Shown here piece after piece: positions 1 through 41,548 of a DNA stretch of 41,548 bases. A program made the translations under genes and the position numbers. Each line of letters opens with the position of its first letter. Positions within the stretch are counted from its first letter, which is position 1. This DNA comes from Cellulomonas iranensis NBRC 101100 = JCM 18110 (lineage in GTDB: Bacteria; Actinomycetota; Actinomycetes; Actinomycetales; Cellulomonadaceae): contig NZ_BCRB01000030.1 in assembly GCF_001552375.1 (NCBI RefSeq), forward strand, positions 1-41,548, written 5' to 3'. The notes under the pieces were generated by a model. It did not search any database. It had not been told where the DNA came from and saw only the letters and a list, made by a program, of their open reading frames with translations.

Positions 1-2
1 CG

Positions 3-71
3 CCCGCACGGACGACGACGGGCCGGGACCCCGCGCGGTGCGCGGCGCCCCGGCCCGTCGGGCCGTGCGGG
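3..71 (-). terminator. Long hairpin downstream of the NCS2 permease
   Basis: Two nested perfect stems lie just past the permease stop codon. Bases 3-11 pair with 63-71 (9 bp) and bases 16-27 pair with 49-60 (12 bp), with a further GC-rich inner pairing (31-36 with 40-45). The position, directly 3' of a minus-strand gene, fits a transcription terminator. The window edge hides any downstream U-tract, so intrinsic termination is inferred from the stem alone. Confidence 0.55.
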
Positions 72-86
72 GGTGGGTGGGACCCG

Positions 87-1568
87 TCAGAGGCCGAGCG
101 CCTGCTGGATCGGCCCGAGCGCGAAGTAGACGACGAACGCCGCCGCCGCACCCCACATGAGCGGGTGGACCGTGCGGGCCCGGCCGAGCGCGACCTTGAC
201 CACCACGTACGCGATGAAGCCCGCGCCGATGCCCACCGAGATCGAGTAGGTGAAGGGCATGAGGGCGAGCGTGAGGAACGCCGGGATCGCGACCTCGGGC
301 GACTTCCAGTCGAGGTCGGCGACCTGCGACACCATGAGGAACCCGACGACCACGAGGACCGGCGCGGCCGCCTCCGACGGGACCATCGCGACGAGCGGCG
401 ACAGGAACGTCGCGAGCAGGAACGCGACACCCGTCACCACCGACGCCAGACCCGTGCGGGCGCCCTCGGCGACGCCCGACGTGGACTCGACGTAGGCGGT
501 GTTCGACGACACCGAGCCCATGCCGCCGGCGACGGCGGCGAGCGAGTCGACCACGAGGATCTGCTTCGACCGCGGCGGGGTGCCCTCGGCGTCGAGCAGC
601 TTCGCCTCCTGGCCGACGGCGACCATCGTGCCCATCGTGTCGAAGAAGTCGGCCAGCAGGATCGAGAAGACCAGGACGACGACCGCGAGGACGCCGATCT
701 TGCCGACGGCGCCCAGCAGCGAGAACTGGCCCAGCAGCGACAGGTCCGGCACCGCGAACGCGGAGTCCGGCAGCGAGGGCACGTTCTGGTGCCACCCGGT
801 GGGGTTGTCGGCACCGGCCGCACCGACCTTCGCCCACGCCTCGACCGCCAGCGCGAGCACCGTGGTCCCGACGACCGCGTACAGCAGGCCGCCGCGCACC
901 TTCTTGACCAGGAGGACGACGGCGGCGACCAGCCCCACCACGAAGACCAGGACCGGCCAGCCGGACAGCGAGCCGCCCGTGCCGAGCTCGAGGGGCGTGC
1001 CCTGCCCCTGGTGCACGAAGCCCGCGTTGACGAAGCCGATGAGGGCGATGAACAGGCCGATGCCGACGCCGATCGCGCCCTTGAGGCTGCGCGGCACGGC
1101 GCGGAAGACGGCGGTGCGGAAGCCCGTGAGCACGAGGGCGAGGATGACCAGGCCCTCGAGGACGACGACGCCCATCGCGTCCGCCCAGGTCATGCCGGGC
1201 AGCTGCGCGATCGTGTACGCGACGACCGCGTTCAGGCCCAGGCCGGCCGCGAGCGCGATCGGGAAGTTGGCGACCAGGCCCATCGTGATGGACAGGACGC
1301 CGGCGATCAGCGCCGTGGCGGCCGCGATCATCGCGAGGTTCGGGGAGTCCCCGCCACCGAGGAACTGACCGGTGCTGTCCGGCAGGGTCCCGATGATGAG
1401 CGGGTTGAGCACGATGATGTAGCTCATCGTGAAGAAGGTGACGAGACCGCCGCGGATCTCGTTGCCGATGGTCGAGCCGCGCTCGGTGATCTGGAAGAAG
1501 CGGTCGATCGCGCCGCGCGGGGCAGCGGGGGCGTCGCCGACCTTCTCCTCGGGGGGAGTAGTGGCCAT
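87..1568 (-). CDS. NCS2-family purine (adenine/guanine/hypoxanthine) permease, AzgA-like
   Basis: This 493-residue polytopic membrane protein is a likely proton-coupled nucleobase importer of the cytoplasmic membrane. The N-terminal part contains RGSTIGNEIRGG followed by FFTMSYIIVLNPLI, typical of the AzgA branch of NCS2. Later come GLGLNAVVAY, DFFDTMGTMVAVG and the substrate-region signature SSNTAYVESTSGVAEGARTG. The length matches the family (about 450-500). The ATG at 1568 was chosen because the AzgA-like homology begins about 26 residues later; the reading frame stays open far upstream, but that part looks like non-coding G+C-rich sequence. The gene is monocistronic, transcribed away from the exopolysaccharide operon, and followed by a large hairpin. 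Its upstream region holds four copies of a palindrome that may be operators. Purine specificity is inferred from family motifs only. Confidence 0.9.
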   Translation of the reverse strand: MATTPPEEKVGDAPAAPRGAIDRFFQITERGSTIGNEIRGGLVTFFTMSYIIVLNPLIIGTLPDSTGQFLGGGDSPNLAMIAAATALIAGVLSITMGLVANFPIALAAGLGLNAVVAYTIAQLPGMTWADAMGVVVLEGLVILALVLTGFRTAVFRAVPRSLKGAIGVGIGLFIALIGFVNAGFVHQGQGTPLELGTGGSLSGWPVLVFVVGLVAAVVLLVKKVRGGLLYAVVGTTVLALAVEAWAKVGAAGADNPTGWHQNVPSLPDSAFAVPDLSLLGQFSLLGAVGKIGVLAVVVLVFSILLADFFDTMGTMVAVGQEAKLLDAEGTPPRSKQILVVDSLAAVAGGMGSVSSNTAYVESTSGVAEGARTGLASVVTGVAFLLATFLSPLVAMVPSEAAAPVLVVVGFLMVSQVADLDWKSPEVAIPAFLTLALMPFTYSISVGIGAGFIAYVVVKVALGRARTVHPLMWGAAAAFVVYFALGPIQQALGL

Positions 1569-1674
1569 GGCGCGCAGTGTGGCAGAGCACAGGTCCTCCA
1601 CACATGGGACGTCCAGGCACTGACCTCCGCGCGCGCCCGCGCGCCGGACGCGCGCCCGCCGCCCGTCGCCCGCA

Positions 1675-1754
1675 GGACGTGCGTCCAGAAACGCAGCAGG
1701 ACGCACGTCCACATTCTTGCAGGACGTCCGTCCAGAATTGCAGGACGCTCGTCC
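1675..1754. repeat. Four-copy palindrome array GGACGNNCGTCC (candidate operator)
   Basis: Four copies of the 12-bp inverted repeat GGACGNNCGTCC start at 1675, 1699, 1722 and 1743. Their central dinucleotides are TG, CA, TC and CT. Start-to-start distances are 24, 23 and 21 bp, about two helical turns. Flanks are partly conserved: GCA before all four copies and AGAA after three, giving a unit near GCAGGACGNNCGTCCAGAA. A degenerate fifth copy (GGACGCGCGCCC) lies at 1646-1657. The array sits 107-186 nt upstream of the permease start and about 215 nt upstream of the sugar transferase start. Phased dyads in a divergent intergenic region fit binding sites for a dimeric regulator. The regulator is unknown. 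Confidence 0.7.
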
Positions 1755-1924
1755 AGAAAATGCCGTCAGCGACGCCGCCGGCCACCCCCGCGTGTGAAAT
1801 GAATGTTGCGCCCAGGGGAACACCACGCTCACGCATGGCTGTGACCTGCGATGACGCCCGAGAGGGTCACCACCGACTCGTGGGGCAATCATCCCACCCA
1901 TCGCTCTTTGCCCGGTTCCGGTGA

Positions 1925-1930
1925 TAGCGT
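1925..1930 (+). promoter_or_regulatory. Candidate -10 box TAGCGT for the exopolysaccharide operon
   Basis: TAGCGT matches the actinobacterial TAnnnT -10 consensus and lies 39 nt before the sugar transferase ATG, in the A/T-richer part of the intergenic region. No convincing -35 hexamer is visible at 16-18 nt. A GGGGGG run at 1955-1960, spaced 9 nt from the ATG, is the likely ribosome binding site. Confidence 0.35.
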
Positions 1931-1969
1931 CCGCATCCAGCATCTGCTTGAACTGGGGGGTAAAGCAGA

Positions 1970-3454
1970 ATGACGTCCACCACGCACGCCCAGCCACTGT
2001 TCCTGGCACGTCGACGCGCTCGCACGGCACCGCTGACCTGGTCCGTCACGCTCGCGCAGCGCCTCGCCGTGACGGACGCGCTCGCGCTCGCGCTGGCCGT
2101 CGGCGTGGCCTACCTCGTGCGGTTCCCGCTCGACGGCCACGCCTACGTCTCGGGCGAGTTCTCGCCCAGCTACCTGGCGGTCTCGATCTCGCTGTTCACC
2201 ACGTGGTTCGCCGCGCTCGCCGTGGGCCGCACGCGCGACCGGCGGCTCCTGGGCGGCGGGTCCGCCGAGTTCGCCCGGGTCTTCGAGGTCACGTGGCACC
2301 TGTTCGCGGGGGTCGCGATCGTCGCCTACCTCCTGCGCATGGAGATCGGCCGGGGCTATCTCGGCGTCGCGGCACCGCTCGGGCTCGCGCTGCTGCTCGC
2401 CGGGCGCGTGTACTGGCGGCACGACCTGCGCCGCCGCCGCGCCGCGGGCGAGGCCCAGGTGCCGATCCTCGTCATCGGGCCCTGGCACAAGGCCGCCAAC
2501 CTCATCGGGGACTTCCACCGGCACCCCGGCGCGGGCTACCGCGTCGTCGGCGTCTGCCTGCCCGACGGCGCCCGGCCGGAGGTGCGCTCGATCGACGGCG
2601 TGCCCGTGCTGGGCACCCACACGCAGGCCGCGTCGCTCGCGGTGCGGCACGGCGTCGCCGCCGTCGCCGTGGCCGGCTCCGACGCGATGGACCGCGAAGC
2701 CGTGCGCCAGCTCGGGTGGGACCTCGAGGGCACCGGCGTGGACCTCGCGCTGACCATGGCCCTGACCGACGTCGCCGGGCCACGCGTCCTCATGCAGCCC
2801 GTCAACGGCATGCCGCTCATGTACGTCGACGCACCGCAGTTCCGCGGCTCCAAGTACGTGCTCAAGTCGCTGTTCGACTGGTGCGGCGCCGCCGCCGTGA
2901 CCCTGCTGCTCGCCCCGGTCCTGCTGGTGCTCGCCGTGCTCGTGCGGCTCACCAGCCCCGGTCCGGTGCTCTACGCGCAGGAGCGGATCGGCAAGGACGG
3001 CGGCACGTTCCGCATGCTGAAGTTCCGCTCGATGCACGTCGGCGCGCACGACCGCCTCGCCGAGGTGCTCGCCGCCGAGGGCGTGGCCGACGTCGGCGCC
3101 TTCTACAAGCCCAAGAACGACCCGCGCGTCACCCCGCTCGGCCGGGTCCTGCGGCGGTACTCGCTCGACGAGCTCCCGCAGCTGTTCAACGTGCTGCGGG
3201 GCGAGATGAGCCTCGTGGGGCCGCGGCCGCAGATCGCCGCCGAGGTGGCGACCTACGACCGCGCGGCGCACCGCCGGCTGCTCGTCAAGCCCGGGCTCAC
3301 CGGTCTGTGGCAGGTCTCGGGACGGTCGAACCTCGACCCCCGCGCGGCCATGCGGCTGGACGTCGCGTACGTCGAGAACTGGACGCTGTTCACCGACGTC
3401 GCGATCCTGGCGCGGACCGCGCGCGCGATGGTCGCCGCCGAGGGGGCGCGGTGA
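1970..3454 (+). CDS. Priming undecaprenyl-phosphate sugar-1-phosphate transferase (WbaP/ExoY-type polyprenyl glycosylphosphotransferase)
   Basis: This 494-residue protein probably starts repeat-unit assembly by moving a sugar-1-phosphate from a UDP-sugar to undecaprenyl phosphate at the inner membrane face. Residues about 30-150 contain four or five hydrophobic segments. Residues about 163-290 form a CoA/NAD-fold-like linker domain. A further membrane segment (about 303-328) precedes the catalytic domain, with [20 protein letters not shown] (348-356), [15 protein letters not shown] (397-411), MSLVGPRP (413-420) and [14 protein letters not shown] (439-452). This two-part architecture is usual for polyprenyl glycosylphosphotransferases. 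It is the first gene of the exopolysaccharide operon, and its stop overlaps the next GTG by 4 nt (GTGA). The sugar (glucose, galactose or other) cannot be told from the sequence. Confidence 0.93.
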
Positions 3455-4299
3455 CCGGCGGGCCGCCGGTCGGGCACGTGCCGACCGCGCGCACCGAGCC
3501 CGCCGTGCCGCTCGTGTCCGTCGTCCTGCCCACCTACCAGCGCGCGGACGTGCTGGGGCGCGCGATGCGCAGCGTGCTCGCCCAGACCGTCACCGACCTC
3601 GAGCTGCTCGTCGTCGACGACGGCTCGACCGACGGCACCGCGGAGCTCGTCGCCGACATCGCCCGCACCGACCCGCGGGTCCGCTACCTCGTCCAGCCCA
3701 ACGGCGGGGCGCCACGCGCCCGGAACCGGGGCGTCGCGCACGCGCGCGCCCCCTACACGGCGTTCCAGGACAGCGACGACGAGTGGGAGCCGACGTTCCT
3801 CGAGCGGCTGCTGCCCGTCGTCCGGTCACGTCCCGACGTCCTCGCCTTCACGTCGCACGACGTCACGCACCTCGACGGCCGCGTCGTCCGGCTGCCCGCG
3901 GCGCACGTCCCCGACATCCGGCGACGCATCCTGCACCGCAACCTCGTCTCCACGCAGACGGTGCTGCTCCCGACCGCGCTGCTGCGCGACGTCGGCGGGT
4001 TCGACGTGCACCTGCGCAGCGTGCAGGACTGGGAGCTGTGGCTGCGGCTCCACGGGCGCGTCGAGATCGTGCACGTCGACGAGGTCCTCGTGCACCTGCA
4101 CCGCCAGGCCGACTCGATCTCGGAGACCGCCGGCTACCGGCGCTCGCTGCGGAGGGTCGTGCGGCGGCACTGGCGGCTGCTCGCGACCGAGCCCGGCGCC
4201 CTGCGCCACGCCGTCCGCCGCGCCACGATCGGGTCGCGACCGCTGCCGACGCCCTGGCGGGCGCTCGCTCCCCGCCGTCACGCGGTGGAGGCCCCGTGA
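3451..4299 (+). CDS. GT2-family glycosyltransferase
   Basis: This 282-residue GT-A fold enzyme probably adds a sugar to the lipid-linked repeat unit at the cytoplasmic face. VSVVLPTYQRADVL opens the nucleotide-binding fold. VVDDGSTDGTAE carries the first aspartates, GAPRARNRGVA follows, and FQDSDDEW holds the DxD-type metal motif. A VQDWELWLRL segment fits the acceptor or catalytic-base region. The GTG start at 3451 lies inside the previous stop (GTGA) and implies translational coupling. It resembles the GT2 enzyme at 7638-8390 closely (shared VVDDGSTDGTAE, FQDSDD, STQTVL, DSISE), so the two look like paralogs within one operon. Donor and linkage are unknown. Confidence 0.9.
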   Translation: MTGGPPVGHVPTARTEPAVPLVSVVLPTYQRADVLGRAMRSVLAQTVTDLELLVVDDGSTDGTAELVADIARTDPRVRYLVQPNGGAPRARNRGVAHARAPYTAFQDSDDEWEPTFLERLLPVVRSRPDVLAFTSHDVTHLDGRVVRLPAAHVPDIRRRILHRNLVSTQTVLLPTALLRDVGGFDVHLRSVQDWELWLRLHGRVEIVHVDEVLVHLHRQADSISETAGYRRSLRRVVRRHWRLLATEPGALRHAVRRATIGSRPLPTPWRALAPRRHAVEAP

Positions 4300-5402
4300 C
4301 GCGGACGCTGTACGTGCCGCTCACCGGCCAGGCGGACAACGTGGGCGACGTCGTGCTGCGACGGCGCCTGGTGCAGGCCGTGGCGCCGCTCGGCCGGCTC
4401 GTGGTGCTCGTGGAGCGCGCCGACGACGACTACGTCGCGGGCCTGCGGCTGCCGCCCGGCTCCGTGGTGCACACGTCCTTCCTGCCGTGGGTGCGCGCCG
4501 CGACCGCCGGCGCCGCCGGCCGCGGGCCTGCGGCCCTCGTCCTCAACGCGGGCGAGATCGCCTCGAGCCGCAGCCAGGGCCGCCGAGCCGTGCTGACGCT
4601 GCCGGCCGTGCTCGCGGGGCGCCTACGCGGCACGCCGACCGTGCGGGCGGGGCTCGGCGCGCGCGACCGGATCGTCCCGTGGGGGCTCGCGCACCAGGCC
4701 GTCGTGTCGGCCGCGACCCTCAACGTGTGGCGCGACCACGAGTCGCGACGGCTCTACCACCACGGGTGGGTCGCACCCGACTGGGCGTTCGACGACGCGG
4801 ACTCGCGTCCCGCCGACGGGCCGCGCCCCGTGCTCGCGCTCGGGTTCCGGGGCGACCGCCCGGCGCCCTCGCCGGCGGCCCTCGGGCACGTCCGCGACTG
4901 GGCCGGGTCCCGCGGGCTCCGGCCGGTCGTGGTGTCGCAGGTCGCCTCCGACGTCGAGCGCAACGAGCAGGTCGCGGCCGCGCTGGGGTGCGAGCACGTC
5001 GGCGACCGGCACGTCGACCTGGCCGAGCGCGAGCGCGCCGCGCGCGACGTGTACCGGTCGGCCGCCGTCGTCGCGAGCAACCGCGTGCACGCGCTCATCA
5101 TCGGCTTCACCGAGGGCGCGTCGCCGGCCGGCCTCGTGCCGACGCCCGACGTCAAGATCGGGCGCACGCTCGACGCCGCCGGCCTGCCGCCGTGCGTCCT
5201 CGACGCCCCCGCCAGCGGCACGGCCGAGGTGCGCGGGTTCCTCGACGGCGCGCTCACGCACGGCGCCGGCCTCGCGACGGTCCGCGAGCGCGCGGCCGGC
5301 TGGGTGCGCGAGATGGAGGACGCGGTCCGGGCCTCCGTCGTCGACGGTCGCGCCACGGGCGGGCGCAGGAGCACCGGGGCGGTCACCGGGGTGGCGGCGT
5401 GA
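4296..5402 (+). CDS. Polysaccharide pyruvyl transferase family protein
   Basis: This 368-residue protein probably transfers pyruvate from phosphoenolpyruvate onto a sugar of the repeat unit, forming an acidic ketal. The N-terminus GQADNVGDVVLRRRL matches the family opening (NxGD plus helix). LVLNAGEIASS follows, and the C-terminal ASNRVHALIIGFTEGA corresponds to the SxRxHA motif of the PEP-binding half. The length suits the family. The GTG start overlaps the previous stop by 4 nt, and the next gene overlaps its own stop the same way. Its place between a glycosyltransferase and the flippase suggests pyruvylation of the lipid-linked unit before export. Acceptor sugar and ketal position cannot be inferred. 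Confidence 0.85.
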   Translation: MTRTLYVPLTGQADNVGDVVLRRRLVQAVAPLGRLVVLVERADDDYVAGLRLPPGSVVHTSFLPWVRAATAGAAGRGPAALVLNAGEIASSRSQGRRAVLTLPAVLAGRLRGTPTVRAGLGARDRIVPWGLAHQAVVSAATLNVWRDHESRRLYHHGWVAPDWAFDDADSRPADGPRPVLALGFRGDRPAPSPAALGHVRDWAGSRGLRPVVVSQVASDVERNEQVAAALGCEHVGDRHVDLAERERAARDVYRSAAVVASNRVHALIIGFTEGASPAGLVPTPDVKIGRTLDAAGLPPCVLDAPASGTAEVRGFLDGALTHGAGLATVRERAAGWVREMEDAVRASVVDGRATGGRRSTGAVTGVAA

Positions 5403-6703
5403 GGTGGCAGAGCGCGCGGCTCATCGGCGCGCAGGCGCTCGGGCAGCTGAGCCTCGTCGCCGTGATCCCGGTGCTGACGCGGCACTACGACCCCGGCGTG
5501 TTCGGGGCGTACCAGCTTGCGCTCGCCGCTGCGACCCTCGTGCAGCCCGTCGCGACGCTGCGCATCGAGCTCGTGCTGCCGGCGACCCGCGCCGACGACC
5601 GCGTCCGCACCCTGCTGCGGCGCGCCGTCGCCTCGACGCTCGCCGTCACGGGCGGATTCGTCGCGGCGTGCACGTACCTCGCGCTCACCGGGCGCGCCGA
5701 CGCCGCCCTGATGACCGCGATGGCCGCGACGCTCGTGCTCGTCTACGGCTGGGTCAGCATCGACAACGCCCGGCTGATCCGCGCGCAGCAGGTGCAGGCG
5801 CTCGCGACCCGCAACCTGGTCGCCGGGCTGCTGTCGGCCGTGCTCCAGGTGGGTGTCGCGCTCGCGGGGCTCCAGGTGGTGTGGCTGGCCGCCGCGGTCG
5901 GGATCGGGCGGGGCGTGGCGGTGCTGCTCACGCGACCGCGCCGGGCCGTCGCCGCGCCGCAGCCCGAGGACACGTTCGACCTCCCGTTCGGCGGTGCCCG
6001 CGCGGTGCGCACCGTGCTGTCGGGGCTGCTGTCGAGCACGGTCCTGCAGCTGCTCATGCTGGTGTCGGGCGGGTTCCTGGGCGCGGCGGCGGCCGGCTAC
6101 GTGGGGGCGGCGCAGCGCGTCACGGGAGCGCCCGCCTCGCTCATCGGGCAGGGCGTCGCGCAGGCGGTGCAGGTGCGCTTCTCGCGCGCGCTGCTGACCG
6201 GGACGTCGCTGCTCGCCGAGGTGCGCGCCGTCGGGCGGGCCCTCGCGGCGCTCTCGGTCACCGTGGCGGTCGGCCTCGCCCTCGTGGCGCCGCTCGGGTC
6301 GGACTGGTTCTTCGGCCCCGGCTGGGAACCGGTCAAGGACGTGCTGCGGCTGCTCGCGCTGCCCGTCGCGCTGCAGCTCCTCGTCGCCCCGCTCAACCCG
6401 CTGCTCGTGATGATCGGTGCCGAGCGCGCGCTGCTGCGCGTCCAGGCCGGCCGGCTCGCCCTCAGCGGGGGCGCGAGCGCCGCGGCGGCCGCCGCCACCG
6501 GGTCGCTGACGACCGTCGTCGCCGTCTTCGCCGCGACCACGGTCGTCGCGTACCTCGGCAACCTCGCGGTCGTCGTCCACCAGGTGCGCGCGCACGACGC
6601 GACGACGCTGCAGCAGACGCCCCCGGCCCCCGCGACCGGGCACGAGACCGTGCCGGCCCTGGGCGCCGTGCACGCCGCCGAGCGGACGGAGGGCACGCGA
6701 TGA
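5399..6703 (+). CDS. Wzx-like oligosaccharide flippase (MOP superfamily)
   Basis: This 434-residue, strongly hydrophobic protein has roughly 12 predicted membrane segments spread along its length. The N-terminus RLIGAQALGQLSLVAVIPVL, then TRHYDPGVFGAYQLALA, is the usual opening of polysaccharide biosynthesis flippases (first helix, then a YxPxxFGxYxL-like loop). It probably moves undecaprenyl-diphosphate-linked repeat units from the inner to the outer membrane leaflet. It sits among glycosyltransferases and upstream of the EpsG-like polymerase, which completes a Wzx/Wzy set. The GTG start at 5399 overlaps the previous stop (GTGA). About 40 C-terminal residues are hydrophilic. Confidence 0.88.
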   Translation: MRWQSARLIGAQALGQLSLVAVIPVLTRHYDPGVFGAYQLALAAATLVQPVATLRIELVLPATRADDRVRTLLRRAVASTLAVTGGFVAACTYLALTGRADAALMTAMAATLVLVYGWVSIDNARLIRAQQVQALATRNLVAGLLSAVLQVGVALAGLQVVWLAAAVGIGRGVAVLLTRPRRAVAAPQPEDTFDLPFGGARAVRTVLSGLLSSTVLQLLMLVSGGFLGAAAAGYVGAAQRVTGAPASLIGQGVAQAVQVRFSRALLTGTSLLAEVRAVGRALAALSVTVAVGLALVAPLGSDWFFGPGWEPVKDVLRLLALPVALQLLVAPLNPLLVMIGAERALLRVQAGRLALSGGASAAAAAATGSLTTVVAVFAATTVVAYLGNLAVVVHQVRAHDATTLQQTPPAPATGHETVPALGAVHAAERTEGTR

Positions 6704-7641
6704 GCGAGCAGACGACGACGGGCACGACCGGGCTCCCGGCCCCCGCCCCGGCCGGCACCGCCGTCCCGCCGCTGGAGGTCGTGGTCGTGACCTACCGGTC
6801 GCGCGACCTGGTGGACAGGTGCCTGGGCTCCGCGCTCGCGCACACGCCGCCGGGCACGCGGGTGCACGTGGTCGACAACGGCTCGACCGACGGGACCGTC
6901 GAGCACGTCCGCGCGCGCTACCCCGACGTGGCCGTCACGGTGCGTCCCGACAACCCGGGGTTCGCGGTCGCCAACAACCTCGTGCTGCGGTCGGTGCACG
7001 CGCCGGTGGTGCTGCTGCTCAACCCCGACTGCGAGCTGCACGCCGGCACGGTCGACCACCTGCTCGCGCGGCTCGCCGCAGAGCCGGACGTGGGCGTGCT
7101 GGGGTGCCGCCTGCTGACGGCCGACGGCACGCTCGACCACGCGGCCAAGCGCATGATCCCGTCGCCGCTGGAGGCCGCACGCTACTTCGCCGCGCGGGTC
7201 GTGGGGCGGCGCGGCGGGCGGTACACGGCACCGGACCTCGACGAGCACGCGAGCGGTGACGTCGACGCGGTCAACGGCGCGTTCATGCTCGTGCGCACGA
7301 GCGCGCTGGCCGAGGTCGGCCTGCTCGACGAGGCCTACTGGATGTACGGCGAGGACCTCGACTGGTGCACGCGGTTCCGCCGTGCGGGGTGGCGCGTCGT
7401 GTACGACGGGACCGTCAGCTCGACCCACCTCAAGGGCGGCAGCGCGGGCGTGCGCTCGGTGCGGCTCAACTACCACTTCCACCGCAGCATGGCGCGGTAC
7501 TACCGCACCCACGGCGGCGCGCCGGTGCCCGTGCGGGCGGCCGTGACCGGTGCCGTGTGGGCGCGGTTCGCGGCCGTCGCGACCGTCGACACCGCCCGGC
7601 GGGCGCTCGCGGCGGCCCCCGGGGGACGGCGCGCCGCATGA
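6700..7641 (+). CDS. GT2-family glycosyltransferase, rhamnosyltransferase-like
   Basis: This 313-residue enzyme has the signature of the WbbL/rhamnosyltransferase group of GT2. Key segments are VVVVTYRSRDLVDRCL, VVDNGSTDGTVE, NPGFAVANN, VLLLNPDCEL (the DxD equivalent is NPD), AVNGAFMLVR and YGEDLDWCTRFRRAGW with the acidic ED pair. About 27 low-complexity residues precede the fold. The ATG lies in the ATGA overlap with the flippase stop. It would add one sugar to the lipid-linked unit; rhamnose as donor is a family-level guess. Confidence 0.9.
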   Translation: MSEQTTTGTTGLPAPAPAGTAVPPLEVVVVTYRSRDLVDRCLGSALAHTPPGTRVHVVDNGSTDGTVEHVRARYPDVAVTVRPDNPGFAVANNLVLRSVHAPVVLLLNPDCELHAGTVDHLLARLAAEPDVGVLGCRLLTADGTLDHAAKRMIPSPLEAARYFAARVVGRRGGRYTAPDLDEHASGDVDAVNGAFMLVRTSALAEVGLLDEAYWMYGEDLDWCTRFRRAGWRVVYDGTVSSTHLKGGSAGVRSVRLNYHFHRSMARYYRTHGGAPVPVRAAVTGAVWARFAAVATVDTARRALAAAPGGRRAA

Positions 7642-8390
7642 CCGCGACGACGACCGCCCGCACGATCGGCGTCGTGCTGCCCACGCGCGACCGGCTGACG
7701 ACCCTGCCCGCGGCGCTCGACAGCGTGCGCCACCAGACGCTCCCCGCGGCGCGGGTCGTCGTGGTGGACGACGGCTCGACCGACGGCACGGCCGAGTACC
7801 TCGAGGCCTGCCGACGCGAGGACCCGCGCCTGGAGGTGCTGCGCACCGGCGGCGTCGGCGCACCCCGCGCGCGCAACCTCGGCGTCGCCGCGTGCGCGAC
7901 CGACCTGGTGGCCTTCCAGGACTCGGACGACGTCTGGTCGCCGCGGTTCCTCGAGCGCCTCGCGCCGCACGCCGGCCCGGGCCGCGTCGTCTTCGCGAGC
8001 CACCGTCTCACGAGCCTGGACGGCAGCAGCACCGTGGTCCCCGCGGGCGTCGTGCCCCGGCCCGACCGCAGCATGCTGCGCACGAACGTCGCCTCGACGC
8101 AGACCGTGCTGGCAGACCGGGAGGCCGTCGCCGCGGTCGGGTTCGACGAGGACCTGCGCCGTTTCCAGGACTGGGACCTGTGGCTGACGCTGCTGGCGCA
8201 CGGCACGCGGTTCGTCCACGTGCCGGAGGTGCTCGTCGAGGTGCGCCGCCAGCCCGACAGCATCTCGGAGGGCGCGACGACCGTGCGCGCGCACGCGCTG
8301 CGCCGGATCATGCGCAAGCACGGGCTGCGCGTCGCGCGCGACCCGTACGCCCTGGCGCGGCTCGCCGCCCGGGGGTGGCTGCGCCCGTGA
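7638..8390 (+). CDS. GT2-family glycosyltransferase (paralog of the one at 3451-4299)
   Basis: This 250-residue GT-A enzyme carries IGVVLPTRDRLTTL, VVDDGSTDGTAEYL, GAPRARNLGVA, FQDSDDVWSPRFLERL and FQDWDLWLTLLAHG. Collinear motifs and the shared STQTVL and RRQ(P/A)DSISE segments make it the closest relative of the GT2 at 3451-4299. The N-terminus has no extension. The ATG start overlaps the previous stop (ATGA), and its own TGA overlaps the next GTG. It probably adds another sugar to the same repeat unit. Two near-duplicate enzymes may mean two similar linkages. Confidence 0.9.
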   Translation: MTATTTARTIGVVLPTRDRLTTLPAALDSVRHQTLPAARVVVVDDGSTDGTAEYLEACRREDPRLEVLRTGGVGAPRARNLGVAACATDLVAFQDSDDVWSPRFLERLAPHAGPGRVVFASHRLTSLDGSSTVVPAGVVPRPDRSMLRTNVASTQTVLADREAVAAVGFDEDLRRFQDWDLWLTLLAHGTRFVHVPEVLVEVRRQPDSISEGATTVRAHALRRIMRKHGLRVARDPYALARLAARGWLRP

Positions 8391-9514
8391 TCACGTCGCT
8401 CACGCCGTACCTCACGCTGCTGCTGCTCGTGACGGTCACCGCCCTGACCGGGCTCGCCGTGACCCGCGGGATCGCGGCGGCGCGGCCGGCCGGGCCCGAC
8501 CGGCCACGCGCCGGCCTGCGTGCCGTGCCGGACCCGTTCGTGCTGGTCGCGTGCGCCGCGCTCGCGCTGTTCTCGGGCCTGCGGTGGTACGTGGGCAGCG
8601 ACTTCGACCTGTACGCGCGCACCTACCTCACCGAGGTCGACCCGCACGACCTCGCGGCGACGCTCGAGGTGTCCCGGTTCGAGCCGGGCTTCGCGCTGCT
8701 GTCGTACGGCCTGCGGCAGGTCAGCGACGACCCCCGCCTGCTGTTCCTCGTCTGCGCGGTCCTGGTGACGGGCCTGACGTACGGCGCCTACCGGCGGCTC
8801 AGCCCGGTCCCGCACGCGTCGCTCGTGCTGTGGGTCGCGATGGGCTACTACCTCGGGTCGATGAACCTCGTGCGGCAGAGCCTCGCGGCCGCCGTGCTGC
8901 TCTACGCGTTCTCGCTGTGGCGGACCCACCGGGTGGTCGCCGTGGTCGTCGGCGCGGTGGGCATCTCGATCCACAGCTCGAGCCCGCTGTTCGTCGTCGC
9001 TGTCGTCGCGGCGTCGCTGCTGCCGTTCGCGTGGCGGACGATGTACGTCGCGCTGGCGGCGTGCCTCGTGGCGGCGTCGGTCATCGTCGCGCTGCCGGTC
9101 GTGGCGCAGGCCGCCGCGCTGCTCAACGAGGAGTTCGCGCGTTACCTCAACCAGCGCGGCGGCGGGCTCGGGGTGCTGCTCGCGGCCGGCTACCGCGTCG
9201 TCCTGCTGGTCGCGACCCACCGGCTGCTGCGCGGGCGCGAGCTGGACCGTCCCCTGACGACGGCGCTGTGGATGACGACGTTCGGGACGTGCGCGTGGCT
9301 GGTGAGCGCGTCGGCCATGTGGACGCTGCGGCTCGACGACTACTTCGGGCTGTTCACGCCCGTGCTGATCCCGCTCGCGGCGCGTGCGGTGCCGGCGGGC
9401 GGCGCGCGCACGACGTACCTCGTGGTGACGTCCGCCGCGACGCTCGTCTACTTCACGTTCTACGTCCTCAACTTCTCGGGCCTGGTGCCCTACGCGTGGA
9501 CGCCGTTCTCCTAG
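8387..9514 (+). CDS. EpsG-family polysaccharide polymerase (Wzy-like)
   Basis: This 375-residue multispanning membrane protein has about 9-11 hydrophobic segments. The family-defining part lies after the first segments: LFSGLRWYVGSDFDLYARTY resembles the RxxVGxDxxxY motif of EpsG/Wzy proteins. MGYYLGSMNLVRQSLAAAV and SIHSSSPLF (a conserved Ser/His stretch) follow. It would polymerise flipped repeat units at the outer face of the membrane. It lies in the same operon as the flippase, and its GTG overlaps the previous stop (GTGA). After its stop there is a 13-nt gap, the first non-overlapping junction in the operon. Confidence 0.82.
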   Translation: MITSLTPYLTLLLLVTVTALTGLAVTRGIAAARPAGPDRPRAGLRAVPDPFVLVACAALALFSGLRWYVGSDFDLYARTYLTEVDPHDLAATLEVSRFEPGFALLSYGLRQVSDDPRLLFLVCAVLVTGLTYGAYRRLSPVPHASLVLWVAMGYYLGSMNLVRQSLAAAVLLYAFSLWRTHRVVAVVVGAVGISIHSSSPLFVVAVVAASLLPFAWRTMYVALAACLVAASVIVALPVVAQAAALLNEEFARYLNQRGGGLGVLLAAGYRVVLLVATHRLLRGRELDRPLTTALWMTTFGTCAWLVSASAMWTLRLDDYFGLFTPVLIPLAARAVPAGGARTTYLVVTSAATLVYFTFYVLNFSGLVPYAWTPFS

Positions 9515-9527
9515 CCCTGGGGGTCTC

Positions 9528-10613
9528 GTGCACATCGTGGTCGTCGCCAGCGACCTGGCGAACAACTCGCTCGGGCGCGTCTACTGCCTGTGGCTGCTCG
9601 CGCGGGATCTGGGCTGGCGCTGCGACGTGGTCGCGACGCGCGGCGAGCACGTGTGGGGGCCGCTGGACGGCACGCCGTTCGCGGCGGACTGCCACCTCGC
9701 GACCGACGCCGCGGCCGCTGCGGACCTCGCCGCGGGTGCCGACCTGGTGGTCGCCGCCAAGCCCTTCCCGACGTCGCTCGGCGTCGCGGTGCAGGTCGCC
9801 CGACGTCTGGACCGCCCGGTGCTGCTCGACGTCGACGACCCCGACCTGGAGCTCGCGCTCACGAGCGGCTACTCCGTGACGAGCACCGCGAAGCGCGTCG
9901 CCCGGGAGCTCCTCAAGGCGCGGTACATGGCGGGCATGCGCCGCATGCGCGTCCTGGCCAGGACCGTGCCGGCGATCGCGAGCAACCCGCACCTGGCGGC
10001 GACGTACGGGGCGGACGTGATCCCGCACGTCCGCCCCGTCCCGCCCGCCGACGACTGGGTCGCGCCGCGACCCGACGGCGAGGTCCGCGTCGCGTTCGTC
10101 GGGACCGTGCGCGCGCACAAGGGCGTCGCGCAGCTGCGCCGGGCGGTCGCCGGGCTCGCGGGCGAGGGCTTCCGGCTGACGCTCACCGCCCCCGCCCCGC
10201 GGCGTCCCGCGCCGTGGGAGCGCTGGGTCGGGGTCACGTCGCTCGACGAGGGCCGCCGCCTCGTGGCGGACTCGGACGTGGTGGTGATCCCCAGCGTCCG
10301 CACCGTGTACTCGGAGGGACAGCTGCCGGCCAAGCTCGTCGACGCCATGCTCGCGGGGCGGGCCGTGGTCGCGTCCGACGTGCCGCCCGTGCGGTGGGCG
10401 CTCGGCGGCACGGGCGTGCTGGTGCCGCCCGGTGACCTCGCGGCGCTCACGACCGGTCTGCGCGCGTTGCGCGACCCGCAGCTGCGCGTCGACCTCGGGC
10501 TGGCCGCGCGCGAGCGCGCCCGCCAGGAGTTCACCACGGCCGGCGTGGCCGACAGGTTCGCCGACGTGTGCACGCGCGCCACGCAGGCGTCGCCCGCTCG
10601 CACGGCGCGCTGA
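9528..10613 (+). CDS. GT4-like glycosyltransferase (GT-B fold), last gene of the exopolysaccharide operon
   Basis: This 361-residue protein has a GT-B layout. The N-terminal Rossmann half starts HIVVVASDLANNSLGRVY. The C-terminal half contains VRVAFVGTVRAHKGVAQL, VVVIPSVRTVYSEGQ and the donor-binding stretch PAKLVDAMLAGRAVVASD. The usual E-x7-E motif is partly replaced (EGQLPAKLVDAM). The GTG start has a GGGGG ribosome site a few nucleotides upstream and no overlap with the polymerase gene. It may add a terminal or branching sugar. A hairpin follows in the convergent gap. Confidence 0.85.
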   Translation: MHIVVVASDLANNSLGRVYCLWLLARDLGWRCDVVATRGEHVWGPLDGTPFAADCHLATDAAAAADLAAGADLVVAAKPFPTSLGVAVQVARRLDRPVLLDVDDPDLELALTSGYSVTSTAKRVARELLKARYMAGMRRMRVLARTVPAIASNPHLAATYGADVIPHVRPVPPADDWVAPRPDGEVRVAFVGTVRAHKGVAQLRRAVAGLAGEGFRLTLTAPAPRRPAPWERWVGVTSLDEGRRLVADSDVVVIPSVRTVYSEGQLPAKLVDAMLAGRAVVASDVPPVRWALGGTGVLVPPGDLAALTTGLRALRDPQLRVDLGLAARERARQEFTTAGVADRFADVCTRATQASPARTAR

Positions 10614-10695
10614 CCGCTCCACCGCCCCGTCGCCCGCCGTCCTGTCTACCGGTCCCGCTCGTCCAGCACCGGGGCCCGCGGTCCGCCCGCCCACG

Positions 10696-10719
10696 CGCGC
10701 CGCCCCGGCGGGCGGCGCG
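10696..10719. terminator. Bidirectional terminator hairpin between convergent operons
   Basis: A perfect 10-bp G+C stem (10696-10705 with 10710-10719) with a 4-nt loop lies between the stop of the plus-strand GT4 gene (10613) and the stop of the minus-strand BY-kinase gene (10725). It is 6 nt from the kinase stop. Neither side has a clear T-run, which is usual for high-G+C actinobacterial terminators. Confidence 0.6.
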
Positions 10720-10724
10720 GCGCG

Positions 10725-12332
10725 TCACCGCCTGCGCGCGTGGTGGGGTCGGACCTCACGCTGCTCGGCCTCGGCCCCGGCGTCCACGGTCAGCACCGGC
10801 TCCCAGGGCACCGCGACTCCCCCGGCCGGGTCCGGCGTCGTCGCCGGACCCGGCGCCCCGGACGACGGCGCAGGCGCCTCCCCCTGCGCACCACCTGCAC
10901 CGTCGGTCGCCTGACGCCCGGGCCACCTGCTGCCCACGCCCCCGGAGCGCCGCCCTGCGCGCCCGCGGTCCGTGACGGGCTCGGGCGCCCCGTAGCGGTA
11001 GTACCGGTACGACGACTCGCCCTGCCGGCGGGGCTCGCGGTTGACGACGACACCCAGCACGTGGGCGTCGACCTTCGACAGCGCACCCATCGACTCCGCG
11101 AGCTGCCCGCGGGTCACCACCCCGGCGCCGACGAGCACGATCGCGCCGCCAGCGGACCGGCTCAGCACCGCCGCGTCCGTGACGGGGAGCAGCGGTGGGG
11201 CGTCGAGCAGCACGACGTCGTACTGCGAGACCAGGCGCGCCAGCAGCGCGGTCATCGCCTTCGACCCGAGCAGCTCGCTCGGGTTCGGGGGGATCTGACC
11301 CGCCGGGAGCACGTCGAGGAACCCGTTGCCGAACGGCTGGACGACGTCCTCCAGCGTGGCGCGGCCGATGAGGACGGTCGTCAGCCCGACCTCTCCCTCG
11401 ATTCCCAGGTAACGCGCGACCGACGGTCGGCGCAGGTCCGCGTCGACGAGCGCGACGCGCGTTCCCGCGTCCGCGAGCGCGATCGCGAGATTGATGGTGG
11501 TCGTGGATTTCCCCTCGCCGGGCAGCGAGGACGTCACGACGATCGAGCTGGGCCGGTCGGCGACGTCCAGGAACTGCACGTTGGTCCGCAGGCGGCGAAA
11601 TGCCTCGGCGCGCGGGCTGTGCGGGTCGGACTGCACGATGAGCGGTCTCGAGGCGGCGTCCTCGTCGTAGACGATCACCCCGATGACCGCGCTGTCGGTG
11701 ACCTGGGCAACGCCGGCCTCGTCCCGGATGCGCGTGTCGAGGACCTCGCGCACGAGCGCCCCCGCGACCCCCACGACCAGACCGCCCACGAGCCCCAGCA
11801 GCAGGACCAGCCGGGTGTTCGGCGCCGACGGTGCCGACGGCGCGGCGGCGTCCCGGACGATCGTCAGCTTGACCGTGGACGCCCCGCCCCCGTCGGGCCG
11901 CTCGATGTCCACGACGACCGTGCGGAACTGCTCGGAGATCGCGTTGGCCAGCGCGGCCGCCACGGCCGGCGACTCGTCGCTCACGCGGATGTTGATGAGC
12001 GACGAGTTCAGCGGGGAGTCGACCTCGACCCGCTGCGCGAGGTCGTCGGCGCGCATGTCCAGCGCGAGGTCGTCGATCACGGGCCCGAGGACGGTGGGGG
12101 TCGTGACGAGCTTGGTGTAGGACGCGACCTGCTGACGCGTGAAGCTCGACCCCTGCAGCAGGTCGGCCGTCGTGCTCGCGGCCGGCACCGACACGTACAG
12201 CTGCGTCGCGGCGGTGTACACCGGCGTGGTGAGCACGTTGACGCCGAGGGCGGCGAGCAGGCCCACCGCGACGGCCAGCGCGACCACCACCCACCGCTTG
12301 CGGAGGACGGACACGTAGTCACGCAGGTCCAT
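10725..12332 (-). CDS. Chain-length determinant / bacterial tyrosine kinase fusion (Wzz-BY-kinase)
   Basis: This 535-residue membrane protein combines a Wzz-like module with a cytoplasmic BY-kinase, and probably controls exopolysaccharide chain length and export by cyclic tyrosine autophosphorylation. Residues 2-34 (DLRDYVSVLRKRW plus a membrane helix) open the Wzz module, and a second helix lies at about 175-193. The kinase has Walker A SSLPGEGKSTT (268-278), Walker A' VALVDADLRRP (293-303) and Walker B VVLLDAPPLLPVTDA (373-387). A tyrosine cluster, SSYRYYRYG (440-448), follows and is the likely phosphorylation site. An unusual Gly/Ala/Pro-rich tail of about 85 residues comes after it. The ATG is preceded by AGGGAG. 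It is convergent with the operon it likely serves, and a low-molecular-weight phosphatase lies 2.8 kb from its start. Confidence 0.9.
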   Translation of the reverse strand: MDLRDYVSVLRKRWVVVALAVAVGLLAALGVNVLTTPVYTAATQLYVSVPAASTTADLLQGSSFTRQQVASYTKLVTTPTVLGPVIDDLALDMRADDLAQRVEVDSPLNSSLINIRVSDESPAVAAALANAISEQFRTVVVDIERPDGGGASTVKLTIVRDAAAPSAPSAPNTRLVLLLGLVGGLVVGVAGALVREVLDTRIRDEAGVAQVTDSAVIGVIVYDEDAASRPLIVQSDPHSPRAEAFRRLRTNVQFLDVADRPSSIVVTSSLPGEGKSTTTINLAIALADAGTRVALVDADLRRPSVARYLGIEGEVGLTTVLIGRATLEDVVQPFGNGFLDVLPAGQIPPNPSELLGSKAMTALLARLVSQYDVVLLDAPPLLPVTDAAVLSRSAGGAIVLVGAGVVTRGQLAESMGALSKVDAHVLGVVVNREPRRQGESSYRYYRYGAPEPVTDRGRAGRRSGGVGSRWPGRQATDGAGGAQGEAPAPSSGAPGPATTPDPAGGVAVPWEPVLTVDAGAEAEQREVRPHHARRR

Positions 12333-12365
12333 GTGCTGCTCCCTGGGGTCGTCGGGCACGCCGGG

Positions 12366-12467
12366 CCGCAGGGACGTTGCCTGCGGACGGTCGCGCGGGC
12401 GGTGGCACGGCGGCCACGGGAGGTGCCTCCCGTGACCGTCGACCACCGCCCGCGCGGTGTCCTGCGG
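12366..12467 (-). promoter_or_regulatory. Structured leader/terminator with competing hairpins upstream of the BY-kinase
   Basis: The region directly after the LSQTG-protein stop is almost wholly self-complementary. A perfect 14-bp stem pairs 12392-12405 with 12443-12456. Inside it a 9-bp stem (12415-12423 with 12426-12434) closes on 2 nt. A second hairpin pairs 12366-12372 with 12380-12386. The arm CCTGCGG on the transcript can also pair with an identical CCGCAGG at 12461-12467, so two alternative folds exist. It may terminate surface-protein transcription, attenuate the kinase, or both. Confidence 0.55.
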
Positions 12468-13028
12468 TCAGCTCTGGTGGGACTGACGGCGCTGCCGCGC
12501 GTACACGGCCGCGCCGGCACCCGCGGCGAGCAGCGCGCCCGCCCCGAGCGCGATCGGCAGCGGGTCCGAGCCGGTCTGGCTCAGCCAGCCCCGGCTCGAC
12601 GACCCGCCCGTGCCCGCCGCAGATCCCGCGCCCCCTGCCGCGGGGCCGGGGACCACGAACGTCTGCGTGGACAGCGCCTCGCCCGAGACGCCGTCGGTGA
12701 TGATCGCCGTGTAGGTGCCCGGCTGGCTCAGCGTCACCGTGAACGAGACGGCGCCGGAGGCGCTGGTCGTCTTGGTGAGCGCCTTGGTGCCGGCGATCGT
12801 GATCGCGGAGTCGGGGATCGACGCCGGGTTGGTGGTGATGGTGATGATCACCGGGGTGTTGGCGGGGCCCTGGACCGTGATGGTGAAGGGCTGGCCGACG
12901 GTCGGGGTCGTGGTCGACGCCGTCCCGGTGTTGCTGTAGTCCGCGGCGCCGTACCCGAAGGCAGCGCTGGGAAGCAGCGCGAGCGCGGCGGCCGTGAGGG
13001 TCACGGCAGCGGTGCGACGGATCTTCAT
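12468..13028 (-). CDS. Secreted surface protein with LSQTG-type C-terminal sorting signal
   Basis: This 186-residue protein has a classic Sec signal peptide (KIRR, then a hydrophobic stretch to about residue 25, ending SAAFGYGA). A Thr/Ser/Val-rich extracellular part of about 100 residues looks like a single beta-sandwich (PTVGQPFTITVQG, VSFTVTLSQPGTYTAIITDG). A Gly/Ala/Ser linker follows. The C-terminus has LSQTG (149-153), a hydrophobic helix (about 157-175) and a basic RQRR tail, the layout of a sortase substrate. The motif departs from LPxTG. No sortase gene is in the window. A ribosome site AGGGGGG precedes the ATG. Its place between DUF4012 and the BY-kinase suggests a cell-envelope role, but the function is unknown. 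Confidence 0.8.
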   Translation of the reverse strand: MKIRRTAAVTLTAAALALLPSAAFGYGAADYSNTGTASTTTPTVGQPFTITVQGPANTPVIITITTNPASIPDSAITIAGTKALTKTTSASGAVSFTVTLSQPGTYTAIITDGVSGEALSTQTFVVPGPAAGGAGSAAGTGGSSSRGWLSQTGSDPLPIALGAGALLAAGAGAAVYARQRRQSHQS

Positions 13029-13060
13029 GGAATTGCCCCCCTGGTGCGACGACATGGGCG

Positions 13061-13090
13061 GGTCCGGGGTCGATTTCCTCACCCCGGACC
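13061..13090 (-). terminator. 10-bp hairpin between the DUF4012 gene and the LSQTG-protein gene
   Basis: A perfect 10-bp stem (13061-13070 with 13081-13090) with a 10-nt loop lies 18 nt past the DUF4012 stop and 33 nt before the LSQTG-protein ATG. There is no U-run. It could end DUF4012 transcription or sit in the 5' leader of the surface-protein mRNA. Confidence 0.5.
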
Positions 13091-13104
13091 GCGGTGTCGA
13101 GACG

Positions 13105-13133
13105 AGGCTAACCGCGATCCGCGCACTTGGAAA
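13105..13133 (-). promoter_or_regulatory. Candidate promoter of the LSQTG-protein gene overlapping the DUF4012 3' end
   Basis: On the minus strand, TTTCCA (13128-13133) and TAGCCT (13105-13110) are separated by exactly 17 nt. The -10 context CGGTTAGCCTCG is identical at 11 of 12 positions to the -10 context upstream of the DUF4012 gene. The predicted start would give a leader of about 70 nt containing the hairpin at 13061-13090. Confidence 0.45.
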
Positions 13134-14994
13134 CAGATGACACATGATCGAAACCCGACGCGGTCGGGGTGCCCCTCAGAAGCACCTCGCCGGACTGTTC
13201 TGGACCACTGACCAAATTGGCCGTCAATGTGAACGACTGACCAGGAGAGAATGTCCAGGTGAGAGCGGCCACGGCGAGTCCGTCGTGCGCCTGCGCGTGC
13301 ACCTCAACTGGTCGACCGTCCACCATGATGTCCTCCAGAAAAGCCCCCTCGGGAAGATAGAGCAGGACGTTCGTCCGGAAGTCGCCGGGAGGCACGACGC
13401 CGTCCAGACCGAGCACGTACGGCGGCAGCGACGCCACGTCGGCGGGGGGCGCGTAGCGGTACGTCGCCGTCAGCGCGATGCGCTGCGCGTCCCCGTCGAC
13501 GCACGCGGTCGACGCGACCTGCGCGTCGACGTCGAGGTAGTAGCCGAGCTTCGCCTGCGTGCCGTCGTTGAGGTACAGGCCCACCACGGGGCTGTCCCCC
13601 GCGCGGCCGCGCAGCTCGCCCGCCAGCACCGTGCCCGCGAGGTGCGCCTGCAGGTCGGCGTCCGCCGACCACACGAGCAGCCGACCCCGCCGCGCCGCCT
13701 CCGCGAGCGCGTCGACGACGCCCGCCGGCTCGCCCTGCCCGCTGCTCACCGCCGAGAACACCGCCGACGCCGCGTCGGCGAAGTACGCGTCCTGCCGTGC
13801 GGGCTCCGGGAAGCGCAGGTAGACGTCGTTGAGGAGGACCCCCACGGCGTCGTCGGCGCCCAGCGTGGAGCCGTCGGCCAGGGTCACGGGCCCGGTCGCG
13901 CGCAGGACCAGCGCGAGGGCGACCGGGTCGACCGACAGCACGCCGTCGACCTGCGTGCCCGTGGCCCGTGCCCACAGCCCGCGCGCGAGCTGCGCGGACC
14001 GCGGGAAGTCCGGCGTGAAGTTGACGTCACGCATGTCGGTCACGAGCAGGGGGCCGAAGAGGTCCTGCTCGGCCAGGCTGAGCTCCGCGTCGGGGTCGTC
14101 CAGGCCCGTGAGCTCGTTGCCGCTGCGCTGCTCGACGACCTCGAGGCGCCCGTCCTCGGCCCGCAGCAGCAGCACCGCCCCGGAGATGCCGCCCGTCGCG
14201 CGCGGCTCGGCGTTGTTCTGCACGAGGACCAGGTACTGCCGGGGGCCGTCGCCGCCGAGCATGGGCGGCAGCAGCGCGGCCGCGCGCGCCGCCGTCCCGG
14301 TGTCCGCGGCCACGCGCGCGAGCTGGTCGCGCAGCGCGCCCACCGGCTCCGCGACGGGCGCGACCACGGCACCCGTGTCGACCTGCTCCAAGCGGTCGAG
14401 CGTGGCCCGCACGGCGACGTCGGCCGCCGCGACCTGCGACGCGACGTCCGCGAGCGGTGCCACGTCGACGCGCCCGTCGACGGGCCGCAGGGCCGCCGGG
14501 TCGACCAGGGCCGTCGCCTCCACCAGCGGCGGCAGCGCGTGCTGCGCGAGCTCGTCCACCGCCTCGGTGACGGCCTGCACGGCCCGGACGTTCGGCCCCG
14601 CCCACGGCACGGCGCCCGCCACCGACCACAGCGGCCCCGTGGTGCGGCGGTGCGCGGCCGCGGCGTGCTCCCGCAGGGCCGGCAGCGTCGCACGCGCGCC
14701 CTCGACGTCGCCGGCGACCACCTGGTCCTGCAGGCGCGCGACCGCGTCGCGCGCCGTCTCGAGGTCGCTGCGCGCGCGGACCGCGTCCCACGCGAGCCAC
14801 GCCACCGCGACGACGACCAGCACGAGGAGCCCCGCGACGGCGAGCAGGACCGCGCGCCGGCGCGTGCCCCGGCGGCGGCGTCGTGCGGGCCGCGCGCCCG
14901 CCGGACGTCGACGCGCCGAGCGCGGGTCCTGCGCCGTGCGCGGCCGCGGGACCGCCTGGCCCGACCACTGCGAACCCCAACCCGGGTGCGTCAC
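13108..14994 (-). CDS. DUF4012 membrane-anchored protein
   Basis: This 628-residue protein has a Pro/Arg-rich cytoplasmic N-terminus (1-47), one membrane helix (about 48-70) and a large extracytoplasmic part. A helical stretch (about 75-240, ARDAVARLQDQ and similar) precedes the DUF4012 core, which begins near YLVLVQNNAEPRATGG (254-269), an unusually conserved motif. Later segments include RDVNFTPDFPRSA and GLYLNDGTQAKLGYYLD, both typical of the family. The GTG start follows AAGGGGG. DUF4012 proteins recur in actinobacterial surface-polysaccharide regions and have no established biochemical function. Context (surface protein, BY-kinase) supports a role in envelope glycan assembly. Confidence 0.85.
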   Translation of the reverse strand: MTHPGWGSQWSGQAVPRPRTAQDPRSARRRPAGARPARRRRRGTRRRAVLLAVAGLLVLVVVAVAWLAWDAVRARSDLETARDAVARLQDQVVAGDVEGARATLPALREHAAAAHRRTTGPLWSVAGAVPWAGPNVRAVQAVTEAVDELAQHALPPLVEATALVDPAALRPVDGRVDVAPLADVASQVAAADVAVRATLDRLEQVDTGAVVAPVAEPVGALRDQLARVAADTGTAARAAALLPPMLGGDGPRQYLVLVQNNAEPRATGGISGAVLLLRAEDGRLEVVEQRSGNELTGLDDPDAELSLAEQDLFGPLLVTDMRDVNFTPDFPRSAQLARGLWARATGTQVDGVLSVDPVALALVLRATGPVTLADGSTLGADDAVGVLLNDVYLRFPEPARQDAYFADAASAVFSAVSSGQGEPAGVVDALAEAARRGRLLVWSADADLQAHLAGTVLAGELRGRAGDSPVVGLYLNDGTQAKLGYYLDVDAQVASTACVDGDAQRIALTATYRYAPPADVASLPPYVLGLDGVVPPGDFRTNVLLYLPEGAFLEDIMVDGRPVEVHAQAHDGLAVAALTWTFSPGQSFTLTANLVSGPEQSGEVLLRGTPTASGFDHVSSVSKCADRG

Positions 14995-15031
14995 ACCCAG
15001 CCCCCTTCGCCCCCTGCGCGCCGGAGGGGTG

Positions 15032-15057
15032 TCGCCGACGCGTCGTCGGCGATGCTA
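15032..15057 (-). promoter_or_regulatory. Candidate -10 TAGCAT and leader hairpin of the DUF4012 gene
   Basis: TAGCAT on the minus strand (15052-15057) fits TAnnnT. Overlapping it by one base is an 8-bp stem (15032-15039 with 15045-15052) that would fall at the 5' end of the transcript. The extended context CGGTTAGCATCG nearly repeats the one upstream of the LSQTG-protein gene. No clear -35 is visible. Confidence 0.4.
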
Positions 15058-15135
15058 ACCGTACGAACCGGGCGCTGTCCGCGTCCGGTGCGACCGACGT
15101 CCGCCCGCACGGGCCGTCCGGCATGATGGGGCCGC

Positions 15136-15705
15136 ATGACGACGCCTCCCGACCCCGCGCTCGTGGTGGCGGTCTGCACGGGCAACATCTGCCGGTCCCC
15201 CGCGGTCGAGCGGCTGCTCGCGGCCCGGCTCGCGGGGACGGACGTCGTGGTCGCGTCGGCGGGGACGCACGCCGTCGTGGGGCACCCCGTCTCCGCGCCG
15301 ATGGTGCCCCTGCTGACGGGCGCGGGCGCCGACGTCGACGGGTTCGCGGCGCGGCAGCTCGACGCCGGTCTCGTCGCCCGCGCGGACCTCGTGCTGGCCC
15401 TGACGCGCGGCCACCGGTCGGCCGTCGTGCAGCTCGCGCCGGCCGCCGTACGCCGCACGTTCACCCTGCTCGAGCTGGCCCGGCTGCTGCCCCACGTGGA
15501 CCCGGCGGCGCTGCGCGACGCGGGCGCGACGCCCGGTGAGCGGCTGCGCGCCCTGCCGGCGCTGGCGGCGGCCGCACGCCCCGCGGCGGGCGCGGGCGTC
15601 GACGACGTCGAGGACCCGATCGGCCGCGGCGACGCCGTGTACCGCGCGTCGTTCGCGTCGCTGGCCCCGGCCGTGGACGCGCTGGCGACGGCGCTGCTGC
15701 GCTGA
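15136..15705 (+). CDS. Low-molecular-weight protein-tyrosine-phosphatase family protein
   Basis: This 189-residue cytosolic protein has the phosphatase P-loop VCTGNICRSPAVE (Cys14, Arg20; CX5R) close to the N-terminus, then SAGTHAVVGHPV as in the LMW-PTP fold. The conserved general-acid region near the C-terminus appears as DVEDPIGRG. The length is slightly above the usual 150-160 residues, with an Ala/Leu-rich insertion before the DP motif. The likely role is dephosphorylating tyrosine residues, for example on the BY-kinase at 10725-12332 (Wzb-type pairing), though the two genes are not in one operon. Its N-terminal CX5R loop argues against an unrelated family. Arsenate reductases share the fold, so a phosphatase role is family-based inference. 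Confidence 0.88.
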   Translation: MTTPPDPALVVAVCTGNICRSPAVERLLAARLAGTDVVVASAGTHAVVGHPVSAPMVPLLTGAGADVDGFAARQLDAGLVARADLVLALTRGHRSAVVQLAPAAVRRTFTLLELARLLPHVDPAALRDAGATPGERLRALPALAAAARPAAGAGVDDVEDPIGRGDAVYRASFASLAPAVDALATALLR

Positions 15706-15743
15706 CGACCGCGCCGCCGGGCCGGGCCCCCGGCATCCCGGAC

Positions 15744-15749
15744 TACGAT
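15744..15749 (+). promoter_or_regulatory. -10 box TACGAT of a probable leaderless transcript
   Basis: TACGAT lies exactly 6 nt before the GTG of the DUF2530 gene, so transcription would start at or next to the start codon. No ribosome binding site is visible. This matches the TAnnnT-N6-start arrangement of actinobacterial leaderless mRNAs. Confidence 0.55.
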
Positions 15750-15755
15750 CGGGGC

Positions 15756-16046
15756 GTGCCCCCCCTCGTCGACACCCTGATGCACCCGCGGCGCACGCCG
15801 CCGCCGCCGATCGACGTCGACCTCGCGCGGGTGATGGGGACGGGGACGGCCCTGTGGGGTGCCGCGCTCGTGGTGATGGGCGTGCTGTGGCTGCTCGACG
15901 TCGCGCCGCTGCGCTGGTTCGCGGTGTGCGCCTCGGGTGTCGTGCTGGGGCTCGTCGGCATCCTGTGGGCGCGTCGCAACGGGCGGCTGTCGCCCGACGG
16001 CACGGGCGCGATGATCGCCCCCGCGCCGCACCGCGACGCCGCCTGA
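15756..16046 (+). CDS. DUF2530 small membrane protein
   Basis: This 96-residue protein has an N-terminal Pro-rich stretch (RRTPPPPIDVD), then two membrane helices (about 32-48 and 54-70: ALWGAALVVMGVLWLL and a second one ending LGLVGILWARR), then RRNGR and a short polar tail. This matches the actinobacterial DUF2530 family, which has no known function. The GTG start at 15756 is supported by the TACGAT box 6 nt upstream. An internal ATG at 15780 is a weaker alternative. It lies 50 nt after the phosphatase gene and is convergent with the CAP-domain gene. Confidence 0.8.
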   Translation: MPPLVDTLMHPRRTPPPPIDVDLARVMGTGTALWGAALVVMGVLWLLDVAPLRWFAVCASGVVLGLVGILWARRNGRLSPDGTGAMIAPAPHRDAA

Positions 16047-16074
16047 GGCCCCACGCGGCGTGCGCCCGGGTGCG

Positions 16075-16875
16075 TCAGCCGACGAACACCTGCGCGCACA
16101 GCCAGCCCCGGCCGCCCGGCACGCAGCCGACGCCGACATGCGCGTACGACGCCCGCAGGATGTTCTCGCGGTGCCCCGGCGAGCCCATCCAGCCGGCCAT
16201 GGCGGCCTGCGCGGACGGGTAGCCGAGCGACAGGTTCTCCCCGACGGTGCCCGCACGGCAGGCGTCGAGGACGGGGCCGAGCGGGTCGTGCTCGAACCGC
16301 CCCTCCGCGACCAGGACGCCGGCGCGCGCGACCGCCTGCTCGGTGGCGCACGCGGAGACCCCGAGCGGCGCGAGCCCGGCCTCGGCGCGACGCTCGTTGG
16401 TCAGCGTGACGACGTCGGCGGCCATCGCGGCGCCCGGGTCGTCGGCGGAGGCCACGGCGGCCGCCGGTTGCGGCTCGGGCTCGGCAGCGGGCCCGGGTGC
16501 GGGTGCGGCGGCCCCGTCCCCGCCGGACGCGGCCCCGTCCACCCCGGGTGCGGCCGGGCCGGACCCGTCGGGAGCGGGGTCCGGCGCAACCTCGGCACCG
16601 TCGGACGACGTCGGGTCGCTCTGCGGCGCGGCCGGCTCCGCCTCATCGGTGCGCTCGGCGCTGCGCGACGCGGCGTCCTGACGGTCGGCGGGCCCGTCGG
16701 GGGCGAGCGCGGACGTGGCGGGCCCGGTCGGCGCCGACGCGCCGGGCGCGGTGGCCAGGACGATCGCGGACGCCACGGCGACGACCGCGAGGCCGCCCGT
16801 CAGCGCGCCTGCGGGCCCGCGCCGACGGCGGCGGTCGTGCCAGCGGCGGAGGTCACGTCGTCGGGCGTCGGGCAC
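16075..16875 (-). CDS. CAP/SCP-domain (PR-1-like) secreted or membrane-anchored protein
   Basis: This 266-residue protein has an Arg-rich N-terminus, a hydrophobic helix (about 22-45) acting as signal or anchor, a low-complexity Ala/Pro/Asp linker (about 46-148) and a C-terminal CAP domain (150-266). CAP features are NERRAEAGLAPL, FEHDPLG (His196), VGENLSLGY (Glu213), GSPGHRENIL (His235) and the closing WLCAQVFVG. The His/Glu set corresponds to the CAP cavity residues. Two Cys (251 and 260) near the end may form a disulfide. The function of bacterial CAP proteins is mostly unknown. The GTG start is supported by a TAACAT box 6 nt upstream (leaderless). Confidence 0.87.
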   Translation of the reverse strand: MPDARRRDLRRWHDRRRRRGPAGALTGGLAVVAVASAIVLATAPGASAPTGPATSALAPDGPADRQDAASRSAERTDEAEPAAPQSDPTSSDGAEVAPDPAPDGSGPAAPGVDGAASGGDGAAAPAPGPAAEPEPQPAAAVASADDPGAAMAADVVTLTNERRAEAGLAPLGVSACATEQAVARAGVLVAEGRFEHDPLGPVLDACRAGTVGENLSLGYPSAQAAMAGWMGSPGHRENILRASYAHVGVGCVPGGRGWLCAQVFVG

Positions 16876-16881
16876 AGCCGG

Positions 16882-16887
16882 ATGTTA
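16882..16887 (-). promoter_or_regulatory. -10 box TAACAT of a probable leaderless transcript (CAP gene)
   Basis: On the minus strand TAACAT is followed by exactly 6 nt and then the GTG start at 16875. The 81-nt gap upstream of this gene is distinctly less G+C-rich around the box. No ribosome site precedes the GTG, which fits leaderless translation. No convincing -35 hexamer is visible. Confidence 0.55.
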
Positions 16888-16956
16888 CCTGATCGTGACC
16901 TTTGGTGGTAGTTCGTCCGGATCCCGCGGCACCGCGTCCGCGCACGTCCGCACGGG

Positions 16957-19900
16957 TCAGCCCAGCACCACGTCGAGCGCCGCGGACCCGTCGTCCGGGT
17001 CCCCCAGCAGGTGCTCGAGCGCGCCGCGCGCACCCCACCGGCCGGCCGCCCACGCGAGCCCCGCCGCGAGCCCCGCGACGTGCACGGCGTGCACGTCGCC
17101 GTCGTCGTCCACCCACCAGTCGACCGCGTCGCCGCCGACCAGCAGGTCGTCGTGCCGCCACCAGCGCACCGGCGCACCGGGCAGCAGCGCGAGCACGGCG
17201 TCCGGCACGTCCTCGGGCTCGCCGTCGTCCGCGACGTCGGCGTCGAGCTCGTCGGCGGCGAGCGGCAGGTCCAGCAGGTCCGCGACCGCACCGGCGCCCG
17301 GGCGCACGCCGTCCGGCCCCGACGGCGGGACGGGCACCACCGGCACCGCGTCGGACGCGCGCTGCCACCAGCGCGGGTCGTCGGCCACGACCGCGTCCTC
17401 GACCACCTCCGCGACGCCCGGCGCCGTGAGCGCGACGACGGCACCCGGCGCCTCGCCCGGCCCCGCGCCCGTCGCCCACGCACGCCACAGCCCGGCGGCG
17501 ACCTCGAGCGGCACGACGGTGCCCGGCGGACCGAGCCGCTCGAGCAGCGCCGACCACCCGACGGCCGGGACCTCGGCGAGCGAGGCGACGCCGCCCAGCG
17601 CGCGCAGCACACCCGCGTCCAGGCCGTCCAGCACGGCCGGTGCGGGCGGCACGAGCGCCGCCGGCAGGCCGTGCGCCCCCGGCAGGGCGAACACCGCAGG
17701 CAGCGGCAGCCCCGCCCGCGTGCGCAGCCACCACGCCGTGTACGAGTCGGCGCTCGCGCCCGAGCCCTCGCCACGCACCGGCGTCACGAGCGCGACCCGC
17801 AGCGCCGGCGTACGCGCGACGTGCGCGAGCAGCGCGTCCCAGCGGTCGTCGGCCACGGCGTCCAGGTCGGCGACCGCCGCGACGTCGCCGCACGCCGCCC
17901 CCGGCCCCAGCACCGCCGCGAGCCGCAGCACGTACGCGTCCCAGCCGTCCAACGAGGCGGCCGCGAGCGCGCCCGGGTCGTCCGCGTCCTCGTCGGGCGC
18001 GACGCCCGCGACGACGTCCGGCACGGTCGTCACGGCGAGGTCGTCGCGCACCCCGACGGCCGTCAGCACCTCGCGCGACCAGCGGTCGAGGGCCTCGACG
18101 GCCACCGGGGCGAGCACGCGGTCGTCCAGCAGGTCCGCGGCGCGTCCACCGGGCAGCACGAGCCCGTGCGCGGGCGCCGCGGCACCGTCCGCGGCCGTGA
18201 GCGTCAGCAGCCCGAGCCAGGCCGCCGCGTCGTCCGGCACCGTCCCGGCTGCCGCGACGACGTCGAGCACGGCGGCCGTGACCTGCGCCGCGTGGTCCAG
18301 GTCGTCGTCGTCGGCCTGCCCCAGCACCGCCGCGCGCAGCACCGGGTGACGCAGCAGCGCGTGCGCGTCGACGCGCTCGGCACCCAGCCGCAGCAGCAGC
18401 GGACGCGCGACCCGCGGGTCCGCCGCGCGCAGCCCCCAGTCGCCCAGGGCGTCGAGCGTCGCGAGCGGCAGCGCGGCGACGTCCGCGTCCAGCACGACGA
18501 CGCCCCGCGGCCCGCGGACCACGCGGCCGTCGACCAGGGGCACGGGCAGCGCCGCGAGGCCCTCCCGGGCCGCGGCGTCGTGCGCCACCGCGTCGAGCGC
18601 GTCGTACAGGGCCGCCCAGTCGACCGCGGCGCCCGTGGGCAGCTCGTCGACCACCTCGGCGAGGGTGCGCTCCTCGACCCCCAGCGCACGGGCCGCCGCG
18701 GCCGCCGCCGGGCCGGGCGGCAGGCGGACCAGCCCCGCGACCAGCAGCCCCAGCGCCGCGACCGCCGGCCCGTCCGGCAGGTCCCGCACCGTCGTCGCGC
18801 GCATCGGCGCGACCAGCGGGTCGTCGGGGTCCGCCGGCACCAGCAGCGGCGTGCGCGCCAACGCGGCGAGCACCCGTCGGCGCAGCGCCGCGTCGAGCGC
18901 ACCCGACGCCAGCCCCGTTGGCACCAGGCCCGTCGGGTCGGCGCCGGACGCCGCGACCCGGCCGGCCAGGTCGGCGTACGCGGCGGCGGCGTGGTCGAGC
19001 AGCGCGTCCGTGAGGGCGCCGGCCGTGACGTGCCGCCGCGACGGGTCGAGCGGCAGGGTCGCGACCAGCAGCGCCGGCAGCGAGCACGGCTCGTCGGTCG
19101 GCGTCGGCGCGTGCACGACCCCCGGCAGGGAGGCACCCGCGCGCGGCAGCGCCCACGTGACGCGCCACGTGCGGGCGGACCGCTCCTCGACGGGCCGGTC
19201 GGCGACCAGCGCGAGCGGCAGCTCGCCCTCCGCGGTGAGGACGTCCCAGCGGCGCTCGACGTCCGCGAGCCGGCGCGGCGCGGCGTCCTCGACCTCGACG
19301 ACGACCTCGACGAGCCCCGGCAGCGCGAGCAGCAGGACGTCGTCGACCGCCGCCAGCAGCGCACGGACCTCGTCGTGCGCGACCTCGTCGCGCAGCGTCA
19401 GGACGACCGCCGTGTCGTAGCCCGCGGGCGGGCGCCCCTCGGTCGGCCACGGCAGGCGCAGCGCCGGCAGCGAGCCGTCGCGCCGGCGGACCTCGTCGGC
19501 CAGCTCGCCACGACCCTCGGCGGCCTCGTGCGCGGCGACCCGCTCGAGCTCGACGCGCGTGTCGGCCAGCGCGAACCGGACCGCGCCCGTCGTCGAGCAG
19601 ACCACCACCTCGTCGGCGACCGCGCGCACGGCCGCGAACCCGACGCCGAACCGCCCGACCTCGCGCGTGCTGGTGCCGCGCTTGGCCGACGCACGCAGCG
19701 ACGCGAGCGACGCGACCCCGGGGGCGTCGAGCGGCGCGCCCGTGTTCGCGGCCACCAGCACGGGGCTGCCGTCGTCGCCGTGCGCGAGGCGCAGCAGCAG
19801 CCGGCCCGGCGTCCCGGCGCGCGTCGCGGCGTCGGCCGCGTTCTGCGCGAGCTCGACCACGACCCGGTCGCGGTAGTACGCGCGGGCGTGGTCCTCCTCG

Positions 19901-19995
19901 CCGTTGGCGTCCTCGCGCAGCCGCGCGGGCGACGCCCGCCACGCCTCCAGCACCGCGCCGCGCAGCGCGGCCGTGCCGAAGACGTCGGCGGTCAC
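16957..19995 (-). CDS. Sacsin/HSP90-like GHKL ATPase-domain protein
   Basis: This 1012-residue protein has an N-terminal Bergerat-fold ATP-binding domain (about 1-250). The N-box ELAQNAADA (48-56) supplies the Mg-binding Asn. AANTGAPL (82-89) stands at the DxGxG position with Asn in place of the Asp. [13 protein letters not shown] (114-126) is the lid-forming Gly motif. This layout is that of sacsin-like proteins. The remaining 750 or so residues are rich in Ala, Asp and Val, with short repeated helical or WxxL-like segments and no second domain I recognise. The GTG start overlaps the stop of the DUF3027 gene (GTGA), so it is the third gene of the csp-DUF3027 operon. A chaperone-like or protein-remodelling role is family-level inference. 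Confidence 0.8.
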
Positions 19996-21014
19996 GGCCC
20001 GTCGGGGGTGCGCTCGGCGTCGTCCGACGGACCGTCCGCGGCCTGCTCGGACGCGGGTTCCTCGGCCTGCGGCTCCGGGGCGGGCTCGCCGGCCGCCGGC
20101 ACCTCGGTCGTCGTCACCTCGGCCGCCGGCACCTCAGCCGCCGGCACCTCAGCCGCCGGCACCTCAGCCGCCGGCACCTCGGTCGTCGTCACCTCGGCCG
20201 TCGGTGCGTCGCTGCTCGGCTCGTCCGCCGGTGCGTCGACGGGCGGCGCCTCGGCGGCCGCGGACGGCTCGACCGCGACGACCTCGACCGCGTTCTCGTC
20301 GAGCAGCGGGTCCGGCGCGGGCCACTCGGTCGGCGCGGGGTCGACGTCGGTCTCGGAGTGCGCACCGCACCCGTGGTCGAGGCTCACGACCTTGCCGTCG
20401 TCCGGCGACCACTCGTTGGCGCACACGCCGAACAGCGTCCCGAGCGAGCCCTGCAGCGGCACCAGGAACCCGCACGTCATGCACGCGGCGCTCGACGCGA
20501 CGGCCCCCGGGGCCGTCGGGCCGCGCGACCCGCGGTACCAGCGCTCAGCGGCCTCGTCGCGTCCCTGCGGCGAGAGCACGCGCACGCGCGCCAGCGCGAG
20601 CTCGTCGATCGCGACCTCGTCGACCTCGGGGTCGCCCGTGGGCGTGAACCCGGGCTCGAGGCGCGGGTCGTCGGGGCGGAACGGCAGCACGTCCCCGGGG
20701 CCGATGTCGCCCGGGCGCAGACGCTCGGACCACGGCACCCACGTGCGCGCGAGGATCGCGTCCTCGCCCGGCAGCAGCTCGGCCTCGCACACGGTCGCGG
20801 TGCGGCCGCGCGGCACGCGCGCGACCGTGACGGTCCACGCCCAGCCGCGGTACCCGCGCGCGGTGCACGCGAACCGGTGCGACACGAGCCGCTCGGCCTC
20901 GCGCACGGCACCGAGGTACTCGCCGACGTGCTCGGGCTCCTCCGCGATCTCGACCGCGACCTCGCGCGCGAGGTCCACGGCCCGCTCGAGGACGGCGTCC
21001 TTGACGGCTGCCAC
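19992..21014 (-). CDS. DUF3027 family protein with pentapeptide-repeat C-terminal tail
   Basis: This 340-residue protein is specific to actinobacteria and has no known function. Residues about 1-225 form the conserved part: a helical start ([15 protein letters not shown]), [27 protein letters not shown] and LVPWSERL-like segments, then a cysteine-bearing module with [17 protein letters not shown] and HGCGAHSE that may bind zinc. The last 100 or so residues are a low-complexity acidic tail with tandem [10 protein letters not shown] repeats. The GTG start lies one base after the stop of the cold-shock gene, and the stop overlaps the next GTG. This tight junction implies one transcription unit with the cold-shock and sacsin-like genes. 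Confidence 0.85.
20092..20196 (-). repeat. 15-bp in-frame tandem repeats in the DUF3027 gene
   Basis: Seven consecutive 15-bp units fill this interval, and an eighth degenerate unit follows at 20197-20211. They are of two types, A (encoding PAAEV) and B (TTTEV), ordered A B A A A A B on the plus strand. Three adjacent A units are identical. Whole-codon units mean copy-number change would lengthen or shorten the tail without a frameshift. Confidence 0.85.
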
Positions 21015-21015
21015 G

Positions 21016-21399
21016 TCAGGCCTCGAGCTTGTCCGCGACGGCCCGCAGGAGCGTCGCGTACTGGGTCGCGCGCTGCCCCTCCGGGTAGCGGCCGCGTCGC
21101 AGGTCGTTGCCGACCTTGTCGAGCACCTTGATGAGGTCCTCGACGACGACGGCCATCTCGTCGGCGGGCGCCCGCTTGGCCTTGACCACGGACGGGACCG
21201 GGTCGAGGAACGTCACGGACAGCGCCTGCGGGCCGCGGCGCCCGTCGGCCACGCCGAACTCGACCTTGGTGCCGGGCTTGGGCGCCGTGACGCCTGCGGG
21301 CAGCGCGGACGCGTGCAGGAAGACCTCGCCGCCGTCGTCGTCGGCGATGAAGCCGAAGCCACGCTCGGTGTCGAACCACTTGACCTTGCCGGTGGGCAC
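21016..21399 (-). CDS. Cold-shock-domain protein with C-terminal helical extension
   Basis: This 127-residue RNA/ssDNA-binding protein has RNP1 [12 protein letters not shown] (7-18) and RNP2 VFLHASAL (26-33), with [17 protein letters not shown] closing the OB fold near residue 65. The extra 60 residues (about 68-127) form a helical tail ([27 protein letters not shown]), seen in long actinobacterial Csp proteins, so it is not a minimal 67-residue CspA type. The GTG at 21399 was chosen because it follows AAGAGGAG at good spacing and starts right at the fold (PTGKVKWF). It is the first gene of a three-gene operon with DUF3027 and the sacsin-like ATPase. Confidence 0.93.
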
Positions 21400-21453
21400 T
21401 GCCGCTCCTCTTGCGCCGGGCACGTCCACGGGGCATTCCGAGGACCACCGTCC

Positions 21454-21459
21454 AGGTTA
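21454..21459 (-). promoter_or_regulatory. Candidate -10 TAACCT of the csp operon
   Basis: TAACCT on the minus strand fits TAnnnT and lies 54 nt before the cold-shock GTG, giving a leader of about 48 nt that ends in the AAGAGGAG ribosome site. No recognisable -35 element is present, only an A-rich GCGAAACG about 16 nt upstream. Confidence 0.35.
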
Positions 21460-21534
21460 CCGGGCCGTGCACGTCGTTTCGCGTCCGTCCGCCCCGGCGC
21501 GCGCCCGCGGCGGCGGCGGTGTGGACTGCTGGGC

Positions 21535-21873
21535 GTGGACGACGGACGCGCACGGGCCCTGCTGGCGGAGCTGCGCGCCGACGCGCTCGCGCGGCTCGCG
21601 GCGCTCGGCGAGGCGCACGGGGACGTCGTCGACGCCGCGCGCGGCGCGAACGTCGACGACGAGCACGACCCCGAGGGCGCGACGATCGCGTTCGAGCGCG
21701 CACAGCTCGAGGCGCTCGCCGCCGACGCCCGGCGCCGGCTCGAGGAGGTCGACGCGGCGCTCGCGCGCGTCGCCGCGGGCACGTACGGGACGTGCGCCGT
21801 GGGCGGCGAGCCGATCGACGACGCACGCCTGACCGCCCGCCCGACCGCCACGACGTGCGTCGCGCACGCGTGA
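21535..21873 (+). CDS. TraR/DksA-like protein with degenerate zinc finger
   Basis: This 112-residue protein has an N-terminal helical region (RARALLAELRADALARLAAL), an acidic middle (DDEHDPEGAT) and a C-terminal finger GTYGTCAVGGEPIDDARLTARP. In canonical TraR/DksA proteins the finger reads CxxC and CxxC. Here the second Cys of the first pair is Gly (C87-A-V-G) and the second Cys of the last pair is His (C108-V-A-H), so only two Cys remain. It may still be an RNA-polymerase secondary-channel binder or a structural derivative. The start is GTG, divergent from the csp operon. Its stop is 4 nt from the M20 stop. Confidence 0.82.
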   Translation: MDDGRARALLAELRADALARLAALGEAHGDVVDAARGANVDDEHDPEGATIAFERAQLEALAADARRRLEEVDAALARVAAGTYGTCAVGGEPIDDARLTARPTATTCVAHA

Positions 21874-21877
21874 GGCG

Positions 21878-23095
21878 TCAGCCCTCCGCGAGCCGGTCCA
21901 GCGCGAGCGCGGCCAGCACCGCGGGGCCGGTCACGAGCGCCTCGTCGGCGAACCGGGCGCGCGGCGAGTGGTTGTAGGCCGCGGCCGCGGGGTCCTCGCC
22001 GGGCGGCGTGGCGCCGACGAACACGAACGCGCCCGGCACCTCCTGCAGCACGTAGGAGAAGTCCTCGGCGCCCGGCACCGGGTCGCGCGCGTCCACCCAG
22101 CCGGCCTCCCCCATCATCTGCCGGGTGAGGCGGCGCGCGCGGTCGACCTCGGGAGCGTGGTTCACGGTCACCGGGTAGCCGCGCCGGTAGTCGACCGTCG
22201 CCGTCATGCCGTGCGCCGCGGCGACGTGCTCGACGACCCGCGCGAGCCGCTCCGGCACCGCCGCGTGGGTGGCCTCGCTGAACGTGCGGACGGTCGCGTC
22301 GAGGTGGGCGTCGTCCGGGATGACGTTGTCCTTCGTCCCCGCGGCGATCCGCCCGACCGTCACCACCACCGGGTCGAAGACGTCGAACTGCCGGGTCACC
22401 ATCGCCTGCAGCGCCAGCACGACCTCGGCCGCGACGGGCACCGGGTCGGCCGCCAGGTAGGGCTTGGAGCCGTGGCCGCCGCGGCCGTGCACCGTGACCC
22501 GCACCGTGTCGGACGCGGCCATGAACGTGCCCGGCCGGCACGCGACGACGCCCGTGGGGATGCCCGCGGACATGACGTGCACGCCGTACGCGGCGACCGC
22601 GCGCTCGCCCGACGCGTCGAGCACGCCCTCCTCGATCATGAGGCGCGCGCCGTGGTGTCCCTCCTCGCCCGGCTGGAACATCAGCACGACCGACCCCGCG
22701 ATCTCGTCGCGCCGCGCCGCCAGCAGCCGCGCCGCGGCGACCAGGCCCGCGACGTGCAGGTCGTGCCCGCACGCGTGCATGACGCCCGCGTGCTGCGACG
22801 TGAAGTCCTCGCCCGTGTCCTCCGTGACGGGCAGGCCGTCCATGTCGCCGCGCAGCAGCACCGTCGGACCGGGACGCGCGCCGCGCAGCACGGCCGTCAC
22901 CGAGCTCAGCGACCGCCCCGTCGTCACCTCGAGGTCGAGGTCCGCGAGCGCGTCGAGCACGAGGCGCTGCGTCGCGGGCAGGTCGAGCCCCGTCTCGGGC
23001 ACGCGGTGCAGCGCGTGGCGCAGCGCGGCGGTGCGCGGCAGCTCCCGGGTCGCGTCGTCACGGAGGGCCGTCAGGGTCCGGTCGTCGAGCGCCAT
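21878..23095 (-). CDS. M20-family amidohydrolase/peptidase
   Basis: This 405-residue di-metal hydrolase probably cleaves N-acyl amino acids or similar amides in the cytoplasm (hippurate / indole-acetyl-amino-acid hydrolase type). Motifs are LLRGDMDGLPV (80-90), MHACGHDLH (106-114, metal Cys/His), QPGEEGHHG (141-149, catalytic Glu), GVHVM, the dimerisation-domain stretch HGRGGHGSKP, NVIPDDAHLDATVRTF and the C-terminal metal-ligand region GAEDFSYVLQEVPGAF. Length and order match the M20D subgroup. The ATG at 23095 starts 21 codons inside a longer open frame and fits the family N-terminus (RHALHRVPETG). It is convergent with the TraR/DksA-like gene. Confidence 0.92.
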   Translation of the reverse strand: MALDDRTLTALRDDATRELPRTAALRHALHRVPETGLDLPATQRLVLDALADLDLEVTTGRSLSSVTAVLRGARPGPTVLLRGDMDGLPVTEDTGEDFTSQHAGVMHACGHDLHVAGLVAAARLLAARRDEIAGSVVLMFQPGEEGHHGARLMIEEGVLDASGERAVAAYGVHVMSAGIPTGVVACRPGTFMAASDTVRVTVHGRGGHGSKPYLAADPVPVAAEVVLALQAMVTRQFDVFDPVVVTVGRIAAGTKDNVIPDDAHLDATVRTFSEATHAAVPERLARVVEHVAAAHGMTATVDYRRGYPVTVNHAPEVDRARRLTRQMMGEAGWVDARDPVPGAEDFSYVLQEVPGAFVFVGATPPGEDPAAAAYNHSPRARFADEALVTGPAVLAALALDRLAEG

Positions 23096-23171
23096 GCGGT
23101 CACCCTGCCACAGCGCGGCGCGGCCGCGTCCCGCGGGACGGAGGGCGTGCGGTGGCAAACGTTGCGTTGGG

Positions 23172-23177
23172 TACCGT
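23172..23177 (+). promoter_or_regulatory. Candidate -10 TACCGT for the second polysaccharide locus
   Basis: TACCGT fits TAnnnT and lies in the A/T-richer part of the 142-nt divergent gap before the GT4 gene at 23238. It would give a leader of about 54 nt containing GAAGGGG, 11 nt before the GTG. No -35 hexamer is evident. Confidence 0.3.
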
Positions 23178-23237
23178 GAAGGTCCGGCGAAGACGATGTG
23201 CCGACGTGTGAAGACAGCTGAAGGGGTTGATCGAGGC

Positions 23238-24470
23238 GTGCACGTGCTCCTCGTGACCCACCACTACGCGCCGGAGACGGGTGCCCCGCAGCGCCGCTGG
23301 TCGGCGTTCGTCCGGCGGTTCGTCGACGCCGGCCACCGCGTCACGGTGCTCGCTCCCCCGCCGCACTACCCCAGCGGTCGCGCCGGCGACCTCGCCCCGC
23401 ACGACCGGGTCGGCACCGTGACCCGGGGCCAGCACGGCGAGACGGTCGTCCGCGTGCGGTTCCGCACCCACGACCACCGCCTCGTCAGCAGGTCGGTCGA
23501 CCAGGCCGTCGCCGCGACGGACTCGCTGGTGCGGGCCGTGGCGCGGTACGCCGGGCGCCGCGACCGCCCCGACGTCGTGATCGCCACCGCCCCCGGGCTG
23601 CCGTCGATCCCCGCCGGCATGGCCGTGGCGCGGCTGCTGCGGCGGCCCGTGGTCGTCGAGATGCGCGACGCGTGGCCCGACCTCATCGGATCGAGCGGCA
23701 TGCTCGGCCCGGGCCACGGACGGGGCCGGCGCGCGCTCGCGACGACGGCCGCGCACCGTGCCATGACGCACCTGCAGCGGCGCGCCGACGCGGTCGTGAC
23801 CACCACGGTGTCGTTCGCGGAGGTGCTGCGCGAGCGCGGTGCGCGCCGCGTCGAGGTGGTGCGCAACGGCACGTCGGTCGCGCACCTCGACCCGCTGCCG
23901 CCGGCCGTCGGCCCCGCGGGCTCGCTCCGCGTCCTCTACCTGGGCACGCTCGGCCGCAGCCAGGGCCTGGCCGCCGCGGTCAAGGCGGCCGACGTGGTCC
24001 GCGAGCGCGGCGTCGACCTCGTGATGCGCGTCGTCGGCACGGGCGCGGACGAGGCGTACCTCTACGACACGGCGCGTCGCCTCGGCGCGCCCGTGCAGTT
24101 CGTGGGGCGCGTCCCGCAGGGCGACGTGCGCGCCCACTACGCGTGGGCCGACACCTCGCTCGTGTCCCTGCGGGACTGGGGCCCGTTCGAGTGGACCGTG
24201 CCGTCCAAGCTGTACGAGGCGCTCGCGGTCGGCCGGCACGTCACCGCGTCGATCGCCGGCGAGGCGGCGCGGATCGTCACCGAGTCCGACGCGGGCGACG
24301 TCGTCGCGCCGCAGGACCCGGCGGCCCTCGCGGACCTGTGGACCCGGCTCGCGGAGGACCGTGCACGCCTCGACGTGGGCCTGCGGGGCCGGCGCTGGGT
24401 GCTCGACAACGCGGACCACGACCGGCTCGCCGCGCACTACCTCGAGCTGCTCGGGGGGTTGACGACGTGA
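23238..24470 (+). CDS. GT4-family glycosyltransferase (WbuB/GumH-like GT-B)
   Basis: This 410-residue GT-B enzyme opens with HVLLVTHHYAPETGAPQRRW, the acceptor-side opening with a Gly-rich loop typical of WbuB-like GT4. APPPHYPSGR follows. The donor half has VLYLGTLGRSQGLAAAV, LVMRVVGTGADEAYL, FVGRVPQGDV and VPSKLYEALAVGRHV with the catalytic-region Glu. The GTG at 23238 places the first beta strand at residue 2; an in-frame ATG at 23196 would add 14 residues. Its stop overlaps the next GTG (GTGA). It probably adds an early sugar of the ABC-exported glycan, and donor specificity is unknown. Confidence 0.88.
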   Translation: MHVLLVTHHYAPETGAPQRRWSAFVRRFVDAGHRVTVLAPPPHYPSGRAGDLAPHDRVGTVTRGQHGETVVRVRFRTHDHRLVSRSVDQAVAATDSLVRAVARYAGRRDRPDVVIATAPGLPSIPAGMAVARLLRRPVVVEMRDAWPDLIGSSGMLGPGHGRGRRALATTAAHRAMTHLQRRADAVVTTTVSFAEVLRERGARRVEVVRNGTSVAHLDPLPPAVGPAGSLRVLYLGTLGRSQGLAAAVKAADVVRERGVDLVMRVVGTGADEAYLYDTARRLGAPVQFVGRVPQGDVRAHYAWADTSLVSLRDWGPFEWTVPSKLYEALAVGRHVTASIAGEAARIVTESDAGDVVAPQDPAALADLWTRLAEDRARLDVGLRGRRWVLDNADHDRLAAHYLELLGGLTT

Positions 24471-26188
24471 CGCGCGCGACCGAGCTCGCGCGGCACGCGG
24501 TGCTGGGCGTGACCACCGCTGCGGCCATGCTCGTGGAGGACCCGGCCCTGCTGGTGGTCCAGGCGAGCCGCCGGGCGCCGCGGTCGCTCGCACGGCGCGC
24601 GGCGGTGCTGCTGCGGCGCGGGGCCCGGGAGCCGCGGCGCGACGCCCGGCTGGGGCTCGCGGCGTGGTTGACGGGGCACCGGGACGTCGCGCGCACGCAC
24701 GTCGCCGCGGCGCTCGCCGCCCCCGGCGGCCGGGCGGGGCGTCGCGTGCTGGCGGAGGTCGCGGTCGAGCTCGACGTGCCCGACCCGGGGGCGCGCGGCG
24801 CGACGGCGGCCCGGCGCGCGTGGCGCGAGGGCCGCGTGGACGACGCGGTCCGGCTCGCGCAGGGCACCGCGCTCGGGCGCCGGCTCGCGTCCGAGCGCGA
24901 CCTCATGACGCCGGGGCTCCGGCTGCCGACGCCCACGGTCCCGCCGACCCGACCGGCACCCGACGGGGCACCCCGGGCGCTGCACGTGCTGGTGAACTCG
25001 CTGCCGCACACCGCCAGCGGGTACGCGCTGCGCAGCCACGCGGTGCTGCGGGCGCAGGCCGCGGCGGGGGTCGACGTCCTGGCCGCCACCCGGATCGGGT
25101 ACCCGGTGTCGGTCGGCCTCGTGGGCGCGCGGGACGTCGACGTGGTCGACGACGTGGAGTACCGACGCCTGCTGCCCTGGGCGACGGCCCGGACCCCCGG
25201 CGCCCGGCTCGAGCAGCACGCGCACGCGCTCGCACAGGTCGCGGCCCGCTGGGGGCCGACCGTGCTGCACACGACCACCAACTACACGAACGCCCTGGTC
25301 ACGCAGGCCGTCGCCGCCGCGCTGGGGGTGCCGTGGGTGTACGAGGTGCGCGGCCTGCTCGAGGACACGTGGGCCGCGTCGTTCCCGACGCCCGCGTTGC
25401 GCGACGCCGCCCGCGCGAGCCGGCGGCACGCGATGCTGCGCGCCCGCGAGGCCGAGCTGGCGTCCGCGGCGGACCACGTCGTGGTGCTGGGCGCGACCGT
25501 CCGTGACGACCTCGTGGCGCGCGGCGTCGACGCCGCACGGATCACGGTGGTGCCCAACAGCGTCGACACGGCCCTGCTGGGCCGCCACGTATCCTCGGTC
25601 GAGGCGCGCCGTGCGTTGGGGCTCCCCACCTCCGGGTTCTGGGTGGGCACGGTGACGAGCCTGGTGGACTACGAAGGGATCGTCACGCTGGTGGACGCGG
25701 TCGCGCGGCTGCGCGACCGGGGGGTGGACGCGCGAGCGGCGGTCGTCGGTGACGGCGTCGCGCGCCCCGCGGTCGAGCGCAGGGTCCAGGAGCTGGGTCT
25801 CACGGAGCACGTCGTGCTGCCCGGGCGCGTCCCGCCGGGCGCGGCGACGTCCTGGTACGAGGCGCTCGACGCGTTCGCCGTCCCCCGCCGCGACACCGCG
25901 GTGACGCGCACGGTCGTGCCGCTCAAGCCCATGCAGGCGATGGCCCTGGGGCGTCCCGTCGTCGCGAGCGACCTGCCCGCGCTGGCCGAGGTCGTCGCGG
26001 CGCCCGGTGCGGGTCTGCTGGCGGCGCCGGACGACGCGACGGCGTGGGCCGACGCCCTCGAGCGCCTCGCGGGCGACGACGCGCTCGCCGCACGGCTCGG
26101 CGCCGCGGGCCGCGAGTTCGCCGCGGGGCGCACGTGGGCCGCCGCCGGCGCGCGCTACCGCGCCCTCTACGAGGAGCTCGCGGCATGA
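24467..26188 (+). CDS. GT4-family glycosyltransferase with helical N-terminal extension
   Basis: This 573-residue protein has two parts. Residues 1-165 are Ala/Arg-rich and helical, with hints of short degenerate helical repeats (RRDARLGLAAWLTGHRDVAR, VDDAVRLAQGTALGRRL). The GT-B fold starts near residue 171 with ALHVLVNSLPHTASGYALRS. The donor half has FWVGTVTSLVDYEGIVTLV, LPGRVPPG and PLKPMQAMALGRPVVASD in place of a full E-x7-E motif. The start overlaps the previous stop (GTGA). The N-terminal part may tether the enzyme to the exporter or to other transferases; that is speculation. Its stop overlaps the Wzm gene ATG. Confidence 0.85.
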   Translation: MTRATELARHAVLGVTTAAAMLVEDPALLVVQASRRAPRSLARRAAVLLRRGAREPRRDARLGLAAWLTGHRDVARTHVAAALAAPGGRAGRRVLAEVAVELDVPDPGARGATAARRAWREGRVDDAVRLAQGTALGRRLASERDLMTPGLRLPTPTVPPTRPAPDGAPRALHVLVNSLPHTASGYALRSHAVLRAQAAAGVDVLAATRIGYPVSVGLVGARDVDVVDDVEYRRLLPWATARTPGARLEQHAHALAQVAARWGPTVLHTTTNYTNALVTQAVAAALGVPWVYEVRGLLEDTWAASFPTPALRDAARASRRHAMLRAREAELASAADHVVVLGATVRDDLVARGVDAARITVVPNSVDTALLGRHVSSVEARRALGLPTSGFWVGTVTSLVDYEGIVTLVDAVARLRDRGVDARAAVVGDGVARPAVERRVQELGLTEHVVLPGRVPPGAATSWYEALDAFAVPRRDTAVTRTVVPLKPMQAMALGRPVVASDLPALAEVVAAPGAGLLAAPDDATAWADALERLAGDDALAARLGAAGREFAAGRTWAAAGARYRALYEELAA

Positions 26189-27147
26189 CCACGGCCCCGC
26201 CGAGCACCGACCCGCTGCCCGACGTCCCCCGGTTCACCAAACCGCTGCTCTCCCGCGAGGGCAGGCGCCCCGTGCGGGTCGAGCCGGTCGACGGCACCGC
26301 GCTGCACCCCGTCGCCGACCGGCCCGCGCTGGGCGACTACCTGCGGCTGCTGTGGCAGCGCCGGCACTTCATCGTCGCGGACGCGCGCGCCAAGGTCATC
26401 AGCGGCACGAGCGGCAACCTGCTGGGGCAGGTGTGGCTCGTGCTGAACCCGCTGCTCGACGCCGCCGTGTACCTCGTGATCTTCGGGCTGCTGCTGCGGT
26501 CGAGCCGGGGCATCGACAACTTCATCGGGTACCTCATCATCGGCGTCTTCATGTTCGGGTTCACGACCCGGTCGGTGACGGGTGGTGCACGGTCGGTCAT
26601 CGCGGCCCGGTCGCTCGTGAAGTCGTTCTCGTTCCCCCGGGCCGCGCTGCCGATCGCGACCGTCGCGCGCGAGACGCTGAGCTTCGTGCCGGCGTTCGTC
26701 ACGATGGCCCTCCTCGTGCTGCTGACCCGCCCTGGTGCCGGCGAGGACTGGTCGACGCCGCTGCAGGAGATCAGCTGGCGGTGGCTGCTCGTGCCCCTCG
26801 TCCTGGTGCTGCAGATCGCGATGAACCTCGGCCTCGCGCTGCTCGCGGCGCGGGCGACGACCCGTGTCCCCGACCTCAACCACGTCATCGGGCTCGCCAT
26901 GCGGTTCTGGCTGTACGGGTCGGCCGTGTTCTTCTCGTTCGACCGGTTCATCTCGCACCCGCAGGTGCTCGAGCTGGTGCAGCTCAACCCGATGTACCGG
27001 GTGCTGGAGATCACGCGGGACTGCCTGCTGTACGGCGTCACGCCGCCGTGGCAGGCGTGGACGATCGTCGCCTGCTGGGCCGTCGGCCTCCTGCTGGTCG
27101 GCACCGTCGTGTTCTGGCGCGGGGAGGAGTCGTATGGCTCCGTCTAG
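26185..27147 (+). CDS. wzm: ABC-2 type polysaccharide exporter permease (Wzm-like)
   Basis: This 320-residue protein has about 6 membrane helices between residues 70 and 312. A cytoplasmic N-terminus of about 65 residues includes the amphipathic stretch YLRLLWQRRHFIVADARAKV typical of Wzm/TagG permeases. Then comes LLGQVWLVLNPLLDAAVYLVIF, matching the family's LGxxWxxLxP motif. Later ARSLVKSFSFPRAALPI and LNPMYRVLEITRDCLL also match. It probably exports a complete lipid-linked glycan with the ATPase encoded next. The ATG lies in the ATGA overlap with the GT4 stop, and its own 3' end overlaps the ATPase gene by 14 nt. Confidence 0.9.
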   Translation: MTTAPPSTDPLPDVPRFTKPLLSREGRRPVRVEPVDGTALHPVADRPALGDYLRLLWQRRHFIVADARAKVISGTSGNLLGQVWLVLNPLLDAAVYLVIFGLLLRSSRGIDNFIGYLIIGVFMFGFTTRSVTGGARSVIAARSLVKSFSFPRAALPIATVARETLSFVPAFVTMALLVLLTRPGAGEDWSTPLQEISWRWLLVPLVLVLQIAMNLGLALLAARATTRVPDLNHVIGLAMRFWLYGSAVFFSFDRFISHPQVLELVQLNPMYRVLEITRDCLLYGVTPPWQAWTIVACWAVGLLLVGTVVFWRGEESYGSV

Positions 27148-28057
27148 CGGACCCGTCACGTCGGCCGTCACCGCGCTCACGCCCGTACAGGTCGCGGTCG
27201 ACGACGTGCACGTGCGCTACCGCACGCCGTCGTCCGACACGTCCGCCGCCCGCGACGTCCCCCGGCCGCTGCGGGTCGTCAACCGGCTCATCGGCCGGCA
27301 GGCGAACGTCGCCGTGCGCGCGCTGGCCGGGGTGTCGCTCGTCGCACGGTCCGGTGACGCGATCGGCGTCGTCGGCCTCAACGGCTCGGGCAAGAGCACG
27401 CTGCTGCGGGTCATCGCGGGACTCGAGCGCCCCATCCGCGGCCAGGTGCTCGCGCGCACCCAGCCCGTGCTGCTGGGCGTCAACGCCGCGATGGTCCCCG
27501 AGCTCACGGGCCAGCAGAACGTGCGGCTCGGCTGCCTGGCCATGGGCATGACGCCCGAGCAGGCCGCGGCCGCGTACCGGGACATCGTCGAGCTGTCCGG
27601 GCTGGGCCCGCAGATCCACCACCCCATGAAGACGTACTCGTCGGGCATGGGCGCGCGACTCAAGTTCGCGATCGCCGCCGCGGCCAACCCCAAGATCCTG
27701 CTCATCGACGAGGCCCTCGCCACCGGCGACGCCGCGTTCCGCGAGCGGTCGCAGGACCGCATGGACCGGCTGCGCGCCTCCGCGGGCTGCACGTTCCTCG
27801 TGTCGCACGCCGCCAAGACCATCGAGGAGACCTGCACGCGCGCCGTCTGGCTGCACAAGGGCCACCTCGTCATGGAGGGCGACGCGTACGCCGTCGCGCA
27901 GAAGTACCGCTGGTGGGCGTGGAACCTCGCCAAGGGCGAGGACGAGAAGGCCTCGAGCCTGCTCGACGACGCGTTCCGCGAGGGCCACGACACGGCCGTG
28001 CGCGTCACCGACCTGTACGACCCGACCGCACCACCCCGGCACGTCCGTGCCCGCTGA
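27134..28057 (+). CDS. wzt: ABC-type polysaccharide exporter ATPase (Wzt/TagH-like)
   Basis: This 307-residue ATPase has Walker A GLNGSGKST (81-89), signature YSSGMGARL (168-176), Walker B ILLIDEA (188-194) with TGD, and an H-loop at SHAAKTIEE (His225). The SSGMxARL form is specific to polysaccharide exporters. The first 60 residues form an extended N-terminal strand region. Only about 50 residues follow the nucleotide-binding domain, so the C-terminal carbohydrate-binding domain of long Wzt proteins (O9a type) is absent. The ATG overlaps the Wzm gene by 14 nt. It should power export of the glycan made by the neighbouring transferases. Confidence 0.92.
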   Translation: MAPSSGPVTSAVTALTPVQVAVDDVHVRYRTPSSDTSAARDVPRPLRVVNRLIGRQANVAVRALAGVSLVARSGDAIGVVGLNGSGKSTLLRVIAGLERPIRGQVLARTQPVLLGVNAAMVPELTGQQNVRLGCLAMGMTPEQAAAAYRDIVELSGLGPQIHHPMKTYSSGMGARLKFAIAAAANPKILLIDEALATGDAAFRERSQDRMDRLRASAGCTFLVSHAAKTIEETCTRAVWLHKGHLVMEGDAYAVAQKYRWWAWNLAKGEDEKASSLLDDAFREGHDTAVRVTDLYDPTAPPRHVRAR

Positions 28058-28073
28058 CCCAGGAGAACGCCCC

Positions 28074-29201
28074 GTGCGACCCCGCATCATGACCGTCTAC
28101 GGCACCCGACCCGAGGCCATCAAGTGCGCCCCGCTGGTCAAGGCGATCGAGGCGAGCGACGACCTCGACGGCGTCGTGGTGGTCACGGGTCAGCACCGCG
28201 AGATGCTCGACCAGGTCAACGCGCTCTTCGAGATCACGCCCGACCACGACCTCGACGTCATGAGCCACGGCCAGACCCTCGCGCAGATCTTCAGCCGCGT
28301 CCTCGACGGCCTCGACCCGATCCTCGCCGCCGAGCGGCCCGACGCCGTCGTCGTGCAGGGCGACACCACCACCTCGACCGCCGCCGCGCTCGCCGCGTTC
28401 TACCGGCAGGTCCCCGTGGTGCACCTCGAGGCCGGGCTGCGCTCGGGCGACCTCGCGTCGCCGTTCCCCGAGGAGGGGAACCGGAAGATCACGTCGCAGA
28501 TCGCGGCGCTTCACCTCGCGCCGACCGGAGTCAGCCGCGACAACCTGCTCCGCGAGGGCGTCGCGGAGGACGACGTCGTCATCACCGGGAACACCGTGAT
28601 CGACGCGCTGCTCACCGCCGTCGAGCGGCAGGTGCCCTTCACCGACCCGGCCCTCGCGCGTGCCGTCGCCGACGGCCGCCGCCTGCTGCTCGTCACCACG
28701 CACCGCCGCGAGAACTGGGGCGACGCCATGCAGGGCGTCGGCCGCGCCGTGGCGCGGATCGCCCGCGAGCACGAGGACCTGCTCGTCGTGCTGCCCGCCC
28801 ACCGCAACCCCGTGGTGCGCGAGGCCATCCTGCCCGCGCTCGACGGCCTGCCCAACGTCCTGGTCACCGAGCCGCTGCCCTACGGGGAGTTCGCGCGGCT
28901 CATGGCCGAGGCGCACGTGATCCTCTCCGACTCGGGCGGCGTCCAGGAGGAGGCCCCGAGCCTCGGGACGCCCGTGCTGGTCATGCGCGACACCACCGAG
29001 CGCCCCGAGGCCGTCGCCGCCGGCACGGTACGGCTCGTCGGCACGGACGAGGAGACGATCGTCGCGGAGGTCACCACGCTGCTGCGCGACACGAGCGCGC
29101 ACGCCGCGATGGCGACCGCCGAGAACCCGTACGGGGACGGGACGGCGGCGCTGGCGAGCCGTGCGGCGATCGAGTCGGTCGTCAGGAGCGGGCAGCGCTG
29201 A
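28074..29201 (+). CDS. wecB: UDP-N-acetylglucosamine 2-epimerase (non-hydrolysing)
   Basis: This 375-residue enzyme interconverts UDP-GlcNAc and UDP-ManNAc. GTRPEAIK (10-17) is the nucleotide-binding start. VVQGDTTTS, HLEAGLRSGD, PFPEEGNRK, TTHRRENWG and SDSGGVQEEAPSLG with MRDTTERPEA follow in canonical order. The GTG at 28074 follows AGGAGA at 7 nt; an upstream in-frame GTG (28047) overlaps the ATPase gene and lacks such a site. Together with the UDP-ManNAc dehydrogenase at 36190-37458 it would provide UDP-ManNAcA. It is the last gene of the plus-strand arm, and its stop is 21 nt from the convergent DUF6270 gene. Confidence 0.95.
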   Translation: MRPRIMTVYGTRPEAIKCAPLVKAIEASDDLDGVVVVTGQHREMLDQVNALFEITPDHDLDVMSHGQTLAQIFSRVLDGLDPILAAERPDAVVVQGDTTTSTAAALAAFYRQVPVVHLEAGLRSGDLASPFPEEGNRKITSQIAALHLAPTGVSRDNLLREGVAEDDVVITGNTVIDALLTAVERQVPFTDPALARAVADGRRLLLVTTHRRENWGDAMQGVGRAVARIAREHEDLLVVLPAHRNPVVREAILPALDGLPNVLVTEPLPYGEFARLMAEAHVILSDSGGVQEEAPSLGTPVLVMRDTTERPEAVAAGTVRLVGTDEETIVAEVTTLLRDTSAHAAMATAENPYGDGTAALASRAAIESVVRSGQR

Positions 29202-29222
29202 GGCCCTGACCCGCGCGACAGG

Positions 29223-31229
29223 TCAACGGGCCGCCGTTGCCCTCCACAGGTCCTCGGACAGGTCGGGGCCGCCGTCCTGCCGGGGCGTGGCCTCAAGCCG
29301 CTCGAACGCGCGGACCAAGCGGTCCTCGAACAGCTCCCGAGGCACGGGCAGGTGCCCGTCGCCCAGATCGATCGGGAGGATCTGCACCCGCCCGTCGCGT
29401 GACCGGCCCCCGCGTGCGTCGAGCCCGAACAGACCGGCGAACGGGGCGCAGTGCTCCACGACGTGGTGCGTGTCGCCCTGGTTGATGACGTAGTCCACGA
29501 GGTTCGTCGTGCCTCTGAGGTAGCGAGGGATCACGCTCGCACGCTCCTGGATCCGCAGGTCGGCCGTGGGATCGCCGTGCCCGAACACCGCGGCCGAAGC
29601 CCGCGCCCAGTCGTCCTCGTGGTAGCGCCACAGCACCGTCTGGGGGGCGAAGACCAGTGCGATCGAGCGCGGCATCCGGCCCGAGAGCTGCAGGGCCGCG
29701 AAGCCACCGCCGCTGCCCCCCGTCACGGCGACCTCGGACGCCCCGGTCAGACGGGCCATGCGCGCCGTGAGCTGTTCGACGACATCGATCAGGTCCGTCT
29801 CAGCCGACCCGAGGAACCACCCCAGCCCCATCTCGGCGTCCTGGACCAGCGTGGCGTCGCACAGCAGCAGGAAGGACCACGGCGCCTCCTTGCGAGAGGT
29901 CACGCGCTCGAAGTCCGGGTACTCCGTGGTCGACCGGTCCGCCGCACCGTGGAACCCGACGGCGAGCCGCCGTCCGCGGCGACGCCCCGCCAGCGTCCAC
30001 AGCCGCATGTCCGCCACGTCCACGGGGTAGAGGGCCACGAGACCGGGCGCGGGCGTGAACTCGTCCACCGTCGTGCTCTCGGCGATCGGGAGCTGGTACC
30101 GACGGTGCCATCCGTGCACGCGCAGGACTCCCTCGTCCTGCGACACGGTCGTCGCGTCGGCAAGCTCCGCGCGAGCGACGTCGAGGTGCGCACCGGCGGG
30201 CCCGGGGACGCCGGACACGTAGAGGCGGACCGCCGTGACGTCGCCTTGGGCAGCCCCGCCCCCGGCGGCGTCCACGAGCAGGTCGCACGGGACATGGAGC
30301 CGCAGGTCCTGGTCCTGCTCGACCGCCGTCAGGATCAGGCGGTGGTAGACGCCGCCCACGACGACGCCGACCGCGACGTAGGTCAGCTGTGCCCATCCGG
30401 TCAGACGCAGCGCCACGTCGAGCACGTCACCGTCCCTGCGGGAGTCCACGACGTCGACGACATGTCGGTCACCGAACCCCTCGAAGGCCCAGCGCCGCGG
30501 CGTCGCCCGGCCGAGGCTGGACCGCAGACCCGCACGGAGCGAGGCGTAGAACCCGGGGACGTAGTGGAAGGGCGACAGCCCCCACTTGTGGTCGCGGCAC
30601 GCGACGATCTCGTCCTCGCCCGGCTCGATGAACTGCTCAGGCGCAAGGTCGGCACGCATGCGCGCGTACAGGCGGTCGAGAAAGGCGTTGGACGACGCGA
30701 CGAAGGCGGGCGGATAGGCGTCCGGCAAGTCGGAGCCGTCGTCGACCGCAGCGGCCCATCTCGCTGCGTTCACCCGGAGCGCCGACCGGCGTCCGCGACG
30801 GTCCAGCGCCTCGACGAAGCGTGTCCAACCCGCTTCCCAGAGCTCCATGAACTCGGGGCTGCCCGACCGGATGCGTTCGGTCTCCGGGATGCGCGCCGCG
30901 CGCGTCAGCTCCGCCGAGTAGGTGCAGACGGCGCCGGACGCGGGGTCCCGCAGCAGGTCGAAACGCTCGTCGACGGGGTCGTAGACGATGAGGTCGCTGT
31001 CGTCGGCCGCGAGGAATCCGGGGAGCTCCTTCGCCAGGTCGGCCTGCACGATGCGCCGTTGGAAGGCCGAGTCGATGCCGTCGAGGTCGACCCCGACGAA
31101 CGCGGGCTCGGACATCGCGCTCGCGAGCGACGACCGCGCGTAGTACGCGGAGATCTCCCACTCGTCGGCGTCCTCCGGGCGGAAGGCGTCACGCGTGACA
31201 CAGCTTCCGATGATGGCCACGCGGGTCAC
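29223..31229 (-). CDS. DUF6270-domain plus alpha/beta-hydrolase fusion (Asp2-like, possible acyltransferase/esterase)
   Basis: This 668-residue protein has an N-terminal DUF6270-like domain (about 1-250) beginning IIGSCVTRDAF, with an SGNH-hydrolase-like GSC position and DHKWGLSPFHYVPGF (213-227) resembling the C-terminal His block. A beta-rich middle (about 255-400) follows. The C-terminal domain (about 410-640) has the nucleophile elbow VTGGSGGGFAAL (Ser506) and a late GDGH (His626) in an alpha/beta-hydrolase order resembling Asp2-type proteins. It may acetylate, deacylate or otherwise edit the glycan. The GTG start overlaps the stop of the giant protein gene (GTGA). A sampled part of the gene is less G+C-rich (37 of 60 bases at 29461-29520) than wecB nearby (46 of 60 at 28321-28380). 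Domain naming is from memory of motifs, so activity is uncertain. Confidence 0.72.
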   Translation of the reverse strand: MTRVAIIGSCVTRDAFRPEDADEWEISAYYARSSLASAMSEPAFVGVDLDGIDSAFQRRIVQADLAKELPGFLAADDSDLIVYDPVDERFDLLRDPASGAVCTYSAELTRAARIPETERIRSGSPEFMELWEAGWTRFVEALDRRGRRSALRVNAARWAAAVDDGSDLPDAYPPAFVASSNAFLDRLYARMRADLAPEQFIEPGEDEIVACRDHKWGLSPFHYVPGFYASLRAGLRSSLGRATPRRWAFEGFGDRHVVDVVDSRRDGDVLDVALRLTGWAQLTYVAVGVVVGGVYHRLILTAVEQDQDLRLHVPCDLLVDAAGGGAAQGDVTAVRLYVSGVPGPAGAHLDVARAELADATTVSQDEGVLRVHGWHRRYQLPIAESTTVDEFTPAPGLVALYPVDVADMRLWTLAGRRRGRRLAVGFHGAADRSTTEYPDFERVTSRKEAPWSFLLLCDATLVQDAEMGLGWFLGSAETDLIDVVEQLTARMARLTGASEVAVTGGSGGGFAALQLSGRMPRSIALVFAPQTVLWRYHEDDWARASAAVFGHGDPTADLRIQERASVIPRYLRGTTNLVDYVINQGDTHHVVEHCAPFAGLFGLDARGGRSRDGRVQILPIDLGDGHLPVPRELFEDRLVRAFERLEATPRQDGGPDLSEDLWRATAAR

Positions 31230-34200
31230 GAGCTCTCCCCTCGCGAGCGGATGAGCTCGATCTCGGCGGCGATCACGGAACGGGCCGAGGACTGGCGCTC
31301 GACCCGCGCCGCTGCGGCGGCCGACATCCGCGAGAAGCGCTCCGGGTCGCGGACGAGCTCCAGCATCCCCGCCGCCATGACCGCGTGGTCGTCACCGGGC
31401 GCGAGGACGCCGGACTCCTCGTCGACGAACTCGGGGACAGCCGCGACGGCGTTGGTCACCGGAACCAGGCCGGAGGCCATGGCCTCGTCGCGGGACACCC
31501 CCTGGGCGTCCATCCGCGTCGGGACGAGGAAGACCCCGTGCTGCCTGTGCAGCTCGACGATCTCGTGCTGGGTGAGGAACCGCCGTTCGAGGGTGACGTT
31601 CGGCATGTCCCGCAGCGGTGCGAGCGTCTCGTCGAAGAGCGGTCCGTCACCCACGAAACGGAAGGTCATCGCGGAGAACTCTGGCTCGTCCCGCAGGGCG
31701 AGCACGGCGTCGACAGCGAGGTCGTTCGCGTACTTCCGGGAGGCGTAGGGCCTGACGGACAGCACCTTGCGTCGGAGCTCGACGTCCTTCGGCCGGTAGG
31801 AGAACAGCTCGGTGTCGATCGGGTTGTGGATGATCGAGTAGCGGTGAGCCGGAAGCTCGACTCCGACGTCCTGCATGACCTCGTCCGCGAAGTACCGCGA
31901 CACGAAGACGAAGTGCACGTCGTCACCGGGGTCGGCGAAGACCGACCGCCAGAACTCCAGGCGCCGCGTGCTGCGCTCCTTCTCGACCGCCAGCTGCTCC
32001 TCGTCGGTGATGTTGTAGGAACGGCGCCACCACGGCTGCACCTCCGCCCCGTGGATCCACACGACCACCCGGGTACCCGGTCGCCGCGCCTGGAGCGCGT
32101 CCCACATCAGCGGGTCGAGGAAGTGCACGAGCACCGCCTCGTGACCGCCGTCGCGCACGAGCCCCGCGAGCGCCCTGCCCGACCCCGTGGTGACGTCGAC
32201 GCCCTCGAACTCGCGGTAGGCGATCGCGCTCTCGTCGCGCAGGCAGAACACCTCGCACGCGAGCCCCCGGTCGCGGTAGGCGCGGACGCGCGAGTGCACG
32301 AACCCGTTGCGGTACAGGTCGCCGTACGACGGGTAGATGTTGGTGACGACCAGCGCCGACGCGCGTGGGACCACGGTGGTGGGCTCGGTGACCCGGTGGC
32401 TCCACGCGATCGTGCGCAGCTCCGCGGACCCGGTCCCGCGGACCCGGAGGCCCAGCTTCACCTGCGCCGTCCCGTCCGGCACGTCGATCGTCGTGTTCGT
32501 GTGGCTGCGGACGACCGTGGAGCCCAGGCGCGTGCCGCCCTCGTCGTAGCAGACGAGCGCGACCTGCAGGTCGAGCCCGATGCCGGCGTCGACGTGGACG
32601 GCACCGACGTCCGACCAGGAGGCGGGCACCGGAATGGTGCGCGGGGCGTAGACGTAGTCGTGGACGTCGTCGGCGAGCGCCGCGGAGACGCGGACGCCGC
32701 TCGCCGAGAGGTCGAGGTCGATGCCGCGACGCGTCGCTCCGGCGAAGGCGTCCGCGAGGTCCTGCCCCGTCATCTCGTCGACCGTGTCCGCCACCGCCGC
32801 GGGCGGGATCGCCTCGGCCGCGCGGATCAGCTCGTCCATCCCCGTCCCCGACGCGGGCGGCCGGGGGTCCACGGACCGGGCCGCCACGTGGTCGTCCGCC
32901 GGTGCGGCGCAGTAGCTGAAGCGGTCGAGGGCGACCTGGTGCGCGACCGGCACCGGGCCGTCCGCGACCAGGAGCGCGAGGAGGTCGGCGGTCGTCGTCG
33001 ACGCCACGGCCTGCGCGCGGACCAGCGACCGTCGCGCGCCGAGGTCCTGGACCGCCTGGTACTCGACGCCGTCCGTGAGTCCCGCGGCGCCGTTCTCCCA
33101 GCGGTGGTGGCGGTGCTTGCCGACAGCGGACGCCGCCGTGTACCGGAACCCCAGCACGAGGTCGGTGAGGTAGTCGGCTCCGTAGTAGTCGGGCGCCCAC
33201 ATCGGCGCGATGACCTCGGCGCCCGCGGCCGCCTCGCCCAGCGTGCGCGGGACCCGGTCCAGCGGCAGCAGGGCGATGCGGCTGTCCAGCCCCTCGGGGC
33301 CGTCCACGCCGGCGCCGACCGCGACGGTGGCGGTCCACCGGTCGTAGCGCTGCCGCTCGAGGTGCTCCACGAGCCGCGCGAGCTCGGACGCGGTCGTCGC
33401 GTGGGCGACGACGTGCACCGCGGGAGCCCAGGGCGTCCACGGGCGTCCGAGGACGCGCGACAGGACGTAGGACGCCCGGTCCGCGTACGTGTGCTGCCGC
33501 ATCACGGTCCGCAGGGCGCCCAGGCGGATGTCGTCTGAGGTGCCCGTGGCCTCGATCTCGCGCAGCCGTCGCACGGCCTCCGGCCCCGAGTCGGTCGTGA
33601 CGACCAGGTCGCCGAAGAGGACGCGCGCAGCGCGCGCGTCGTTGCTCACCGTGAGCGTCCCCGACGCCAGGAGCTCGAAGATCCGCCGGGCGAGCATCGT
33701 CTGCGACTGCTTCACCGAGTTGAGGTTGATCGCGTACCGGTACCGGCGGTAGGCGTCGGGTACCTCCTCGGGCGCGAGCGTCCCCACGATCGAGCCGCGG
33801 TAGGAGTCCGGGAACATGTACGCCTCGTCGGTCCCGCCGAGGTTCCGGTCGTAGATGTCGACCGGTCGCAGCTGCGGCAGGTGCTCCATGTAGCTCTCGA
33901 GGTCCCGCGTCCGCTCCGGGTACCGCCGGTAGTAGGCGCCCGCGAACAGGAACGCGTCCCGGCGGTCCTCGCCCGCGATCGGGTGGTACGCGGCCGGTTG
34001 CACGGCGAACGGCAGCAACCACACGCGGTCGTGGCGGAGCGCTGCCTTGTAGTGCTCGATCCTGTCGATGTCGGTCGTGAAGACGTGGTCGAAGAGGCCC
34101 GCCGCGTTGAGGAACGTGGCGTAGTGGACCGGGTCCTCCTTGTTCCAGAACACGGTCGGCACGCCACGTTCCCGGCACCAGGCGACGATGCCGCGCAGCT

Positions 34201-36193
34201 CGTCACCGGCGCGGTCCACCATGTTGTGCCAGCTGCCGTCCCGGCCCCGCCAGGCGGACTCGACGAACAGCAGGTCGGGCCCGCACTCGGCGAGCTCGTG
34301 CTCCCACGCACCCGGGGTCAGGTCGGTGAGGTCCCACTCGGGGGCGAACGACAGGCGGGTGAACTCGTCCATGATCGCGGCCACGCGCGGTCGCGTCCCT
34401 CGGGAGCGGTCGACGGCGCCCGCGGCGACCGGCTCCCGCACGGGGCGGGTCTGCTCCTCCGCCGACGGGGAAGCGGCCGGGCTGGTGGGAGCCGCGATCT
34501 CCAGGACCCGACCCCGCGGCCCTGCCGTGGTGCCGCGGGACAGGCGAGCAAGGGTGAGCGGCAGCCGCAGGGCGTCCGGGAAGGAGGACCGCGCCGTGCG
34601 GATCGCCTTCCCGGTCCGGAAGGTCAGGCTCGCGCGCAGATCTGCGACACGTCGTCGCTGGTCGTCCGCGTCCGAGCGGGCGGCGGACAGATCGGCGGCC
34701 AGCCGGTCCCGCTCCTCGCGCAGCACCCGGTTGAGGACCTCCACCTCCTGCGCGGCGCGGCGCTCGTCGCGCTGCGCCCGCTCGCGGTCCGCAGCCTGCG
34801 ACTGCCACCGCACGACCTGCTCGCGCAGGCCGGTGACCTCGGTCTGCAGCTCGGCGACCTGAGAGCGGAGCGCGGACACGGCGGTCGTCCGCTCAGCCCG
34901 GGCGCGGACGAGGTCGGCCTGCGCTTCCTCGAGCTCGGCTGCCGTGCGCTCGACGTCTGCCTGCGAGACCGCGAGCTCCTCCCTGGTGCGCTCGTGGTCA
35001 GCGCGGACGGCGGCGACCTCGGCCGCGAGCTCGTGCAGCCGCGCCATGAGCTCCCGGCGTGCCGACTCGGAGCGCGCGAGCGCCGAGCGGTGCTCCCGCG
35101 CCTCGGCCTCGGCGCGGCGAAGCCGGTCGGAGACGGCGCTCCGCTCCGCGCGCAGAGCGTGCAGGGCCCGCCGGTGCTCCGCCAGGTCCGCCGCCGCCCG
35201 GGCCGCCCCGGCGTCACGCTCCTCCTCGAGTGCGGCGATGGTCGCGACCAGCTGCTCACGCTCGGCGCGCATCTCCTCGATCGCACGGTCGACCGCCACC
35301 CGCTCCTGCGCACCCGACTCGATGCGCGTCTGCGCCTCGTCGAGCGCCGTCTGCAGCGCCTTCGCCGCGACCACCTGGGACCGGTACTTGCGGTTGACCT
35401 CCTCGAGACCGGCGCGCGTCTCGGCCAGCCGCTCGGACACCTCGAACCGCTCGCGCAGTCCTCGGGCGATCGCACGGTCCAGACGCTCCGCCTCGCTGAG
35501 CCGCTCGGCGGGCTCCAGGCGGAACGTCGGGGTCGCGTTGAACTCGTCGCACAGGACGTACCTGTGGGCGACGGCCCATCGGTCGATGCGGATGAGGTCG
35601 TCGCGCGTCCGGCACTCGACGTAGACGAGCGGTCGGTGCTCCTCGATGAGCCGTGCCGCACCCGCGAGCACCTCGAGCTCCATGCCCTCGACGTCGATCT
35701 TGACCATCGCGACCGGGGGGAGGTCCTCGTCGTCGAGACGCACCACCTCCAGGGGCCCGGCGCAGTCCGCCTCGACCGACTGCCCGCCGAGGTTGGTGGG
35801 CATCTCCCGCGCGAAGGAGGCGCGACCGGAGCGCTCGCCGACCGCGACGGGACGCACGCGGACCCGATCGGACAGACCGTTGACCTCGACGCTGCGGCGC
35901 AGAGGCGTGGTGAGACGGTCGTTCGGCTCGTAGGCCACCACGTCGCACCCGGTCACGGCCGCCAGGTACAGGGCGTGGTTGCCGATGTTCGCGCCGACGT
36001 CGACCACCACGTCGCCCGCGGCGAGCCTCGACGCCATGTCCCGGAGCATCTCGTGCTCGTACGGGGTCGCCGTGCGGACGAGCCCGCCCTGGATGTAGTC
36101 CGTGGCCGCGTCCGGCACGGACACCTGGTAGCGCGCACCGTCCACCGTCAGCTCGACCACGGTGGGGGCGGGCGTCGCGCGCTCGGACGTCAT
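31226..36193 (-). CDS. Giant FkbM methyltransferase / coiled-coil / multi-glycosyltransferase protein
   Basis: This 1655-residue protein has six parts. (1) FkbM-type SAM methyltransferase (about 40-225): VVVDVGANIGNHALYLA (62-78), VVAYEPN, MVKIDVEGMELEVL (163-176). (2) Coiled coil (about 228-520) rich in Glu/Arg/Ala heptads. (3) CgeB/DUF3880-like GT-B module (about 603-915): LLFVESAWRG, VPTVFWNKEDPVHY, ARRIFELLASGT. (4) GT2-like module (about 925-1100) whose metal motif is replaced by MWAPD (998-1002). (5) Beta-sandwich-like module (about 1155-1265). (6) GT4 module (about 1278-1650): NIYPSYGDLYRNGFV, FRFVGDGPLF, GVSRDEAMASGLVPV. It probably builds and caps part of the ABC-exported glycan. The ATG overlaps the WecC stop (ATGA). 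Specificity is unknown; modules 3 and 4 are paralogous to the protein at 37473-39362. Confidence 0.85.
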   Translation of the reverse strand: MTSERATPAPTVVELTVDGARYQVSVPDAATDYIQGGLVRTATPYEHEMLRDMASRLAAGDVVVDVGANIGNHALYLAAVTGCDVVAYEPNDRLTTPLRRSVEVNGLSDRVRVRPVAVGERSGRASFAREMPTNLGGQSVEADCAGPLEVVRLDDEDLPPVAMVKIDVEGMELEVLAGAARLIEEHRPLVYVECRTRDDLIRIDRWAVAHRYVLCDEFNATPTFRLEPAERLSEAERLDRAIARGLRERFEVSERLAETRAGLEEVNRKYRSQVVAAKALQTALDEAQTRIESGAQERVAVDRAIEEMRAEREQLVATIAALEEERDAGAARAAADLAEHRRALHALRAERSAVSDRLRRAEAEAREHRSALARSESARRELMARLHELAAEVAAVRADHERTREELAVSQADVERTAAELEEAQADLVRARAERTTAVSALRSQVAELQTEVTGLREQVVRWQSQAADRERAQRDERRAAQEVEVLNRVLREERDRLAADLSAARSDADDQRRRVADLRASLTFRTGKAIRTARSSFPDALRLPLTLARLSRGTTAGPRGRVLEIAAPTSPAASPSAEEQTRPVREPVAAGAVDRSRGTRPRVAAIMDEFTRLSFAPEWDLTDLTPGAWEHELAECGPDLLFVESAWRGRDGSWHNMVDRAGDELRGIVAWCRERGVPTVFWNKEDPVHYATFLNAAGLFDHVFTTDIDRIEHYKAALRHDRVWLLPFAVQPAAYHPIAGEDRRDAFLFAGAYYRRYPERTRDLESYMEHLPQLRPVDIYDRNLGGTDEAYMFPDSYRGSIVGTLAPEEVPDAYRRYRYAINLNSVKQSQTMLARRIFELLASGTLTVSNDARAARVLFGDLVVTTDSGPEAVRRLREIEATGTSDDIRLGALRTVMRQHTYADRASYVLSRVLGRPWTPWAPAVHVVAHATTASELARLVEHLERQRYDRWTATVAVGAGVDGPEGLDSRIALLPLDRVPRTLGEAAAGAEVIAPMWAPDYYGADYLTDLVLGFRYTAASAVGKHRHHRWENGAAGLTDGVEYQAVQDLGARRSLVRAQAVASTTTADLLALLVADGPVPVAHQVALDRFSYCAAPADDHVAARSVDPRPPASGTGMDELIRAAEAIPPAAVADTVDEMTGQDLADAFAGATRRGIDLDLSASGVRVSAALADDVHDYVYAPRTIPVPASWSDVGAVHVDAGIGLDLQVALVCYDEGGTRLGSTVVRSHTNTTIDVPDGTAQVKLGLRVRGTGSAELRTIAWSHRVTEPTTVVPRASALVVTNIYPSYGDLYRNGFVHSRVRAYRDRGLACEVFCLRDESAIAYREFEGVDVTTGSGRALAGLVRDGGHEAVLVHFLDPLMWDALQARRPGTRVVVWIHGAEVQPWWRRSYNITDEEQLAVEKERSTRRLEFWRSVFADPGDDVHFVFVSRYFADEVMQDVGVELPAHRYSIIHNPIDTELFSYRPKDVELRRKVLSVRPYASRKYANDLAVDAVLALRDEPEFSAMTFRFVGDGPLFDETLAPLRDMPNVTLERRFLTQHEIVELHRQHGVFLVPTRMDAQGVSRDEAMASGLVPVTNAVAAVPEFVDEESGVLAPGDDHAVMAAGMLELVRDPERFSRMSAAAAARVERQSSARSVIAAEIELIRSRGESS

Positions 36194-37458
36194 CGCCAGA
36201 CGCCCCGGGTGTCGACGAGTACCTTCTCCGCGATCCGCAGCTCCCGCACGTCGGCGGCCCTGAACTGCGCGTGGTCCACCAGCAGCACCACGACGTCAGC
36301 CGCCGCCACCGCGGTGCCCAGGGCCTCGAGCGACACGTTGCCGCGCTCGGCCAGCTCGGGCGGCAGCCGCTCGATGTGCGGTTCGACCACCGCGATGCGC
36401 GCCTCGGGGAGCGCCTCGGCGAGACGACCGACGATCGCGCGGGCGGGCGACTCGCGCAGGTCGTCGATGTCGGGCTTGAAGGCGAGACCGAGCACAGCGA
36501 CGCGCGGGTCCCGCAGCCGTCGCGCCTTCTCGACCACCTTCTCCACCACCAGTCCCGGCTTGGCGTCGTTCACCTCGCGCGCGGTGCGGATGAGGCGCGC
36601 CTCCTGCGGGGCGGCGTCCACGATGAACCACGGGTCGACGGCGATGCAGTGCCCGCCGACGCCGGGCCCGGGCTGCAGGATGTTGACGCGCGGGTGGTGG
36701 TTGGCGAGCTCGATGAGCTCCCACACGTCGATGCCGAGCTTGTCGGCGATCACCGACAGCTCGTTGGCGAACGCGATGTTGACGTCGCGGTACGAGTTCT
36801 CGACGAGCTTGGCCATCTCCGCGGTGACCGCGTCGGTCAGCATGATCTCGCCCTGGCAGAACATCGCGTACAGGGCCTTCGCCCGCTCGGCCGCCTCGGC
36901 GGTGAGGCCGCCGACGATGCGGTCGTTGGTGACCAGCTCGATCATGACCCGCCCGGGCAGCACGCGCTCGGGGCAGTGCGCGACGTGCAGGACGGGTCGG
37001 CCGTCGGTGCCGTCGAGGCTCAGGTCGGGCCGGGCCGCCAGGATCCGGTCGGCCATGTGGCGGGTCGCCCCGGGCGGGGACGTGGACTCGAGGACCACGA
37101 GCTCACCGCCGCGCAGGCGCGGCGCGATGCCGTCCGCCGCGGCCTCGATGTACGCGAGGTCGGGCGCGTGGTCGCCCGTGAACGGGGTCGGCACGGCCAC
37201 GATGAAGACGTCGGCCTCGGGGGTCTTGGTCTCGGCCCGCAGCCGGCCCTGGGCCACCGCGCCGGAGACGGCGATCTCCAGGTCCGGCTCCACGAACGGC
37301 ACCTCGCCGCGGTTCACCGCGTCGACCGTGGCGGCGTTCACGTCGACGCCGACCACGTCCGCGCCGTGCATCGCCAGCACGGCGGCGGTCGGGAGCCCGA
37401 TGTACCCCAGGCCGATCACCGCCACCGTCGGCACCGGCACCTCCGTCGTGGGTGTCAT
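36190..37458 (-). CDS. wecC: UDP-N-acetyl-D-mannosamine dehydrogenase
   Basis: This 422-residue NAD-dependent enzyme oxidises UDP-ManNAc to UDP-ManNAcA in two steps. The Rossmann motif VIGLGYIGLP (14-23), AVPTPF, EST(S)PPG, VAHCPERVLPG, AEMAKLVENSYRDVNIAFANE and the catalytic-cysteine block PGPGVGGHCIAVDPWF (Cys271) appear in order, followed by GLAFKPDIDDLRESPA. The middle sequence matches WecC more than UDP-glucose dehydrogenase (VPTPF with VLPGR), though the substrate is a family-level call. The ATG at 37458 follows GGAG and a GGGGG run; the frame continues upstream as non-coding sequence. It lies 14 nt after the GT gene at 37473 and overlaps the next gene. Confidence 0.92.
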   Translation of the reverse strand: MTPTTEVPVPTVAVIGLGYIGLPTAAVLAMHGADVVGVDVNAATVDAVNRGEVPFVEPDLEIAVSGAVAQGRLRAETKTPEADVFIVAVPTPFTGDHAPDLAYIEAAADGIAPRLRGGELVVLESTSPPGATRHMADRILAARPDLSLDGTDGRPVLHVAHCPERVLPGRVMIELVTNDRIVGGLTAEAAERAKALYAMFCQGEIMLTDAVTAEMAKLVENSYRDVNIAFANELSVIADKLGIDVWELIELANHHPRVNILQPGPGVGGHCIAVDPWFIVDAAPQEARLIRTAREVNDAKPGLVVEKVVEKARRLRDPRVAVLGLAFKPDIDDLRESPARAIVGRLAEALPEARIAVVEPHIERLPPELAERGNVSLEALGTAVAAADVVVLLVDHAQFRAADVRELRIAEKVLVDTRGVWR

Positions 37459-37472
37459 CCCCCGACCACTCC

Positions 37473-39362
37473 TCACACCATCGCGTGCCCGGGTACCCAC
37501 CCGGCCACCTGAACGTCGGAACCGGCCAGGAGCTCGGCGTCGCTGACCGTCCACGTGTGCGCCGCGGGGTCGCCGCGCCGCACCTGGACGAAGTTGAACC
37601 GGTCCGCCGAGTACACGGACCCCCCGGCCTGCCGCACGGCGGCCAGGAACCCGGTGTCCTCGCCGCGGTCGAGCGCGGGGAACGGCACCGCGGTCGCGGT
37701 CTCGCGGCGGGCCACGATCGTCGGGCCCATCACGAGGTGCGTGAACCGGTGCTCACGGTCCGGCAGCCGCAACGCGATCACGTCCGCACCGCCCACGTAC
37801 ACGTAGTGCGCCTGCTTGCCGACCACGTCCGCGCCCGAGTACCCGAGCGCGTGCACCTGGTCGGCCAGGTACTGCTCGCCGTACACGTCGTCGTCGTCGA
37901 CCTTCGCCACGACGGGCGCGTCCGACGCCGCGACCAGGCGGTTGAGGCACTCCCCCAGCGGCACGGTCGCCTCGGCGTGCAGGAGCACGACGTCGGTGAG
38001 CCCGACCTCGGCGGCGGCACGCGTCACGGCCTCCTCGTCGAGGTCCCAGCCGTGCGCGAGCAGCGCGAGCTGCACGTCGACGTCGCGCTGCGCGCCGAGC
38101 GTCGCCAGCACGTGCGGCAGCTGGTGCGGCCGGCTCGTCGAGACCAGCGCGCTCACGCGGGGCCGTGCCGCCGTCACGCGGTGCGCCGCGAGGCCCGTCG
38201 CGCCCAGCACCTCGTCGACGCGGTGCGCGTACGTGTGGCCCGCCCAGATGCGGCGCTGCGCGCGGTGCACCTGGCGGTCGCGCAGCTCGGGGCTGCGCAC
38301 CAGGGCCCGCAGCGTCAGCTCGGCCTCGCGCCGGTCCGCGACCTGCGTGACCTCGTCGGCGGGGAAGACCCCGTCGATCGCGGGGCTCGGCGTCGACACG
38401 ACCGGGGTGCCGGACGCCGTGATCTCGTAGATGCGGCGCGCGCACATGGTCGGCGAACCGACCACGGTGTTGACGTTGAGGAACACCTTGTGGGCGCGGT
38501 ACGCCGTCAGCATCGACGCGTAGTCCAGCGAGCCCACGACACGTTCGTCGAACGGCGGCGGGAACTGGTACCGCTCGTCGCCGTCCAGCTGGCGCGAGTA
38601 GATCTCCAGCCCCGTGGTCATGCGGGACGACGCGTCGAGGGCGCCGCCCAGCAGCGTCTCGAGCTGCTCGCGGCGCTCGGGGTGCCGGTGCGAGAACCAC
38701 ATGCCCGCGAACGCGACGTCACGCTCGGCCCGGCCCCCGCCCGGGCGCACCGGGTTGTGGATCGCGGGCTGCGCCGCGAACGGCAGCACGCCCACGCGGT
38801 CGTGCCCCAGCTCCTCGCGGTACCGGTCCAGCACGTCGCCGTCCGTCGTCCGCACGTGGTCGAACAGCCGCGCGGCGTCGAGGAAGTCCTCGTGGTGGAC
38901 CGGGTCCTCCTTGTTCCAGAAGACCGTCGGGACGCCGTGCTCGCGGCACCACGTCACCAGCTCGACGAACGCCGGCCGCGGGCCCTGCGCGCCCGTCAGG
39001 TGGTACCGCCACGCGCCGCCGTTGCCGGCCCACGCCGACTCGACGAACAGCAGGTCCACCGGCTCGGCCTCGAGCCGGTGCCGCCAGTCCGCGGGCGTCA
39101 CCTCGACCTGCTGCCACTCGTACGACAGCGCCAGCCGGGAGAAGTCGTCGAGCACGACCGCCACGCGCAGGTCGGCGCGGCGCAGCGGTGCCGTCGGCAC
39201 GGGCCACGCGGGGTACGTGAGCCGTCCCCGGCGGTCGACGCGAGCCCGCACGCCGCGCGGACCGGGCCGCCCGGCACGTTCGCGCGCGAGGTGGGTCCGC
39301 AGCGCGGAGGGTCCGCCGTGCCGCAGGTGCCACAGGGCCCTGCGCCACGCGCGCGCGTCCAT
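37473..39362 (-). CDS. Bifunctional-looking CgeB-like plus GT2 glycosyltransferase
   Basis: This 629-residue protein has a CgeB/DUF3880-like GT-B module (about 65-390) with LLFVESAWAG, WCREHGVPTVFWNKEDPVH and MCARRIYEITASGTPVVST. A GT2-like module (about 402-600) follows, with its metal motif VAKVDDDDVYGEQYL intact (Asp489-492) and a late MGPTIVARRET/GEDTGFL acidic block. It probably adds two linkages or alternating sugars to the ABC-exported glycan. The order and sequence of both modules match residues 603-1100 of the giant protein, so the two genes share an ancestor. The ATG follows GGGGGAGGA. It is the first gene of the minus-strand operon, followed by wecC after 14 nt. Confidence 0.87.
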   Translation of the reverse strand: MDARAWRRALWHLRHGGPSALRTHLARERAGRPGPRGVRARVDRRGRLTYPAWPVPTAPLRRADLRVAVVLDDFSRLALSYEWQQVEVTPADWRHRLEAEPVDLLFVESAWAGNGGAWRYHLTGAQGPRPAFVELVTWCREHGVPTVFWNKEDPVHHEDFLDAARLFDHVRTTDGDVLDRYREELGHDRVGVLPFAAQPAIHNPVRPGGGRAERDVAFAGMWFSHRHPERREQLETLLGGALDASSRMTTGLEIYSRQLDGDERYQFPPPFDERVVGSLDYASMLTAYRAHKVFLNVNTVVGSPTMCARRIYEITASGTPVVSTPSPAIDGVFPADEVTQVADRREAELTLRALVRSPELRDRQVHRAQRRIWAGHTYAHRVDEVLGATGLAAHRVTAARPRVSALVSTSRPHQLPHVLATLGAQRDVDVQLALLAHGWDLDEEAVTRAAAEVGLTDVVLLHAEATVPLGECLNRLVAASDAPVVAKVDDDDVYGEQYLADQVHALGYSGADVVGKQAHYVYVGGADVIALRLPDREHRFTHLVMGPTIVARRETATAVPFPALDRGEDTGFLAAVRQAGGSVYSADRFNFVQVRRGDPAAHTWTVSDAELLAGSDVQVAGWVPGHAMV

Positions 39363-39416
39363 TCGTCGTCCTCCCCCGCCGGCCGTCACCGTCCCGGCCG
39401 CGGTGTCGCACCGGAG

Positions 39417-39422
39417 ACGATA
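39417..39422 (-). promoter_or_regulatory. Candidate -10 TATCGT for the minus-strand glycan operon
   Basis: TATCGT on the minus strand fits TAnnnT and lies 54 nt before the ATG at 39362, leaving a leader with a GGGGGAGGA ribosome site. No -35 match is seen at 17 nt. The surrounding 197-nt gap (39363-39559) is otherwise unremarkable and holds no gene. Confidence 0.35.
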
Positions 39423-39559
39423 GCCGCCGAACTGGACGGTCTCCCAGGTCCGTGCCCGGCCTCACGCCCCGCGGCGGGACGAACCGGGAGCAAACGGTTG
39501 CCGTCGCGGTCCGGCGGGTCCCGAGGCGCCCACGCGGAGCGGGACGACGCCCGGACGCG

Positions 39560-40627
39560 TCACTCGACGACGGGCGGCAGCATGTCCAGGTCGGCCTCGT
39601 GCGCCGCAAGGTACTCGCCCAGCGAGTCGGCGGCGACCGCGGCCATGAGGTCCGCGAGCGCGGGGCGGTCCAGCACGACGATGCTCTGCGCGCCGTCGGG
39701 GCTGCGGCCCGTCCCGGTGAACGGCACCGTGAAGAACCGCATGTCCGTCGACCCGAGGTTCTTGGCGCGGTCCTGCAGGTCGCGCATGACGGCCTCGTCC
39801 AGCCCGTCGTCGGTGGCGACCGAGCGGCTGACGACGTCGAGGAAGCGCGCGGACGTCACCGGGTTGTGGAGCGTGCCGTCGTTGCGCATCTTCGCGACGA
39901 TCGCGCGGACCCACGCCTGCTGGCGCTGCACGCGGTCGAAGTCGCCGCGGGCGAGCGACTTGCGCTCGCGCACGAACCGCAGCGCCTGCTCGCCGGTGAG
40001 GAGCTGCTGCTTGCCGGCGGGCACGACCGTGTCGCCGACCTTGAGGTCCTGGTTGAGCGTCATGCGCACGCCGCCCAGCGCGTCGGTGATGCCGACGAAC
40101 GAGTCGAAGTCCGTGACGACGAAGTGGTCGACGCGCACGTCGGTGAGCTGCTCGACCGTCTGGATCAGCAGCGACGGCCCGCCGTAGGAGAACGCGGCGT
40201 TGATCTTCTGCTCGCCGTAGCCCGGCACGTCGACCCACGAGTCGCGCGGGATCGACATGAGGTACGCGGCGTCGCGGCTCGCGGGCAGGTGGACCAGCAT
40301 GATCGTGTCGGTGCGCTGCGCGCCGAACGACCACTGGTTCGGGTCGCCCGCGGAGATCCGGGAGTCCGACCCCAGCACGAGGACGTTCATCGCGCCGTGG
40401 TCGACGACCTCGTCCTCGGTGCCGCCCGTGGGCGCCGGCGGGGTCGGGCGGGCCGTGATGCCCGCGAACGGGTCGCCGATGTGCTCGACCTGCGAGGCCA
40501 GCCACTTCTGCACGCCCCAGGTCCCGGCGACGCCGACGCCGACGAGGGCGACGACTGTGACGAGCACGACGACGAGCGCACGTCGCGATCGGGAGCGGTG
40601 GCGGGCGTGGGTCGGGGTGGAGGGCAC
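39560..40627 (-). CDS. LCP (LytR-CpsA-Psr) family cell-wall glycopolymer transferase
   Basis: This 355-residue protein has a short Arg-rich cytoplasmic N-terminus, one membrane helix (about 18-38: ALVVVLVTVVALVGVGVAG) and an extracytoplasmic LCP domain (about 75-330). Domain features are MNVLVLGSDSR, RTDTIMLVHL, AYLMSIPRDSWVDVPG, KINAAFSYGGP and FVRERKSLARGDFDRVQRQQAW, which carry the Arg/Asp residues that bind pyrophosphate lipid substrates. It probably moves an undecaprenyl-linked glycan onto peptidoglycan. Lying next to the ABC-exported glycan operon, it is the likely attachment enzyme for that polymer. The GTG start has a TATCCT box 6 nt upstream and no ribosome site (leaderless). Confidence 0.92.
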   Translation of the reverse strand: MPSTPTHARHRSRSRRALVVVLVTVVALVGVGVAGTWGVQKWLASQVEHIGDPFAGITARPTPPAPTGGTEDEVVDHGAMNVLVLGSDSRISAGDPNQWSFGAQRTDTIMLVHLPASRDAAYLMSIPRDSWVDVPGYGEQKINAAFSYGGPSLLIQTVEQLTDVRVDHFVVTDFDSFVGITDALGGVRMTLNQDLKVGDTVVPAGKQQLLTGEQALRFVRERKSLARGDFDRVQRQQAWVRAIVAKMRNDGTLHNPVTSARFLDVVSRSVATDDGLDEAVMRDLQDRAKNLGSTDMRFFTVPFTGTGRSPDGAQSIVVLDRPALADLMAAVAADSLGEYLAAHEADLDMLPPVVE

Positions 40628-40633
40628 GCCCGA

Positions 40634-40639
40634 AGGATA
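40634..40639 (-). promoter_or_regulatory. -10 box TATCCT of a probable leaderless LCP transcript
   Basis: On the minus strand GCTTCCCTATCCT is followed by 6 nt and then the LCP GTG at 40627. The same core occurs on the plus strand at 40800. No ribosome site is visible before the GTG. Confidence 0.55.
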
Positions 40640-40799
40640 GGGAAGCCCGCACCGGCGGCACGAACGCACGACGACGGCCGGCTCGACGTGCACCGAACGT
40701 CGACATCCGCCGCGTCCTTTGCGTCGAAAGTCCGGTCGGGCGGGGCGCCGTGCGGGTGACGTCGGGCCCGGCGGGCCGGGTCGACGCGGCGTCGCTTCC

Positions 40800-40805
40800 T
40801 ATCCT
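40800..40805 (+). promoter_or_regulatory. -10 box TATCCT of a probable leaderless transcript
   Basis: GCTTCCTATCCT on the plus strand ends exactly 6 nt before the ATG at 40812. It almost repeats the core upstream of the divergent LCP gene. The 184-nt gap between the two starts holds no gene. Confidence 0.55.
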
Positions 40806-40811
40806 GGGCGC

Positions 40812-41548
40812 ATGGCCGACGAGACGGGGGACGGCACGGGCGCGCCCGGGCCGTCGGAGCCCACGTACACGTTCTCCTGGCCCACCGTCGAGCCCGTCGC
40901 CACGACCGTGCCGGCCGCGGGCGCCCCGTCGACCGCCGCCGCGCACGGCGCCGCCGGCGGCGTCACGCACGGGCTCCCGGCCGGCGAGGAGTCGGCCGAG
41001 GTCCTGCCGCCGCCGCGGCGCCGACGTGCCCGAGCGGTCGCCGTGGCCGCGGTCGTGGTCGCGGCGCTCGGGGTCGGCGGCACCGCGCTCGCCGTCAACG
41101 GTCGCAGCCCCGCGCCGTCGGCGACCGGGACCCCGGCGCCCGACCGGTCACCGACGCCCACGCCCACGCCGTCGGCCACGCTCGTCGCGCGCAGCCTCCT
41201 GACGTCGCTCGACGACGTGCTCTCGGCGCTCGTCGCGCAGGTCGACGCGAGCGACGCGCTGTGGACGCAGACCGACGGGCAGGTGACGGACCCCGCCGCA
41301 CGCGACCGGCTGCGCGCGGCGCTGGACGCCGCGTCGGCGTGGCTGACCGGCGCGTGGGAACCGCGCGACGCGGCCCACGCGCGCGACCTGGCCGCCGCGG
41401 GGCGCACGCACCTCGAGACGCTCGACGCGCTCACCGCGGCGGTGCAGCAGGACCACGACGCGTGGACCGCCGCGCGCTCGGGCCCCGTGCCGGACGACCG
41501 CGGGACGCCCCGCGACGGGCGGCCCGGGGCCGGCGCCCCGGCGCGGGG
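40812..41548 (+). CDS. Hypothetical membrane-anchored protein, truncated by the window end
   Basis: This frame runs open from ATG to the last base (245 complete codons) with no stop, so the C-terminus is missing. The N-terminus is a low-complexity Pro/Ala/Gly stretch (about 1-68). RRRRARAV and a hydrophobic helix (about 74-94) follow, then a Ser/Thr/Pro linker and a helical region (SLLTSLDDVLSALVAQV, AARDRLRAALDAASAWL) that is presumably extracytoplasmic. I recognise no family. Strong third-position G/C and the TATCCT box 6 nt before the ATG support a real gene. Confidence 0.7.
   Translation, partial: MADETGDGTGAPGPSEPTYTFSWPTVEPVATTVPAAGAPSTAAAHGAAGGVTHGLPAGEESAEVLPPPRRRRARAVAVAAVVVAALGVGGTALAVNGRSPAPSATGTPAPDRSPTPTPTPSATLVARSLLTSLDDVLSALVAQVDASDALWTQTDGQVTDPAARDRLRAALDAASAWLTGAWEPRDAAHARDLAAAGRTHLETLDALTAAVQQDHDAWTAARSGPVPDDRGTPRDGRPGAGAPAR

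Follow-up and report, generated by a model that had tools for sequence, protein, structure and literature searches.

The window, as we call the whole 41,548-nucleotide stretch of Cellulomonas iranensis DNA that was analysed (75% GC), carries on its minus strand an open reading frame for a protein of 1655 amino acids (31226..36193), which combines an FkbM methyltransferase, a coiled coil, a CgeB-type GT-B glycosyltransferase, a degenerate GT2 domain, a region with no Pfam match and a GT4 glycosyltransferase. We refer to it as the polymerase gene, after the role proposed below. The GC content of the frame at the three codon positions (0.75/0.50/0.94) is of the coding type, and the frame overlaps by 4 bases both the wecC frame (36190..37554, minus strand) and a gene (29223..31229, minus strand) whose product is a DUF6270 protein extended by an additional C-terminal part. 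WecC, a UDP-ManNAc dehydrogenase, scores 579.9 bits with NF008286 (cut-off 459) and likely starts near 37458. On the same strand lie a paralog with a CgeB GT-B and a GT2 module (37473..39389), 36% identical to residues 529–1036 of the polymerase, and an LCP transferase (39560..40693). The plus strand encodes the UDP-GlcNAc 2-epimerase WecB (28047..29201; TIGR00236, 462.8 bits), a Wzt/TagH-like ABC ATPase (27155..28057, start chosen in the analysis), a Wzm-like ABC-2 permease (26185..27147) and two GT4 glycosyltransferases with approximate starts (24455..26188 and 23247..24470).

The original prediction had placed the polymerase beside Wzm and Wzt and had described the ATPase as devoid of a carbohydrate-binding domain. 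Both statements hold: the exporter genes lie about 3–5 kb from the near end of the polymerase gene, on the opposite strand, and in the Pfam scan the 300-residue Wzt matched ABC_tran and, below threshold, AAA_21, with no carbohydrate-binding domain found. Next to three actinobacterial relatives, the called ATPases measure 278–339 residues, and those at four Bacillota loci 532–561, that is, with an extra part. UDP-ManNAcA is made through WecB and WecC, and the linkage of glycopolymers to peptidoglycan is the work of LCP enzymes. With wecB, wecC, an ABC exporter and an LCP enzyme, the window locus has the gene set of a teichuronic-acid-type (ManNAcA) polymer locus. This set is kept at locus L001 of Cellulomonas triticagri, and the closest relative with a species name, among the matches listed, is a Cellulomonas.

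The N-terminal domain of the polymerase (residues 1–229; 35507..36193, minus strand, as for all its modules) belongs to the FkbM family, as had been predicted. TIGR01444 matches residues 62–194 with 88 bits against a cut-off of 37.7, and PF05050 matches residues 65–197 with 43.1 against 22.7; conserved positions extend up to residue 219, and the FkbM profile built in the analysis ended at residue 230. Of 44 relatives, 42 keep D65, G67, G71 and N72 and 41 keep N69, so that both glycines are retained; D65, G67 and G71 presumably are SAM-binding positions. The 57–60 or so residues between the methyltransferase core, which ends at 194–197, and the coil gave no Pfam match. The coil itself spans residues 254–525 (34619..35434) by a COILS-type score; it was expected to comprise about 290 residues and comprises 272, against a mean of 37 and a maximum of 141 in 200 composition-keeping shuffles of residues 241–600. 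Directly after the coil comes a basic amphipathic stretch (residues 526–562; 34508..34618), which we take as a candidate for membrane contact; its motif RxSx[TS][FY]xxG recurs, loosely defined, in 134 of 193 sequences. The remainder consists of the CgeB-like GT-B domain (residues about 603–930; 33404..34387; PF13524 at 799–911), the GT2-like module (about 933–1094; 32912..33397), a family-conserved region with no Pfam match that appears beta-rich by eye (about 1165–1290; 32324..32701) and the GT4 domain (about 1302–1644; 31262..32290; PF13439/PF13692 at 1302–1616), in which D1562 and E1570 are present in 49 of 49 aligned sequences.

Three transferase modules had been proposed for this chain. 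The GT-B and GT4 modules stand, and so does the GT2 likeness of the middle one, but the latter is degenerate. Although it has no Pfam match, a family profile of the middle module compared with GT2 domains gave 97.6% with the neighbouring paralog and 98.6% with a Citrobacter plasmid protein, against 0.1% with two negatives and only 8.7% with an unrelated GT2 of the window. The metal-site motif [DE]x[DE] occupies focal positions 1000/1002 in one of 49 aligned sequences and occurs anywhere within 997–1002 in two of them; acidic residues stand at both 1001 and 1002 in 20 of 49, the window protein having only one of the pair. Since this motif is missing from the metal site in 48 of 49 sequences, the module is likely devoid of transferase activity and probably represents a relic rather than a working enzyme; a protein with three active glycosyltransferases was accordingly rejected in favour of two plus a degenerate GT2. 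In the paralog at 37473–39389 the GT2, downstream of the same CgeB module, still has a DDDD motif, so the relic probably derives from a two-domain enzyme of this kind.

The protein is a member of a large family. With residues 580–1655 as the query, 1084 of the 8000 proteins scored were found at E<=1e-10. Among the best 120 of these 1084, 44 carry an FkbM domain at the N terminus and 54 a methyltransferase from a different family (MT12), and 22 have neither. In all 98 methyltransferase-bearing proteins of this sample, the glycosyltransferase part is preceded by at least 50 coil residues, the coil length ranging from 51 to 755 residues. When the FkbM-type set was extended to 143 by a second search (best 120 of 188), a coil of at least 59 residues was found between methyltransferase and glycosyltransferase in 143 of the 143 proteins, among the matches listed; 139 have the CgeB glycosyltransferase, and in the other four (P0179, P0189, P0212 and P0219) the FkbM–coil unit is mounted on GT2/GT4 sets without CgeB. 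For the control, a standalone FkbM–coil protein served as the query and gave 73 additional FkbM relatives within a length limit of about 270–870 residues. At least 50 coil residues were present in 11 of these 73, of which 32 are shorter than 340 residues and have little room for a coil, and in 11 of the 41 with at least 400 residues. On a FastTree of 101 representative glycosyltransferase halves, with nine rows that may be truncated left uncounted, the distribution of FkbM and MT12 needs six changes, with no direction assigned; for MT12 against the rest, the starred branches force six changes. These sequences are related and not independent, and counts made on trees and spanning trees reduce the effect of kinship without removing it.

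The methyltransferase and the coil can both be missing. Among the 22 methyltransferase-less relatives in the best 120 of 1084, nine have fewer than 50 coil residues and 13 have at least 50. Several of the 22 start within the coil or the glycosyltransferase part and may be truncated, while others look whole; among the 13 that keep the coil, only some are plainly truncated. A search for other N-terminal enzymes covered 13 of the 22 and found none. At the level of loci, L008, L011, L012, L014, L015, L019, L020, L033 and L044 lack the methyltransferase and have 0–59 coil residues; L040 and L018 lack it as well, yet have 154 and 87. Since there are members with neither methyltransferase nor long coil, a polymer can presumably be made without them, which suggests that the methyltransferase–coil module is an addition to the polymerase. 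The module also occurs as a protein of its own. In the genes called by our own script, a 712-residue FkbM–coil gene overlaps a glycosyltransferase-only gene by 4 bases at L029, a 496-residue one precedes such a gene at L063, and L048 encodes the coil in one gene and FkbM in another. Standalone FkbM–coil proteins are represented by the Arthrobacter entries P0220 and P0224 and by further entries, so that in some actinobacteria the FkbM–coil part is a separate, WbdD-like protein. Frameshift as the sole reason for the separation was rejected on the strength of the 4-base overlap and of the standalone proteins.

Changes in coil length were counted as indels of at least 5 residues between close relatives, along minimum spanning trees that joined 128 of 193 sequences by 103 edges and did not include the window protein; classes 0, 3 and 4 modulo 7 were taken as phase-keeping. 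Inside the coil, 74 of 98 indels keep the phase (binomial p 5e-11), as compared with 13 of 31 outside it (Fisher 7e-4). The proportions are 28/41 inside and 7/22 outside for the FkbM type alone, and 46/57 and 6/9 for MT12 alone, and the helical phase is mostly preserved for indels of up to about 150 residues. Some Pseudomonas coils are built of tandem repeats. The coil-coding region of Pseudomonas putida locus L007 contains 5.2 in-frame copies of a 117-bp unit with 92% match (8159–8839), and that of Pseudomonas locus L013 contains 3.4 to 3.8 in-frame copies of a 105-bp unit (11141–11538). P0061 and P0044, two proteins with 98% identity across 2151 aligned positions, are set apart by a single 39-residue coil unit, whose identity with its left neighbour is 82%. 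Three inserts of 24, 35 and 74 residues that were examined are not clear copies of their neighbours, and no strong repeat is seen in the DNA of the window coil. The coil is thus a rod whose length changes. Since repeat slippage alone would tend to keep the phase, the comparison of coil lengths among homologs that the original prediction had proposed bears out this change of rod length, mostly in phase and over a wide range, and does not extend to a reading of that length.

As for the nature of the polymer, WecB or WecC (scored in the flanks at 40% identity over 150 residues or more) was found at 35 of the 46 loci that are full-length and at 56 of all 78 loci, and both at 32 of 46 and 44 of 78, respectively. 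Neither gene was present at 11 of the 46 full-length loci, some of which lie on short contigs. The recurrence at 35 of 46 loci makes a ManNAcA-containing, teichuronic-acid-like polymer the likely product. GalU is encoded at four of 78 loci (49–52% identity), so that glucose would be a reasonable partner sugar, by analogy with the teichuronic acid of Micrococcus luteus, described in the available part of PMC3005890 as a ManNAcA/Glc disaccharide polymer. At Pseudomonas loci, wecB and wecC recur directly before the polymerase gene. At least two Kps-specific genes accompany 11 of the 78 loci. The polymerase carries a methyltransferase at four of these (MT12 at L017, L021 and L023, FkbM at L027), the called gene lacks it at L025, L031, L040, L044 and L051, it is split off at L048, and at L042 the match extends over residues 9–1648 with no single called gene. 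Kps loci on Citrobacter and E. coli plasmids contain wecB, wecC and shorter CgeB-type glycosyltransferases that match 19–31% of the query, the Citrobacter one with DUF6270 and galU in addition. One Kps-type capsule pathway is stated, in the portion of PMC11231755 available, to have no terminating residue.

Domains, gene order, conservation, and the association and phase statistics together lead us to favour, with modest confidence, a cytoplasmic and probably membrane-attached polymerase of a ManNAcA polymer, in which the CgeB and GT4 modules would elongate the chain, FkbM would cap it and the coil would set its length. Acting on a lipid-linked chain, the two glycosyltransferases would alternately attach two sugars, of which one is likely ManNAcA. 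The coil would oligomerise and hold FkbM at a fixed distance from the glycosyltransferase modules, about 40 nm for 272 residues at the usual coiled-coil rise of 1.5 Å. A chain end reaching FkbM would be O-methylated and growth would stop, so that coil length would set chain length. Wzm/Wzt would then export the chain, without checking the cap if Wzt truly has no cap-reading domain, and the LCP enzyme would attach the polymer to peptidoglycan. In favour of this mechanism are the invariable coil of FkbM-type proteins (among the matches listed) as compared with its rarity in other FkbM proteins, the six FkbM/MT12 exchanges, the phase-keeping indels, the separate FkbM–coil genes of L029 and L063, the coil repeats of two Pseudomonas loci and the one-unit difference between P0061 and P0044. 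The frequency of WecB or WecC, the gene set kept in L001 and the M. luteus polymer (PMC3005890, as available) also count for it, and so does, by analogy, a domain order equal to that of Klebsiella pneumoniae O7 ORF6 in the available text of PMC11231755. Against it stand the Wzt in which no cap-reading domain was found, the methyltransferase-less relatives, 13 of 22 of which keep a coil, the several relatives beside Kps exporters, the 11 of 46 loci with no wecB or wecC and the window coil with no strong repeat.

The original reading of the protein as ruler and terminator thus fits the coils, the methyltransferase exchange and the phase-keeping indels, but methylation within the repeat is also compatible with the sequence. 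FkbM enzymes commonly decorate sugars, and this one might methylate a sugar within each repeat, the coil merely oligomerising the protein and joining methyltransferase and glycosyltransferase modules, with no length being read. The exporter in which no cap-reading domain was found would suit such an enzyme, and tolerated drift would likewise give coils of 51–755 residues (98 methyltransferase-bearing proteins, best 120 of 1084). We nevertheless regard internal methylation as unlikely. A decorating enzyme needs no rod, and a coil of 50 residues or more is missing from 62 of the 73 other FkbM relatives, although 32 of the 73, at under 340 residues, have little room for one. Moreover, the occupation of one slot by two methyltransferase families, and the occurrence of FkbM–coil with other glycosyltransferase sets (4 of 143, among the matches listed), fit a conserved position better than a particular repeat sugar, and the helical phase is mostly kept over indels of up to about 150 residues.

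A coil acting as scaffold or tether for pathway enzymes (adaptor glycosyltransferases, the DUF6270 protein, the exporter), with methylation serving separately, for example in chain-end protection, appears improbable to us. It would accord with the DUF6270 gene within the operon, with the presence of PF19786 in the same chain in P0133 and P0204, and with the scaffold role of coiled-coil proteins described in the accessible part of PMC11231755. Scaffolding alone, however, leaves unexplained both the tie between coil and methyltransferase across two families and the recent copy-number changes of coil repeats. We give slightly less credence still to an adaptor or side-chain glycosyltransferase, with chain extension by the two GT4 genes at 23247–26188. 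These genes adjoin the exporter both in the window and in L001, where tblastn found one of them and the gene order shows the two, but glycosyltransferase modules, terminator and coil in one chain are the polymerase format of O12 and O7, as far as the excerpt of PMC11231755 goes. At the Pseudomonas loci, furthermore, the recurring neighbours are wecB and wecC, placed directly before the polymerase.

The O12 protein WbbB of K. pneumoniae reportedly terminates its chains by a Kdo transferase and not by a methyltransferase. According to the available text of PMC11231755, O12 WbbB and O7 ORF6 each join terminator, coiled-coil ruler and polymerase in one chain. The original prediction had presented a single-protein elongase, terminator and ruler as a new arrangement; this was rejected, the Klebsiella proteins being earlier and the window protein having over a thousand relatives. 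As in O7 ORF6, a methyltransferase-containing part at the N terminus, in the window protein a presumed terminator, is followed by the coil and by C-terminal glycosyltransferase modules, and the O7 glycan is also exported by an ABC transporter; ORF6, however, has a methyltransferase–kinase pair, a CBM-like domain and two GT2, whereas the window protein, in a Gram-positive setting, has FkbM alone, a CgeB GT-B and a GT4 (PMC11231755, as available). Like O12 WbbB, it would unite polymerase, terminator and ruler in one polypeptide, the terminator role being predicted here; compared by description, WbbB has GT99, GT102 and GT103 in place of CgeB (PF13524), degenerate GT2 and GT4 (same portion of PMC11231755).

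With E. coli O9a/O8 WbdD, as presented in the available parts of PMC3482155 and PMC5082667, the protein shares an N-terminal methyltransferase followed by a coil, and WbdD has, near the polymerase, an end that faces the membrane, to which the basic amphipathic stretch after the window coil would be a candidate counterpart. The O8 WbdD is a simple methyltransferase, that is, a methyltransferase-only terminator (PMC3482155), and O9a chain length changes when the length of the WbdD coil is changed (PMC5082667). The differences are that WbdD is separate from the polymerase WbdA, instead of being fused to it, that O9a WbdD has a kinase (residues 211–459) between methyltransferase and coil, which is absent here as in O8, and that in O9a the cap is recognised by a binding module of Wzt, whereas no such domain was found in the window Wzt (PMC3482155, PMC5082667). 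Compared by description, the E. coli O101/O162 methyltransferase and those of group 3 capsules likewise combine methyltransferase and coil in polysaccharide loci, but their genes sit beside separate glycosyltransferases (available text of PMC13168486 and PMC13171606); coil length varies among group 3 clusters, a variation that PMC13171606, in the part available, treats as not expected to be critical. The M. luteus synthetase resembles our protein, again by description, in that two glycosyltransferase activities in one complex make a wall ManNAcA/Glc polymer, but it is a 440-kDa octamer of two kinds of glycosyltransferase, unlike the single chain considered here (PMC3005890, as available).

What is unusual at this locus would be the presumed FkbM terminator, the Gram-positive setting and the exporter with no recognised cap-binding domain. 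As far as our searches show, the presumed FkbM terminator, the Gram-positive LCP-linked setting, the repeated exchange of terminator families and the copy-number change of coil repeats between near-identical proteins are new; among the matches listed from the open-licence literature there was no mention of FkbM and, in a separate set of matches, none of 'teichuronic acid'. More tentatively, and with less confidence than in the mechanism itself, one may imagine a portable terminator-plus-ruler module, with FkbM or another methyltransferase at the tip of the coil, that sets ManNAcA-polymer length in Gram-positive walls, Kps capsules and Pseudomonas loci with no cap-reading exporter. Chain length would then be encoded by how many in-frame, phase-keeping repeats the coil contains, and strains would change polymer length by gaining or losing repeats. 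If these proposals are true, length control by coiled coils is not confined to Gram-negative O antigens but extends to the wall polymers of Gram-positive bacteria and to Kps-exported capsules, it can operate without cap-gated export, and candidate genes become available for the synthesis of ManNAcA (teichuronic-acid-like) polymers, a poorly characterised class. A link between polymer and ruler length could be tested directly on natural orthologs that are nearly identical apart from the number of coil repeats.

Several further features of these loci deserve mention. DUF6270 is frequently encoded near the polymerase in relatives, and L013 has it in fusion with a rhamnosyltransferase-like part. 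The GSC and H-W motifs of the DUF6270 protein look, to our eye, SGNH-like; its L001 relative has a C-terminal part with a weak, sub-threshold esterase match, found only there. At 12 loci, 11 from Pseudomonas and one from Billgrantia, the polymerase is followed by a member of a family of 573–591-residue proteins (e.g. L003:17044–18807); the one member scanned had no Pfam match, and a search of the flanks of these 12 loci with Wzt and KpsT gave no ABC exporter. Heparinase II/III-like genes lie nearby in L003 and L068. The window itself harbours a second, distinct polysaccharide cluster (1970–14994), with a Bac_transf initiating transferase, two GT2, a GT4, a Wzz/ParA-type chain-length protein and a DUF4012 protein.
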